From IMG/VR virus record IMGVR_UViG_3300037205_000008, positions 1 to 41,127 of that record: a DNA stretch of 41,127 bases; one strand, written 5' to 3'. Positions 1 to 41,127 of the stretch are shown piece by piece (positions within the stretch are counted from its first letter, which is position 1; each line of letters begins with the position of its first letter). Source of the stretch: a virus. The position numbers and the translations under genes are program-made. The notes under the pieces were generated by a model, which did not search any database, had not been told where the DNA came from, and saw nothing but the letters and a program-made list of their open reading frames with translations.

Positions 1-60
1 GACGACTACAAATGCGACCGCCAGGCCGACCAGGGCGCCGATGTAGCGGGCGTGGGTCAT
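1..60 (-). CDS. Small membrane protein (N-terminal part, cut by window edge)
   Basis: These are the first 20 codons of the same gene that is complete at 40824..41039. The start ATG at 60 overlaps the neighbouring gene. The visible part runs into a hydrophobic stretch (LVGLAVAFVVV), a likely signal anchor. The single difference between the two copies changes codon 13 from CTG to CTA, both Leu. Confidence 0.8.
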   Translation of the reverse strand, partial: MTHARYIGALVGLAVAFVVV

Positions 61-148
61 CCGAACCTGCTATTGCGGGCGATCATGTCGTCGCGGAGAT
101 CGTTTAGCTCTTTCTCGCGGGCCTTTAGCGCCCCTTCAAGCCGCAGAA
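1..148. repeat. Terminal redundancy, left copy
   Basis: These 148 bases reappear at 40980-41127. The only difference is base 22 (C) against 41001 (T). This gives a unit length of 40,979 bp and means genes at the two ends are continuous. It may be an assembly overlap of a circular or circularly permuted molecule, or a true short terminal repeat; the sequence does not separate these. Confidence 0.95.
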
Positions 149-428
149 TCTCTCGCTTGGCCACATCGCCGCTCGCTTTTGCGACCTCACGCCATGCTTT
201 ATCGAGCCCAGTAGTCGGCTCGGCAAGGGCGGTGACAAACACGCCTCCGCTGTAACCGTTATCGGTCCATCGTTCGATGATCTGCTGCGCAACGTAGTCG
301 ATCAGGTCGTTAGAGCAAGACATGCTTTCGATCATTTCCAGCTTCCGATCTGTTTCGACGCGCGCAAGCAAATCCTCAAGATCGATCTTGATCGACCCAG
401 ATTCGTAGTCAACTGGTATGCGGCTCAT
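57..428 (-). CDS. Hypothetical protein with C-terminal coiled coil (123 aa)
   Basis: I do not recognise a family. The N-terminal two thirds are mixed and acidic. The last 40 residues or so are charged and heptad-like (EILRLEGALKAREKELNDL), which predicts a helical coiled coil. The ATG at 428 was chosen because it forms a TGATG overlap with the upstream 40-aa gene and follows GGGGGCG, a purine-rich ribosome-binding site. The stop overlaps the ATG of the next leftward gene across the genome join. It belongs to the early leftward cluster; function unknown. Confidence 0.7.
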   Translation of the reverse strand: MSRIPVDYESGSIKIDLEDLLARVETDRKLEMIESMSCSNDLIDYVAQQIIERWTDNGYSGGVFVTALAEPTTGLDKAWREVAKASGDVAKREILRLEGALKAREKELNDLRDDMIARNSRFG

Positions 429-550
429 CACGCCCCCAAAATCCAGCACGCAATCGCAACACCGAACGCCACGCCGCCAGCAACGATGCATAGCATGCCG
501 ATAGCCTTGGCGGCAGAGTCGAAGTCGCTCAGCCAGTCGTCGTCTTGCAT
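428..550 (-). CDS. Small single-pass membrane protein (40 aa)
   Basis: The ORF has an acidic, soluble N-terminus (MQDDDWLSDFDSAAK) followed by one hydrophobic segment of about 20 residues (IGMLCIVAGGVAFGVAIACW), so an N-in or N-out single-span topology is likely. Its ATG at 550 overlaps the stop of the upstream gene and its TGA overlaps the next ATG, which places it in a chain of translationally coupled genes and supports it as real despite its size. The C-terminal GA codons lie inside a repeated junction sequence (GGGGGCGTGATG) also seen at 39638. Function unknown. Confidence 0.65.
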   Translation of the reverse strand: MQDDDWLSDFDSAAKAIGMLCIVAGGVAFGVAIACWILGA

Positions 551-702
551 CAGAATCTCCCGAAAGCCAGCCGCCGATACAGCGAGTTGATCGCCGCCAT
601 CAGCCTTGCACTTGCACGCTCGTTTGCGATCTGCCGCGCGGCGAGCTGCGTGCGGCGAATGTCGTCTGTCATGCCGCCCTCACTGCGCGATTGGTCGGTC
701 AT
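550..702 (-). CDS. Small basic helical protein (50 aa)
   Basis: The predicted protein is short, Arg/Ala-rich and probably all helical (RRTQLAARQIANERASARL). The start at 702 is chosen because it overlaps the stop of the preceding gene (699..863) in ATGA style; a second ATG ten codons later (MTDDIRRT) is also possible. No family is recognised. Neighbours are small membrane proteins of the early leftward cluster. Confidence 0.6.
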   Translation of the reverse strand: MTDQSRSEGGMTDDIRRTQLAARQIANERASARLMAAINSLYRRLAFGRF

Positions 703-863
703 GTCGGCCTTACCTTCACGGTCGGCTCGCGCATCTCGGTATTGACCCATACCAGCGCACCCATGGCGACCAGCGCGACGATGATCTGCATGCATGTGCG
801 TACAAGGGAATGCTCGCGCGGGTATCCTGCGCGCCAGTCCTCGCGTTCCAGGTCTCTTCTCAT
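699..863 (-). CDS. Small membrane protein (54 aa)
   Basis: A basic N-terminal region of about 25 residues precedes one hydrophobic segment ([14 protein letters not shown]) and a short polar tail ending KVRPT. The ATG at 863 lies 4 bases past a strong GGAGG site in the end of the pentapeptide-repeat gene and overlaps that gene's stop. This suggests translational coupling. Function unknown; it could be an inner-membrane accessory protein made early in infection. Confidence 0.65.
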
Positions 864-1438
864 GCGACCTCCGCAACTTCCAGTGCGTGGGCTGCGCACA
901 TAACCAGCAGCGGCGCCTTCCATTGCGCCCAGAAATCGGCAGCGTCCTCGTCCATGCCGGCGATGGTCGCGTCATCGAACGCGGCCCACTCGGCATGAGT
1001 ATGGCGCTGGCAACCGATGCGCAGATAGCCTTCGGTGATGAGTACGTCCCATCGCAGATTGGCGATCTGGACCGGCACGCGGGTGATTTTTTCGCCGTTG
1101 ATATCCGCACCGCGCAGGTTCGCACCGCTCAGGTCCGCACCGCGCAGGTCCGCAGCGCGCAGGTTCGCACCGCTCAGGTCCGCACCGCGCAGGTCCGCAG
1201 CGCGCAGGTTCGCACCGCGCAGGTCCGCATCGCTCAGGTCCGCATTGCGCAGGTCCGCATCGCTCAGGTCCGCACCGCGCAGGTCCGCAGCGCGCAGGTT
1301 CGCAGCGCGCAGGTTCGCGCCGGCACGCGTCGCCTGTTCCAGCGCGGCACGGACTGCCATGCCGCTTTGCGTGTCGTCGGGCAACTCGGCGGTGTAGATC
1401 ACATCGCCCGACCAGCGAGACTTGATTTTGTGCTTCAC
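860..1438 (-). CDS. Pentapeptide-repeat protein (192 aa)
   Basis: After about 40 N-terminal residues there are 15 consecutive A(N/D)LXX pentapeptides (residues about 41-115), which fold as a right-handed quadrilateral beta-helix in this superfamily. The C-terminal 75 residues contain a conserved-looking module with IGCQRH, an acidic patch ([16 protein letters not shown]) and [13 protein letters not shown] recall similar C-termini in other phage and prophage pentapeptide proteins. Known relatives of the repeat fold (Qnr, MfpA) mimic DNA and bind gyrase; whether this one does so is inference. The GTG start at 1438 follows GGAGG with good spacing. The stop overlaps the next ATG. Confidence 0.85.
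1094..1318 (-). repeat. 15-bp tandem coding repeats (pentapeptide repeats)
   Basis: There are fifteen 15-bp units, variants of GCGCAGGTCCGCAGC on the plus strand. The repeats are in register with the reading frame and encode A(N/D)LXX. Unit-to-unit identity is high, so recent expansion by slippage or unequal recombination is likely and the copy number may vary between isolates. Confidence 0.9.
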
Positions 1439-1755
1439 GTCGCCTCCGAATGCTCGATGGCCAAAAGCTCGTTGATACGCCGATCAATCTCGGTCAGCGA
1501 AGCCTGCGATTCGGCGCGCACCTTGTCGGCTTGCTTGCGCAACTCCGCAACGGCGCCTGCGGTCACTTCGGACCTCGGCAGTAGCGTCACGGCCATCTGC
1601 GCGTCGCCAACCTTGACGTAGCCATGGCTGGACAGGTCGAATTGGCTGTAGGTCATGCTCGCCAGAGCCGCAACCGGATCGCCGGTTAGCTTGGCCGCGA
1701 TGTTGTACCTCGCGAACATCCACGCGCCGATTTTTCCTTCGATGCAATCGCTCAT
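1435..1755 (-). CDS. Hypothetical protein (106 aa)
   Basis: The family is not recognised. The N-terminal 60 residues are mixed alpha/beta in character ([15 protein letters not shown]). The C-terminal 45 residues are a charged helix ([19 protein letters not shown]) that may form a coiled coil. The ATG at 1755 was chosen because the preceding GAAGGAGAAG is an excellent ribosome-binding site and the ATG overlaps the stop of the 18-codon ORF upstream. The same ribosome-binding context occurs in front of the gene starting at 2626. Confidence 0.7.
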
Positions 1756-1801
1756 TCGGACTTCTCCTTCGGCGGTTCGGTTGGATCGCTGGTGCCAAGC
1801 G
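1752..1801 (-). repeat. Gene-junction repeat 1, copy A
   Basis: These 50 bp match 2623-2672 at 46 positions. On the minus strand the unit encodes a (L/F)[14 protein letters not shown] tail, contains the GAAGGAG ribosome-binding site and ends on the start codon of the next gene. The two copies flank the Ala-rich gene 1805..2626. Confidence 0.85.
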
Positions 1802-1808
1802 TCTTCAT
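1752..1808 (-). CDS. 18-codon coupling ORF, duplicated C-terminal remnant
   Basis: This ORF reads [18 protein letters not shown]. Its last 15 residues nearly repeat the C-terminus of the gene at 2623..2886 ([15 protein letters not shown]). It overlaps the stop of the Ala-rich gene upstream and the ATG of the gene downstream, so ribosomes could pass through all three. It is best read as the tail of a duplicated gene retained because it carries the downstream ribosome-binding site. It may have no role as a peptide. Confidence 0.5.
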   Translation of the reverse strand: MKTLGTSDPTEPPKEKSE

Positions 1809-2626
1809 GCGGCCAACTTCCTTGCGCGCTCCCAGGCCGCGTCGTCGATCTCGATTGGCGTGACATCCTCGAGCAGCGTGCGCAGCATCGCGACGGCTGA
1901 ATCGATGATTGGCTTGCGCGCCGGCGCGCGGCGGCGCGCGCCGGCGGCGGCGGCGTCGGCGGCGCCGTAGGCGGCGTAGGTGGCGGCGGCGGCGTCGGCG
2001 TCGGCGTCGTAGGCGGCGTAGGCGGCGTCGGCGTAGGCGGCGTCGGCGTAGGCGGCGGCGTCGGCGGCGGCGTCGGCGTAGGCGGCGTAGGCGGTGGCGG
2101 CGTAGGCGGTGGCGGCGTCGGCGTAGGCGGCGTCGGCGGCGTCGGCGGCGGCGTCGGCGTAGGCGGCGTAGGCGGTGGCGGCGTCGGCGTAGGCGCGCAG
2201 CTCTTGCCGTAGTTTGAGCGTCGCTTCGCGCGCGACTAGCGCGCTCTCGCGAGATGTGACCGGGGCAAGCTCTCGCTGCTTGCGCGCGAGATCTTGCTTT
2301 CCGAGCGCGTCGAGCATCTGCGGCAACACGCCTCGAATGGCCCAGTCGACGAGCATCCAGCGGCGGCGCTCTTCCGTCGCGCGATCCGCGCGGCTGCCCG
2401 CCAGGCGCGGGATCAATGGCACGAGTGCCAGGCGTTCCTCGTCGGTCATGCGGTCGTTCAGTCGCCTGCAAAAAGCGGCGATGACCGGGCACGCGCAGGC
2501 GGGAGAATCGCTCCATTCCTCGCCAGCGATGTACGCCACGGCCTCCATCACGCAGGCGCCAAGCGTGGGGCCCTCGTGGTTGCCTTCGAGCAGCTTCAGG
2601 GATAGGGCGGTCAAATCGTGGGTCAT
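1805..2626 (-). CDS. Hypothetical protein with long Ala/Tyr/Asp repeat (273 aa)
   Basis: Residues 1-140 look like a folded domain (KLLEGNHEGPTLGACVMEAV, then ACACPVIAAFCRRLNDRM) that I recall from hypothetical proteins of phages and actinobacteria but cannot name. Residues 145-230 are almost only Ala, Tyr, Asp and Thr in units such as AYADAA and TAYAA, predicting one long helix. The last 40 residues regain normal composition (AMLRTLLEDVTPIEIDD). The start at 2626 overlaps the stop of the upstream gene and uses the junction-repeat ribosome-binding site. The 2-3 kb neighbourhood is otherwise small early genes; function unknown. Confidence 0.7.
   Translation of the reverse strand: MTHDLTALSLKLLEGNHEGPTLGACVMEAVAYIAGEEWSDSPACACPVIAAFCRRLNDRMTDEERLALVPLIPRLAGSRADRATEERRRWMLVDWAIRGVLPQMLDALGKQDLARKQRELAPVTSRESALVAREATLKLRQELRAYADAATAYAAYADAAADAADAAYADAATAYAATAYAAYADAAADAAAYADAAYADAAYAAYDADADAAAATYAAYGAADAAAAGARRRAPARKPIIDSAVAMLRTLLEDVTPIEIDDAAWERARKLAA
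1937..2194 (-). repeat. Low-complexity GGC/GTC/GTA coding repeat
   Basis: The plus strand is a run of GGCG, TCGGCG and TAGGCGGC triplet-phased units that encode the Ala/Tyr/Asp helix of 1805..2626. The pattern is strictly in codon register (GCN, TAC, GAC), so selection acts on protein composition. Slippage here could change helix length without breaking the frame. Confidence 0.85.
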
Positions 2627-2672
2627 TCGGACTTCTCCTTTGGCGGTTCGGTCGGATCGCTTGTGCCAAACG
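2623..2672 (-). repeat. Gene-junction repeat 1, copy B
   Basis: This is the partner of 1752-1801 (46 of 50 identical). In this copy the tail belongs to a full-length gene (2623..2886), so this is probably the parental junction and the other copy the derived one. Confidence 0.85.
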
Positions 2673-2886
2673 CATCCAGCACGCGCGCAAAGCGGTCATC
2701 GTCCAGTTCTGGAAAAACGCGGCCGGGGACAGGCTCGCCTCGCAAACGATTTTCCCCGGCCGCACCCGGCAGCACTGGCTTTGGGTTCGGAGTTTTCGGC
2801 AGCGCGGCGAAGAACGCATCCATCGTCGCGGTGTTGCGCCATTTGTTGCGGGCGCGGGCGGCGCGCCAGTCGTAGGGTTGGCTCAT
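2623..2886 (-). CDS. Hypothetical protein (87 aa)
   Basis: The family is not recognised. The N-terminus is rich in Trp and Arg (YDWRAARARNKWRNT), the middle is Pro-rich (KTPNPKPVLPG), and the C-terminus is the acidic/proline tail [13 protein letters not shown] that is duplicated at 1752..1808. The ATG at 2886 overlaps the stop of the upstream gene and follows AAAGGAGATCGC, a good ribosome-binding site. Its stop overlaps the ATG at 2626. Confidence 0.65.
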   Translation of the reverse strand: MSQPYDWRAARARNKWRNTATMDAFFAALPKTPNPKPVLPGAAGENRLRGEPVPGRVFPELDDDRFARVLDAFGTSDPTEPPKEKSE

Positions 2887-3194
2887 GCTGCGATCTCCTT
2901 TTCGCGTTCGGTTTCGTCGGCGAGAGAGTCGGGGCGAATGGGGCGCAACTGCGAATCGTTGCAAACGATGTAGATCGTCCTGGCATAGCCGCTCGGATAC
3001 GTTGGCCATAGCAACGGTCGTTGCAGCTTGACAAGCCAGGAGTCGCTGTCGGCAGCGACATGTCCATTCCCGTCTGGGTCCGTGAAGGGCCGCCACGGCG
3101 CAAGATTCATCACGCTGACAATATGTCCGCACATCGGCGGGAATTCCGATTTATCGCTCACAATGATCGCCAGATCGCCGGGTTTGCAGTTCAT
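2883..3194 (-). CDS. Hypothetical protein (103 aa), probable small beta fold
   Basis: The first half reads like a small beta-barrel (KPGDLAIIV, then CGHIVSVMNLA, then SWLVKLQRPL). The second half has RTIYIVCNDSQLRPI and a charged tail ending TEREKEIAA. Proteins of this general look occur in early regions of other phages, but I cannot assign a named family. The stop overlaps the ATG of the next gene. Start at ATG 3194. Confidence 0.65.
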   Translation of the reverse strand: MNCKPGDLAIIVSDKSEFPPMCGHIVSVMNLAPWRPFTDPDGNGHVAADSDSWLVKLQRPLLWPTYPSGYARTIYIVCNDSQLRPIRPDSLADETEREKEIAA

Positions 3195-3197
3195 CGC

Positions 3198-3377
3198 TCA
3201 GTCCGCCCGGAAGGTGAACGGCTCGGCGCTGGTGCTACCGGCCGGGATCAGCTCGGGGGCGTCGAGGCAATAGGCGCCTTCAAGAACGTTGCGCGCCCAC
3301 GTATCGAACGGAACCGGATCGAAAATGCTGCCGGCAACGCCCTGCCGGAACTCGTGCTGCTCGGGGATGGGGTACAT
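3198..3377 (-). CDS. Hypothetical protein (59 aa)
   Basis: The predicted protein begins MYPIPEQHEFRQG and is acidic and aromatic (DPVPFDTWARNVLEGAYCLD). The start at 3377 is chosen because it lies 3 bases after the stop of the preceding gene; upstream sequence in this frame overlaps that gene and looks non-coding. The ribosome-binding site is weak, so expression may depend on coupling. No family recognised. Confidence 0.55.
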   Translation of the reverse strand: MYPIPEQHEFRQGVAGSIFDPVPFDTWARNVLEGAYCLDAPELIPAGSTSAEPFTFRAD

Positions 3378-3379
3378 GG

Positions 3380-3544
3380 CTACAGACTCGACCCGATGAA
3401 CGCATCCTGCCTCGCGCGGATCGCATGCAAGGTCTGCGGCTGATACTGCGCAAGGTCGGCGCGAATCGCGGCGATCTCGGCGGCGGGACGACGCAACTGG
3501 ATTGCCATCGCCAACATTTCGGTGAGGTTCTGGTAAGCGGTCAT
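3380..3544 (-). CDS. First gene of the leftward operon (54 aa, hypothetical)
   Basis: The protein MTAYQNLTEMLAMAI... is helical and basic (QLRRPAAEIAAIRADLAQY). The ATG at 3544 is preceded by GGGAGGATGCA, an excellent ribosome-binding site. It is the gene closest to the strong leftward promoter at 3598-3625, so it is likely the earliest and most highly expressed leftward gene. Function unknown; a small early host-directed protein is a reasonable guess. Confidence 0.65.
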   Translation of the reverse strand: MTAYQNLTEMLAMAIQLRRPAAEIAAIRADLAQYQPQTLHAIRARQDAFIGSSL

Positions 3545-3583
3545 TGCATCCTCCCGTTCGGCAGCGGCGCTGCCATGTGCTCA

Positions 3584-3612
3584 TTGACTACAGGCGAATA
3601 GTAGCGCAGAAT
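3584..3612 (+). promoter_or_regulatory. Rightward promoter for the HTH gene
   Basis: TTGACT (3584-3589), 17 bp, then CAGAAT (3607-3612). It overlaps the leftward promoter, so occupancy of one should exclude the other. A repressor binding here would control both directions, as in classical phage switches. Confidence 0.5.
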
Positions 3613-3625
3613 TACGCCGTGTCAA
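3598..3625 (-). promoter_or_regulatory. Leftward early promoter
   Basis: On the minus strand, TTGACA (3625-3620, a perfect -35) is followed after 16 bp by TACTAT (3603-3598, 4 of 6). It fires toward the gene at 3544. It overlaps a rightward promoter on the opposite strand, and the -10 region carries an imperfect inverted repeat beginning and ending GGCG/CGCC that could be an operator. Confidence 0.75.
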
Positions 3626-3654
3626 GCACCTTTTCAATCTTTTTGGGAGATTTT

Positions 3655-3861
3655 ATGGATCCGGTACTGCAATCCGTGCAGAAGCTGGCGCAGGCTCAAC
3701 CGGAATCGGACGCGGACCTGGCGCTGCTGGCCGGGGTGACGCGGCAGACCATCTGGCAACTTCGCAAGGGGCTGCTCAACGACAATATGCGGTTCGTGAC
3801 GGTCAAGCGCATTGCGGAGGCTTGCGGGCGCCGATTGATTTTGACCGCAGGGAAACAGTAG
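3655..3861 (+). CDS. Small helix-turn-helix regulator (68 aa)
   Basis: The protein contains an XRE-like helix-turn-helix at residues about 20-45 (DLALLAGVTRQTIWQLRKG) and then a helix with RFVTVKRIAEACGRRL. At 68 residues it has the size of Cro or a plasmid-type antitoxin/repressor and lacks a separate dimerisation domain. The ATG at 3655 follows GGGAGA at good spacing. It is transcribed rightward from a promoter that overlaps the leftward early promoter, so autoregulation and control of the leftward operon is the simplest inference. No partner toxin gene is visible beside it. Confidence 0.8.
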   Translation: MDPVLQSVQKLAQAQPESDADLALLAGVTRQTIWQLRKGLLNDNMRFVTVKRIAEACGRRLILTAGKQ

Positions 3862-3871
3862 AGGGTCTACC

Positions 3872-3897
3872 CTACCGCCGCTCCGGTAGCCATTTTT
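3872..3897 (+). terminator. Short intrinsic terminator after the HTH gene
   Basis: CTACCG (3872-3877) pairs with CGGTAG (3884-3889) across a 6-base loop and is followed by CCATTTTT. The stem is short, so efficiency may be modest, but its place 10 bases past the stop codon fits. Confidence 0.5.
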
Positions 3898-3982
3898 ACA
3901 TTCCAAATCAGCAACCTGCAGCGTCCCGCTACACAATACGGCGCCATTTTTCGGCCGTCTGTGCGTTGTCGCGCATAGGGGG

Positions 3983-4010
3983 TTGCAATTTGCGCTATGA
4001 CTTTTATACT
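3983..4010 (+). promoter_or_regulatory. Strong rightward promoter of the leader
   Basis: TTGCAA (3983-3988, 5 of 6), 16 bp, then TATACT (4005-4010, 5 of 6). Predicted start near 4017. The 3898-3982 stretch before it shows no gene. It drives the leader with the small ORF 4056..4160 and the terminator at 4159-4196. Confidence 0.75.
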
Positions 4011-4055
4011 TTCGATTGTCCGTGTGGAAACGGCAACCGAGTTTGAGGTAGACGA

Positions 4056-4160
4056 ATGGTGAAGTGTTTTTACCTGCGAGTAGTGCCCGAGAGGGCCACG
4101 CGTCGTCTGCCCCGCGTTTCCAGCTGCTTGCAGATCAAAGCGCTCCCCGCTGCGACCTAG
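4056..4160 (+). CDS. 34-aa leader ORF
   Basis: ATG 4056 follows GAGGT at suitable spacing, and the ORF ends on TAG 4158-4160, exactly at the first stem of an intrinsic terminator. The peptide is basic with two Cys (MVKCFYLRVVPERATRRL...). Either it is a small protein made in quantity from a short transcript, or its translation affects folding of the terminator and so readthrough into the rightward genes. A ribosome paused at the stop codon would cover the left arm of the hairpin. Confidence 0.5.
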   Translation: MVKCFYLRVVPERATRRLPRVSSCLQIKALPAAT

Positions 4161-4196
4161 CCCCCTTAGCCGAAAGGCTTCGGGGGCTTTTCTTTT
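4159..4196 (+). terminator. Strong intrinsic terminator in the rightward leader
   Basis: AGCCCCC (4159-4165) pairs with GGGGGCT (4182-4188). Nested inside, AGCC (4168-4171) pairs with GGCT (4176-4179) around a GAAA tetraloop. TTTTCTTTT follows. It stands between a strong promoter and all rightward genes beyond 4.2 kb, about 180 bases from the predicted start, reminiscent of the lambda late leader and its terminator. Confidence 0.85.
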
Positions 4197-4205
4197 GGGG
4201 CACAA

Positions 4206-4310
4206 ATGGACCGTCTGCCGCACGACAGGTTTGGGGTTGCGCCGCCCGCTGGCAAGGAAGGCGTCATCTGCCGCACCCACGGCAGGTGTTCCTGGGCTGG
4301 TGGTTCCTAG
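4206..4310 (+). CDS. Possible 34-aa ORF after the terminator
   Basis: The ORF begins MDRLPHDRFGVAPPAG and ends AGGS. There is no clear ribosome-binding site (only GGGG 6 bases upstream), and the composition is unremarkable. It is listed because the 4197-4351 stretch is otherwise empty. It may be non-coding leader sequence. Confidence 0.2.
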   Translation: MDRLPHDRFGVAPPAGKEGVICRTHGRCSWAGGS

Positions 4311-4351
4311 CTCAGGCGGTTCGGGCGCTCAGTGACCACGGACAGGAGCCC

Positions 4352-4447
4352 ATGCCGAAACATCGACCGTCAGAACTAAAGGCCTCGAGAGGGTGGCGTC
4401 CGGTCACCCCTGGTAGAACTATGGACAAAAGGATAAAACCATGGTAG
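4352..4447 (+). CDS. 31-aa small basic protein
   Basis: ATG 4352 follows CAGGAG with 4-base spacing. The peptide is basic and Trp-containing (MPKHRPSELKASRGWRP...) and ends KRIKPW. Its stop overlaps the ATG of the next gene at 4441, suggesting translational coupling. The role could simply be to deliver ribosomes to the downstream gene. Function unknown. Confidence 0.45.
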   Translation: MPKHRPSELKASRGWRPVTPGRTMDKRIKPW

Positions 4448-5019
4448 GTAAGTCGGGTACTGACAAACCAGAGAGGCGAGCCGTGCGCCTGGACGTGGAA
4501 GTTCTACCCGATGAGTGGAGGGCCGATTGTTCGATGCTTCGGCCTGATCTGGATGCCCAGGCGACGTTTGACTCGTTTGCCGACTACTGGCGTTCAAAGG
4601 CTGGTGCGGACGCCTGCAAGCTGGATTGGCGGATGACCTGGCGGAACTGGTGCAGGAATACGAAGTACGCGGCCTCGACGGGATATTCGCAGAGGCCTGT
4701 ACCTGTTCCAGTGCCGCAACCTTTTAAGCCTGCGGAGGAAGTCAGGCCCGCAACTTCAGAGGAACGGGCTTTTGCTGCCAGCGTCGTTCGGAAGGCTCGA
4801 GGGCTGGCCCGCCAGCTCAGCGACAGCGAGTTCAATGTCGGCTGGGCGCACAGGTTGAAGGCTCGGGCGATTGCTGGAGAGCATCTTCTGCCGTGTCAGA
4901 TAAAGGCATACACGGAGGCTCTGGCCGACATTCCGCCAACCGAAGATGAGAAGGAAGCGGCAGCAGAAAGGGCAGCAATGATGACCGAGGACGAACCGAT
5001 ACCGGACTGGATGCCGTGA
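4441..5019 (+). CDS. Putative phage replication/DNA-binding protein (192 aa)
   Basis: Residues about 35-75 contain an aromatic helical pattern (FDSFADYWRSKAGADACKLDW, then WRNWCRN) that I recall from the C-termini of many phage replication-initiator proteins, where the F..YW...G.....DW...W..W pattern follows a winged-helix domain. Here the winged helix is missing, so this could be a reduced version. The rest is a Pro/Val linker, a helical region and an acidic tail ending PIPDWMP. It is first in the rightward middle operon and overlaps the next gene by GTGA. The replication role is inferred from position and motif only. Confidence 0.5.
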   Translation: MVGKSGTDKPERRAVRLDVEVLPDEWRADCSMLRPDLDAQATFDSFADYWRSKAGADACKLDWRMTWRNWCRNTKYAASTGYSQRPVPVPVPQPFKPAEEVRPATSEERAFAASVVRKARGLARQLSDSEFNVGWAHRLKARAIAGEHLLPCQIKAYTEALADIPPTEDEKEAAAERAAMMTEDEPIPDWMP

Positions 5020-5363
5020 GCCTGTCCCCAGACGAGGAACGCTTGCTGCCGCGTCCGCACAGGGCTTTCCTGAAGTCGCCGCCGTTCCGCAGTGAGGCCC
5101 TTCGCCGCGCTGTCGCTGATCTGCCTTGCGCCAGGTGCGGGATCGAGGGCTATACGCAGAGCGCTCACGTGGGAGGGGTCGCAGATGGAAAAGGCATGGG
5201 CATCAAGGTATCCGACGCCCGCATTGCCGCCCTGTGTGCCGACCGTCCCGGAGTCCGTGGCTGCCATTCCATCGTTGGGGATGGCCACAACGACGCCAAC
5301 GCGATTGCCTACGTCGCAAAGACGCTGATCCAGCTTATCGAATCCGGGGCCTTGAGGGCATGA
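5016..5363 (+). CDS. HNH-like zinc-binding phage protein (115 aa), Nin-region type
   Basis: The core at residues about 37-90 has the spacing CARCG, a His (SAHVGG), GMGIKVSD, LC and GCHSIVG. This resembles the small HNH/McrA-like zinc proteins of lambdoid Nin regions (the DUF1364 group, from memory), which are presumed nucleases or recombination accessories. The GTG start at 5016 overlaps the preceding stop. The last residues (LIQLIESGALRA) are helical. The substrate is unknown; position before a methyltransferase and a nuclease gene fits DNA metabolism. Confidence 0.65.
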   Translation: MSLSPDEERLLPRPHRAFLKSPPFRSEALRRAVADLPCARCGIEGYTQSAHVGGVADGKGMGIKVSDARIAALCADRPGVRGCHSIVGDGHNDANAIAYVAKTLIQLIESGALRA

Positions 5364-5591
5364 ATGACCAATTGCCCGCTATGCGACCGCGCACGCCGAG
5401 AAGTCGTCGGCGAGTATCAATCGACGCGTCGTTGCTGCCGGCTGAGGTATCTGCTACTTCCGTGGCACAGCAAAGACTACCGGCGAGCGACGCTCGAACG
5501 CTGGTCGGTACAGCACGGACCGGACGAGGCGGAGGCAACGCGCGCCGACGTGGTGGCGGCGTGGAATGAGCGCGTACTACAACGAGCATGA
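5364..5591 (+). CDS. Small Cys-containing protein (75 aa)
   Basis: The N-terminus has CPLC followed by a CC pair about 17 residues later, a possible zinc knuckle. The rest is Arg/Trp-rich and ends with a helix ([14 protein letters not shown]) of the kind seen in small phage proteins with an AWN.R motif. The ATG at 5364 directly follows the preceding stop. The end overlaps the methyltransferase start by 26 bases. Family not named with confidence. Confidence 0.6.
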   Translation: MTNCPLCDRARREVVGEYQSTRRCCRLRYLLLPWHSKDYRRATLERWSVQHGPDEAEATRADVVAAWNERVLQRA

Positions 5592-6780
5592 GCCGTTTGC
5601 GGCGCAGTGGCTGCGGAACCTGATTGCGGCGGGGCACATTGCCGCTGGGGATGTGGATGAGCGAAGCATTGTTGATGTTCGACCCGACGACTTGCGCGGA
5701 TACACCCAATGCCACTTCTTCGCCGGCATCGGCGGATGGAGCCTCGCCCTGCGACTTGCAGGCTGGCCCGATGACCGACCTGTTTGGACAGGCTCTTGCC
5801 CCTGCCAGCCATTCAGCCAGGCCGGCGCCCAGCGTGGCGGCGCAGATGAGCGACACCTATGGCCTGCGTTGTTCCGGCTCATCGGCGAGTGCCGCCCTGG
5901 CGTCATCTTTGGCGAGCAAGTTGCCGGAGCTTCTGGCCTCGCGTGGCTCGACCATGTTTGCGCTGACCTGGAAGGCGCAGGTTACGCCGCAGCGGCGGCG
6001 AATCTGTGCGCTGCTGGCGCGGGCGCACCGCACATCAGACAACGACTGTATTGGGTGGCCGACACCGGTGGCCAACGACAGCAAGGGCTCGGATTACAGC
6101 TACAACCAGGGCAACCACGACTCGATCACGTTGAAGCTCGGCGGCGCGGCGAAGGCGTGTTGGGGCACACCGCTAGCCCAACACGCGAACGGCACGCCGG
6201 AGGCGTTCTTGGAGCGCAAGCGGCGCTCGTTGCGCAACGGCAGTCAATCGATGGGCGTGTGCCTATCGGATCTGAATATGCAGGCGCAAGCGTACTTGGG
6301 GACGCGGCCGACACTGATGGCCGGAACGCCAGCGCAGAAGGGCTACAACGAAGCGGGCAACACGGACAGCAGCCGCAAGACGGTGGCGCTGCTCGCCGCA
6401 TGGCCGACGCCGAAAACATCCGACGCGGACAAAGGTGTGCGGACGATGCGCGGGGCGCTCAACGAGTTGAACCGGAAGGGTCCGGGCAGCGATCTGCCGA
6501 CGATCGCGGCTGCCGCATGGGCGACGCCAACTGCGCGGGACTGGCGCTCGACGCAGAGCAACCAGCACGGCAAGAACGCGCGCCCCTTGAGCGAGAAGGC
6601 TGGGCTGATCTCGAATGGCTCCCCTGCCGAGATGGAAAAGCCCGGCCAACTGAACCCGGCCTTTTCCCGCTGGCTCATGGGATTCCCAATCGCTTGGGAC
6701 GACTGCGCGCCTACGGCAACGCGATCGTCCCGCAAGTCGCCGCGGCTTTTATCGAAGCCGTGATGCAATGCAACGAATGA
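5566..6780 (+). CDS. dcm: DNA (cytosine-5)-methyltransferase (404 aa)
   Basis: The enzyme transfers a methyl group from SAM to C5 of cytosine. Motif I ([10 protein letters not shown]) lies at about 51-60, motif IV with catalytic Cys80 in [12 protein letters not shown], a motif VI-like FGEQVAG near 115-121, motif [13 protein letters not shown] near 158-166, and motif [14 protein letters not shown] near the C-terminus. Between VIII and X the target-recognition region (about 170-350) is unusual: low-complexity, Gly/Gln/Arg/Asp-rich, with recurring ADT, ADA or GDA units. That region is read in a second frame by gene 5651..6763. No cognate restriction enzyme is adjacent, so an orphan, self-protecting methylase is likely. 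Confidence 0.9.
5651..6763 (+). CDS. Overlapping +1-frame protein with WPTP repeats (about 370 aa)
   Basis: This frame stays open for over 1.1 kb entirely within the methyltransferase gene and encodes a protein I recognise by pattern from other phages: a Ser/Ala/Pro N-terminus ([14 protein letters not shown]), then GSSASAAL, a [15 protein letters not shown] block, repeated W(P/G/A)TP...D units ([33 protein letters not shown]) and an ending [15 protein letters not shown]. Such proteins are often annotated as methylase-associated or hypothetical. Start choice is uncertain: ATG 5651 follows GGGG; ATG 5675 is an alternative. Function unknown. Both frames look constrained, so this appears to be a true overlapping gene. 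Confidence 0.65.
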
Positions 6781-7151
6781 CGGCCGCCGAGGCGCGCTCT
6801 GTGCCCGCACGCAAGCCAGTGAAGCGGTCTAGCCGCCTGGACCTCGAGACGGTGATGGCGTTGCAGATCGGGATGGACCTTTCGATACCCGCTCCGGAGC
6901 GCGAGCAAATGCTGATTGTCGGTCGAAAGTTCCGCACCGACTTTAGCTGGCCGGCGCACAAGCTGATCCTCGAGGTTGAGGGGGGCATCTGGGGCAAGAG
7001 CCGACATACCTCCGGTGTCGGGTTTACTCGGGACACGGAGAAGTACAACGCTTTGGCCTGCATGGGGTATAGGGTGCTTCGAGTAACCACGGACCAAGTT
7101 CATAACGGGCAAGCTTTGAAATGGCTGCAACAGGCTCTAGGGACGCCTTGA
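6768..7151 (+). CDS. PD-(D/E)XK-type endonuclease, Vsr/DUF559-like (127 aa)
   Basis: The core FRTDFSWPAHKLILEVEGG fits the beta-hairpin of Vsr and DUF559-type nucleases, with candidate metal ligands Asp in TDF and Glu in EVEGG. It is followed by a basic GKSRH stretch, a helix with DTEKYNALACMGYRVLRV and a strand. Size matches this compact family. It directly follows the cytosine methyltransferase, with an overlap, as Vsr follows Dcm in enteric bacteria. It may act in mismatch repair at methylated sites or as a resolvase or nickase; these cannot be separated here. An internal ATG at 6777 is an alternative start. Confidence 0.7.
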   Translation: MQRMTAAEARSVPARKPVKRSSRLDLETVMALQIGMDLSIPAPEREQMLIVGRKFRTDFSWPAHKLILEVEGGIWGKSRHTSGVGFTRDTEKYNALACMGYRVLRVTTDQVHNGQALKWLQQALGTP

Positions 7152-7154
7152 AGC

Positions 7155-7331
7155 GTGCGTGTTCCTCACGATCCGATTCTTGTGCCAGTAGGCCATCGAT
7201 GGGTCTGCATCGACCGTCTGAGTCCGCTGCCGATCCTGGCGGTAGGCAACAGCATGACCGAGGCGTATCGGCGCTGGCGGACCGCCGCAGCCCAGAGAGA
7301 CAGACTCGACGCAATGCGGTGGACGCAATAA
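7155..7331 (+). CDS. Small hypothetical protein (58 aa)
   Basis: GTG 7155 opens an ORF with good protein character: VPHDPILVPVGHRW, then LSPLPILAVGN, then MTEAYRRWRTAAAQRDRLDAM, a likely beta-hairpin plus helix. It fills the space between the nuclease and the winged-helix gene and overlaps the latter by 13 bases. The ribosome-binding site is weak. No family recognised. Confidence 0.5.
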   Translation: MRVPHDPILVPVGHRWVCIDRLSPLPILAVGNSMTEAYRRWRTAAAQRDRLDAMRWTQ

Positions 7332-7537
7332 CCGGGTTCGACGTTGCCTTGATCGCCGCCATTGAGGCCGAAGGCGCCGAGGTCCGCTTGATCGTTGCGA
7401 GGCTCCGTAAGCGTGGAGTTCGGCCCTTGGGCTGCCGCAGCCTAATCGAGACACTTGCGGACCGACTTCAAGTCTTGCGAAACGCGGGACATATCGAATA
7501 CGCCGCCGGCCGGTGGCGCCTAACGGAGGCCGCATGA
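7319..7537 (+). CDS. Winged-helix-like DNA-binding protein (about 72 aa)
   Basis: The protein VDAITGFDVALIAAIE... has two helices, then VRPLGCRSLIETLADRLQVL as a candidate recognition helix and GHIEYAAGRWRLT as a wing, typical of a compact winged helix. The reading frame is open further upstream to 7121, but that part would overlap two other genes and is Arg/Ser-rich, so an internal start is preferred; GTG 7319 is the best candidate. It is the last regulatory-looking gene before the conserved late promoter element at 7910, so it is a candidate activator, by position only. Confidence 0.5.
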   Translation: MDAITGFDVALIAAIEAEGAEVRLIVARLRKRGVRPLGCRSLIETLADRLQVLRNAGHIEYAAGRWRLTEAA

Positions 7538-7908
7538 AGGTCATCATCGCTCTTTGCGTTACCACGCTATCCGCGTGCGCCCAAGTTCCAACAATCGCCC
7601 CCAGGGCCGCTGCAACGCCCCAGGCGACCTATGCCGCGTGGTCGGACGACCAGAAGTCGGCAGACGCTGCCCGCCATGTCCCTGTGGCAACTGCAACGGC
7701 TGACAAGGCCGCGATCATGCTTTTTGGGGACGCTTTCGAGTGCGCCAAGGGCAAGCGTGCCATTGCGATCTTCCGGGATTCGCATACCGCGTACCTCGCG
7801 TGCTGGTCGAGTCGTCCTGACGGCAAGATCGCCCTCGACTATGAGGATGGCGATCATCTGGTTATTGACGTGGACGAGGCCGATGCGCCAACCAAGGGCA
7901 GTCTGTGA
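7534..7908 (+). CDS. Predicted lipoprotein (124 aa)
   Basis: The N-terminus MKVIIALCVTTLSAC has a short signal peptide with lipobox LSAC, so Cys15 is the likely lipidated residue. The mature part is a small alpha/beta domain with a Cys pair (FECAKG and LACWSS) and an acidic C-terminus (DYEDGDHLVIDVDEADA). A phage-encoded envelope lipoprotein made before the late genes may act in superinfection exclusion, but this is inference. The start overlaps the preceding stop (ATGA). Its end lies at the first late promoter. Confidence 0.7.
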   Translation: MKVIIALCVTTLSACAQVPTIAPRAAATPQATYAAWSDDQKSADAARHVPVATATADKAAIMLFGDAFECAKGKRAIAIFRDSHTAYLACWSSRPDGKIALDYEDGDHLVIDVDEADAPTKGSL

Positions 7909-7909
7909 T

Positions 7910-7958
7910 AACTGGTAGCACTCACTAGTCACGCATAGGCGCGAATCACCACTATCAT
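7910..7958 (+). promoter_or_regulatory. Late promoter element, copy 1
   Basis: AACTGGTAGCACTCAC (7910-7925) is followed after 27 bp by TATCAT (7953-7958). The same 16-mer at 26433 is followed after 26 bp by TATAAT. The spacer shares CGCA and GGCGCG. No -35 consensus is present, so the 16-mer, at about -54 to -39, is probably an activator site. This is one of only two sizeable intergenic gaps between rightward genes after 4.4 kb. Confidence 0.65.
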
Positions 7959-7966
7959 TTGCGACC

Positions 7967-8227
7967 ATGCCATCACTCCATAACCCGTGGGCACGGTGGG
8001 CCGAGATTCAGCGGTCCAAAAGGCCGTATCAGATTGCCGAGCAAGCCGAGCGGTTGGGATGTATCCAGCTTCGCTTACATGGGGAATCACTTCTGACGCG
8101 CCCATTCCCTGCCAAGAGAGGTCTAGGGGTCAGGGGCGAGTTGATCGGGGTTTATACGAGTGGAGTGAGGCCGGAGTGGATTGCGGCTGACGTAGAGGCT
8201 TACAGGAGTCAACATGCCGAAGCGTGA
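7967..8227 (+). CDS. Hypothetical protein, first gene of late operon 1 (86 aa)
   Basis: The protein has a basic helical N-terminal half (WARWAEIQRSKRPYQIAEQAERL) and ends ADVEAYRSQHAEA. No family is recognised. The ATG at 7967 is only about 9 bases beyond the predicted -10, so the mRNA would be nearly leaderless and there is no ribosome-binding site. Either translation is leaderless, or the first efficiently translated gene is 8214..8378. Confidence 0.55.
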   Translation: MPSLHNPWARWAEIQRSKRPYQIAEQAERLGCIQLRLHGESLLTRPFPAKRGLGVRGELIGVYTSGVRPEWIAADVEAYRSQHAEA

Positions 8228-8378
8228 AAGTGGCGAGCCTCTATCGAAGTTTATTTCCCGCTTTGTCGGTGACAAGGCGGAAGAGAAGAAGTTTCCGGAT
8301 CGCAAACAACGTCTCGCGGTGGGTTACGCCGAGGCTCGAGAAAGTGCCAAAAAGGAGCGCCGGCATGGCAAATCGTAA
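8214..8378 (+). CDS. Small basic protein (54 aa)
   Basis: ATG 8214 follows AGGAG with 6-base spacing. The product MPKRESGEPLSKFI... is Lys/Arg/Glu-rich and likely helical (AEARESAKKERRHGK). It overlaps genes on both sides by a few bases, as expected in this operon. No family recognised. Its place just ahead of terminase genes is typical for small unknown phage proteins. Confidence 0.6.
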   Translation: MPKRESGEPLSKFISRFVGDKAEEKKFPDRKQRLAVGYAEARESAKKERRHGKS

Positions 8379-8613
8379 AGAAATGACTTCCAACGCCCGC
8401 ATTCGATTCAACCTCGGCGGTGGGCCGGAAGATTCCACGAAGGGGGCTGGGAGTGCGCATCTGTCGGTGCATGGAATGCGTGCGCGGGTCGAGCAGAAGC
8501 TTCCTGGGGCTCACTTTGAGGCCGACGGATTGAGCACCGGCAAGCAGACTGGACCGATTCGCGGGCCTGATGCTTATCAGGGCGAGGTGTTTAAATCCGG
8601 CGAGTCGAACTGA
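8365..8613 (+). CDS. Hypothetical protein (82 aa)
   Basis: The start at 8365 is supported by AAGGAG about 8 bases upstream and by the overlap with the end of the previous gene. The protein contains FNLGGGPEDSTKGAGS and a C-terminal GPDAYQGEVFKSGESN, low in hydrophobic residues and perhaps partly disordered. Family not recognised. Confidence 0.6.
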   Translation: MANRKEMTSNARIRFNLGGGPEDSTKGAGSAHLSVHGMRARVEQKLPGAHFEADGLSTGKQTGPIRGPDAYQGEVFKSGESN

Positions 8614-8879
8614 TGCCGCGCGACGTTTCAGGCAAGCCGGTCAAGCCTGAGAGGGCCGCCGAGCCCGTTAAAGAGGGTCCGTCGAAGGACCCTATCAGTA
8701 CCCCCAAAGAGGCCAAGGAAGCCGTTGGAGGTCCTGCCGAAATGCTGCGCCACCACAATGACTTGCTCATCACGATTGCAGACAAGCTCGGTATCAAGCA
8801 CAAGCTGGACGGATTCAAAGGCGAGGATCAAGGCGGCAAAGCCAAGATCGAGGTCGGCGAGAAGAGAAAGCACCACTGA
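8613..8879 (+). CDS. Hypothetical charged protein (88 aa)
   Basis: The N-terminal half is Pro/Lys/Glu-rich and probably disordered (KPVKPERAAEPVKEGPSKD). A helical core follows (AEMLRHHNDLLITIADKLGI), then a basic tail ending KRKHH. The start overlaps the preceding stop and the stop overlaps the next ATG. No family recognised. Confidence 0.6.
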   Translation: MPRDVSGKPVKPERAAEPVKEGPSKDPISTPKEAKEAVGGPAEMLRHHNDLLITIADKLGIKHKLDGFKGEDQGGKAKIEVGEKRKHH

Positions 8880-9070
8880 TGGCCTTAGCTAAGGCCTCGC
8901 TGCCGCCGATCCCCGAGAGGCGGAGGGAAGATCAGCGGATTGATCGGGTCGATGAATGGATCGATGAGATTGTCAAGGATCTTGCCGATATGGCCAAGAT
9001 TGTCAAGGACCTGGACGACCGCCTACGAAAACTGGAATCGTGCGCGAGTCATCGGAGCTGGTACGCATGA
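8879..9070 (+). CDS. Small coiled-coil protein (63 aa)
   Basis: From residue 15 onward the sequence is a continuous charged helix with heptad spacing (RIDRVDEWIDEIVKDLADM, then AKIVKDLDDRLRKLES), predicting a coiled coil and oligomerisation. The stop overlaps the start of the GroES-like gene. Function unknown. Confidence 0.6.
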   Translation: MALAKASLPPIPERRREDQRIDRVDEWIDEIVKDLADMAKIVKDLDDRLRKLESCASHRSWYA

Positions 9071-9471
9071 TTAAATCATCCGGTCGTTCCGCCGAGCTAA
9101 GCCAAGACAGCCGCGCCTACATCGCCGCCAATGAACAGATCCGCATGCGACTCGATTACATGCTGGTGGAGCCTCTTGAGCGCGATCTATCGAAAACCCT
9201 TACGGTGGTCGAGAACACGAAACCCGTACGAGGTCGAGTAATTGCTATTGGTCCAGGAACGCATCCGAAGGTCTATGACCATCCGGACAAGCACAAGCGC
9301 AAGTCATTCGAGTATTCCAGCCGATTCCTCGAGACGCAGGTAAAGCCTGGCGATCTGGTCGAATTGGGCGGAATCGATATCGGCGGCTACAGCTTTCCGC
9401 AGATCATGTACGGGAACAAAAAGTACCTGATCTGCCGGGAACTGGACGTGAGCGGAGTGCTTGAACAATGA
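9067..9471 (+). CDS. GroES-like co-chaperonin (134 aa)
   Basis: After about 30 N-terminal residues the protein follows the GroES barrel order: MLVEPLERD (first strand pair), a loop with TLTVVENTKPV in the mobile-loop position, RGRVIAIGPG, an inserted basic loop (HPDKHKRKSFEYSSR), VKPGDLVELGG, and a final KKYLICRELDVSGVL strand pair. Bacterial GroES is about 97 aa, so this version carries an N-terminal extension and a longer loop. T4 gp31 is the known precedent of a phage co-chaperonin that replaces GroES to fold its coat protein. Location in the head operon supports such a role. Start taken at the ATGA overlap. Confidence 0.75.
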   Translation: MIKSSGRSAELSQDSRAYIAANEQIRMRLDYMLVEPLERDLSKTLTVVENTKPVRGRVIAIGPGTHPKVYDHPDKHKRKSFEYSSRFLETQVKPGDLVELGGIDIGGYSFPQIMYGNKKYLICRELDVSGVLEQ

Positions 9472-9692
9472 AAATCAGAGTCCAAATCGGCGAGTTTTGG
9501 TGTGAAGGGGAATGTCCCGATGGCGATGCAATCGGGATGTGGCCGGCGGAGTTTGTAGAGCGCTATCTCATGCCGCCATGCCATGCGGCGATAACGAATT
9601 TGCAGGACAAATTGAATCCTGAAAATTTTGCCCGGCTTGTCCATGCCAGAACCGAGGCCGCAATGGCCATTCATAAAACCAACAAGCCGTAA
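9468..9692 (+). CDS. Hypothetical protein (74 aa)
   Basis: An acidic protein with a beta-like start (KIRVQIGEFWCEGECPDGD) and a helical remainder (AAITNLQDKL, NFARLVHARTEAAMAIH). Start and stop overlap neighbours by 4 and 1 bases. No family recognised; the conserved-looking Cys pair CEGEC might bind metal. Confidence 0.6.
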   Translation: MKIRVQIGEFWCEGECPDGDAIGMWPAEFVERYLMPPCHAAITNLQDKLNPENFARLVHARTEAAMAIHKTNKP

Positions 9693-9910
9693 TGAAAAAG
9701 CCCGCATCCCTGCTCCTGAATATGACCAGTCCTGAAGGCCGGGCAATGATCCAGGTCAGCATTGAAGCCCTCAGTTCCGCGGAGCGTGGCTGGCTTCTCA
9801 AGCTGCTGCGATCCGCCGAAAAGGGCTCCCAGGTGGGATTTGGCGTTGCCGAAGAGGATGGAGTCCCGGCGATCAAGTTCAGGATCGGCCAGCCCGAAAC
9901 GGTGCAGTAA
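9692..9910 (+). CDS. Hypothetical protein (72 aa)
   Basis: Short alpha/beta protein: MIQVSIEALSSAERGWLLKLL is a likely amphipathic helix, followed by strands VGFGVAEEDG and AIKFRIG. It overlaps both neighbours by one base. Not recognised. It precedes terminase and may be a small head or packaging accessory, by position only. Confidence 0.6.
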   Translation: MKKPASLLLNMTSPEGRAMIQVSIEALSSAERGWLLKLLRSAEKGSQVGFGVAEEDGVPAIKFRIGQPETVQ

Positions 9911-10188
9911 TGGGCGAGCATCGCAAAAAGCTGTCGATCAAGCGGGTTGATCTATCGGACTGGTCCGATGTTCCACGTGAAGCCGCCGCCGATATCCCTC
10001 CCGAAGATTGGGTACTAGGCCAACTTCTAGACGTACGCCAGATGGACGTCGGATACGTCGTAACGCTCCTGGGCGAACCGTACGACCAAAGGAAAGCGGA
10101 GCGAGCACTGACATTCTCGAATAGCGCAGCCTGCCAGAACTTCGTATCGGCATGGTATGCGAAGACCTATGACCCCAAGGCCGCCTAA
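9910..10188 (+). CDS. Hypothetical protein (92 aa)
   Basis: A basic start (GEHRKKLSIKRVDLSDW) leads into an acidic segment (AAADIPPEDWVLG), a beta region (QMDVGYVVTLLGEP) and a helical end (CQNFVSAWYAKTYDPK). The stop overlaps the small terminase start by one base. Family not recognised. Confidence 0.6.
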   Translation: MGEHRKKLSIKRVDLSDWSDVPREAAADIPPEDWVLGQLLDVRQMDVGYVVTLLGEPYDQRKAERALTFSNSAACQNFVSAWYAKTYDPKAA

Positions 10189-10682
10189 TGGGGCGCCCCT
10201 CCAAGCTGACGCCATCCCAATGGGACGAGATCGCCAAGCGGATCGCCGGGGGCGAAAGCAAAGCATCCCTATCAAGGGAATACGGAATATCCCAAGGCGT
10301 GCTTTCCCAAAGGTTTTCAGAATTTCCAAAGGAGGTCATTCGGAAACTTGGCGCCGAGTTGGCATTGCTCCAACCGCAGGCCCAAGCGGCTGCTGTAACG
10401 CTTGCCGACGAGTTGCGGTCGATCAGCGGAAACCTTGCCGCCGCAGCCCGGTATGGCTCTGCCACGGCCCATAGGCTCCAAGCCTTAGCCCATGGCGAGG
10501 TCCAGAAGATTGATGATGCCAATCCGCTGGAGTCGGTGGAAGCGTTGAAGGGTGTAGCGGCCCTGACCCGGCTTGCGAATGAATCGTCTGCGACTGGACT
10601 GGCGTTACTTGCCGCCAATCGGGAATCGAAGGCTGATGGGGCGCAGCCGGTGCTGATCGACAGTGCCTTGGCGCAGGTGTGA
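10188..10682 (+). CDS. terS: Terminase small subunit (164 aa)
   Basis: The N-terminus is a helix-turn-helix (LTPSQWDEIAKRIAGG, then ASLSREYGISQGVLSQRF) that would recognise the packaging site. The middle and C-terminal helices (AELALLQPQAQAAAVTLAD and ESVEALKGVAALTRLANE) suit ring oligomerisation. Size and position directly before the large subunit fit the family. The stop overlaps the large-subunit GTG start, so the two are translationally coupled. Confidence 0.85.
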   Translation: MGRPSKLTPSQWDEIAKRIAGGESKASLSREYGISQGVLSQRFSEFPKEVIRKLGAELALLQPQAQAAAVTLADELRSISGNLAAAARYGSATAHRLQALAHGEVQKIDDANPLESVEALKGVAALTRLANESSATGLALLAANRESKADGAQPVLIDSALAQV

Positions 10683-12016
10683 TCCAGTGGACGCAACGCC
10701 AGCTCGAGGCGCTGGAGCTACTTGCGTCTCCTGCCAAGCACATCATGCTGGCTGGAGGGTCGAGAAGCGGCAAGACGTTTCTATTGATTGCCGCCATCGT
10801 ATCCAGGGCGCTAAGGGCCAATGCAAGTCGCCATGCCGTGCTTCGGTTCCGGTTCGGGCATGTCAAGCAATCCGTGGTCTATGACACGTTCCCTGCCGTG
10901 ATGGACAAGGTATTTCCTCGGGCTCATTACGAGCTAAACAAGTCGGACTTCTTTGCCTATTTCCCAAATGGCTCGGAGATATGGTTTGGAGGACTGGATG
11001 ACAAGGAAAGGACCGAAAAGATTCTCGGGAACGAGTATTCAACGATCTTCCTGAATGAGTGCAGCCAGATCAACTACAGCGCCCGCAACATGGCGGTGAC
11101 GCGGCTAGCTCAACTGGTCAATGACCAGACCGGCAAACCTCTACCCGTTCGGATGTATTACGACGAGAACCCGCCTGACAAGGGGCACTGGACCTACAGG
11201 CTCTTCAAGACGAAAGTTGATCCGGAGAGCAAGGCTCCCCTTGGTGATCCGGAGAACTACGCCTTCATGCGGCTGAATCCGGTGGATAACCAGGCGAATC
11301 TGTCTGCCGACTACCTCAAAACGCTTGAAGCATTGCCTGCGAGGCTTCGCAAGCGATTCCTTGAGGGCGAGTTCCGGGATGCTTCTCCGAATGCTCTATT
11401 TACCGAGGAAACGTTCGACCGCTGGAGGTTGATCGACAAGGAAATACCAGACATGGTGCGGATCGTGGTCGCAGTTGATCCGTCTGGAGCTGATGACGAG
11501 AACAACATCGACAATGACGAGATTGGCATTGTTGTCTGCGGTCTGGGAATTGATGGCAATGGGTACGTCCTCGAGGATTTGACCTGCAAGGCTGGCCCTG
11601 CGGTCTGGGGAAGGTTAGCTACGGGTGCTTATGACCGATGGGAAGCTGACCGCATCGTTGCCGAGGTCAACTTCGGTGGGGCGATGGTCGGGCAGACGAT
11701 CAGGGCTGCGAGGCCTGGAACGCCGTTTACGCCGTTGACTGCATCCAGGGGCAAGATGGTCCGCGCCGAGCCTGTGTCCGCCCTGTTCGAGCTTGGCAAG
11801 TGCCGGATGGCGGGGATTTTCCGAGAGTTGGAAGACGAGGCGTGTGCCTGTACGACTCATGGCTACATGGGTGAGAACAGTCCTAACCGGCTGGATGCGA
11901 TGGTCTGGGGCATGTCGGCCCTGTTCCCTCACCTAACCAAGAAGCCGGAAGAGATCAAGCCGATTGAAGTGCGACCGCGACCACGGGGGCCGAACGCATG
12001 GATGCGCAGCCTGTAG
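10679..12016 (+). CDS. terL: Terminase large subunit (445 aa)
   Basis: This is the packaging motor. Walker A (GGSRSGKT) lies at residues about 26-33; the ATPase acidic motif is in YSTIFLNECSQ. The C-terminal RNase H-like nuclease begins with VVAVDPSGADDENN, has a second acidic position in VAEVNFGG and ends with SPNRLDAMVWGM. Length is typical. The GTG start at 10679 is set by the 4-base overlap with the small subunit. The Asn beside the Walker B Glu (NE instead of DE) is a common variant in some families. Confidence 0.93.
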   Translation: MIQWTQRQLEALELLASPAKHIMLAGGSRSGKTFLLIAAIVSRALRANASRHAVLRFRFGHVKQSVVYDTFPAVMDKVFPRAHYELNKSDFFAYFPNGSEIWFGGLDDKERTEKILGNEYSTIFLNECSQINYSARNMAVTRLAQLVNDQTGKPLPVRMYYDENPPDKGHWTYRLFKTKVDPESKAPLGDPENYAFMRLNPVDNQANLSADYLKTLEALPARLRKRFLEGEFRDASPNALFTEETFDRWRLIDKEIPDMVRIVVAVDPSGADDENNIDNDEIGIVVCGLGIDGNGYVLEDLTCKAGPAVWGRLATGAYDRWEADRIVAEVNFGGAMVGQTIRAARPGTPFTPLTASRGKMVRAEPVSALFELGKCRMAGIFRELEDEACACTTHGYMGENSPNRLDAMVWGMSALFPHLTKKPEEIKPIEVRPRPRGPNAWMRSL

Positions 12017-12153
12017 CCATTATTTCCGCCAAGGAAGGCGACTGCGGTGGAACTGGCGAACGCTGCCTGCTGGTCTACGCGGTGAATGTGGATGCGTATG
12101 TGTGTCGTCAGTGCGGCAAGCAATTCCCGGTGACGGATGAGGTGGTGCAGTAA
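11998..12153 (+). CDS. Small zinc-ribbon protein (51 aa)
   Basis: The ORF starts inside the last codons of terminase and ends one base into the portal start. It contains two Cys pairs, DCGGTGERC and YVCRQCGKQF, the arrangement of a one-zinc ribbon. The coding frame fills the terminase-portal gap exactly, which supports it as a gene. It may bind nucleic acid or the packaging complex; no named family. Confidence 0.65.
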   Translation: MDAQPVAIISAKEGDCGGTGERCLLVYAVNVDAYVCRQCGKQFPVTDEVVQ

Positions 12154-14372
12154 TGGACGGCCCGGAGCGCACAGACGACGAGCGCGAGTTCGCCGCAATC
12201 TCGGACGATGCGATCTGGCTAGAGGCGCGTGATCGGCTTCAGATCGGCGAGGATGCGGATGGGGACAACCGTCGGCGAGCCAAGGAGGCGATGCTGTTCC
12301 GCGAGGGTCAGCAATGGGATGACGTTGCGACGACCTCGAGCATGGATGAGCCGCAGCTCACCATCAATCTCACGGATGCGATGGTCGAGCGGGTTGCGAA
12401 CAACATCAGGCAGCAACGTCCCAGGATCAAGTTCCATCCGGTAGGGGATGGTGCGGATATTGAGATTGCCGACATTTACAACGGCATCTGCAGGCACATT
12501 GAAGCGCGTTCTGATGCGTCGGTGGCCTATGACCTGGCATCCGACCAAGCCCTGACAGGTGGCTTTGGCTACTTCCGCCTGATTGCAGAGTACGTCGATG
12601 CGCGCAGCTTCCAGAAGGACTTGCGGATTCTGCCGATTGACAACCCCTTCACGGTGACAATGGACCCCGGAGCCATCATGCCGGCTGGCCAAGACCAAAA
12701 CTGGTCGATCATTTCGATCAAGATGAAGCGTCAGGAGTACCGCAGACGGTATCCCAACGCCGAGAATGCGCAATGGATCGGTGGAGAAGCTGATAAGGAT
12801 CGCTCCGAATGGGAGGACAAGGAAGAGCTAAGGCTTGCCGAGTACTTCCGCATCCGGGAGAAGGCTGAAAAGCTATTCCTGCTTCGCTCTGTTGACGGCA
12901 TTGAAGTCACGAAGTACCGCAGCGAGCTTCCAAGGGGTAAAGACGGCCGGGTCATGCCTTTGGACTTGCTTGACAAGAGGCTGAAGGCTGAAGGAATCAC
13001 CATCGAGGGTGATCGGGACTCGACGAAGCGCCAGGTCGAGTACTTCAAGCTCAACGGACTGAAAGTCATTGAGCGCCAGCAAATTCCAGGTGAATGGATT
13101 CCGGTATTCCGCGTTCTAGGACGTTCGGCGAACATCGACGGCCGGGTGATGCGACGTGGAATGGTGGCTTCAATGATGGACCCGGCAAGGATGGTCAATT
13201 ACGCCGAGGTCGCCAAGATCAAGAAGCTTGGTCTGGGGCCTAAAGCGCCGTGGACAGGTCCGGAAGGCTTCATGGAGGGTCATCCCGAGTGGGAGGATGC
13301 CAACCTCAAGCCGTATTCGGCCTTGCAATGGAAGCCCGTCACCATCGAAACGGCGCAGGGGACGCAGCTTCTGCCGCCTCCAGTGCGCACTGAACCCGCG
13401 CAGATCGAGGCTGGATTCGCCGAGCTCGCTCAAGGGATGAGAACCAATCTGATGGCCGTGGCGAACATGCCGCATGAGCCTGGCGTGGATCAACAGGGAG
13501 TTGTGGTCAGTGGTAAAGCTCTTGACCGCAGACAGTTCCTCTCGGATCAAGGTCACTACCAGTACTACGACAACCAGACTCTTGCGATTGCCCATTGTGG
13601 TCGGGTCATTGGTAGCTGGGTGCCGGCGTATTTCAGCGAACCCGGAAGAATCCAGCGGATCATCGGGGATGATGGCACCCCAGAAATGGTCACGCTGAAT
13701 CAGGACGATCCGGCCGAAAAGAAGATCAAGAACGATCTGAGCGTAGGCAAGTACGACGTGGTAATGGACACAGGTCCAGGCTATGAAACCAAGCGCGAAG
13801 AGGGCGCCGAGAACCTCATCGACCTGATGAAGATTCCGCCGCTTGCAGAACTCGTTGCGAAGCTAGGCGCCGACCTCGTATTCCGGTCAATCGACCATCC
13901 CTACATGCAAGAGCTTGCAGATCGGGTTCAGGTCGCGAATCCGGAAGGCCTCAAGAAGGTCATGGAGGGCCTATCAGGACGCGCTAAATCGCTTGTGCAG
14001 GCTCTGTACAACCAAACACAGCAACTGCAGCAGCAGCTTCAAGCGGTCCAGCAAGACCTGAAGGCAGGCATTACCAAAGCTCACCTTGCCGCCGCAGTCA
14101 AGGCCCACGATACCGAGGTCAAAGCCGGTACTGCTCGGTATGACACCGAGACGCGGGCGGATACGGCGCTTGCTGTGGCTGAAATCAACGCCTCGAAGGG
14201 CTTGCTAGAGAAGCGCATGGAACACGGCCACGACGAATCAATGGAAGTGCGCCGCATGTCCAATGCCGCCAATGAGGCCGAGCGCAGCAGGCAGCATGAA
14301 TCTGCCGAGGCTGATATGGACAGGCAGTTAGCTCAAGTCAAAGAGCAGGAAGACAATCAAGGAGCGCAGTAA
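12153..14372 (+). CDS. Portal protein, P22 gp1-like (739 aa)
   Basis: Twelve copies of the portal form the vertex through which DNA enters and leaves. At 739 residues it is close to the 725 of P22 gp1. The N-terminal part has features of the family (LTINLTDAMVERVANNIRQQRPRI, residues about 70-95), and a central LIAEYVDARSFQKDLRI region. The C-terminal 150 residues are a Gln/Ala/Glu-rich helix (TQQLQQQLQAVQQDLK), matching the long helical barrel that in P22 projects into the capsid. Start overlaps the preceding stop; stop overlaps the scaffold start. Confidence 0.88.
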   Translation: MDGPERTDDEREFAAISDDAIWLEARDRLQIGEDADGDNRRRAKEAMLFREGQQWDDVATTSSMDEPQLTINLTDAMVERVANNIRQQRPRIKFHPVGDGADIEIADIYNGICRHIEARSDASVAYDLASDQALTGGFGYFRLIAEYVDARSFQKDLRILPIDNPFTVTMDPGAIMPAGQDQNWSIISIKMKRQEYRRRYPNAENAQWIGGEADKDRSEWEDKEELRLAEYFRIREKAEKLFLLRSVDGIEVTKYRSELPRGKDGRVMPLDLLDKRLKAEGITIEGDRDSTKRQVEYFKLNGLKVIERQQIPGEWIPVFRVLGRSANIDGRVMRRGMVASMMDPARMVNYAEVAKIKKLGLGPKAPWTGPEGFMEGHPEWEDANLKPYSALQWKPVTIETAQGTQLLPPPVRTEPAQIEAGFAELAQGMRTNLMAVANMPHEPGVDQQGVVVSGKALDRRQFLSDQGHYQYYDNQTLAIAHCGRVIGSWVPAYFSEPGRIQRIIGDDGTPEMVTLNQDDPAEKKIKNDLSVGKYDVVMDTGPGYETKREEGAENLIDLMKIPPLAELVAKLGADLVFRSIDHPYMQELADRVQVANPEGLKKVMEGLSGRAKSLVQALYNQTQQLQQQLQAVQQDLKAGITKAHLAAAVKAHDTEVKAGTARYDTETRADTALAVAEINASKGLLEKRMEHGHDESMEVRRMSNAANEAERSRQHESAEADMDRQLAQVKEQEDNQGAQ

Positions 14373-15310
14373 TGGCCGTAGTTACCATCGACAGCACCGA
14401 CACCGAAGCAGTCATTGCCCACGCTCAGGGCGATGCCCCCAAGGCCAAGCCTGCCGAAAAGCCCGAACCGAAGGTCGAAGACGACACGGAAGACGATGAT
14501 GGTCTAACTGCGGAACAGAAGGCCGAGTTATCGGCCAAGATGCTCAAGGCCATCGGTAAAAAGCATCGGCTGATGAAGGATGCCGAGGAATTTGCTGCAT
14601 CCCAATACAACGAACGCCGCCTGGCGGAAGAGCGCGCGGCGAATCTCGAGCGCCAGCTTGCCGAACTGAAAGCCAAGGAAGCCCCGAAGGTAGAGGAAAA
14701 GTCCAAGCCCAAGCGGGACGACTTCAAGGACGATGTTGCCTACGTCGAAGCCCTGACCGACTACAAGGCCGAACAACAGTTCGCCAAGTTCAAGGCTGAA
14801 CAGGCTGCTGAAGCCGCGGAACGCCGTCAACAGGAAATGATCGCGACAGCTTCCGAACGGATAGCCAAGGCGCGGGAACTGGTTCCGGACTTCGATGACC
14901 TGGTAGGTGGGGCGGATATCCAGGTGCCGGGGGTTGTGATGGGCTACATGCAGCGGTCGGAAATGCTGGCCGAGCTGAGCTATCACTTCGCTCAAAACCC
15001 GGACGAACTGGTAGCACTCAGCAAGTTACAGCCTGACGAGCAACTGGTGCGGGTTGGCAAGATCGAAGCTAAACTCGCGCCGTTCGCTAAGCGGACCAAC
15101 GGCGCAACGCCGAGCACTGACGACGACAAGTCGAGCGATGATACGGGAACCCCCCCGAGCAAGGCCCGCACGGCCCCGGTGATTACGCCGCTATCGAGTT
15201 CCGGCGCGGCTCAGGTGAATAAACTTGAAACGGAAATGAATCCGCGAGAGTTAATTCAAGCCTGGGCCAAGACGCACAAGGTAGATTTTTCTCGGCGCAA
15301 GCGTCACTGA
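14372..15310 (+). CDS. Scaffolding protein (312 aa)
   Basis: A highly charged helical protein between portal and coat, the usual scaffold position. The acidic N-terminus (PEPKVEDDTEDDDG) is followed by long Lys/Glu/Ala helices (KAEQQFAKFKAEQAAEAAERR). The C-terminal 20 residues are basic (THKVDFSRRKRH), like the coat-binding tail of P22 gp8. Length equals the 303 of P22 gp8 within a few residues. The 15-mer AACTGGTAGCACTCA of the late promoter element also occurs inside this gene at 15006-15020. Confidence 0.85.
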   Translation: MAVVTIDSTDTEAVIAHAQGDAPKAKPAEKPEPKVEDDTEDDDGLTAEQKAELSAKMLKAIGKKHRLMKDAEEFAASQYNERRLAEERAANLERQLAELKAKEAPKVEEKSKPKRDDFKDDVAYVEALTDYKAEQQFAKFKAEQAAEAAERRQQEMIATASERIAKARELVPDFDDLVGGADIQVPGVVMGYMQRSEMLAELSYHFAQNPDELVALSKLQPDEQLVRVGKIEAKLAPFAKRTNGATPSTDDDKSSDDTGTPPSKARTAPVITPLSSSGAAQVNKLETEMNPRELIQAWAKTHKVDFSRRKRH

Positions 15311-15330
15311 GTCTTCGCGGATTACTTTTA

Positions 15331-15353
15331 GCCGACGTCCAGGAAACGTCGGC
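15331..15353 (+). promoter_or_regulatory. Hairpin and short leader ORF before the coat gene
   Basis: GCCGACGT (15331-15338) is a perfect inverted repeat of ACGTCGGC (15346-15353), with a 7-base loop that contains AGGA. There is no T-tract, so it is unlikely to be a terminator. Directly after it, ATG 15355 opens a 17-codon ORF ending at 15408 that overlaps the coat start out of frame. The arrangement could control coat translation or protect/process the mRNA. Confidence 0.5.
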
Positions 15354-15373
15354 CATGCGCACTTGCGCGCGGA

Positions 15374-16744
15374 GTGGCGATCATCGCGAATCAACTGCTA
15401 ACCATTAGCTGGATTACCAATCGGGCTCTGCCCGTATTGGCAAACGAATGTGTCCTGACTGACAAGTTCAACCGTCAGTACGACAAGGAATATGGCCAGA
15501 AGGGCAAGAAGATCGGCGGGACGGCGAATATCCGTATCCCGCCGCGATTCGTCGGCACTTTCGGCCCGGCGCTGAATGTCGAACCGGCCGCCGAACAGTA
15601 CGTTCCGCTGTCGATCCTGTACCAGTTCCACGTTGATCTGCAACTGAACACGATCAACATGCTTCTGGATGTGGACGACTTCGAGCAACGGTTCCTGCAT
15701 CCGGCCTGCGCTGCGGTTGCCAACCGTCTGGACAGTGATGGCGCCTATTTCGCCTACCAGAACACGGCGAACCGTCTTGGCACTCCCGGAACGACTCCGA
15801 CCAGCTACAAGAACTTCTCGGACGCGCGAGCGATTCTCGTCTCTGAAGGCATGCCCAAGGGCATGATGCCGACGGCGGTATTGCATCCGCTGGCCATGTC
15901 GAGCATGGCTGATTCGCTCAAGGGCCTCTACAACCCGCAAGTCCAGATTGGCGAGTACTTCGAGACCGGCATGGTTGCCGCGAAGACTGCTGGTGCTGAC
16001 TGGTTCGAGGACCCGAACATCGCCAACTACACGGCGTCGTTGACCATTGCTGCGGCCACTCTTGCGGGTGTCACGACTGCGGTCGGTGGTTCGGGAATCG
16101 TGACCTCTGGCTGGGCGCAGACCGGCGTGTTCAACCTCACGAACATGGGCAACGGCGGGACGCTCGTTGTTGGAGACACGATCACGGTCGCGGGTGTCTA
16201 CCCCGCTAACCCTCAAAACCGCAACCGCTACGGCTCAAGCCTCAAGCAGTTCGTGGTTCTTCCTCCGGGCGGGTATGCCCAGACCACTGGTGTAGCGACG
16301 ACTGGTGGGCCTCAGTTCGCATCTGCAACCCTGACCAACGGGACCTTCGCGACCGCCACTGGTACGTACACCTCGACGGCGGGTGGCGCTTTGTCCGTGA
16401 CCGTGGGTGAGTGCATGATTACCGGGGGCCAGTTCCAGAATGTGGCCACGACTTCGGCGTTCACTGGCACTCCTGCCGTAGTCATCAACGGTGGGATCAC
16501 CGCGACTGCTGCCTCGACGGAAAATCTGTACTTCCATCGGGACGCTTTCGCTCTGGCCTTTGTCGATCTGCCGCTCCCAAGGACTGCGGTTGAAGCCTCG
16601 CGGGCTTATGACGAGGACCTGGGGATCAGCCTTCGCATCGTGACGCAGTACACGGTCAACAATGATGCGGAGCCGACTCGAATCGATATCGCATATGGCT
16701 TCGGGAGTCTTTACCGCCCGATGGCCGTGCGGATTTCGGGCTAA
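15374..16744 (+). CDS. Major capsid protein, P22 coat-like (456 aa)
   Basis: The N-terminal 200 residues follow the P22-type HK97 fold (LTDKFNRQYDKEYGQKGKK, then TANIRIPPRFVG and VDLQLNTINMLLDVDDFEQRF). From about residue 225 to 360 there is a Thr/Gly/Val-rich beta segment in the position of the P22 I-domain. The C-terminal 80 residues return to the coat fold (TENLYFHRDAFALAFVDLPLP). The GTG start at 15374 has no well-spaced ribosome-binding site, which is surprising for the most abundant virion protein; see the upstream hairpin and leader ORF. Confidence 0.88.
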   Translation: MAIIANQLLTISWITNRALPVLANECVLTDKFNRQYDKEYGQKGKKIGGTANIRIPPRFVGTFGPALNVEPAAEQYVPLSILYQFHVDLQLNTINMLLDVDDFEQRFLHPACAAVANRLDSDGAYFAYQNTANRLGTPGTTPTSYKNFSDARAILVSEGMPKGMMPTAVLHPLAMSSMADSLKGLYNPQVQIGEYFETGMVAAKTAGADWFEDPNIANYTASLTIAAATLAGVTTAVGGSGIVTSGWAQTGVFNLTNMGNGGTLVVGDTITVAGVYPANPQNRNRYGSSLKQFVVLPPGGYAQTTGVATTGGPQFASATLTNGTFATATGTYTSTAGGALSVTVGECMITGGQFQNVATTSAFTGTPAVVINGGITATAASTENLYFHRDAFALAFVDLPLPRTAVEASRAYDEDLGISLRIVTQYTVNNDAEPTRIDIAYGFGSLYRPMAVRISG

Positions 16745-16753
16745 GGAGCGAAC

Positions 16754-17164
16754 ATGGCCTTCCCTGCAGTCACTAACGTTGACGGGTCGAATCCCGGCCC
16801 GAACAGCTCCTCGCTTCCGGATACCGTACAGAGCCCTGTCGGTAACGTCTGGAAGCTCGGCAGTTTCACCATCGCTCTTCAACCTGCGACGGTCACACTG
16901 GCGACGGTCACGGAGCAGACCTTCACGTTCACTGGTCTGCTGACCACGGATATCGTGGCAGTAACGATGTCCACGCCGGTGGCAATGACCGGGATCATCA
17001 ACAGCCGTTGTTCGGCTGCGGGTGTTCTGGGGATCAGCTTCATCAACCTGTCGGCCACGACTTCGGCGGCTTCTGCCTCGCTCTCGCAGACCTACAACGT
17101 GTCTGTGTTGCGAGTCCAGCCGAACTGGACGGCGCCCTCGAGCGGCAGCGTTTTGGACTGGTAA
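16754..17164 (+). CDS. Structural protein, paralog 1 (136 aa), possible decoration protein
   Basis: A Thr/Ser/Val-rich all-beta protein following the coat gene. The stretch VTEQTFTFTGL, then INSRCSAAGVLGISFINLSA, is clearly related to the product of 17836..18183 (AEQTFTCTGL, then VNSRVSAPGVLAIGFSNSTA), so the two arose by duplication. An excellent AAGGAG site precedes ATG 16754. Position and fold suggest a capsid decoration or head-fibre protein. The stop overlaps the next gene's ATG. Confidence 0.7.
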   Translation: MAFPAVTNVDGSNPGPNSSSLPDTVQSPVGNVWKLGSFTIALQPATVTLATVTEQTFTFTGLLTTDIVAVTMSTPVAMTGIINSRCSAAGVLGISFINLSATTSAASASLSQTYNVSVLRVQPNWTAPSSGSVLDW

Positions 17165-17835
17165 TGGACGTTTTCATCGCGACTCCGACGTACGACGAAT
17201 GGTTGTCGATGGAGTACGTCCAGTCTATTGCCGCTACCGGGTTTTATATGGCGTGCAACAAGGTCGGGTTTTCCGTCAACATCGCGCCGGGAAACCCGTT
17301 CTTGGACATGTCCCGGAACAACCTGGTCGAAGCTTTTCTAGCTTCAGAAGCGACCGATCTGCTCTTCATTGACGCGGACGTAGGTTGGGAAGCCGACAAG
17401 GTGATGCGGATTCTGTCTCACCCGCAAGAGATTGTCGGTGGTCTTGTTCCAAAGCGTGATGGCCGGGTTCAGATCGATGGGGACAACGCCTTTCACCAGA
17501 ACGCCGTGACTGGCGAAATGGAGGAAGGGTGTGGTGGCTTTCTTTTTGCCGCGAAAGAGATTCCGACGGCGTTCCTGCGGATCAAGCGGTCTGCTTTTGA
17601 GAGGCTGAAAACTCAAGGGGTCGGGACGGAGCTACTTCCGTGGTTCAAGATCGGCTACAAGAAGGGTGAGTTCGGAGAAGATATCTACTTCTGCCGTCGG
17701 TGGGATGAGACCGGCGAGAAGATGTGGATTGATCCCGATTTGACCTTCACGCATCGCGGTGGTCGAGTCTGGAAGGGCAATTTTTTCGACCATTCCGTAT
17801 CAACCGGCATTCTGAAACAGGACAAGGCAGCCTAA
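17164..17835 (+). CDS. Glycosyltransferase-like protein, GT-A type (223 aa)
   Basis: The N-terminus is a GT-A-like nucleotide-sugar fold: DVFIATPTYDEW, a helix, then DLLFIDADVGWEADKV with a DAD motif at about 70-72 that would hold the metal and nucleotide sugar. Later, CGGFLFAAKE and FGEDIYFCRRW (an ED.YFC acceptor-site pattern) fit family-2-like enzymes. It lies between two paralogous structural genes, so modification of virion proteins is attractive; modification of host surface sugars or DNA is an alternative. Start overlaps the previous stop. Confidence 0.7.
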   Translation: MDVFIATPTYDEWLSMEYVQSIAATGFYMACNKVGFSVNIAPGNPFLDMSRNNLVEAFLASEATDLLFIDADVGWEADKVMRILSHPQEIVGGLVPKRDGRVQIDGDNAFHQNAVTGEMEEGCGGFLFAAKEIPTAFLRIKRSAFERLKTQGVGTELLPWFKIGYKKGEFGEDIYFCRRWDETGEKMWIDPDLTFTHRGGRVWKGNFFDHSVSTGILKQDKAA

Positions 17836-18183
17836 ATGCCCATCAATCCATCGACAGAACCGCGCGGCAACATCCAAGGAAACTGGATTCTGTCCGTGAC
17901 TCTTTCCCCTTCTTCGGTTGCGAACGCCACGACCGCGGAGCAGACCTTTACTTGCACGGGTCTTGCTCTGGGTGATTTTGTGGACGTGGCAAAGCCAACG
18001 GTTCAGGGGGGCTTGGGAATCGTCAATTCTCGAGTGTCTGCCCCCGGGGTACTGGCAATCGGGTTCTCCAACTCGACTGCCGCGACCATCACTCCAACTC
18101 CAAGCGAGGTGTATCAGGTTTCCGTGACGCGACCTGAAAATCTCGCAAGCAATGTCTCCACGCTGACTTCCGTCCCGACGTGA
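17836..18183 (+). CDS. Structural protein, paralog 2 (115 aa)
   Basis: Beta-rich, Ser/Thr/Val-rich relative of 16754..17164 (compare EQTFTCTGLALGDFV with EQTFTFTGLLTTDIV). It is about 20 residues shorter because the Pro/Ser-rich N-terminal segment differs. It follows the glycosyltransferase-like gene with no gap and overlaps the next GTG start by 4 bases. Likely a second decoration-type virion protein. Confidence 0.68.
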   Translation: MPINPSTEPRGNIQGNWILSVTLSPSSVANATTAEQTFTCTGLALGDFVDVAKPTVQGGLGIVNSRVSAPGVLAIGFSNSTAATITPTPSEVYQVSVTRPENLASNVSTLTSVPT

Positions 18184-18737
18184 TCCTCAGCCGTAATTCG
18201 ACGCAGGCGGACAGCTACTACGAGCTTGCGAAAGAGGGGCGGCTTTTCGTTGCGACCGCAGTCGTCACGGCTCCCGTCAAGTGGACGACCGCCGCAGGGA
18301 TGGGTGGTCCGCTCCTGTGGAACAACACGGGCAATGCTGCTGGCGGTGGTTCTCGCGTCATGGCGGCCATTATCGGCGTTGGGATCGGCTGGACGACCGC
18401 ACCAGGCGCTACCGGCCAGCTCGGCCTGACCTGGGGCAGCGGGCAGACCTCTGCGCCTACAAGCACCACCGCCATTGACGGCGTTGCCAACATGTACCCA
18501 GGTGGTTCTGCGCCGCTGTGCAATACCTACCGGATCGGAACTGTAGCGAACCCCGGGGTCCCATTCCTGGCAACGCATTCCGTCTCGACTGCGAATGGTC
18601 CTGCAACCTCGACCTTCGAGACATTCGATGGCATGGTGCAGATTCCTCCTGGGTCTTGGGTGTCGGTCGCGGGTGCCGCAGCCATTGCAACGATGGTCGC
18701 AACGATTAGCTTGGTTTGGGCTGAAATCCAGTTTTAA
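18180..18737 (+). CDS. Structural protein, probable head/decoration (185 aa)
   Basis: A Gly/Thr/Ala-rich beta protein (GPLLWNNTGNAAGGGSRV, then MAAIIGVGIGWTTAPGATGQ) ending SLVWAEIQF. Such sequences occur in phage head-decoration clusters, but no named family is assigned. The GTG start at 18180 is chosen for its GTGA overlap with the preceding gene. Confidence 0.6.
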   Translation: MILSRNSTQADSYYELAKEGRLFVATAVVTAPVKWTTAAGMGGPLLWNNTGNAAGGGSRVMAAIIGVGIGWTTAPGATGQLGLTWGSGQTSAPTSTTAIDGVANMYPGGSAPLCNTYRIGTVANPGVPFLATHSVSTANGPATSTFETFDGMVQIPPGSWVSVAGAAAIATMVATISLVWAEIQF

Positions 18738-18749
18738 CCGGAGGCTGAA

Positions 18750-18989
18750 ATGGCCGGTCCAAATGTGTCAAGCGGCAACGTTGCCGGCCCTACGATAGAC
18801 ACAGGGACCGGAGCGGCAGGCGGGGCGTTCTACGTTCCGGTCCAGTGGGATAGCACAAACAACGTATTCATCGTCGGCGGCTCCGCGATCTCCGCATCGG
18901 TTGTCATCAACGTCTCCAACCTGCCGACACTCCTTCCCGCAACTGCCGGAATTCTCTGGAACGACGACGGCGTGCTCTCCATCTCTTAA
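18750..18989 (+). CDS. Small virion-like protein (79 aa)
   Basis: Begins MAGPNVSSGNVAGPTID and contains two beta-rich repeats (AFYVPVQWDSTNNVFIVGG, then SASVVINVSNLPTLLPA), ending GILWNDDGVLSIS. The last motif is common in small phage structural proteins and may be a trimerisation or attachment domain. Well-placed GGAG ribosome-binding site 11-14 bases before the ATG. Confidence 0.6.
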   Translation: MAGPNVSSGNVAGPTIDTGTGAAGGAFYVPVQWDSTNNVFIVGGSAISASVVINVSNLPTLLPATAGILWNDDGVLSIS

Positions 18990-18997
18990 GGCTCCCC

Positions 18998-19057
18998 ATG
19001 AAGCGCATCCTCGCACTACTGCTGCTCTTGCCGATGCTGGCGTGGGGGCAGAGCTAA
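18998..19057 (+). CDS. 19-codon signal-peptide-like ORF in frame with the tailspike
   Basis: MKRILALLLLLPMLAWGQS has the n-region, hydrophobic core and signal peptidase-like AWG-Q end of a Sec signal, and is preceded by AAGG. Its TAA is followed at once by the tailspike ATG in the same frame. Readthrough of this single ochre codon would give a secreted spike. It may be a coupling peptide, a small membrane-active peptide or a relic. Confidence 0.5.
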   Translation: MKRILALLLLLPMLAWGQS

Positions 19058-20665
19058 ATGTCTAACTACCCAAGCCCAATTTTCAAGGACGCCGGATTGG
19101 GGGTCGATGTCCGCGCGTTCGGCGCGCTGGTAAACGGTGTGGCGATCTACGACGCGTCAATGACCGTTATCACCGGCACAACCGCGACAATTAGTGCGCC
19201 GGATGCCAATTTTTCGCAGGCGGACGTTGGAAAGATTTGCTCAGCGTTGATTAGGGCAACTGGCAACCAGTACGCACGCACTGGAACGATAACCGCAGTC
19301 GCAAGCGCAACAAGCTGCACGGTAACGCTAGTCACCACCACCAACAATGGCAGCATCATCTTTGTCTATGGCACAGATGACACGGTAGCGGTACAAGCTG
19401 CTTTGACGTATTCGGGCACGCAAAATTGCCCCGCTACCGTGCGATTCCCTACCGGCATTTGCATGGTTTCTGCTGCGCTAACCATTCCGGACCGGACGAG
19501 TATTGCGGGAACTGGGAACACGCCGGGAGTGGACTACTCATATAACTGGCGCTATTCGGGAAGCGCTCTAGTGTACGCTGGAGCCTATATCAACGGCGCT
19601 TTTATGACGCTTGGCACCATTGGACCCGGAGCCAGTTATGCGCCGACGCTCAGATTCATAAACATAGACGGTTTTATGAATTGCCTGCAGACCGTGTATG
19701 CCTACAACCGGGCGTGCCACATCTTTTCTTGCACCATAACCCGCGGCGCTGGTCGCGCTTTGAATGGCGGCCTCAGCATGGTGGTGCTTTACTCAACCTT
19801 TTTCAACGATGAATCTGGCGGGACCGTGGGGTTGGTCAGCGATACGCGGTTTGTAAACAATTATGTATTCGGAGCCGGCAGCGGAATTCCAGCAATCCAG
19901 ATCAGCGGCGACGATGTTGTTTGCCAAGGCAATCACATGTGGCGCGATTCGGACGTTGACGTGCCTGGATCGCTGATTCAGGTGTTGATATACGACGGAT
20001 CGACTTACGGCGGCGCGATTACAATTTGCGAAAACGCGTTCGACACTGACGTAAAAAGCAACGTAGAAATCAACCTGTCGAACAATTCGTCGCTTCGCAC
20101 GCTCAATATTTATGGCAACCATTCGCTAGAAAACGATCTCGTCAGCACGAACGCATCGGCAACGTTTAATGCGACGTTCAACGGCACGACGACGATGGTC
20201 GTCAATTCTGTAGCGACTGGCTTTCTTTATCAGGGCGCGGTCATCACTGGAACCGGAATCGGGGCCAACGTCTATATTGTCAGTCAAAGCACTGGAACGG
20301 CCGGCGCGGCAGGGAACTACACTATCTCGGCAACCGTAGCAACGGCTACTGAGTCGGTGAGTGCGTTCGGGTATCCGTACGTGCTTGCGATCATCGGCAG
20401 CGGATCGAATGTTCGCATGCTTTCGATACAAACGAACAGCGCCCACGGTTCTTTTGGAACAATCAGTAAAGGCCCGATGGCTTGCCTGCTTGACGTTTCG
20501 CAGAACGCCGGAAACATCTACAGCGCAATCATCACGGGCAATATCTGCGATGATACGGCTATCGGCTACGCGGGGCCTGTTGGCGGTTCGTTCTCGCCAA
20601 CAATCGGAACCAATGCGAACCTGCTTATCCGAAACTCAGCGAGTACAACGCCGGTGACGTTCTGA
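19058..20665 (+). CDS. Tailspike-type beta-helix protein (535 aa)
   Basis: The N-terminus GLGVDVRAFGALVNG is the start typical of pectate-lyase-3/tailspike folds. Asn/Gly/Ile-rich rungs follow (FINIDGFMNCLQTVY, then RFVNNYVFGAGSGIPAIQISG and VVCQGNHMWRD), as in P22 gp9 and phage depolymerases. Residues about 365-430 form a Ser/Thr/Ala insert. The gene is visibly lower in GC than the surrounding head genes, a sign of horizontal exchange. It likely binds or cleaves host surface polysaccharide; no catalytic residues can be assigned with confidence. Confidence 0.75.
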   Translation: MSNYPSPIFKDAGLGVDVRAFGALVNGVAIYDASMTVITGTTATISAPDANFSQADVGKICSALIRATGNQYARTGTITAVASATSCTVTLVTTTNNGSIIFVYGTDDTVAVQAALTYSGTQNCPATVRFPTGICMVSAALTIPDRTSIAGTGNTPGVDYSYNWRYSGSALVYAGAYINGAFMTLGTIGPGASYAPTLRFINIDGFMNCLQTVYAYNRACHIFSCTITRGAGRALNGGLSMVVLYSTFFNDESGGTVGLVSDTRFVNNYVFGAGSGIPAIQISGDDVVCQGNHMWRDSDVDVPGSLIQVLIYDGSTYGGAITICENAFDTDVKSNVEINLSNNSSLRTLNIYGNHSLENDLVSTNASATFNATFNGTTTMVVNSVATGFLYQGAVITGTGIGANVYIVSQSTGTAGAAGNYTISATVATATESVSAFGYPYVLAIIGSGSNVRMLSIQTNSAHGSFGTISKGPMACLLDVSQNAGNIYSAIITGNICDDTAIGYAGPVGGSFSPTIGTNANLLIRNSASTTPVTF

Positions 20666-20883
20666 TGAACCCCTCCCACTTCCTCCTAGACGGCACTGGC
20701 TCCCCATCATCCATGCGCCTTGTGATGATCGTCTGGACAATCGGGCTGCTTGGCATCTGGGCGGCGCTGTGCGTCATCCGCAAGGAAATGGTCGATGTCC
20801 CCTCGGGTGTCGCAACGGTCCACGGGCTGGTGATTGGCGGCAAGATGCTGCAATCGTTTTCTCCGGGCGACCAAGCGAAGTAA
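20665..20883 (+). CDS. Small single-span membrane protein (72 aa)
   Basis: One clear transmembrane segment (LVMIVWTIGLLGIWAALCVI) is flanked by a polar N-terminus and a C-terminal stretch VDVPSGVATVHGLVIGGKM that is common in phage holin-like proteins. It lies beside the tailspike gene, far from the lysis cassette at 33-35 kb. It could be an accessory holin or membrane anchor. It overlaps both neighbours by one base. Confidence 0.6.
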   Translation: MNPSHFLLDGTGSPSSMRLVMIVWTIGLLGIWAALCVIRKEMVDVPSGVATVHGLVIGGKMLQSFSPGDQAK

Positions 20884-21182
20884 TGCCCACCATGCCGAAT
20901 ATCGTCGGCCAGCCATGGCAGGAAGCCACGGCGAGTCTCATATCGGCCGGCATAACGCCTGGAAACGGGACTGTTGCTGGCGCCGTTCCGCTCGGCTATT
21001 TTCAGCAATGGCCGGTGAACATCACATGGATTCCGCGCGGCACCAAAGTGGCTGGAACCGTGACCGCGCAATCTCCCGCATCCGGGACGACCGGAGTTGC
21101 CTTCGGTGCTACGGTCACGTTGACTGTCGCCAATTACCCGGTATCGGTCAGCGCGGAATTTAGCGGCGGCGGATATTCATGA
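20883..21182 (+). CDS. PASTA-like domain protein (99 aa)
   Basis: The sequence MPNIVGQPWQEATASLISAG, then VTAQSPASGTTGVAFGATVTLTV, fits a PASTA domain (V.G....A...L...G..., then SP..G..V..G..V.L.V). PASTA domains bind peptidoglycan or act as spacers on wall-interacting proteins. In a phage tail cluster this could help the spike or hub contact the cell wall, or join proteins. Start at 20883 overlaps the preceding TAA. Confidence 0.7.
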   Translation: MPTMPNIVGQPWQEATASLISAGITPGNGTVAGAVPLGYFQQWPVNITWIPRGTKVAGTVTAQSPASGTTGVAFGATVTLTVANYPVSVSAEFSGGGYS

Positions 21183-22231
21183 CCATAGGGACCACCACGG
21201 CCCTGGGGTTGATTAAAGGAGCCCTACGCCGGATCAACAGCTACCAGTCAGGTGAGCAGCTTGCTCAGTACGACGAGACCGACTGCCTGGAAACTCTGAA
21301 TGATCTGCTGGATTCGCTGTCGCTTGAGCGCGCATTTGTCTTCGGGTCCAACGAGTGGATTTTGTCTTGGACGGCCCAGAAGCGCATCTACACCGTAGGG
21401 AACCCTTCTAACGCCGTTTTGAGCGGTGCGAACAATGTCTCGGCTGTCGGATCAGCTTCAAGCCCCACGGTTAGCGCTGTATGGCCGAATATCGTCGGCA
21501 CGTTAACCAGCGGATCACCCACGATCACGGGCGTGACGAGCATCCCCGCCAATCTTGTCGCCGGGTCCGCCGCCGCTTATCAAGTCGGCTCAGGTTCCAT
21601 CCTGTCCGACTTCCAGAACTTGATTCCAACGAATACGACCGTGACGGCCGTCAACTCCGGGGCACAGACCATCACCATGTCTGCCAATGCCACGGGATCA
21701 AGCAATGGGGCTGATTCCATCAGCTATACGGTTCCGGGTGATCTACCGATCATTAGACCCTTGAGGATCACGCACGGCTTTACCCGGTTCTCGAATCTCG
21801 ACTTCACGCTCGATGTTTACGAGACCGAGTCTCAATACAACTCGATCCTCTACAAGGCTCAACCTGGTCCTTGGCCTACGGTGGCCTGGTACAACAACCA
21901 ATTCCCCTACGGCGTCCTGAATGCCTATCAGACGCCTGGAAACTCGGCGGAACTTCATCTGTTCACCGATACGATCCTGGCGAACCTGACGCTGAATCAG
22001 GTCATTTCCATGCCGCAGGGCTATTCCAGGGCACTGAAATGGCTCCTGGCCAAGGAGATTTGCGCCGAGTACGGAGTGCCCATGTCGGAATCGGTGAAGC
22101 TGAATGCCGCCGAGTCGATGAAGCTGATCACGGGGTTGAACGCTCAGCCCGTCCCGGTGATGAGTTACGACCGGAACCTGTCGCGGGGGAATCGGTTTGA
22201 TGCGGGCTGGATTTTGAGAGGCGGCTATTAG
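21179..22231 (+). CDS. Tail accessory factor, P22 gp4-like with insertion (350 aa)
   Basis: P22 gp4 is the 166-residue adaptor below the portal. The N-terminal 70 residues here match its pattern (LIKGALRRIN..., LETLNDLLDSLSLERAFVF), and the C-terminal 90 match its helices (YSRALKWLLAKEICAEYG, then AESMKLI). Between them is a Ser/Thr/Gly-rich beta segment (about 85-190), making the protein twice the P22 length. The extra part may be surface exposed. Start overlaps the previous stop by 4 bases. Confidence 0.78.
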   Translation: MTIGTTTALGLIKGALRRINSYQSGEQLAQYDETDCLETLNDLLDSLSLERAFVFGSNEWILSWTAQKRIYTVGNPSNAVLSGANNVSAVGSASSPTVSAVWPNIVGTLTSGSPTITGVTSIPANLVAGSAAAYQVGSGSILSDFQNLIPTNTTVTAVNSGAQTITMSANATGSSNGADSISYTVPGDLPIIRPLRITHGFTRFSNLDFTLDVYETESQYNSILYKAQPGPWPTVAWYNNQFPYGVLNAYQTPGNSAELHLFTDTILANLTLNQVISMPQGYSRALKWLLAKEICAEYGVPMSESVKLNAAESMKLITGLNAQPVPVMSYDRNLSRGNRFDAGWILRGGY

Positions 22232-22245
22232 GGGACATAGGTTTG

Positions 22246-22254
22246 TGGCATAAT
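22246..22254 (+). promoter_or_regulatory. Extended -10 promoter of the HNH gene
   Basis: TG-G-CATAAT at 22246-22254 is an extended -10 in the short gap after gp4. No good -35 is present. It suggests the HNH gene brings its own promoter, as expected for a freestanding homing endonuclease. Confidence 0.5.
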
Positions 22255-22284
22255 CTGAATCCCATCTTTAGTGTGAGATTCGCC

Positions 22285-22806
22285 ATGCCAAAAAAGGGCT
22301 TTGTTTACTCTGACGGTAAAGTTTCTGGGCCGGTTGACTTTTGGGATTGCGTTAACAAAGGCAGTTCCGACGAGTGTTGGAATTGGCTCAAAGGCACAAA
22401 TTCTACTGGCTATGGGTCGATAAAGATTGGCGGCACCAAGTTTTGCGCTCATCGTGTTGCATTTGCTTTGGCCAATGGGTCTTCTGATTTCAGTGCGCCT
22501 AAAGATAGGCGTTCCACTGGATTTTTAATGCATACCTGCGATAACCGATCATGCTGTAACCCGAAGCATCTTGTTTCGGGAACATACGATCAAAACAACA
22601 AGGATACCAAGGCCAAGGGGCGGTCACGTGCGCCTCGCGGCGAGAATCATCCGAAAGCAGCGCTGACTAATGCTCAAGCTGCCGAGATTAGAAAATGCCT
22701 GAAACAAGGATCGACGCGCAAAGAGATGCGCATCCGTTTCGGGGTAAGCGAAAGAATTGTTGATCGCATAGCCAATAATCAGGGCTATGTGGATGCCGGC
22801 CGATGA
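22285..22806 (+). CDS. Freestanding HNH homing endonuclease (173 aa)
   Basis: Order of motifs: CWNWLKG near residue 30, AHRVAFALANG near 55 (first catalytic His), HTCDNRSCCNPKHLVSGT near 85-105 (the H.C.N..C.NP.H core), N..D, then a C-terminal helix-turn-helix (AAEIRKCLKQGSTRKEMRI, then GVSERIVDRIANN) for site binding. It has lower GC and different codon use from the structural genes, its own promoter, and overlaps the start of gp10, all marks of insertion between gp4 and gp10. Its target is probably the unoccupied gp4-gp10 junction of related phages. Confidence 0.88.
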   Translation: MPKKGFVYSDGKVSGPVDFWDCVNKGSSDECWNWLKGTNSTGYGSIKIGGTKFCAHRVAFALANGSSDFSAPKDRRSTGFLMHTCDNRSCCNPKHLVSGTYDQNNKDTKAKGRSRAPRGENHPKAALTNAQAAEIRKCLKQGSTRKEMRIRFGVSERIVDRIANNQGYVDAGR

Positions 22807-25108
22807 GATGCAGGTAGGTAATAGCGGACCGCTCCAGTTATTTTCAGACTTCGGCTTCGTCGGAGGCGAGGATGTTGCGCCCAACCCCGCCCAAAATACA
22901 CAGACGTGTATCAACTGGTACCCGGAAATTGACGAGCGCAATGCAAAGGAAGTCATTGCGCTAATTGGTTGTCCTGGTCTGGTTCAAGTCGCAGCCCCTG
23001 CGGGTGGTGGAGCGACAGCCTATTCACCCTCCCAGACCGCCTGGCCGCAACCCTCGAGCATCGTCAATCTTCCAGTCCGGGGCATGTATCCGTTGCCCGG
23101 AGGAACCCAAGCCCTAGTTGTCATCGCCAGTACCTGCTACCTGATGACGGTGGCAACACAAGCCGCCGCCTATTCTCAACCGACGTTCACCTTGACCAGT
23201 GTGGGGTCCCTGCTGACCTCCCAGGGCTTCGTGAGCATGACCGCCCTTAATGGTGTGGGGTTTGGTGTCTCGGGAACCAATGTCGGCACTGCGGTCCTTG
23301 TAGACGGCCCATTCGGGTACTACTACAACTATCTGACCGGAGCCTTTTCGCAGATCAGCGATCCGGCCTTCCTTGGGGCCGATCGAGTCGATTGCATTGA
23401 TGGCTGGCTGATCTTCAACAAACCAGGCTCCCAGGCGTTCTACACGAACGGGCAGCAGTATTCGACAACCCTGAACGGGTCCTATTACGCCCTGAAGGAC
23501 GCCGCTCCCGACAACCTCATCACGATCTTTGCAAACAAGGAGCTTCTCTGGCTGATCGGGGAAAAGACAACCGAAGTTTGGTATGACGCCGGAGGTCAAT
23601 TCTTCCCCTTTCAGAGACTACCGGGCACGGTATTGCAGATCGGCTGTCAAGCAGTTCATTCAATCTCCCGCTTCGACCATGACGGCCAAGACGGATTGAT
23701 CTGGTTCGGTCGCTCGGAACGAGGTGATAACTCCATCATCCTGACCACGGGATTTTCAGCGGTTGCGGTCAATACTCCGGCTTTCTCTGCCGAAGTCTCA
23801 AAGTATCCCGTGACTTCAGACGCCATCGGATATACGTATCAAGAGGACAAGCACCAGTTCTACGTTTTGACGTTTCCAACTGCTGATGTGACGTGGTGCT
23901 ACGACTCGCAATCTGAACTGCTCCACAAAAGACTGTCATACGACCCCTACGCGCAGCAGTATCACCGCCACAGGTCGAACTGCTACATGAATTTTCAGGG
24001 AATGAGGCTCGTCGGAGATTATCAATGCGGGGCCATCGCTCAATTGACGCGTACTGCCTATACTGACTTCGCGTGGCCCTTATATGCCAAGAGGAAGTCC
24101 CCTCATATCTGGGACAACGGGCAGCGTGGTCGGGTATTCATGGCGTCGCTTCAACTTGACTTTACGGAAGGCCACGGCGTGTCATTGGTTACCAGTGCCG
24201 TGCTGCCATCAACGACCTTATTGGAGCTTGGATACAGCGGCTTTATTGGGGCGTCGTCATTCACGGACTATGCCGGAAATTCTTTTACTGCATACGTGGG
24301 AGTGCATGGGTTATCTCCGGCGCCAATTTTGAGCGCAGACCTCGCTGGGACATACGCGCAATTTGCGCCGTTTTCGCTTGACTGTCGCGCAGCAAACGAA
24401 TCAGTATCAACGGCAGCATCATCAGCGCTTAATGTTTTTGGCTCCGACTTCACTATTGATTGCTGGGCATACCCGACTGGATATGGCAGTGGGGGCCAAG
24501 ATATGGTTTGGTATTTTCGGGGAACCGGGAGCAATTATGCGTGGTTGATTTTAGCCGCGAGCGGAACCTTTAGTTGCGTTCTGCAAAGCGGCAGTGGCTC
24601 AACGAGCCTGATTGTGCTTGCCGGTTCTCGCTGGACGCTAAACGCGCCGCATTATCTGAAGGTGACTCGATCAGGCAATACGCTTTATGGATTTATTGAT
24701 GGGACGCAAGTTGGCACGGCAACGATTGGCGCGGGAGGTGTCCCGACCGGAAATCTTGCGCTAGAGTTAAATGGCCTCAGTTCAGAAGCAGTTTATTTCA
24801 ATGGTTATATCGGCCAGTTCCGGATTCAAACTATTGCCGATACCACGACTACAACCCCAATATTCCCAACTCCCAGCACGACGCCAAACATCGGGACTAA
24901 TCCGCAAGCCTATCTGCGAATCTCCCGCGATGGGGGCAACACTTTCGGTCAAAAGTGGCCCGCACCATTAGGTCAGGTCGGCCAGTACAAGAACCGCACA
25001 ATGTGGCGCCGACTCGCATTCGGCCGGGATAACGTGGTTGAGGTCGAAGTAATCGACCCTGTACGTAGGGATTTGGTCGGCGCGACCCTCAAGGCATTTT
25101 CAGCATGA
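22787..25108 (+). CDS. Tail hub/DNA-stabilisation protein, P22 gp10-like, with LamG insertion (up to 773 aa)
   Basis: P22 gp10 (472 aa) forms the tail hub that seals the portal. Family features include CINWYPEIDE near the N-terminus, GLIWFGRSERGDNSIIL, and the C-terminal LRISRDGGNTFG and RMTMWRRLAFGR-like (MWRRLAFGRDNVVEVEV) end. A LamG/concanavalin-like domain of about 240 residues is inserted (24180-24895). Two starts are possible: ATG 22787 inside the HNH gene or ATG 22808 just after it (MQVGNSG...); neither has a strong ribosome-binding site, perhaps because the HNH insertion removed the original one. Confidence 0.82.
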   Translation: MWMPADEMQVGNSGPLQLFSDFGFVGGEDVAPNPAQNTQTCINWYPEIDERNAKEVIALIGCPGLVQVAAPAGGGATAYSPSQTAWPQPSSIVNLPVRGMYPLPGGTQALVVIASTCYLMTVATQAAAYSQPTFTLTSVGSLLTSQGFVSMTALNGVGFGVSGTNVGTAVLVDGPFGYYYNYLTGAFSQISDPAFLGADRVDCIDGWLIFNKPGSQAFYTNGQQYSTTLNGSYYALKDAAPDNLITIFANKELLWLIGEKTTEVWYDAGGQFFPFQRLPGTVLQIGCQAVHSISRFDHDGQDGLIWFGRSERGDNSIILTTGFSAVAVNTPAFSAEVSKYPVTSDAIGYTYQEDKHQFYVLTFPTADVTWCYDSQSELLHKRLSYDPYAQQYHRHRSNCYMNFQGMRLVGDYQCGAIAQLTRTAYTDFAWPLYAKRKSPHIWDNGQRGRVFMASLQLDFTEGHGVSLVTSAVLPSTTLLELGYSGFIGASSFTDYAGNSFTAYVGVHGLSPAPILSADLAGTYAQFAPFSLDCRAANESVSTAASSALNVFGSDFTIDCWAYPTGYGSGGQDMVWYFRGTGSNYAWLILAASGTFSCVLQSGSGSTSLIVLAGSRWTLNAPHYLKVTRSGNTLYGFIDGTQVGTATIGAGGVPTGNLALELNGLSSEAVYFNGYIGQFRIQTIADTTTTTPIFPTPSTTPNIGTNPQAYLRISRDGGNTFGQKWPAPLGQVGQYKNRTMWRRLAFGRDNVVEVEVIDPVRRDLVGATLKAFSA
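24180..24895 (+). other. Inserted LamG/concanavalin-like domain within gp10
   Basis: This segment interrupts the conserved gp10 C-terminus. It encodes a jelly-roll pattern: VFGSDFTIDCWAYPTG, WLILAASGTFSCVLQSG, APHYLKVTRSGNTLYGFIDG and FNGYIGQFRIQ, which is the usual LamG order. Base composition is less GC-rich than the flanks. It ends in a Thr/Pro linker (TTTTTPIFPTP). A carbohydrate-binding role is inferred from the fold. Confidence 0.75.
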
Positions 25109-26058
25109 GCATCGGCCAACAGGTCAACGCCGGGACGGTTCCATGTCCTGATAGCCAACAACCCATCGCCACGGTGGTTGGTAATCGCGTCATCGTTGAT
25201 CCGATCTGGTATCGGTTCTTTCACTCGCCGAGCTTTGGGGCCTTGACGATTGGCCCGAATACGCCGATCACGCCAGCCAATGCCACGACACTGCTTCCCG
25301 GAGTCTCTTCCAAGGGAATGGGGATTGATGGTCTAGATGGCGAAGATGGAATGATGGGGGCGCCTGGAATACCTGGAATACCTGGCCCACAAGGCCCTGC
25401 GACGTACCTGGAAGCGCCTGAAGCTGACGAACCGATCATCCATCCAGGCCCTCAAGGGATTGCGGGTCTACAGGGCGCTACAGGCCCTCAAGGTCCCATA
25501 GGGTTTGGAATGGATGGGGCGGACGGTGAGGAAGGATTTGCCATCCCTGGGGGACCTGGCCCAGCAGGGACAGCACTTGCGTTTGCCGGCGGTCTAACCA
25601 CCGTCACGACGATCAACGCTACAACGGTCGCCACATCGGGTGGTGTCACGCTTGCCAATCAGACGGCTGCCGCTGGAGGGGTCTGGAGACTGCGGGCGCA
25701 TGGAACATTTACGGCCGTTTCCAATGCAACGGCTCGTGACGCGACCATCACCCCGTATTGGGGATCGGCTGCGCCGGGAGGGTCGATACAGTTTTTGATC
25801 CTTGCGTCCACGGCCCAGACAACGAATTGGGAACTTGAAATACTTTTTGCAGCATCAGGTACAACGACTGTTGAGGTGACTGGTTACTGCAATGGTTCGA
25901 TTAACTCCGCGACAGCATATTCGCTTGTACTTCAATCGGCCGTGAGCTTGACTGTCAGTTCTGGGCCTCAAACGCTTGATCTACGGTTTAACATGACGAC
26001 TGCTGTAACCGGCGAAAAGTGGATTGTGTTCAACGTCACAATGGAAAGGCTGAACTGA
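25105..26058 (+). CDS. Collagen-like tail protein (317 aa)
   Basis: An N-terminal 70-residue domain (VDPIWYRFFHSPSFGAL) is followed by G-X-Y triplets at about 73-150 (GLDGEDGMMGAPGIPGIPGP, later GPQGIAGLQGATGPQGP), interrupted once, and then a C-terminal beta domain with TNWELEILFAASGTTTVEV. Collagen triplets in phages make trimeric stalks, and the C-terminal domain would be the trimeric head. Start overlaps gp10's stop by 4 bases. It may be a minor tail fibre attached to gp10. Confidence 0.8.
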   Translation: MSIGQQVNAGTVPCPDSQQPIATVVGNRVIVDPIWYRFFHSPSFGALTIGPNTPITPANATTLLPGVSSKGMGIDGLDGEDGMMGAPGIPGIPGPQGPATYLEAPEADEPIIHPGPQGIAGLQGATGPQGPIGFGMDGADGEEGFAIPGGPGPAGTALAFAGGLTTVTTINATTVATSGGVTLANQTAAAGGVWRLRAHGTFTAVSNATARDATITPYWGSAAPGGSIQFLILASTAQTTNWELEILFAASGTTTVEVTGYCNGSINSATAYSLVLQSAVSLTVSSGPQTLDLRFNMTTAVTGEKWIVFNVTMERLN

Positions 26059-26059
26059 C

Positions 26060-26434
26060 ATGGCATCGAACAAGATTTTGCGGTTTGGCCCGGTCGCACT
26101 GTCTGCGACCTTGACAACGAACATTCTGAACCCGCCGACTTTGAGCGGGGGAACGGGGCTTGCGGGAACGAACTCCAGCACTTACCTGGTCATTCGGCAT
26201 ATTCGGATCGTCAACAAGACCGGCTCTGCCGCGACAGCCTCTCTATGGCTTGGGGCAACAGGCGCAAATACCGCAGGGACAGAAGTCATCGCTCAAGGAT
26301 TGAGTGTCGCGGCGAACAGTTACGTCGATTGGTATGGGCTGCTTCGGATGGATACGGCCGATTATCTCGTTGGCGGGGCAGGAACTGCTTCGGCACTGAC
26401 CATTCAGGGCGAAGCGGAGATCGGCATTGTGTAA
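26060..26434 (+). CDS. Small virion-type beta protein (124 aa)
   Basis: Beta-rich (YLVIRHIRIVNKTGSAATASLWLGATG, split here for length as two strands) with an ending ALTIQGEAEIGIV. I recall similar proteins in phage tail regions, where they are annotated as structural or hypothetical. It is the last gene of late operon 1; its stop lies inside the copy-2 late promoter element. Confidence 0.6.
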   Translation: MASNKILRFGPVALSATLTTNILNPPTLSGGTGLAGTNSSTYLVIRHIRIVNKTGSAATASLWLGATGANTAGTEVIAQGLSVAANSYVDWYGLLRMDTADYLVGGAGTASALTIQGEAEIGIV

Positions 26435-26480
26435 CTGGTAGCACTCACAAGAGTCTGTAACGCAGGCGCGTCGATATAAT
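26433..26480 (+). promoter_or_regulatory. Late promoter element, copy 2
   Basis: AACTGGTAGCACTCAC (26433-26448), 26 bp, then a perfect TATAAT (26475-26480). The element is shared with 7910. No -35 consensus is seen at the expected distance. It precedes the second late operon; the predicted start is near 26487, giving a normal leader to the gene at 26538. The remaining sequence up to 26537 holds only the ribosome-binding site GGTGGAG. Confidence 0.7.
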
Positions 26481-26537
26481 CGGCGTACGTCAGATTGGCG
26501 AGTGGATCAACCGACCCCGGTTATCCGGTGGAGCGCC

Positions 26538-27101
26538 ATGACATACCTGACGCAGATTGCCAGTGGCCTGGATTTTTCGCTACTGCGCGCGCAACTGACG
26601 GTCAATCAGCAGCTCTGGAACCAGATCGACTATCGCAAGGTCGGCAGGAACACGCCGCACTCGCAGATGGACGATATCTGGATTCGCTACCGTGATGATG
26701 CTCCCTTCAAGGCTCGCGGGGACTACCACGGGATAGCCGACGGACAGTTCCGCTGCGTGTTTTATCCAGCTTGGCACAAGCTACCCGCGATCCGGCCGAT
26801 CTGCATGGCGCTGATGACGCGGTTCGAGGGAATCGAGCTCGGGACGATGATCCTGTACCGGCTTGCTCCGGGCAAAAGGATTCAGGCCCATACAGACGCA
26901 GGCTGGGCGGTTGATTACTACTCGACCAAGATTCACGTTTGTTTGCAAGGTGGGCCGAAATGCGGCTACCGGGTCATGGACGAACGACAAGCTTTCAATA
27001 CTGGCGATGTGTTCATCTTCGACAATCGCTTCGAGCACGAAATCTGGAACGACAACGATACGGACATGCTGATGCTGGTTCAGTGCATGCATTGCGAATG
27101 A
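26538..27101 (+). CDS. Aspartyl/asparaginyl beta-hydroxylase-like 2OG-Fe(II) oxygenase (187 aa)
   Basis: These enzymes use Fe(II) and 2-oxoglutarate to hydroxylate side chains or lipid acyl groups. Seen here: ILYRLAPGKRIQAHTD with the HxD pair (His118, Asp120), a strand IHVCLQGG, GDVFIFDNRFEHEIWN with the distal His167, in the order of the AspH/LpxO group. ATG 26538 is preceded by GGTGGAG; an upstream in-frame GTG at 26502 is less likely. It is the first gene of late operon 2. The substrate could be a virion protein or a host envelope component. Confidence 0.78.
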   Translation: MTYLTQIASGLDFSLLRAQLTVNQQLWNQIDYRKVGRNTPHSQMDDIWIRYRDDAPFKARGDYHGIADGQFRCVFYPAWHKLPAIRPICMALMTRFEGIELGTMILYRLAPGKRIQAHTDAGWAVDYYSTKIHVCLQGGPKCGYRVMDERQAFNTGDVFIFDNRFEHEIWNDNDTDMLMLVQCMHCE

Positions 27102-27421
27102 TGCCTCCAGCCCCTCCTGGTGCTTTTGAACCGGAAGCTCTTGAGTTCCACGGAGCGGATGGCATCGAAACCAAGCTGATGCATTTTCCTGAGCTATCGC
27201 AAATTGCGCAACACGTCCACGCTTACGACCATACGACTTTCATCTTCGGCGCTGCCGACTTGTGGGCTCATGGGAAACATCTTGGCCATTATGAGAATAC
27301 CGGCGTGACGATCAAGGCTGGCATTCAACACATGATCTGCACGACCAAGCGAGATACATGGATTCTATGCATCCACAACGTGATGCGAACCGGGAAAATT
27401 GAAGTGTTGAGCGAGGTCTGA
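27098..27421 (+). CDS. Cupin-like small protein (107 aa)
   Basis: The central part HVHAYDHTTFIFGAADLW, then ENTGVTIKAGIQHMICTTKRDTW, has the His-rich strand spacing and the G.....G..H signature of small cupins, which usually bind a metal. The enzymatic role is unknown. It overlaps the oxygenase gene (ATGATG), so the two are probably co-translated and may act together. Confidence 0.6.
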   Translation: MMPPAPPGAFEPEALEFHGADGIETKLMHFPELSQIAQHVHAYDHTTFIFGAADLWAHGKHLGHYENTGVTIKAGIQHMICTTKRDTWILCIHNVMRTGKIEVLSEV

Positions 27422-27422
27422 T

Positions 27423-28178
27423 ATGCCGGTCGGCTGGGCAGCTTTGGCTGGTGGTGTCTTTGGGGCAGCAGGTTCCATCACTGCCGCAAATACTCAAGCG
27501 AACGCTCAAAACAATGCCGCTGGCATTCAGCAGGGCATGTTCAACACGATCAACAATCAAGAGCAGCCGTTCATTCAAGCAGGTTACGGGGCTACGAGCC
27601 AGCTAGCTTCTGGTCTAGCTCCCGGAGGCCAGTTCAACAGTTCCTTCACTCCAGCCGACTATCTTGCGAATCAGGACCCCGGCTACCAGTTCCAGCTTCA
27701 AACCGGAGGCCAAGCAATTCGCAACGCGGATACTCCGACACAAGGTGCGCTGTCCGGATCGGCCCTCAAAGACCTGATTACGTTCAATCAAGGGACTGCT
27801 GCGACTGGATATCAAAACGCGTTCAATCGCTACCAGACAAACACGAACAATATCTTTAACAGGTTGTCGTCCATTGCCGGTCTAGGCCAATCCGCCGCAA
27901 CGCAAGTCGGCAATTCTGGAACGCAACTCGGTACCGGTATCGCTCAAGCGACTGCTGGAGCTGGAGCTTCTACCGCAGGTGGGATCGTCGGAGCAACCAA
28001 TTCGCTGGCTTCTGGAGGCAATACCGCGGCCTTGTACTCGATCCTGAACAACAACAACCCGAATGCTGGCGGCGTGGGTTCCATTCCCACGGCTGCGAAT
28101 GGCGGCACCCTGACGTACGACGAGGACGGCAACATTACCGGAAGCCTGCCGTCAACCTATCAAGGCGGCGGTCAATAG
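27423..28178 (+). CDS. Ejection protein, P22 gp7-like (251 aa)
   Basis: Starts with a Gly/Ala-rich segment (MPVGWAALAGGVFGAAGSI), then a Gln/Asn-rich region (NTQANAQNNAAGIQQGM) and DYLANQDPGYQFQLQTGGQAI, the hallmark block of gp7-type DNA-transfer proteins. The C-terminus is Gly/Ala/Asn-rich. These proteins are packaged in the virion and leave it before the DNA to build a channel across the envelope. In P22, gp7 has a short cleaved leader; whether that happens here cannot be seen. First of three ejection genes. Confidence 0.82.
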   Translation: MPVGWAALAGGVFGAAGSITAANTQANAQNNAAGIQQGMFNTINNQEQPFIQAGYGATSQLASGLAPGGQFNSSFTPADYLANQDPGYQFQLQTGGQAIRNADTPTQGALSGSALKDLITFNQGTAATGYQNAFNRYQTNTNNIFNRLSSIAGLGQSAATQVGNSGTQLGTGIAQATAGAGASTAGGIVGATNSLASGGNTAALYSILNNNNPNAGGVGSIPTAANGGTLTYDEDGNITGSLPSTYQGGGQ

Positions 28179-29714
28179 ATGGCCGACTTCGGCGCCCCTG
28201 TCGCTCAAAACGTCAATGTCGATCCGTCGAAGGGACTTTCGACGCTATCGGACATTCTCGGCATCACGCAGAAGAAGCAGGCGATTCAATCTGGCGCTTT
28301 GCAGATTCAGCAGCAGCAGCAAAACCTGGATACCGGGCTAGCGACGCAGCAAAGTGCGCAGGCGACGGCGCAAAAAGATCAGCAGGCGATGCAGGAACGG
28401 CAGTACCTGCAAACGATCATGAAGAATGGGAAAGACGAGCAGGGCAATCCCATTGTTGATCAGCAAGGCAATCCGAATGTGCCGGCCATGTCGTCTGCAA
28501 TCATGCGCAACATGCCGACGACTGGCCAGCCGATCATCCAAAACCTCATCAAAACGCAGGATGACCGTCTCAAGCTAAATGATGCGGCGCGCCAGCTTGG
28601 GCAAAACTACCGCAATGATCTGTCGGGCATCGTCGCTTCATCCATTGGAACCAAGGACGATCCTGCCGCCATAGGGGCAAAGCTAGACGCCTACGGTCAG
28701 CTAAACCCATCGGCCGCCCCATCCATTTCCTATGCCAAGGATTTGGTCGCGCACCTTGATCCGTCGCTTCCGCAGAAGGCGCGCGATCAGGCATTACTGC
28801 GCATCCAGCAAGCGTTTCAGCCTGCCAGCACCACGGAAGCCGAACAACGCCCCACGGTCAGCGGAGTCACTGGTCCACAAGGCGGCCTACAACTGCTCAA
28901 TACCAATCCGCGGTCTCCGGAAGGTACGGGACCTATTGGCTCGGAAATGCGCCAAGGGTTGCCGCTCCAGGTTGTCACGAACACCGCAGGCCAGCCGGAA
29001 GTGTTCGGGCAGGGCGGCCCATCTGGCGCACCTGGATCTGGCGTAGGTGGGGGCGGTCCGTTGAACGGCAATCTTCGGTTCCCGACCAAGGCACAGACTG
29101 AAGCGCAGGGCGGATTGTCTGCCGACATGGTGAGCCACTTCAATGGGCTAAACGCCGCCGCCGCGCAATTGCCGATCACGAACGCCCTAACCAAGACGAT
29201 TCAGGGCCTCGCGCCGTCTGCTTTTACTGGTGTAGGGGCAGACCGCAAGCAGTACACCGCAGGCATCGCGCAAGCCCTGGGTGTGAAGCTGACCGGCGAT
29301 GAGCAGACCGATACCAACCTGCTGAACAAGGCATTTGCGCAATTGAACATGTCCACGCCGGCAGGAACCGATGCTGCGCGTACGTTGGTGGAGGCTGGGC
29401 GGCCGAATAGCAAAATGGACAAGAACGCGATTCTCGAGGCAGCAGGAACCGTTGCCAGCCAGCTAAAGATGAATGTTGCCGAACGTAACTTCCTCAGCTC
29501 CATTCGCACGGCAAACGGTGGTACTGGCGACGCCCCGAAATACCAGCAGGCGCGGCAATTTTTCGAGCAAAACGCCGATCCGCGAATTTGGCAGTACGAG
29601 GATTTGAAGCGCGCCAGTCCTGACGCCGCTAATGCATTCATCAACCGACAGCCGGATGGTGGCGACCTTGCCAATAAAGCGGATGCTTTGACGAAAGCTG
29701 GATTCTTCCAATGA
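28179..29714 (+). CDS. Ejection protein, P22 gp20-like (511 aa)
   Basis: A Gln/Ala-rich helical N-terminal half (IQQQQQNLDTGLATQQSAQ) is followed by a Gly/Pro-rich linker (near residues 280-305) and a helical C-terminal domain (LTKTIQGLAPSAFTGVG, later VERNFLSS-like AERNFLSSIRT). Size (P22 gp20 is 471 aa), position between the gp7- and gp16-like genes, and composition support the assignment. Overlaps the next gene by 4 bases. Confidence 0.75.
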   Translation: MADFGAPVAQNVNVDPSKGLSTLSDILGITQKKQAIQSGALQIQQQQQNLDTGLATQQSAQATAQKDQQAMQERQYLQTIMKNGKDEQGNPIVDQQGNPNVPAMSSAIMRNMPTTGQPIIQNLIKTQDDRLKLNDAARQLGQNYRNDLSGIVASSIGTKDDPAAIGAKLDAYGQLNPSAAPSISYAKDLVAHLDPSLPQKARDQALLRIQQAFQPASTTEAEQRPTVSGVTGPQGGLQLLNTNPRSPEGTGPIGSEMRQGLPLQVVTNTAGQPEVFGQGGPSGAPGSGVGGGGPLNGNLRFPTKAQTEAQGGLSADMVSHFNGLNAAAAQLPITNALTKTIQGLAPSAFTGVGADRKQYTAGIAQALGVKLTGDEQTDTNLLNKAFAQLNMSTPAGTDAARTLVEAGRPNSKMDKNAILEAAGTVASQLKMNVAERNFLSSIRTANGGTGDAPKYQQARQFFEQNADPRIWQYEDLKRASPDAANAFINRQPDGGDLANKADALTKAGFFQ

Positions 29715-31846
29715 GCCTGGGGGACGACATGCGTTCGGATCTCGGCATCATTGATGCGCCGAGTCCCCCCGCTTCGCTTGGCGATTCCATGCGGGCGGAC
29801 CTGAAAAGCCCGAGTACCAAGTCGTCCGCAAAACAGCCCGATCCGACCATTTTGGATGCTGCCAGCAGCGTCCTGAACGGAGCTCTAGGTGTAGGAGAAA
29901 CAGCCCTACATGCCGGTTCCGCGGCACTTGGGGCAACCCTTGGCGGATTCCGTGCCGCAGGCGTTGCGGCTGGTGATATGCTGGATCGCGGTGAGTGGAT
30001 TCCGAGCAAGGAAACCTCCGCCGATGCCCTCCAGAAAGCCCATGAGCTTGCAAGCGGGGTGACGTATGAACCAAGGACAGAGACAGGCCAGGCCCTCACC
30101 GGAACGCTCGGGAGTGCATTCGATGCGATCACGCAGCACCGGATGCCAGGGCAGCGGACCCTCGCAGAAACCTACAACCCACGGCCTGATCTGGTGGAGC
30201 TTGGCGGGGCTATTGTGCCCGCAGTTGCTCCTGTTGCCGCGAAGCTGGCAGGACGCGTCGGCGCAGCGACAACCGGCACCACAGACGCCGGAGCCGCAGC
30301 CCTCGACCAAGCCCTCGGCCGACCTTCCCCCGCTACCGCAGGGGCAGCAGCGGCAACTGACGCAGGAGCAGTATCAAGACCTCCTGTACAAGGGGCTGAT
30401 CCGCTCGCAGTAGCGCCGTACGCCTCAGGCGGTTCTGCAGCCGCGACAATCGGCACGCAGGCTACCGCCGCATCGCCTCAACTCGTCCAGGCTTTACGCC
30501 AGAGCGCCCTTGCCGCCAAGAACGGCCAAGGCACGTTCAACGCTGCCGCCGCCGAGAGACATATCGTCGCCGACAGGCTCGGCGTTCAACTGTCCGAAGG
30601 GCAAGCCACTGGTAGTCCGCAACTCATCTCGGAGGAGCTGAACTCCCGCAAGGAACTCGGCACCGAGGAAAACTACCACGCGCAGGATCAGCAACTCGGC
30701 AACGTCCTGACGAATCTGCGGGATAAAGTCGGGCCGGACGTTTTTGCCTCCGATCCGGTCGGACTCGGACAAATCCTCCTGGACGCCAAAAAGGAAGGGG
30801 CTTTAGCCGACAACGCTCGAGTCGGCACCAAGTACCAGGCTTTGCAGGACGCCGCTAAACAAGCCAATCTGCCGAACATGGGCATTGATACGGATGCGAT
30901 GTTTGCGAACATCGACCAAGCCCTCAAAGACAAGCTATTAACGCATCACGTACCCGATGCGCTGACAAGAACGCTGGAAGGCGTCAAAGACGGCACCACG
31001 CCATTAACCCCGGAAGCCTATGAATCCCTGCGGTCGCAATTATCGACCGCGCAGCGGGAAGGCAATGGCAGCGAACGGGCGGCGGCGGGAGTCATCCGGG
31101 ACCAGCTAGAAGCGATGCCAATGACGCCGGAAGCAGCCCATCTCAAGGGGCTTGCCGATGACGCGCGCCAAACCGCAGCCCAAGTATTCGCCAAGCAAGA
31201 CCCGCGTCGGCTGAATACCTACGATCCGGCCTATGCGGATGCTGCGCGCGACCTGGACACGCCGATTGGTTCCCCTTCTCCACTGGCGGCGACGTTCGTT
31301 CAAAAGCATGTCTTGGGCGCCAATCCGGTCTACATGCAGCGCAGTTTGGACAACCTGAAAGCGGCAGCGGATTCAGGCTTGATTGATCCAGCAACCGCCG
31401 AACGCGCGAGGCAAACCGCGGCAGTTTCAATGCTTGAGGAATTGAAGAATAAAGCCAAGGTCGGGGATCGGGACAAGCCCTTTGCGGCCGATGGATTCAA
31501 CAATACGTTGAAAGCCCTCCAACCCAAGCTAGGCGTATTCGATTCGGACACTGCCGACACCCTGAACGATGTAAGCCGAGTGTCCGGATGGATCAAGGAC
31601 CGTCCTACGGGAAATTGGGTCAACAACTCCAATACCGCAGTAGATCAGCGGTCGCCGATTGCTCGAGGGGCGAGTGCCCTATTGAGCGGTGGCATTCAAT
31701 ATATTGGGGATACTGCTGTCCCGCTCGCAAAGCTCGGAACAAAGTTTGTTCAAGGACAAGAGGCTCGAGCAGCACAGCGTGCCGCAGAAGATCGCGTAGA
31801 TAAACAATGGGGGCCTGCGGCTGGCACCCTGACGAGACCGCAATGA
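29711..31846 (+). CDS. Ejection protein, P22 gp16-like (711 aa)
   Basis: The largest ejection protein. Short N-terminal repeats are present (SLGDDMRSDLG, then SLGDSMRADLK). An Ala/Gly-rich, possibly membrane-active stretch follows (residues about 55-90, ALGATLGGFRAAGVAAG), and a long helical C-terminal region contains LGVQLSEGQATGS and ARVGTKYQALQD. P22 gp16 is 609 aa. A coherent second reading frame (30066-30413, +1) runs inside the Ala/Pro-rich linker. Confidence 0.75.
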   Translation: MSLGDDMRSDLGIIDAPSPPASLGDSMRADLKSPSTKSSAKQPDPTILDAASSVLNGALGVGETALHAGSAALGATLGGFRAAGVAAGDMLDRGEWIPSKETSADALQKAHELASGVTYEPRTETGQALTGTLGSAFDAITQHRMPGQRTLAETYNPRPDLVELGGAIVPAVAPVAAKLAGRVGAATTGTTDAGAAALDQALGRPSPATAGAAAATDAGAVSRPPVQGADPLAVAPYASGGSAAATIGTQATAASPQLVQALRQSALAAKNGQGTFNAAAAERHIVADRLGVQLSEGQATGSPQLISEELNSRKELGTEENYHAQDQQLGNVLTNLRDKVGPDVFASDPVGLGQILLDAKKEGALADNARVGTKYQALQDAAKQANLPNMGIDTDAMFANIDQALKDKLLTHHVPDALTRTLEGVKDGTTPLTPEAYESLRSQLSTAQREGNGSERAAAGVIRDQLEAMPMTPEAAHLKGLADDARQTAAQVFAKQDPRRLNTYDPAYADAARDLDTPIGSPSPLAATFVQKHVLGANPVYMQRSLDNLKAAADSGLIDPATAERARQTAAVSMLEELKNKAKVGDRDKPFAADGFNNTLKALQPKLGVFDSDTADTLNDVSRVSGWIKDRPTGNWVNNSNTAVDQRSPIARGASALLSGGIQYIGDTAVPLAKLGTKFVQGQEARAAQRAAEDRVDKQWGPAAGTLTRPQ

Positions 31847-32949
31847 CTGCAACCGTCGCATTCTGCCCGCCGCTGATCCTGCAATTTACCGACAACGGCG
31901 GCAAATTACTGGTCGGCGGTTCCGTCTTGACTCAGGTCGGTGGAGTCAATACCGCGACTTATCAGGACAACGGCGGAGCAACGGCTTTGCCGAATCCGAT
32001 CCCGCTCAACTCTCGCGGCGAGATTAGCAATTCATCCGGACAGTCCCAGCAGCTATTCCTGATCGCTGGGAGTGTCTACACGTTCACGATCTACGATGCT
32101 TCCGGGAATCAGATCGACCAAGCGCAGTACGTTGGAAACAGCTTGAGCGGTAACGCCCTCATCAGCGGAACCCTCTCAGGTACAACGACACTCGCCGGGA
32201 CTCTAGCCGGCTCTGCGACATTCTCCGGAACCTTGACCGGAGGAACGCTTGCAAGCCCGACGATTACTGGCGCTGCGATATCCGGAGGGACGATATCTGG
32301 TGCTGCGATTACTGGCGGCACGATTGCATCGGCCACGATCAGCAGCCTATCTACTCTTACCGTAAGCGGCGTTGCGAGCCTTGGTTCGGTAGATACGTTG
32401 CTAGTCCAAGCTCCATCCACAGGATCAACCACGGGATACCTTGACCTTACCGGCAATCTCGGGGCGATAGGAACTGGTTGGAGAGTCGATGCCAATCAAA
32501 GACTCGTCAATCCTGGGGCGTCGCAATCCCAAGTGATGGCGCAATTGACCGCTTCTCAAACCAGCGGCAGCGACATTATCTGGAACAACATTCCCGCCTA
32601 CGGCGTTAATCGTCAGCCTGGGGGAACGCTTCTTAATACAGGGACTGGCGTTGTCACGATCCCTACAGGTGGAGCTGGAGACTGGCTCATAACCGTCACG
32701 GTGAATGTCGCCAATAACTCCGGTGGAGGACATAATGCGGTCCTTCAAATTAACCGCAACGGCAGCAACATCATCGCGTTTTACGAAGGCGATAGCGCTG
32801 CCAGCCTCGGCATATTCACCGCGACGTTTACCGCCGTCTTGACTCTTGCAGCCGCAGACACGATCAAAGTAACCAAGACCGATGCAGCGTGGTCGTCAAC
32901 AATCTATTGTGCTTCTGGATCGACATTTTCAATGCGCCAACTTGGCTAG
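31843..32949 (+). CDS. Tail fibre with repeat stalk and C1q-like tip (368 aa)
   Basis: Residues 1-70 resemble a podovirus virion-binding head (QFTDNGGKLLVGGSVLTQVG, then NPIPLNSRGEI). Residues about 100-185 are a Gly/Thr/Ala repeat in 5- to 10-residue units (GTLSGTTTLAGTLAGSATF; ITGAAISGGTISGAAITGG), a likely triple beta-helix stalk. The last 120 residues form a C1q/TNF-like jelly-roll (WLITVTVNVANNSGG, then AADTIKVTKTDA). The start overlaps the ejection gene's stop. A second receptor-binding protein besides the tailspike is implied. Confidence 0.72.
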   Translation: MTATVAFCPPLILQFTDNGGKLLVGGSVLTQVGGVNTATYQDNGGATALPNPIPLNSRGEISNSSGQSQQLFLIAGSVYTFTIYDASGNQIDQAQYVGNSLSGNALISGTLSGTTTLAGTLAGSATFSGTLTGGTLASPTITGAAISGGTISGAAITGGTIASATISSLSTLTVSGVASLGSVDTLLVQAPSTGSTTGYLDLTGNLGAIGTGWRVDANQRLVNPGASQSQVMAQLTASQTSGSDIIWNNIPAYGVNRQPGGTLLNTGTGVVTIPTGGAGDWLITVTVNVANNSGGGHNAVLQINRNGSNIIAFYEGDSAASLGIFTATFTAVLTLAAADTIKVTKTDAAWSSTIYCASGSTFSMRQLG

Positions 32950-32954
32950 GAGCG

Positions 32955-33185
32955 ATGATGACAATCAAGGATGTAATTCAGCAAATCGAAGCAGGGGCAA
33001 CACATATCTGGGCGCGCGTCGAAGGTGAAGTTTTGAAGGTGACGCACCATACCGAAGGGCAGATTGCCGCCGAGTACGACAAGGCGGTAGCTGAACTAGC
33101 TCCTGTCCTGGCTCAATATCACGCGCTGGTGACGAAGGTGGAAGCACTCGCGGCGGCACTTGGCAAACCAGTCCCGCCGACTTGA
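32955..33185 (+). CDS. Small helical protein (76 aa)
   Basis: TAGGAG lies 4 bases before ATG 32955, and a second ATG follows directly. The protein is one long amphipathic helix (AEYDKAVAELAPVLAQYHAL) with a Pro tail (KPVPPT). Such proteins are frequent between tail-fibre and lysis genes; function unknown. Confidence 0.6.
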   Translation: MMTIKDVIQQIEAGATHIWARVEGEVLKVTHHTEGQIAAEYDKAVAELAPVLAQYHALVTKVEALAAALGKPVPPT

Positions 33186-33191
33186 TTTTTT
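33151..33191 (+). terminator. Candidate intrinsic terminator before the lysis cassette
   Basis: CGGCGG (33151-33156) pairs with CCGCCG (33174-33179). Inside, ACT and GG pair with AGT and CC around a CAAA loop, with one mismatch and one bulge. Six T residues start at 33186, seven bases after the stem. It overlaps the end of the preceding gene. The gap before the T-run makes it imperfect; it may reduce expression of the lysis genes. Confidence 0.4.
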
Positions 33192-33194
33192 ACC

Positions 33195-33389
33195 ATGCGC
33201 CAGAAAACCTGGGACGCATCCGACACGCATGACTGGTGTCAAGGAATCATCTGCCATACCACGATTTTATGGTGGGGCTTCAAGCGGGAGTTTGAACAAT
33301 GGGAAGCACGAAATCCGCTGGCTCCGAACGCGCAAAAGGTCATGGTCTATCGGCAGATGAAAGGGCGGTATGGGATCGACTGGATTTAA
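33195..33389 (+). CDS. Hypothetical protein (64 aa)
   Basis: Trp- and Cys-rich small protein (MRQKTWDASDTHDWCQGIIC, then LWWGFKREFEQW). The ribosome-binding site is poor. The last 90 bases overlap the gene at 33299 in another frame. Not recognised; possibly a lysis accessory because of position. Confidence 0.5.
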   Translation: MRQKTWDASDTHDWCQGIICHTTILWWGFKREFEQWEARNPLAPNAQKVMVYRQMKGRYGIDWI

Positions 33390-33685
33390 CCACGCATCTT
33401 GCGAATGTCGATATCGACGTGGGCCAACCGACCAAGCGCAAGCCGCTGCTCGAGTTCTCGATCAACGTGCCGACCATTCTGGCCGCTGCTGGGCTCATGT
33501 GGTCTGTCATGCAGTGGTACGCAGATGCGAGAGTTTGGCAGAGCAAGGTTGAAGTGATGAGGCAGTCCGATCTTGAATTGCAGGCTTTGAGGGACGACGC
33601 CATGAAGCAACGATTGGCCGAGATTGGCGACCAGCTAAAGGTCATCGGCGCGAGACTTGACGCGAGGGACGTACATGGACGCTGA
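33299..33685 (+). CDS. Membrane protein with coiled-coil tail (up to 128 aa), possible holin
   Basis: The core has one transmembrane segment (INVPTILAAAGLMWSVMQWYA) followed by a charged helix (LELQALRDDAMKQRLAEIG, LKVIGARLDARD). ATG 33299 follows GGGAG but the first 30 residues overlap another gene; GTG 33419 is an alternative start that keeps the membrane segment. The position directly upstream of the endolysin suits a holin or pinholin-like protein; the overlap with the endolysin start is 11 bases. Confidence 0.6.
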   Translation: MGSTKSAGSERAKGHGLSADERAVWDRLDLTTHLANVDIDVGQPTKRKPLLEFSINVPTILAAAGLMWSVMQWYADARVWQSKVEVMRQSDLELQALRDDAMKQRLAEIGDQLKVIGARLDARDVHGR

Positions 33686-34226
33686 CCTTGGTTTGACAGC
33701 CGTCAAGATTGCGAAGGCGACAGGTTCAAATCTTGATGCCGCCGCGCAGTTCCTGCCGTTGTTCAATGACGCTTTCCCTCGTTACGACATAACAACGACT
33801 CCCCGGATTGCGATGTTCCTCGCTCAAGCTGGACATGAAAGCGGCGGGTTGAAGTGGCTTGAAGAGATTTGGGGGCCGACCGAAACGCAGCTTCATTACG
33901 AAGGGCGTTCAGACTTGGGAAATACGCAGCCTGGCGACGGATGGAAATATAGAGGTCGTGGGATTTTCCAGATCACCGGGCGGGCCAACTATCAAAGGGA
34001 AGGCTTGATGCTGGATCAGGACTTCGTTTCCAGTCCAGACCTTGTATCGATGCCGTATTGGGCCACGGAAACGGCGTGCATGTTTTGGCTGAAACATGGA
34101 TGCAACCAGCTTGCCGACGACAACGGGCTTGAGGCTATCACCCGAATTATTAACGGAGGATTGACGGGTTACGCGGATCGCCTGGCGCTTTACAACGATG
34201 CGATGGACGTTTTGAGCGAAGCATGA
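33675..34226 (+). CDS. Endolysin, glycoside hydrolase family 19 (183 aa)
   Basis: Cleaves peptidoglycan glycan strands (GH19 lysozyme-type chitinase fold). Key features are AGHESGGLKWLEE with catalytic Glu55, KYRGRGIFQITGRANY, and the C-terminal ITRIINGG. Length is typical of phage GH19 endolysins. There is no signal peptide, so a holin is required. ATG 33675 follows GAGGGACG; an upstream TTG at 33657 is less likely. Confidence 0.92.
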   Translation: MDADLGLTAVKIAKATGSNLDAAAQFLPLFNDAFPRYDITTTPRIAMFLAQAGHESGGLKWLEEIWGPTETQLHYEGRSDLGNTQPGDGWKYRGRGIFQITGRANYQREGLMLDQDFVSSPDLVSMPYWATETACMFWLKHGCNQLADDNGLEAITRIINGGLTGYADRLALYNDAMDVLSEA

Positions 34227-34567
34227 ACGATATAGCTTCATTCTTCGCCGGCATGGCCGATTTGCCGGCCATGATCCTGATTGTGCTGCTGCTTGCGATG
34301 GGCTGGATGTGCCTGCAGGCGCAACGTCGGTCCGACTTTGATTTCGCACGCATGCTACGCGATGACAACGGCAAGGAATCCGCGCTGAATCTCGGGATTC
34401 TTGGATCGTTCGCAATCTCGAGCTGGACGATCATGCATGAGGCTTTCAAGGGTAGTCTGGACTCGCAACTATTTTGGGCTTACTGCATGACGTGGAGCGG
34501 AGCCAGGGTTTTCATTGTCGCGGCTCAGAAGTGGGATGGTCGTCTACCGTGGGCCAAGGGAGCGTGA
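34223..34567 (+). CDS. Probable holin-type membrane protein (114 aa)
   Basis: Two to three hydrophobic stretches are visible: MILIVLLLAMGWMCL (about 17-31), LNLGILGSFAISSWTIM (about 55-71) and a weaker LFWAYCMTWSGARVFIV (about 84-100), separated by a charged loop. Position between endolysin and spanin genes fits a class II or III holin. It overlaps both neighbours by 4 and 1 bases. Confidence 0.65.
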   Translation: MNDIASFFAGMADLPAMILIVLLLAMGWMCLQAQRRSDFDFARMLRDDNGKESALNLGILGSFAISSWTIMHEAFKGSLDSQLFWAYCMTWSGARVFIVAAQKWDGRLPWAKGA

Positions 34568-35169
34568 TGTTCGGAATCCTCAAGACAGTTCTAGCTCCGG
34601 TCGAGCCGTACATCGAAGGGCTGAGGATCGCTCTCTACGTCGGCGTTGCCATCGCTCTATTCGGCTTTGGCTGGACGATCCGGGGCAAGATTGACGCTTC
34701 GGCTCTTGCGAAGTTATCCGCTCAGTGGTCCGACGAGAGGGCCAAGGAAGCGGCTACAGCTTTAGCGATTCAACAGCAACGCGACGCCGCAGCCAATCAG
34801 GCTTTACAGGCTGCGATGGATGAAGCGCACAAGACAGAAATGACCCTGCAAAACCTGAAGGACCAGAATGCGAAACTCGCTCAAACGAACACTGCTCTTG
34901 GCTCTGCTAACGACAAGCTGCGCAACGCAGTTGCCGCCTACGCCAGCGGTGGTAGTGGCGCCACAATCCCGGCCTGCGCCGGAATTGCTGGTCGAGCCCG
35001 AGTCCTCGGGCAGTTACTCGCAACAGGCGGAAGTTTATTTGAGGAATGTTCAAGCCTGGCAGTCCAAGGTGCAAGCCTGGCAAGCCAGCTCGGCGGCGAC
35101 GCTGAACGCCTCGCAGACCGACTCCGAGCCCTCATCCAGTACGAGCAAGCAGTAAATAAAGGCCCGTGA
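34567..35169 (+). CDS. Rz: i-spanin, Rz-like (200 aa)
   Basis: An N-terminal signal anchor (LYVGVAIALFGFGWTI, residues about 20-36) is followed by a long periplasmic coiled coil (QQQRDAAANQALQAAMDEA) and a Cys-containing globular end with leucine-rich helices (ARVLGQLLATGGSLFEECSS). With Rz1 encoded inside it, it forms the two-component spanin that fuses inner and outer membranes in the last step of Gram-negative lysis. ATG 34567 overlaps the holin-type gene stop. Confidence 0.83.
   Translation: MFGILKTVLAPVEPYIEGLRIALYVGVAIALFGFGWTIRGKIDASALAKLSAQWSDERAKEAATALAIQQQRDAAANQALQAAMDEAHKTEMTLQNLKDQNAKLAQTNTALGSANDKLRNAVAAYASGGSGATIPACAGIAGRARVLGQLLATGGSLFEECSSLAVQGASLASQLGGDAERLADRLRALIQYEQAVNKGP
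34868..35155 (+). CDS. Rz1: o-spanin, Rz1-like lipoprotein embedded in Rz (95 aa)
   Basis: The +1-frame ORF lies wholly inside Rz. It has a basic start, a hydrophobic core (RTLLLALLTTSC) with the lipobox ending in Cys18, then the Pro-rich linker typical of Rz1 (QLPPTPAVVVAPQSRPAPE) and a Gln/Ser-rich helix. It would be anchored in the outer membrane and pair with Rz. Fully embedded Rz1 genes are known in lambda-like phages. Confidence 0.8.
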   Translation: MRNSLKRTLLLALLTTSCATQLPPTPAVVVAPQSRPAPELLVEPESSGSYSQQAEVYLRNVQAWQSKVQAWQASSAATLNASQTDSEPSSSTSKQ

Positions 35170-35396
35170 GCGATCATTGGTGGGCCAAGGGTGGTGCGAA
35201 GGTCCGTGGAGATACCACGCTGGACCGATGGGCGCAATTTATTGCTAAAGCGATGCAGAAGAAACATCCTGACGATCCGCGCCAAGGCCGAGCAGATATC
35301 TACCGCCAGGTCGAGGGGCAGACTGACGGGAAGTGGTGGGACGCGTTCATAAAGCATACAAGCCGCGTCGTCTGGTTCAAGTGGCGCGACAAATGA
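35166..35396 (+). CDS. Small Trp-rich protein (76 aa)
   Basis: Basic, aromatic protein (DHWWAKGGAKVRGDTTLDRW, then DGKWWDAFIKHTSRVVW). The GTG start at 35166 overlaps the Rz stop. No family recognised. Late position suggests a lysis or release accessory, or a passenger gene. Confidence 0.6.
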   Translation: MSDHWWAKGGAKVRGDTTLDRWAQFIAKAMQKKHPDDPRQGRADIYRQVEGQTDGKWWDAFIKHTSRVVWFKWRDK

Positions 35397-35503
35397 GGAC
35401 CAAGCACTGGTTGATCTTGGCATTCCTTGCCGGCATGATGACGATGCGAGTTGCAGATGCGCCATGTAGTAGACAATCGGCAGACGCGCACAAGTCGCAC
35501 TAG
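35393..35503 (+). CDS. 36-aa signal-peptide-like protein
   Basis: ATGA overlap with the previous gene. MRTKHWLILAFLAGMMTM has a positive start and a hydrophobic core, followed by a short polar tail with one Cys. It resembles a signal anchor. It is the last rightward gene: its TAG shares the CTAG at 35500-35503 with the stop codon of the converging leftward gene. Confidence 0.5.
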   Translation: MRTKHWLILAFLAGMMTMRVADAPCSRQSADAHKSH

Positions 35504-35694
35504 ATCGGCTCATCAGGCTCTAGAGGCTTTTCCATCACGCCCGGGATATGCCGAGGATGTGCTTTGGTGATGTATGCGGCGATGGCTAGGCGGGCGTATT
35601 CGGTCATTTCCCAAACTGTGTACATGTCTGAAGATGGCCCATGTCCTTTCGGAAGCGGCGGCAACGGGAACGCATCGGCTTCTGCTTTAGGCAT
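35500..35694 (-). CDS. Last gene of the leftward cluster (64 aa, hypothetical)
   Basis: Pro-rich at the start (ADAFPLPPLPKGHGPSSD) with a helical centre (EMTEYARLAIAAYITKAHP) and a proline/acidic end. ATG 35694 follows GGAGGG, a strong ribosome-binding site located in the 20-codon ORF upstream, and the two overlap as TGATG. No family recognised. Confidence 0.6.
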   Translation of the reverse strand: MPKAEADAFPLPPLPKGHGPSSDMYTVWEMTEYARLAIAAYITKAHPRHIPGVMEKPLEPDEPI

Positions 35695-35756
35695 CAGTCC
35701 CTCCAGAGGATCGCCAGGGCCAGCGGCAGCAGCATGGCGGTCTGTAGAAGCGTCAC
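35694..35756 (-). CDS. 20-codon hydrophobic peptide ORF
   Basis: GTG 35756 overlaps the stop of the upstream gene (GTGA) and its TGA overlaps the next ATG (TGATG). The peptide VTLLQTAMLLPLALAILWRD is a single membrane-spanning length. Overlaps on both sides argue that it is translated. It could be a small membrane peptide or only a coupling device that carries the GGAGGG site. Confidence 0.5.
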   Translation of the reverse strand: MTLLQTAMLLPLALAILWRD

Positions 35757-36028
35757 AGCGGCGCCTGCGAGCGGATCAGCGCAAGCATGTCGCCGCAGCG
35801 AGTTGCAAGATCGTGCAGCAGTTCTACGTCGGCGGTCAGGCGATTCTTGGCGGCGTTGGCTTCGTGCGTGTTGCGTGCGAATCGGAAGTCGTTAAGTTCC
35901 TTCACAAGATCGGCGATATACGCATCCTTGGCCTTTATTTCTTTGGCCTGCGCTTCGTTGACGGCGCGCAGATGCGCAATCGCAATTGACGCGTGCACGT
36001 GTTCCTCGGGATCGGGGCAGTCGGTCAT
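35753..36028 (-). CDS. Hypothetical helical protein (91 aa)
   Basis: After a short acidic start (TDCPDPEEHVHAS) the protein is a long coiled coil (AQAKEIKAKDAYIADLVKEL). A second helix ends the protein (LLHDLATRCGDMLALIRSQ). ATG 36028 has GGAGC 8 bases upstream and overlaps the preceding stop. Similar short helical proteins with this beginning are common in phage early regions; not named. Confidence 0.65.
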   Translation of the reverse strand: MTDCPDPEEHVHASIAIAHLRAVNEAQAKEIKAKDAYIADLVKELNDFRFARNTHEANAAKNRLTADVELLHDLATRCGDMLALIRSQAPL

Positions 36029-36600
36029 TTGGATTGCTCCTTGATGTAGGCGTCGCGCATGGCGTTCCAAATGTTATGCGCGCATTCAAGGTCGTCTGTC
36101 ATTAAGTCGTCGCCGGCATCTTTCATTTTTTCGTTCGGCTCCATCGGCGCCAGCCAAAATCCCTCCGGCACTGCTGGTGCAACGTAGAGCGGTTCCCAAT
36201 TGGCCTCATCCGGCAGTCCTTTTGGCGACTCCCACCGAAAGGCATGCGACTCTCCGCCCATTATTGAGAGTGGCACACGATTTCGCCACGCTACCGGCAC
36301 CGGCTCCGGCACTGCTGGTGCGGCGGGAGGGGCGGCTAGTGGTTGTCCTGGCGCATACGAGCACACGTCAGTTTTGCCATAATAGTGAGGGCATGCGGCG
36401 CACCGCTCTCCCGGAAAATGGCATTGCCGGGCATCCGGCTCCGGCGATCCCTTGGCGAGCAGGGCGTCGATCATGTCAAGGATTATTCCGCGAGTTTCAC
36501 CTGTACGCGGCGTGTTTTCCCAATTGGGCAACGCATCGCCCGCGCACAGGTCTTTAATCTGCCGCAGCAAGGCCAGCGCGTCTTGTGTCGTGTCGGTCAT
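36025..36600 (-). CDS. Hypothetical protein with Cys cluster and Pro/Ala linker (191 aa)
   Basis: Helical N-terminus (DALALLRQIKDLCAGDALP), then a Cys-rich patch CHFPGERCAACPHYYGKTDVC that could bind zinc, a Pro/Ala linker (AAPPAAPAVPEPVPVAWR), and a C-terminal half with WEPLYVAPAVPEGFWLAPMEP. The last block is a familiar pattern in phage early proteins, where it recurs as a short module, but its role is unknown. Overlaps both neighbours. Confidence 0.65.
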   Translation of the reverse strand: MTDTTQDALALLRQIKDLCAGDALPNWENTPRTGETRGIILDMIDALLAKGSPEPDARQCHFPGERCAACPHYYGKTDVCSYAPGQPLAAPPAAPAVPEPVPVAWRNRVPLSIMGGESHAFRWESPKGLPDEANWEPLYVAPAVPEGFWLAPMEPNEKMKDAGDDLMTDDLECAHNIWNAMRDAYIKEQSK

Positions 36601-36770
36601 TTGGCCCTCTCTGCGAGCATGGCGTCGGCGAATTTATAAGCGTCTACGGCCCAACCTGAGTAAGTGTCAGAACTTCTATTAGGATCAGATAGAAGTCCAG
36701 TCAACGCCGCCGCCGCGAAGTAATCGCGCAGGGTCAATTCTTCTGCCGGGTGCTCAGGTGGTTCGGTCAT
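36597..36770 (-). CDS. Small hypothetical protein (57 aa)
   Basis: Protein MTEPPEHPAEELTLRDYFAA... ends VDAYKFADAMLAERAK. The pattern LTLRDYFAA...L...L, then AY..ADAML, is one I recall from many phage and prophage early genes. It fills the gap between two genes with 4-base overlaps on each side. The start context ACGATGACCGAA is repeated at the gene starting at 39427. Confidence 0.7.
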   Translation of the reverse strand: MTEPPEHPAEELTLRDYFAAAALTGLLSDPNRSSDTYSGWAVDAYKFADAMLAERAK

Positions 36771-36952
36771 CGTTGCTCTCCATTGCGTAGTGCGCTCTCC
36801 AATCCTCGATTCGCCCGTCTCAACCGTGCGACTTCCGCATTCAGCCGTGCGACATGATCTGCCGCAGCGTCGAGTCTGTCAGCGATGCCAGAGCGATTAC
36901 CACGGATCATGCGGACTTGCTCGGCGGCGAGACGGAGGGTGCGGGGGGTCAT
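36767..36952 (-). CDS. Small helical Arg/Ala-rich protein (61 aa)
   Basis: The start at 36952 is used because it overlaps the preceding stop; upstream sequence in the frame is not protein-like. The protein is a coiled-coil candidate (GIADRLDAAADHVARLNAEV, RLRRANRGLESALRNGE). It may be a small oligomer or an adaptor; no family recognised. Confidence 0.6.
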   Translation of the reverse strand: MTPRTLRLAAEQVRMIRGNRSGIADRLDAAADHVARLNAEVARLRRANRGLESALRNGEQR

Positions 36953-37167
36953 GCGCGCACTACTTTTTCGCCACAACGATCCATCGGCTCGTACTTGCGC
37001 CAAAATCTCGGCATCGATTCTCTTGGAGCTAATATCTTGGCGTACGCGACCTCTGGCGCGCTTACTAGACTTCGGCCGCCGCGAAAATCGTACTGGTACA
37101 CAAGCAAATCCATGCCATGCTCGGCGCCGATTTTTTGCAGGGCTTCGATGTACTCCGCTAGGGTCAT
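36949..37167 (-). CDS. Small hypothetical protein (72 aa)
   Basis: Begins MTLAEYIEALQKIGAEHGMD followed by a strand (LLVYQYDFRGGR) and a C-terminal basic region (RFWRKYEPMDRCGEKVVRA). The N-terminal pattern of a helix followed by a GMD-L-VY strand is common in small phage proteins of unknown function. ATG 37167 uses the ribosome-binding site of junction repeat 2, copy A. Confidence 0.65.
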   Translation of the reverse strand: MTLAEYIEALQKIGAEHGMDLLVYQYDFRGGRSLVSAPEVAYAKILAPRESMPRFWRKYEPMDRCGEKVVRA

Positions 37168-37196
37168 TGCTCCACTCCCGGTTCCGCCGCGCACTC
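37164..37196 (-). repeat. Gene-junction repeat 2, copy A
   Basis: These 33 bp match 37433-37465 with one difference (37182/37451). On the minus strand the unit encodes the tail ECAAEPGVEQ and stop, and contains GGAGTGGAGCA followed by the next gene's ATG. It links 37164..37436 to 36949..37167. Confidence 0.88.
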
Positions 37197-37436
37197 CATA
37201 GGGCGCGCTGGCCGCTCGTTTCCGTACAGAATGAACTCAAACCATCCGCCATCACTATCGTCTATGGCGGCGTCCCGGCATTCCGGATGCATCTTGACGG
37301 TGGTAGCTTCGCCGCCGCCGTCATACCAGCGCCAGCGCCAATAGCTCTCTCCGACCTTTACGCGGTCGCCGCACCATGAGCATCGATGCCGCACCAAGGC
37401 GCCCTTGATGAGCACCGGATCAGTAGCGTAGCTCAT
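37164..37436 (-). CDS. Small zinc-finger-like protein (90 aa)
   Basis: CSWCGDRVKVGESYWRWRW, then MHPEC, form a C..C...H...C pattern typical of a phage zinc ribbon with a WRW strand (residues about 18-55). The tail ECAAEPGVEQ is the same as that of the upstream gene. ATG 37436 uses the ribosome-binding site of junction repeat 2, copy B. Function unknown; nucleic-acid or protein binding are both possible. Confidence 0.65.
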   Translation of the reverse strand: MSYATDPVLIKGALVRHRCSWCGDRVKVGESYWRWRWYDGGGEATTVKMHPECRDAAIDDSDGGWFEFILYGNERPARPMECAAEPGVEQ

Positions 37437-37465
37437 TGCTCCACTCCCGGCTCCGCCGCGCACTC
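37433..37465 (-). repeat. Gene-junction repeat 2, copy B
   Basis: Partner of 37164-37196 (32 of 33 identical). It joins 37433..37651 to 37164..37436. The two copies enclose the zinc-finger-like gene, so recombination between them would delete or duplicate exactly one gene in frame with its signals. Confidence 0.88.
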
Positions 37466-37651
37466 TGACAGCCAGTAGTGATCGTGCGGATATGCCACAG
37501 ACTCAAACGCGGCGACAAGCGATGCCTTGCGCTGCTCGCACGCCTCTCGACTGGCGAATAGCTGCAGCCCGAACGTCGGCTGCGGTACCGATGGATCAGG
37601 GCCGAGCCACAGGAGTTGCAGGGTGTAGACGATTGCGGTGAGATTGGTCAT
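37433..37651 (-). CDS. Small hypothetical protein (72 aa), possible secreted or membrane-associated
   Basis: The N-terminus (TNLTAIVYTLQLLWLG) is hydrophobic and may be a short signal or membrane segment. Then FGLQLFASREACEQRKASLVAAFES is a helix with one Cys, followed by YPHDHYWLSECAAEPGVEQ. The two Cys residues could pair if the product is exported. The last ten residues are the junction-repeat tail. Confidence 0.6.
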   Translation of the reverse strand: MTNLTAIVYTLQLLWLGPDPSVPQPTFGLQLFASREACEQRKASLVAAFESVAYPHDHYWLSECAAEPGVEQ

Positions 37652-37941
37652 TTCGGCAGTAGTTCATTGGTGGGGGTGGGAACAAACTCCATGATCTTGC
37701 TGCGGTACTTACGCAACCATTCGCCAGTTACCGCGACCTTGATTAAATCGCCGTGAGGATGCAAGACATGCACAACAACAACGTCGCCGTTAACGATTGC
37801 GTAATTGTCGGCATCCTGTTGATCGGCCCATTTTTCCGCGGCCCGAGTCGGAGTAATAGCGTAAATATCATCGGCCGCTGTATGGTCGGCGGCATCAGGA
37901 TTCCACACGAGATACCGCGTTAAATCTGATGCGCGACTCAT
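37648..37941 (-). CDS. Hypothetical protein (97 aa)
   Basis: The protein starts MSRASDLTRYLVWNPDAAD and contains YAITPTRAAEKWADQQDAD, NGDVVVVHVLHPHGD and KVAVTGEW. The order (short strand, helix with AAEKWA, strand) is one I recall from several phage early proteins, but it is unnamed. ATG 37941 follows GGAGGTG, an excellent ribosome-binding site, and overlaps the preceding stop. Confidence 0.65.
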   Translation of the reverse strand: MSRASDLTRYLVWNPDAADHTAADDIYAITPTRAAEKWADQQDADNYAIVNGDVVVVHVLHPHGDLIKVAVTGEWLRKYRSKIMEFVPTPTNELLPK

Positions 37942-38327
37942 CGCACCTCCACTAGCGCACCCACGATCACAAGCACCGCAACTGCTGCGACCATGCCCCA
38001 TCCGTACATGCCGCGCCCCAATCGACGCACCTGGCGCTGCCGGCGCTCTGTCTCCATCCTCTCGGCGATGATCATGGATGCGGCCTCCTTCGGCTCGATC
38101 AGCCGTGCGTTGTGCAGCGGCGACCGCGGCGACAGGTAGTGCTCAATGGCTGGCTGGCGAGGGATCGGCGCACGGCCTCGGCGTGCGAACGCTGCTCGGG
38201 TGAACTCGGCAGCAGCACGCGAGGCATCGGCGGCATTGAAGTAGATCGGATCGCCCTGATAGCTGTCAGTGCCGACAACTCTCCAGCGGCCGTGGCCGGC
38301 GTAGTGCGCGGTGTAGATGGTGCTCAT
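37938..38327 (-). CDS. Hypothetical protein with C-terminal membrane anchor (129 aa)
   Basis: Residues 1-85 are soluble and Arg-rich (RWRVVGTDSYQGDPIYFNA, AAAEFTRAAFARRGRA). A basic stretch RRQRQVRRLGRGM leads into a C-terminal transmembrane segment (VAAVAVLVIVGALVEV). Tail-anchored topology is likely, with the basic region on the cytoplasmic side. ATG 38327 has GAGGATGAC upstream. Confidence 0.6.
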   Translation of the reverse strand: MSTIYTAHYAGHGRWRVVGTDSYQGDPIYFNAADASRAAAEFTRAAFARRGRAPIPRQPAIEHYLSPRSPLHNARLIEPKEAASMIIAERMETERRQRQVRRLGRGMYGWGMVAAVAVLVIVGALVEVR

Positions 38328-38328
38328 G

Positions 38329-38574
38329 TCATCCTCGGATGGTTGTCACGTCAACTCGCCCGTGACGAGCTGTGATCGTTTGAACGCCGCCGTGCCGCAA
38401 AAAGCAGAAGTCGGCAATCTCTTCGTGGTAGATGCCTGCGGCCGAACATTGATCGGCGGTCGCCTCGATATCCTCTGCCATCACAAAATGCTCAGACTCG
38501 ATTTGCAGGTCATAGTCGATGGTATGGCCGTTGTTCTTGCACTTGGCGGCGAACCTGATTCGGTAGATGTTCAC
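38329..38574 (-). CDS. Hypothetical protein (81 aa)
   Basis: GTG 38574 overlaps the preceding stop (GTGA). The sequence VNIYRIRFAAKCKNNG, IDYDLQIES, VMAEDIEATADQC and EIADFCF suggests a beta-sheet domain with a helix. A similar small phage protein pattern (Y.I.F...C..N) is familiar but unnamed. It immediately follows the TGT/DpdA-like gene and may be co-expressed with it. Confidence 0.6.
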   Translation of the reverse strand: MNIYRIRFAAKCKNNGHTIDYDLQIESEHFVMAEDIEATADQCSAAGIYHEEIADFCFLRHGGVQTITARHGRVDVTTIRG

Positions 38575-39248
38575 AGCGACAGACTCCCTTGCGTTGCGTG
38601 CTGCTTCCATTTGGCCGGGCACTGGATGCGGTCGATAGTCTCGGCATTGCACTCGGCGCACCCTGTGTTGCGCTTGAAGTTCTGCGCGACGTTCGTGGAA
38701 TCGGCAGACGCGAGCGGCCAGCATTCGCCGACCTGTCCGAGCATTCGGAGGCCGTGCACCCACGGCAGACGACGATGGCGCTTCTCTAGCGCGTTGAAAG
38801 CCTCATCCATCCGCGCGCACCACGCATCCCCGCCCACGTCCCAATACCTCGCCGTAGAACCGAAGCAAATGCGCGGCCAAGCGTCGGCCAGCTCAAGCAG
38901 ATAGTCCAGCGATAGGCCAAGGTGCCATACGGGCGCCCCAAACGTCCCGTGCGGCCACCGAGCAACCATGTCGCGCTGTTGCTCCACGGTGCCGTCTATC
39001 ACGTCAGGGATGATGGCCCAATGCGGGTGCTCCAGTACCGGATCGAGCCATGCCAGATAGCCCTTTTCGTTGAACGGCTCGCCGCGAGTGAACGCACTGA
39101 ACGCGCCGTTATCGAACATCACGGATTGGCCGATCTGGACGCAGCACGCAAGGTCATCCGGCCGCGCGAAGCTGACGCAGAAGTGGCGTCCAGCCATGCG
39201 CAGCAACTGCTCGCGCGGCGTGATCGGCGTGCCGTGATAGTGGATCAC
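38571..39248 (-). CDS. TGT/DpdA-like 7-deazaguanine DNA-modification protein (225 aa)
   Basis: Tgt and DpdA exchange guanine for a 7-deazaguanine in tRNA or DNA, using two Asp residues. Here SVMFDNGAFSAF (Asp about 46) stands where Tgt has TDSGGFQ, and SADSTNVAQN near residues 183-192 could supply the second Asp. PDVIDGTVEQQRD and ICFGSTARY fit TIM-barrel strands. The protein is far shorter than Tgt (about 375 aa). A C-terminal CAEC...C group may bind zinc. No preQ0 synthesis genes (folE, queD, queE, queC) are present, so the base would come from the host. The GTG at 39248 is chosen for its GTGA overlap; ATG 39266 is an alternative. Confidence 0.6.
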   Translation of the reverse strand: MIHYHGTPITPREQLLRMAGRHFCVSFARPDDLACCVQIGQSVMFDNGAFSAFTRGEPFNEKGYLAWLDPVLEHPHWAIIPDVIDGTVEQQRDMVARWPHGTFGAPVWHLGLSLDYLLELADAWPRICFGSTARYWDVGGDAWCARMDEAFNALEKRHRRLPWVHGLRMLGQVGECWPLASADSTNVAQNFKRNTGCAECNAETIDRIQCPAKWKQHATQGSLSL

Positions 39249-39427
39249 TTGATTGCCCCATTCCATCGTTTCTGCGGTCCCGACAATTGCCGGCGCCGGT
39301 TCTCTGCGGCTTGCTTTGCGGCTTCACGCTCGCGTAGTCCACGCTCGATCTGCAAAGACGTACGCTGGCGTGCGGTATCGACTGCGCTGCGCCAGATGGC
39401 GGCGCGTTCAGAAGGGGATTCGGTCAT
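39245..39427 (-). CDS. Small basic helical protein (60 aa)
   Basis: Helical and strongly basic (TARQRTSLQIERGLREREAAK) with tail QKRWNGAIK. The start at 39427 overlaps the end of the SSB-like gene by 20 bases; a GTG at 39436 is an alternative. It sits between the recombination module and the TGT/DpdA-like gene. Function unknown. Confidence 0.55.
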   Translation of the reverse strand: MTESPSERAAIWRSAVDTARQRTSLQIERGLREREAAKQAAENRRRQLSGPQKRWNGAIK

Positions 39428-39638
39428 CGTCGCCACCCTGGGGCGCGGTATTGCGCTCTTCCTTCGGCTTGATCTGCAAGGAGTAAAACTCGCCGCGCTT
39501 GCCGTCCTTGATCCATCCGGAAATCTCCATCGTGACGCCGTTCAGCAGGCAAGTACCCTTCCAGTCCGGAGCCTTCGGGTTGCCTTTCTTGTCGTTGCGG
39601 AAGAGGGAACCTTGCCCCTCGCGTTGTTCGTATGGCAT
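39408..39638 (-). CDS. Small ssDNA-binding-like protein with SSB-type acidic tail (76 aa)
   Basis: The C-terminus is GGDDDRIPF, almost the DDDIPF tip with which bacterial SSB recruits partner proteins. Before it, KGTCLLNGVTMEISGWIKDG and FYSLQIKPKEE look like OB-fold strands, but the domain is shorter than that of SSB (about 110 aa). It follows the nuclease gene, as an SSB often does in phage recombination modules. ATG 39638 overlaps the preceding stop within the GGGGGCGTGATG junction that is also at 426-437. Confidence 0.7.
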   Translation of the reverse strand: MPYEQREGQGSLFRNDKKGNPKAPDWKGTCLLNGVTMEISGWIKDGKRGEFYSLQIKPKEERNTAPQGGDDDRIPF

Positions 39639-40252
39639 CACGCCCCCGTTGTAAATGCTTCGAATAGTTGATCGACGTAAGCCAAGAACTCGGCGGCCTG
39701 CTCTTCAATCTCCGCAATTTTCGACTGCGGGGGCTCGAATCGGCGCACGAACAATTGCAGTTTCGGGTTCTGAATCCTCGGATCGAAAGCGACAAAATCC
39801 ACGTACTTCCTCCCGGTGCACGCGAGCTGGACAAGCATCTGCGGCTGATGCTCTTCCGGTACGACTCCCTCTTTCCGCCATGCGATGTACTTGACGGTGG
39901 TCGGGCATTTCGCCTCAAGCAAGCCATCGGAATCAATAAGCCGATCCGGAGTTGCGCCCAAGCACTCAATTTTGGGATGCGGGAACCATCCGGCTTTGTG
40001 CGTGAGATTGCCGCTCTGGGCCTCGTATAGCTCGCAGGCGCCGGCTTCGTTGTCCAAGCCCCACTGCATTGCGGGGGTGACGTAGTGATCCACAGCGACC
40101 CCTGTAACGCGTTCTGCAACGATCTGGAATGCAAGGGTCTGCCGCGATTCGGACCAGCCGGATTTAGTCCGCTTGATCGCCAGGCCGATCTGCGACGCGC
40201 CAAGGTTCCCGACGCGCGCCGGTATCCAAAGTTTGGAATCCTGTGGGATCAT
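39638..40252 (-). CDS. Phage recombination exonuclease, lambda Exo/YqaJ-like (204 aa)
   Basis: Processive 5'-3' resection of DNA ends, making 3' single strands for the annealing protein. The catalytic triad is visible as ATPDRLI (Asp103) and LLEAKC (Glu113, Lys115), with the same spacing as lambda Exo Asp119, Glu129, Lys131. Family length is about 200-226 aa. Also typical are PAMQWGLDNEAGACELYE (helix of the fold) and PEEHQPQMLVQLACTG. It overlaps the annealing-protein gene by 4 bases. Confidence 0.88.
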   Translation of the reverse strand: MIPQDSKLWIPARVGNLGASQIGLAIKRTKSGWSESRQTLAFQIVAERVTGVAVDHYVTPAMQWGLDNEAGACELYEAQSGNLTHKAGWFPHPKIECLGATPDRLIDSDGLLEAKCPTTVKYIAWRKEGVVPEEHQPQMLVQLACTGRKYVDFVAFDPRIQNPKLQLFVRRFEPPQSKIAEIEEQAAEFLAYVDQLFEAFTTGA

Positions 40253-40824
40253 GCCGCCGCCTTGATGGCTGGACGCTTGAAAGCGGCGTGTTCAGGGGTT
40301 GCGATGGCCGCAGATCGAAACTCTTCCGTTTGTGCTTTCCACCAGTCGGCGTACGTGCCGCTGGCTTTCGCGTTGGCGGCAGCGGTCTGCAATGCCGGCG
40401 TCCAGGGGGACGGCGCCTGCATAGGCGCATGAGGCTTTTCCGCCGCCGCGTTGCCATCGTCGTCAATCGGCGCCAGTCCCACCATCCCCATGAGGGAATA
40501 TCGGCGAGCGTAAGTCGCGGCAGACCCGAATCCGTGGCTGTCCCGCTTGCCGACCGGGACCTCGAAAACCTCCGAAAGCCATTCCCCTGAGGTATGGGCC
40601 AGCATCGTTTCGCAGGCCACTCCCGTTTCGGTCGAGCGGATCGCCTGGACTACGGCAATTCCCCGCTTGGACAGGGGTCCTCGGATAGACTCCCAGACGG
40701 CTCCAAGGTCCGCATACCGGCTTCTGAACGCCGGGTTGACGTTTCCCTTGACCGCGCCCTCAATCTCGCCCTGGGCCTCGGCAAGGGCCTTGGCAAGCCC
40801 TGCAATGCTGTCGCTGCGAATCAT
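40249..40824 (-). CDS. erf: ERF-type single-strand annealing recombinase (191 aa)
   Basis: Anneals complementary single strands and, in P22, circularises the genome by recombination between terminal repeats. Residues about 12-125 show the family pattern: LAEAQGEIEGAVKGNVNPAF, YADLGAVWESIRGPLSKRGI, and SHGFGSAATYARRYSLMGM, the most conserved block. The C-terminal third is a Pro/Ala linker and a tail with WTPALQTAAANAKA. ATG 40824 follows the near-perfect AAAGGAGG at ideal spacing; the longer upstream frame lacks such a signal. Confidence 0.9.
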   Translation of the reverse strand: MIRSDSIAGLAKALAEAQGEIEGAVKGNVNPAFRSRYADLGAVWESIRGPLSKRGIAVVQAIRSTETGVACETMLAHTSGEWLSEVFEVPVGKRDSHGFGSAATYARRYSLMGMVGLAPIDDDGNAAAEKPHAPMQAPSPWTPALQTAAANAKASGTYADWWKAQTEEFRSAAIATPEHAAFKRPAIKAAA

Positions 40825-41039
40825 CAGTACCTCCTTTGTCCAGGCGCGCGGCCGCATGCCCACGCCTCACCATGACTGCTACGCACAACTACCAAAACGC
40901 CGCCGCACCGCTCCACTGCTCGCGCGTTGTCGACCGCAGCCTCGAGCCGCGCATCCCGCAGCGATTGCGCGTACTCGCAGACGACTACAAATGCGACCGC
41001 TAGGCCGACCAGGGCGCCGATGTAGCGGGCGTGGGTCAT
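40824..41039 (-). CDS. Small membrane protein (71 aa), complete copy
   Basis: N-terminal hydrophobic segment (GALVGLAVAFVVVCEYA, about residues 8-24) followed by a basic-acidic helix (QSLRDARLEAAVDNARAVER) and a Gly/Val/Cys-containing end. The stop overlaps the erf start (TGATG), so it is directly upstream of the recombination genes. The start codon lies in the terminal redundancy. Single-pass topology with a periplasmic tail is likely; function unknown. Confidence 0.7.
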   Translation of the reverse strand: MTHARYIGALVGLAVAFVVVCEYAQSLRDARLEAAVDNARAVERCGGVLVVVRSSHGEAWACGRAPGQRRY

Positions 41040-41127
41040 CCGAACCTGCTATTGCGGGCGATCATGTCGTCGCGGAGATCGTTTAGCTCTTTCTCGCGGG
41101 CCTTTAGCGCCCCTTCAAGCCGCAGAA
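40980..41127. repeat. Terminal redundancy, right copy
   Basis: Identical to 1-148 except base 41001 (T against C at 22). See the left copy. Confidence 0.95.
41036..41127 (-). CDS. C-terminal part of the coiled-coil protein (second copy of 57..148)
   Basis: The last 30 codons of the gene complete at 57..428, repeated because of the terminal redundancy. The window ends inside the gene. Confidence 0.8.
   Translation of the reverse strand, partial: LRLEGALKAREKELNDLRDDMIARNSRFG

Follow-up and report, generated by a model that had tools for sequence, protein, structure and literature searches.

A repeated gene junction in the early operon of a virus as a probable scar of homologous recombination

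Results

Genes and repeats of the early operon

The DNA analysed here, called the window, is the whole 41,127-base stretch of an IMG/VR contig. Its early operon, encoded by the minus strand, spans the ends of the record, from about position 3600 to 1 and then from 41127 to about 35500. Positions 1-148 and 40980-41127 form a 148-bp end repeat of 99% identity with one mismatch; the molecule may be terminally redundant or circularly permuted, one base being variable. In coding-strand order, the locus of interest consists of gene A, a first copy of a repeated junction, gene B, an ORF of 18 codons, the second junction copy and gene D (Table 1). Gene A had no match in Pfam or PHROG. Gene B had none in Pfam and a single weak match to a phage protein, with 41% over 42% of B. 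Its Ala-rich tract (1906-2217) is composed of 9- and 15-nt units, and 15-nt units likewise make up a pentapeptide-repeat gene at 860-1438. A relative of gene B with the same Ala-rich architecture (38.6% identity over 88 aa) is present in two other contigs, L026/L030, where its neighbours are unrelated to those in the window; gene B thus appears to have a history of its own. Genes for an ERF-family protein and a YqaJ-type exonuclease sit within the same operon as the repeated junctions.

Table 1 Features of the early operon in the window, with the evidence for each.
Feature	Positions	Strand	Basis
Gene A, 87 aa, no known family; last 14 residues encoded by junction copy 1	2623..2886	-	ORF
Junction copy 1: tail, AAAGGAG and ATGA start of gene B	2623..2672	-	46/50 identical to copy 2
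Gene B, 273 aa: N-terminal domain (weak PHROG 13065/3416) and Ala-rich repeat tract; between the junction copies	1805..2626	-	ORF, PHROG match
Orphan-tail mini-ORF, 18 codons	1752..1808	-	Sequence and translation
Junction copy 2: tail, GAAGGAG and ATGA start of gene D	1752..1801	-	46/50 identical to copy 1
Gene D, 106 aa, weak PHROG 2479 (unknown function)	1435..1755	-	ORF, PHROG match
ERF-family single-strand annealing protein	40249..40824	-	Pfam PF04404, E = 2e-17
YqaJ-type exonuclease, partner of ERF	39638..40252	-	PF09588, E = 1e-19
Second pair, upstream copy: tail SECAAEPGVEQ-stop, GGAG and ATGA	37433..37465	-	Repeat search, translation
90-aa gene between the second pair; C-terminal end MECAAEPGVEQ-stop	37164..37436	-	ORF
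Second pair, downstream copy, followed by a 72-aa gene (36949-37167)	37164..37196	-	Repeat search, ORF

A sequence-only reading of this DNA had described a 50-bp repeat on either side of gene B, and a repeat search of the window recovered the same coordinates exactly. The two 50-nt copies are 92% identical and were found with E = 1e-13 in a blastn self-comparison of the window; in an ungapped alignment of the copies, identity drops straight to background beyond the 50 nt on both sides. Translation of the minus strand confirmed that both copies encode a C-terminal tail, namely L or F followed by 14 common residues, and that both end on the start of the next gene with the stop/start overlap ATGA, at 1755 and 2626. 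The ribosome-binding site (RBS) had been given as GAAGGAG for both copies. This is correct for the copy at 1752, but the copy at 2623 reads AAAGGAG, and what the copies share is the core AAGGAG. The tail at 1752 is indeed a separate ORF of 18 codons, as had been noted. This ORF is opened by ATGAAGACG, its ATG overlaps the stop of gene B (ATGA, 1805-1808), and its stop overlaps the start of gene D, again as ATGA.

Within the tails we counted five differences, four of which are synonymous, compared to about 25% expected (P about 0.016 by our own arithmetic). This suggests that the copies diverged while both of them were translated tails, and, with 8% divergence, the copies do not stem from a very recent event. 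A tandem duplication of gene A or its 3' end would likewise yield two tails and a short ORF that terminates in one of them, if gene B had subsequently replaced the second copy of A or grown inside it and the mini-ORF were the remnant of that copy. We regard such a history as quite unlikely, since no similarity to gene A survives upstream of the 50 bp, either in gene B or in the mini-ORF, since the boundary is sharp with 92% identity inside, and since the B-type gene of L026 sits amid unrelated neighbours. As the source record is a metagenome contig from IMG/VR, an artefact of assembly also has to be considered. It is hardly credible, given that the copies differ at four bases, that the repeat is short, and that the same anatomy occurs in other contigs and in the isolate phage Island3.

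The same operon contains a second pair of repeats, overlooked by the sequence-only reading, in which 32 of 33 positions are identical and which is built as the tail ECAAEPGVEQ-stop followed by GGAG and ATGA. These two junction pairs are the sole non-tandem direct repeats in the window (22-90 nt, within 6 kb, E <= 1e-3). Both pairs end on a gene start, as do 8% of random segments in the same data set.

Start-anchored repeats and repeated junctions in related contigs

The frequency of repeats anchored at gene starts was assessed in 71 contig groups by comparing, within each genome, the 37 nt ending at every start-like site with those at all other such sites, and six positions shifted downstream by 45-120 nt served as the null. 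With at least 27 of 37 identities, 6 pairs were obtained at the true position, compared to 0, 0, 0, 0, 0 and 1 at the shifted positions; with at least 24 of 37, the numbers were 15 and 0-3, respectively. The RBS consensus inflates the low end of these identity counts, but not the range of at least 27/37. One of the six top pairs, in contig L068, is not clearly a junction. Pairs between genomes were discarded as a null because orthologues fill the upper tail.

Three contigs of the window's phage group, L010, L013 and L019, contain two junctions that one phage has twice and others have once. One of them, J2, occurs in L010 at 1447-1472 and 1698-1723 (26/26 identical, GAATTGAGATTACACAGGAGGGTGGA) before two successive genes, and is single in L013 (6108-6173) and in L019 (231-306). 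The L013/L019 copy has gtccg in front, as in the upstream copy of L010, and tcATG behind, as in the downstream copy; from these flanks it looks like a recombinant of the two L010 copies. The genes behind J2 differ across the three contigs, and the comparison is therefore as much one of a gene swap at the junction as one with a clean empty site. The other junction, J1, is present in L010 at about 134-172 and 868-906 (CGATTGATTCCCGCACCGGCGGTT...), where it encloses two genes (436-849 and 158-421). It is single in L013 (5791-5876), where its upstream side is that of one L010 copy and its downstream side that of the other. The L013 copy is followed by a pentapeptide-repeat gene, and the next gene begins like the gene after the second L010 copy (MADSMH/MTDSMH). 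We also considered whether two L010 genes, starting with MKTYKAF and MKAYKAF, are one cassette inserted twice, and rejected this as the genes are unrelated past 7 residues.

In L013, the tail junction QWxEIxxxxK-stop plus RBS plus ATGA is present in three copies, at 2978, 3298 and 3721. Two of these form orphan-tail ORFs, 14 and 19 codons long, each with a start that overlaps the stop before it, and they closely parallel the 18-codon ORF in the window. The same contig has a 26-nt repeat, AAAGCCATGACCACCCTCGCGCAGAA, at two starts (3539-3564 and 3762-3787), the first of which is fused in frame to an orphan tail, so that one junction is nested in another. A further contig, L046, has the near-identical tails QCDSDGGECD and DCESDGGECD-stop with GGAG before two starts. 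The sequence of the junction differs from phage to phage in the group.

Repeats of other types were seen in two further contigs. L068 has intergenic repeats right before starts (466-517/3675-3727 and 1014-1044/3948-3978), one with the hairpin GGCCAGT...ACTGGCC and one with CCCATGCTAGTGTTCGGTTGTCACTAAGGAG, which resemble start-associated sequences or regulatory cassettes. L076 contains, at 2754-5552, repeats of about 58 nt with the ends CCTAACG...GTTAGGC, an inner inverted repeat and a spacing of 0.3-1 kb; they look like integron attC sites and would make up a cassette array, although the contig is classified as viral.

Search for relatives of the locus

The DNA of window positions 1400-3600 gave no match in the phage collection, and no relatives of the flanking genes A and D were found in IMG/VR. 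Scanning IMG/VR with gene B did not yield relatives either, and the degenerate tail DPTEPPKE had no exact match elsewhere in IMG/VR. A scan of IMG/VR with the terminase returned 80 related loci, and most of the remaining sequence of 20 of the records was fetched. These terminase-related records were the source of the gene B relative in L026/L030, and genes A and D had no relatives in the fetched sequence. The phages matched in a scan with the ERF protein were too distant for comparison. Among 84,980 bacterial and archaeal genomes, the only match to the terminase (46%) was a distant prophage-like locus in Fangia hongkongensis (L121). A near-identical relative, L003, corresponds to the window in pieces and only within 5361-12402. 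As no relative of the A/D locus was found, we infer the gain or loss of gene B rather than see it directly.

L003 lacks a DNA methyltransferase gene that is present in the window at 5566-6780, and seems to hold two DUF559-like stretches at this site. This is the one recent gene difference between the two; it was rejected as a case of a junction repeat, since microhomology at the joint amounts to only about 12 nt. Further gene gains within the group have an overlap of 8-14 nt only. Together with the methyltransferase joint, these overlaps indicate that junction repeats are not the sole route of gene gain.

Discussion

The arrangement in the window has a close precedent in mycobacteriophages of cluster I. 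Pope et al. 2011 (PMC3029335) reported that the last 18 residues of Island3 gene 68 match those of gene 67 and that Brujita has a single recombinant copy, and called this the first such event in mycobacteriophages. We reproduced both the Island3 repeat (58 nt, 91%) and the recombinant copy of Brujita. In Island3, as in the window, the repeat encodes a C-terminal tail, there of 18 aa, it ends at the stop and the next start, and one gene lies between the copies; Brujita lacks that gene. The window shares with this type of event a direct repeat of about 50-60 bp over the C-terminal codons up to the stop and next start, and a single gene without close homologues, gene B, between the copies. A single recombinant copy was seen for L010 compared to L013/L019, but no relative of the window locus was found; for Island3, the empty site is known from a near-identical phage, whereas the phage collection and IMG/VR provided none for the window. 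A further difference is that in Island3 the inserted gene itself has the second copy as its tail, while in the window that copy is a separate 18-codon ORF. We therefore consider the junction in the window to be of the same kind as that of Island3/Brujita, from which the orphan tail is a minor departure.

Other repeats at gene boundaries share only some of these properties. Short conserved boundary sequences have been proposed to drive the mosaicism of lambdoid phages (as cited in PMC3029335), likewise by homologous recombination at short sequences between genes, but the window repeat is mostly coding and specific to one phage. The chain of ATGA-linked genes in ninR of phage lambda, examined as a precedent, contains no such repeat. 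Neither junction copy of the window forms a stable hairpin when folded as DNA (z between -0.2 and 0.6). Mobile regulatory cassettes of T4-type phages, called PeSL, reportedly are repeated regulatory junctions around single genes that permit shuffling. They are intergenic units of promoter and stem-loop, whereas the window junction has neither a stem-loop nor intergenic space, and we rejected a T4-type PeSL cassette because the repeated unit has no stem-loop. A direct repeat flanking a single gene is also what would be expected of site-specific cassette exchange at an integron attC site or a similar recombinase target. This possibility is very improbable and largely refuted by the missing hairpins and by the variation of the repeat sequence from phage to phage; an attC cassette proper was rejected for lack of an imperfect inverted repeat that folds into a stable hairpin.

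It could further be argued that the repeat serves a function in translation or regulation, for which it is selected at several starts like the start-associated sequences of cluster K, and that it is no recombination scar at all. Those sequences have the 13-bp consensus GGGATAGGAGCCC, occupy 11-19 sites, mostly in larger intergenic gaps, and are thought to act in expression (PMC3203893). They share with the window repeat that an RBS-containing repeat lies directly before the start codon, which in the window forms the end of the repeat, and the distant relative L068 has intergenic repeats of this start-associated type. We nevertheless hold a regulatory element to be unlikely, as only two copies are found among the many starts of the operon, without the multi-site distribution of the cluster K sequences, as the conserved part is mostly coding and its differences are synonymous, and as each phage has a different junction sequence. 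A start-associated sequence in the strict sense was rejected on the basis of the two copies and the absence of the 13-bp consensus.

The two 50-bp copies are thus probably the ends of a gene-sized insertion/deletion polymorphism, a scar left where homologous recombination took place at a short junction. Since the RBS lies inside the last codons of the preceding gene in a tightly packed operon, the junction can move only as tail plus RBS plus overlapping start. Exchange at such a shared junction, whether two phages or two copies within a single genome take part, would insert or remove one gene together with one junction. Gene B may have arrived by this route, and could possibly depart by it: exchange between the two copies would remove 871 bp and leave gene A, the tail, ATGA and gene D with their signals intact. 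The sequence-only reading had claimed that recombination at the duplicated junction can bring in or eliminate an entire gene in this way, which is supported by analogy with L010/L013/L019 and Island3/Brujita, but not by the window's own locus. The ERF and YqaJ proteins of the phage could plausibly perform the recombination. In phage D3, Erf/Exo equalled lambda Red in recombining sequences of 100% and of 78% identity (PMC3945230); the substrates were 800 bp long, and for 26-50 bp we therefore only infer a use of ERF/YqaJ here.

The 18-codon orphan tail would be the leftover end of the tail of gene A and may keep gene D coupled to the translation of gene B. Tentatively, tail, RBS and ATGA can be conceived as a portable coupling linker in the early operons of this phage group, in which case orphan tails of 14-19 codons, with a start overlapping the preceding stop by 4 nt, would be retained for delivering terminating ribosomes to the start that follows. 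If this were true, any gene could be plugged in at such linkers with downstream expression kept.

How single genes are swapped in crowded phage operons without breakage, by illegitimate recombination or by short boundary homologies, is an old question. Island3 represents one clear case, and the phage group of the window adds at least four more repeated junctions (two in the window, two in L010 and the three-copy junction of L013), two of which have single-copy counterparts in relatives. The novelty is modest and consists of more cases, two of them in one genome, of single-copy counterparts in relatives and of orphan tails. The added cases show the coding tail and the RBS moving as one unit, and the orphan-tail ORFs render the idea of coupling directly testable.

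Follow-up and report, generated by a model that had tools for sequence, protein, structure and literature searches.

The window analysed here is the whole of virus record IMGVR_UViG_3300037205_000008, 41,127 bases with a P22-like portal, in which a C5-cytosine methylase gene (frame 0; Table 1) contains a second frame, one base off its register (+1), that stays open for 379 codons between stops (5624-6763), much as the original prediction had described. Frame 0 carries the core motifs required for PF00145 (I, IV with its PCQ, and VIII), and its motif VI reads EQV where the canonical form is ENV, with the glutamate retained. The AF2 model has a confident core and a confident C-terminal helix with nothing folded between them: residues 173-345 lie almost all below a pLDDT of 50 and are without secondary structure, so that a folded target-recognition domain is absent from the frame-0 model. 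A Foldseek search with this model returned M.HhaI and M.HaeIII (best E 9e-7, about half of the query aligned). Motif IX is not evident in frame 0, and the matches to PF00145 and to PDB sequences stop at motif VIII. A stretch resembling motifs II-III (NExxPxAAxxL...GDVD) seems to lie ahead of motif I, a permuted order suggested by an hhalign E-value of only 0.009; the usual order of motifs II-III is seen in Firmicute, Bacteroides and actinophage relatives. The next gene (6768-7151) shares the last bases of the methylase, and its product is nuclease-like, with a match to DUF559 (PF04480, E=1.3e-4). Searches of plasmids returned only the methylase itself among the matches listed.

Table 1. Features of the methylase locus, in positions of the window.
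Feature	Positions	Strand	Basis
Frame 0, C5-cytosine methylase catalytic subunit, 404 aa	5566..6780	+	PF00145 E=6e-16; PHROG 363 E=3.6e-85; fold of the AF2 core like that of M.HhaI and M.HaeIII
Frame 0, motif II-III-like stretch, 5′ of motif I	5575..5670	+	hhalign to canonical motif II-III, E=0.009; weak
Frame 0, motif I (FAGIGG)	5719..5736	+	sequence, profile
Frame 0, motif IV with catalytic Cys (PCQPFS)	5800..5817	+	PCQ invariant in alignment; aligned with M.HhaI
Frame 0, motif VI variant (GEQV)	5911..5922	+	alignment to M.HhaI
Frame 0, motif VIII ([12 protein letters not shown])	6025..6060	+	alignment to M.HhaI
Frame 0, region between motifs VIII and X	6085..6603	+	disorder predicted; frame 0 near neutral, +1 under constraint
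Frame 0, motif X (GNAIVPQ)	6715..6735	+	GN invariant in alignment; confident C-terminal helix (AF2)
Frame +1, embedded protein, proposed recognition and motif IX subunit, 362 aa from ATG 5675	5675..6763	+	PHROG 1008 E=4e-35; PHROG 31772 E=7e-23; open and conserved in relatives
Frame +1, probable start codon	5675..5677	+	made by wobble of a conserved Asp-Val/Ile codon pair in frame 0
Frame +1, WPTP (frame 0 VADT)	6056..6067	+	sequence
Frame +1, WGTP (frame 0 LGHT)	6161..6172	+	sequence
Frame +1, WPTP (frame 0 MADA)	6401..6412	+	sequence
Frame +1, WATP (frame 0 MGDA)	6518..6529	+	sequence
Frame +1, motif IX-like block ([20 protein letters not shown]) after the module array	6644..6703	+	hhalign to canonical C5-methylase motif IX, E=2.8e-4; one comparison, 20 columns

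The C-terminal half of the +1 protein is an array of W-x-TP units, four at this locus as predicted, and the final motif named in the same prediction ([16 protein letters not shown]) is present from about 6650 onward. The array is followed by a block resembling motif IX of canonical C5-methylases, a match that is short and modest. Both PHROG families matched by the +1 protein are labelled DNA methyltransferase, and searches of Pfam, NCBIfam, PADLOC and PDB sequences with it returned nothing. Modelled alone by AF2 it gives no confident fold (pLDDT 50), which may be expected, since a subunit would need its partner. Of the four frame-0 words assigned to the repeats beforehand, VADT and MADA were right, and GHTA and GDAN had been read one residue late, strict register giving LGHT and MGDA. 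Across 178 genes W-x-TP occurs 521 times in the +1 frame, 3 times in frame 0 and 8 times in +2, compared to about 12 times in shuffled +1 proteins. The frame-0 residues beneath it follow a loose pattern (L/V/M, mostly A/G, D/N/H/Y, A/T/S/P) because the third bases of the +1 codons are free.

Taken by itself, the openness of +1 at the source locus is only mildly unusual, with one stop against 4.0 expected (p=0.018 by codon permutation over a slightly larger stretch). It could be argued from this p-value of roughly 0.02, and from the fact that frame 0 forces some +1 residues under the catalytic motifs, that the open frame is a by-product of methylase composition and conservation and that a second protein is not made. 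Across homologues, however, the effect is overwhelming. Stops in +1, whose frequency had been suggested as a check, are rare: 28 were observed against 382 expected in 35,776 codons from 123 clusters, the expectation coming from permutation of the synonymous codons of frame 0. The clusters were set by 9-mers in common and are not wholly independent of each other. Fully open +1 genes number 105 among these clusters, compared to 6.6 expected. No deficit is found in the +2 frame (1406 stops, 1352 expected) or in 13 ordinary bacterial C5-methylases (129 stops, 138 expected), while 43 testable loci found by frame 0 alone contain 4 stops in +1 against 124 expected. The +1 frame also extends beyond the end of frame 0 in some relatives, and divergence by codon position, described below, is reversed in all 143 informative pairs. 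The stop deficit, the control methylases and the overlapping-gene dN/dS together refute the by-product explanation, to which we give practically no weight.

Constraint in +1, the second check that had been suggested, is seen as strong purifying selection both in codon-position divergence and in overlapping-gene dN/dS, the latter calculated over 59 independent pairs with each locus used once. In the upstream codons that belong to frame 0 only, dN/dS is 0.17 for frame 0 and 0.95 for +1, which serves as the neutral control. Over the catalytic part the values are 0.23 [0.20-0.26] for frame 0 and 0.68 [0.62-0.76] for +1; in the recognition region between motifs VIII and X the order is inverted, with 0.23 [0.19-0.29] for +1 and 0.81 [0.66-0.98] for frame 0; and in the C-terminal part they are 0.45 for +1 and 0.33 for frame 0. 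Both frames are under purifying selection in the catalytic and C-terminal parts, all confidence intervals being below 1. Upstream of the overlap, divergence at the three frame-0 codon positions has the normal pattern (0.11/0.10/0.56). Within the catalytic overlap the wobble position is damped (0.15/0.11/0.31), and the recognition region shows the pattern reversed (0.32/0.17/0.14), the most variable base there being the third of the +1 codon. Constraint is thus partitioned by region, the catalytic motifs being held in frame 0 and the stretch between VIII and X almost wholly in +1. Over the catalytic motifs, some of the +1 conservation mirrors that of frame 0; such a shadow as its sole cause is ruled out by the stop deficit, the control methylases and dN/dS. 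The repeats had been proposed to serve both frames, and they do occupy the same DNA, but selection in the recognition region acts nearly all in +1. An equal service to both frames is excluded by dN/dS and by frame-0 residues that simply track the free +1 third bases.

The +1 frame probably initiates at an ATG within frame 0. At the aspartate that forms this start, GAT is used in 70 of 88 clusters compared to 36% at other Asp codons (p=4e-16, with cluster relatedness partly remaining). A GGAG/AGGA-type site lies just upstream of the ATG in 38 of the 88 clusters, and the frame-0 AGG and AGC/AGT codons that form the GGAG site are enriched just 5′ of it. Paenibacillus phage Shelly, for instance, has GGGAGG ahead of its annotated internal gene. 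The Shine-Dalgarno match ahead of ATG 5675 in IMGVR_UViG_3300037205_000008 is weak, and a start further upstream or downstream is possible. At the other end, the +1 frame of marine relatives (our loci L029, L030, L031, L039, L040 and L041) goes on for another 88-139 codons once the methylase has ended and carries additional WPTP units, in a stretch where the other two frames contain 4-9 stops.

Programmed ribosomal frameshifting could instead fuse the two frames into one polypeptide, with the catalytic motifs followed by the +1 recognition array. Single-frame forms in actinophages would fit such a product, as would one locus (L144, 2371-3482) where a frame change joins the N-terminal part of frame 0 to the C-terminal part of +1 in a single ORF, motif X lying in another frame. 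However, L144 comes from a metagenome-assembled contig, and its frame change may be a sequencing or assembly error. The start-codon signature points to independent initiation of +1, the frame is conserved for about 100 codons 5′ of the modules, and a simple fusion would lose motif X, which is retained in frame 0. We consider frameshifting improbable.

Relatives of the +1 protein were found in 136 public phage records and relatives of the frame-0 protein in 334, with at least 577 matches in viral contigs and 206 in bacterial genome contigs; they include Paenibacillus, Lacticaseibacillus, Bacteroides and actinobacterial phages. The +1 overlap is present in 223 of 225 loci, most of them found via +1, the two exceptions being L144 with its frame change and a fragment at a contig end (L044). 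Because most of these loci came through +1, the search was repeated with the frame-0 profile, and the pair was present in all 79 new loci. The overlap has already been recorded as two CDS in E. coli phage K1ind2 (ORF29/ORF28, Mte8-like), Paenibacillus phage Shelly (gp55/gp56, g55 internal gene) and PhiXhv-28, and has thus already been seen by annotators. Among our loci the embedded gene is entered as a CDS at L060 (2528-3325), L230 (2451-3155) and L062 (2513-3418), the labels being Mte8-like protein, g55 internal gene and second DNA methyltransferase. In the openly licensed literature we found no description of the overlap, its selection, the mosaic of frames described below or the function of the annotated pairs.

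The W-x-TP modules are shuffled between genes: they occur at differing ranks, in differing orders and in differing backgrounds, with up to 94% identity where the catalytic parts share only 52-62%. The actinophages provide examples in which the same pieces are dealt between the two frames. In gp70 of Mycobacterium phage ShiLan, two LPTP units lie in +1 and the next three in the methylase frame, which also holds motifs IX and X; a +1 profile matches this methylase frame at 5e-11. In Gordonia phages SchottB and Neville the units are in +1 and motif IX in frame 0, and Microbacterium phage R1 has a minimal form resembling the IMGVR_UViG_3300037205_000008 locus. Three actinophage loci in our set (L227, 2309-3478; L226, 2309-3379; L229, 2300-3163) each have the LPTP modules and motif IX distributed differently between the frames.

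This dealing of the same pieces between frames suggests that the +1 protein likely works with the catalytic subunit. It is also conceivable that the +1 gene is real and merely shares the methylase DNA, its product having an independent function, for example in anti-restriction or some other DNA-associated role. That +1 matches no Pfam family or solved structure leaves room for this idea, as does the fact that the link drawn here between the two proteins comes from sequences and models. Against it stand the motif IX block in +1, the occurrence of these modules and of motif IX within the methylase frame of actinophages, and the lack of a folded recognition domain in the AF2 model of frame 0. In addition, no free-standing +1 relative away from a methylase was found in the loci examined. 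An independent function is therefore unlikely, if less so than frameshifting. The recognition domain of the methylase had originally been described as overwritten by a conserved second gene. The second gene is indeed conserved, but it is probably not an unrelated one: its product looks like the recognition and motif IX half of the methylase itself.

We favour, with a probability of about 80%, the explanation that the locus specifies a C5-cytosine methylase that is split, probably a heterodimer, with both subunits read from one stretch of 1.1 kb in different frames. Frame 0 would give the catalytic subunit, in which a disordered linker of about 170 residues separates the catalytic motifs from motif X, and the +1 frame a second protein whose C-terminal half is the W-x-TP array followed by motif IX. 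This second protein would most likely fold onto the catalytic subunit and supply the DNA-recognition half and motif IX in trans. We infer that +1 is translated, that its product forms a complex with the frame-0 protein and recognises the target, and that the split methylase has an anti-restriction role, the role usually proposed for phage orphan methylases. The varied orders and backgrounds of the modules suggest that phages probably alter or broaden the set of methylated sites in this way as an anti-restriction measure. More tentatively, and at slightly less than even odds, +1 may consist of interchangeable recognition modules that program one catalytic subunit for several sites, the recognition half having moved between frames over evolution, so that it lies wholly in the overlapping frame in proteobacterial, Firmicute and Bacteroides phages, and in actinophages partly or largely in that of the methylase.

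Split C5-methylases are known, and it is the phage-wide, module-shuffling and frame-partitioned form that appears to be new. M.EcoHK31I and M.EaeI are two-polypeptide C5-methylases that act at YGGCCR, and the small subunit of M.EcoHK31I is encoded within the large one in another frame. As an experimental precedent for the arrangement, the larger polypeptide of M.EcoHK31I contains motifs I-VIII and X and the smaller motif IX, with the predicted recognition domain placed on the larger (PMC3404938). The phage pair, likened to it by described layout and not by sequence, similarly has motifs I-VIII and X in frame 0 and motif IX on a second polypeptide, but its recognition region is selected in the embedded frame, as a variable W-x-TP array, and not on the larger subunit. 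The M.AquI genes are adjacent with only a minimal overlap. In this naturally split enzyme the catalytic motifs are on one chain, motif IX and the distal variable region belong to the second, and motif X is on the small subunit (PMC3404938). It shares with the phage pair the separation of catalytic motifs from the distal variable region and motif IX, and differs in motif X, which in the phages is in the frame-0 catalytic subunit.

A related picture is found in the C5-methylases of Bacillus phages SPR and phi3T, multispecific orphans with several exchangeable recognition modules within the methylase frame. These are phage-borne orphan enzymes with exchangeable modules, as proposed for the phage pair, where the modules are instead in the overlapping frame. 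ShiLan gp65 is another phage DNA methylase with a gene concealed out of frame inside it: its ShiLan domain contains an out-of-frame HNH endonuclease, and the in-frame reading is predicted with poor confidence (PMC11855218). That gene, however, is an insertion element encoding a homing nuclease in a different methylase, whereas the overlap described here covers the core of the enzyme itself. Relaxed specificity, as expected of a multi-module enzyme, is also known for m5C methylases from prophages of Paracoccus aminophilus (PMC3925955), a likeness of specificity alone.

Among cellular and tailed-phage genomes it is rare for a same-strand overlap to exceed 1 kb and to persist in phages and prophages from several bacterial phyla, with selection split cleanly between the frames. 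The +1 protein is often unannotated or labelled hypothetical, and its likely role as a specificity subunit has thus been missed; clones of the methylase gene would bring the +1 gene along unnoticed. The variable region of many C5-methylases in databases may be a linker and not a recognition domain. With this family, nature supplies a system in which to study the division of one enzyme between overlapping frames, and the swapping of methylation specificity by which phages escape restriction.

Follow-up and report, generated by a model that had tools for sequence, protein, structure and literature searches.

The window analysed here, the whole stretch of 41,127 nt, is an IMG/VR virus record of an uncultured virus of bacteria. 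Because a 148-bp direct repeat (99%) lies at its two ends (1-148 and 40980-41127), the genome is probably complete and circularly assembled at ~41 kb. Genes run leftward from ~3.5 kb and rightward from ~3.6 kb, and the families found in the genome include portal, scaffold, major head, head-closure and DNA-ejection proteins; the longest open reading frames (ORFs) encode the portal protein, the head-closure protein and a 711-aa protein of the ejection-gene block. Two long ORFs on the + strand, 5566-6780 and 5624-6763, overlap by ~1.1 kb in different frames, and both resemble families of phage DNA methyltransferases (PHROG 363, E 4e-85; PHROG 1008, E 4e-35). They appear to be a true pair of long overlapping genes. 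On the − strand, the long ORFs 860-1438 and 1805-2626 consist of short units repeated in tandem (pentapeptide-like and Ala/Tyr/Asp-rich), with a 15-bp periodicity in the DNA, and the early-strand gene at 38571-39266 resembles PHROG 887, annotated as phage queuine tRNA-ribosyltransferase. The divergent early region (3584-4010) carries ordinary −35/−10 promoters, leftward TTGACA-16-TACTAT and rightward TTGACT-17-CAGAAT and TTGCAA-16-TATACT.

An earlier note on this DNA had described an identical 16-bp element at 7910-7925 and 26433-26448, followed after 26-27 bp by the −10 hexamers TATCAT and TATAAT and lacking a −35. We found all of this to hold at both sites, the true identity being 17 bp: the exact repeat TAACTGGTAGCACTCAC occupies 7909-7925 and 26432-26448 on the + strand. 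The first copy lies 27 bp from TATCAT (7953-7958) and the second 26 bp from TATAAT (26475-26480). With the predicted starts placed seven bases past the −10, the usual distance, at ~7965 and ~26487, the two copies cover about −56 to −40 and −55 to −39, respectively. Neither site has a TTGnnn at a spacing of 15-19 bp from the −10 or a TGn extended −10. Since ordinary −35/−10 promoters occur in the early region, the −35-less design represents a distinct class within the phage. A third-order Markov model of 31.8 kb of the genome predicts 0.095 same-strand repeats of 17 bp (P about 0.08). The length of the repeat alone is merely suggestive; its position is decisive. The genome is GC-rich and −10 hexamers are rare: neither strand has a perfect TATAAT other than the one at 26475, and the + strand of the whole genome contains only eight TA---T hexamers that match at 5/6 positions or better, which makes a matched spacing between element and −10 very unlikely by chance. 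The probability that two random intergenic positions carry a −10 at a matched offset (within 1 bp) is ~4e-5, and for any two positions it is 2.5e-6. No other pair of gaps in the genome shares an element at 15/17 or better together with matched −10s. This shows that the pairing is not accidental.

The composite of element and −10 is a real feature, almost certainly with a regulatory role, and both sites are likely to be promoters. A shared upstream site in place of the −35 is supported as the simplest explanation for the matched sites, and what marks the general activator-dependent kind of promoter, a −10, no −35 and a shared element at fixed spacing, is all present here. According to the mechanism that we propose, a host σ70-type RNA polymerase would read both sites via the −10 hexamer with no −35 contact, and a sequence-specific activator, most likely encoded by the phage, would recruit or activate the polymerase by binding to the 17-bp element (about −56 to −40), replacing the −35 contact. 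This would switch on the capsid/packaging block (from 7965) together with the hydroxylase/ejection block (from 26487) once the activator is made. What we infer is that both promoters are active, that an activator exists and when the blocks come on, and we regard two such activator-dependent late promoters with a joint late switch-on as somewhat more probable than even. The 17-mer has no clear dyad symmetry, and this counts against an activator because the sites of dimeric activators usually have a dyad.

The genes next to the two sites leave room for a different regulatory role. The start predicted for promoter 1 lies ~2 nt before the ATG of the ORF 7967-8227 (+), which encodes 86 aa, was not called by a codon-based caller, gives a model with a pLDDT of 41 and has a homologue in L004, a near-identical fragment, only. 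Beginning two bases past the predicted start, this doubtful orphan is either leaderless or not a gene, and a leaderless ORF, if transcription starts at 7965, is a further point against the activator reading. The first gap measures 58 bp only when this ORF is counted as a gene, and the earlier note's statement that the late region has no other sizeable gaps needs correction, since others such as 33186-33298 exist. The next gene, 8214-8378 (+), has homologues in 7 of the 14 related genomes and opens the conserved late block, so site 1 marks the border between non-conserved genes and this block. Both intergenic copies come right after stop codons on the transcribed strand, and the TAA within copy 2 is the stop codon of the gene 26060-26434. 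Past promoter 2, the first gene is an Asp/Asn β-hydroxylase-like accessory gene (26538-27101, +; Pfam PF05118, E 5e-14) placed between tail-fibre-type and ejection genes. Site 2 thus precedes a hydroxylase cassette, whose slot varies from relative to relative and is followed by the conserved ejection genes. The earlier placement of the element at both late operons therefore stands in part: matched promoter-like sites lie at the start of the late block and at an internal block, whereas the second of them precedes an accessory cassette and a third copy (see below) is coding. As both adjoining downstream genes are accessory, the 17-mer could be an operator for a repressor or a host regulator at two accessory, moron-type promoters, whose −10s would need no partner or only a host factor. 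No terminator-like site separates either element from the genes upstream of it, and the conserved blocks could for this reason be transcribed by read-through. Such promoters would nevertheless be expected to be very weak without a −35, an extended −10 or an activator, and a repressor would normally bind over the core promoter instead of at −56 to −40. We consider this explanation unlikely, although it deserves to be taken seriously.

Comparison with other viral contigs shows that the element is private. Many of these contigs encode TerL relatives (56-72% identity), yet none except L004 carries a copy with up to 3 mismatches on the late strand. The earlier note had envisaged a motif search in related phages with one copy per late operon; the 14 related genomes have no equivalent, there being no comparable repeat pair with matched −10s on the + strand and, on the minus strand, solely the tandem repeats of G003. 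A 16-bp intergenic pair in G001 was rejected, because one copy overlaps a gene start and there is no −10 pair. Likewise, no shared element was found downstream of the homologues of 26060-26434, where the DNA is variable, and no similar element upstream of the hydroxylase homologues. L004 is the sole viral contig sharing the composite of element and −10; the 16-mer by itself was found in 12 further viral contigs, once in each. A relaxed form of the composite appeared in 15 other contigs, AT-rich and mostly inside long open frames, and was treated as chance. A search of bacterial genomes produced one relative, in Fangia, with a TerL at 46%, too distant to help. Positions 7723-8516 align with 2036-2829 of L004 over ~790 bp without differences, while the whole aligned region differs by ~2%. 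This identical block suggests recent exchange, which would explain it as well as constraint would, so the identity with L004 is not evidence for selection on the promoter. Several relatives (L015/L032, L016, L026, L047, L057, L045 and L043) instead have a normal σ70 promoter, TTGnnn-N17-TATnnn, at the same place at the start of the late block, ~52-58 bp upstream of the homologue of 8214-8378, where the window has its 17-mer and no −35. Having a promoter ahead of the late block is therefore a family trait, but the −35-less form with the 17-mer is private to the lineage of the window. That the element is unconserved, and that some relatives have a −35 at the corresponding position, weighs against the activator reading.

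The earlier note, which counted two copies, had overlooked a third exact one of 15 bp at 15006-15020 (+), inside the scaffold gene. The homologous codons of the relatives L040, L047 and L057 read CTGGTATCACTC, and the ancestry of the protein thus largely accounts for this copy. Its agreement with the intergenic copies is nevertheless improbable as a chance event, a triple of 15-mers having arisen in 0 of 200 simulations, and the scaffold copy could be either an additional genuine site or the sequence from which the intergenic copies derive. No −10 follows it and it has no evident role, a point against the activator reading. One could argue that fragments of the scaffold gene were copied into the two intergenic sites, or that these sites are recombination junctions at module boundaries, in either case with no regulatory function and with coincidental −10s. 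The shared 15 bp with their ancestral codons, the position of both intergenic copies immediately 3' of stop codons and the mosaic exchange around copy 1 seen in the comparison with L004 would fit this origin. However, similarity is greater between the two intergenic copies (17 bp, 19/20) than between them and the scaffold copy (16/20), and the matched positions of the −10s are very unlikely to be coincidental. We therefore rate this origin as decidedly unlikely.

The activator-dependent reading has precedents. In the late operons of P2, a common activator site for Ogr with the consensus TGT-N12-ACA lies upstream of the −10 of several operons (PMC3931495). Each site in the window also has one shared upstream element before its −10, but TGT-N12-ACA is absent (the closest are TGT-N14/N16-ACA at site 2, with none at site 1) and the genome has no match to the Ogr/Delta zinc-finger protein (PF04606; E. 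coli control positive). At Mu Pm, Mor takes the place of the −35 by binding immediately upstream, a −10 is present and the dyad-symmetric site is centred at −43.5 (PMC4390567), and the Mu late promoters use the activator C (PMC4461284). The window shares with Mor/C control a recognisable −10, no −35 and an upstream site of about 16 bp; it differs in that the 17-mer lacks a dyad and is centred at about −47/−48, and no Mor/C-family protein (PF08765) was detected in the genome, the B. subtilis control being positive. By analogy, the sites in the window may work like promoters of the P2/Mu type without being members of those systems. The kind of system is already known from other phages; the sequence of the 17-mer is new and private. 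Late control by Q as in lambda/P22 differs as well, for the genome has no match to the antiterminator PF06530, the one Q family covered, with positive controls. This also bears on a role of the 17-mer as an RNA element in read-through transcripts (an antitermination, processing or pairing site), for which the stop codons directly preceding both copies on the transcribed strand could speak. With no significant fold (z −0.46 and −1.07), no matched Rfam family and no Q-type antiterminator match, such a role is very improbable. A fragment of a tRNA or attachment site was rejected because there is no tRNA. Least probable of all is a core promoter for a T7-like phage RNA polymerase or an alternative sigma factor: TAnnACTCAC is similar to the T7 promoter core, which is TAATACGACTCACTATAGGG, but diverges exactly where T7-type promoters are fixed, from −4 to +6, and in a genome that looks complete, with the longest ORFs assigned as above, there is no ORF of the size of a single-subunit RNA polymerase without another assignment or position and no sigma70-r4 domain, for which the control was positive. 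The RNA_pol search (PF00940) gave no match in the genome and none in its control.

The identity of the putative activator can be narrowed down only tentatively. The gene 7319-7537 (+), located just before site 1, encodes a 72-aa protein for which the winged-helix fold suggested by the earlier note is supported: a single-sequence model predicts a winged helix with a mean pLDDT of 75.5, and its top Foldseek matches are wHTH structures and regulators, the best at E 0.046. There are no relatives of this gene beyond L004, so the support is limited to fold and location, and to name the protein as the activator is a guess. The want of comparative support for this candidate is another point against the activator reading. 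A 68-aa possible HTH protein (3655-3861, +), with sub-threshold Pfam HTH matches at E 0.03-0.07, is an alternative candidate regulator, and a host factor that binds the element is possible. A bolder version of the activator-dependent reading, which we hold to be a rather unlikely one, is that the orphan winged-helix protein would found a new family of late activators, acting on an asymmetric 17-bp site (−56 to −40), taking over, in the lineage of the window, from the −35-dependent late promoter of its relatives and also binding the site in the scaffold gene. We found no description in the literature of late control in the large group of uncultured phages with P22-like head genes to which the window relates, and two activator-dependent late promoters, if true, would offer a testable late-gene switch for that group. 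They would also identify a lineage whose late promoter went from −35-dependent to element-dependent, so that the origin of a phage activator could become approachable by comparing close relatives.
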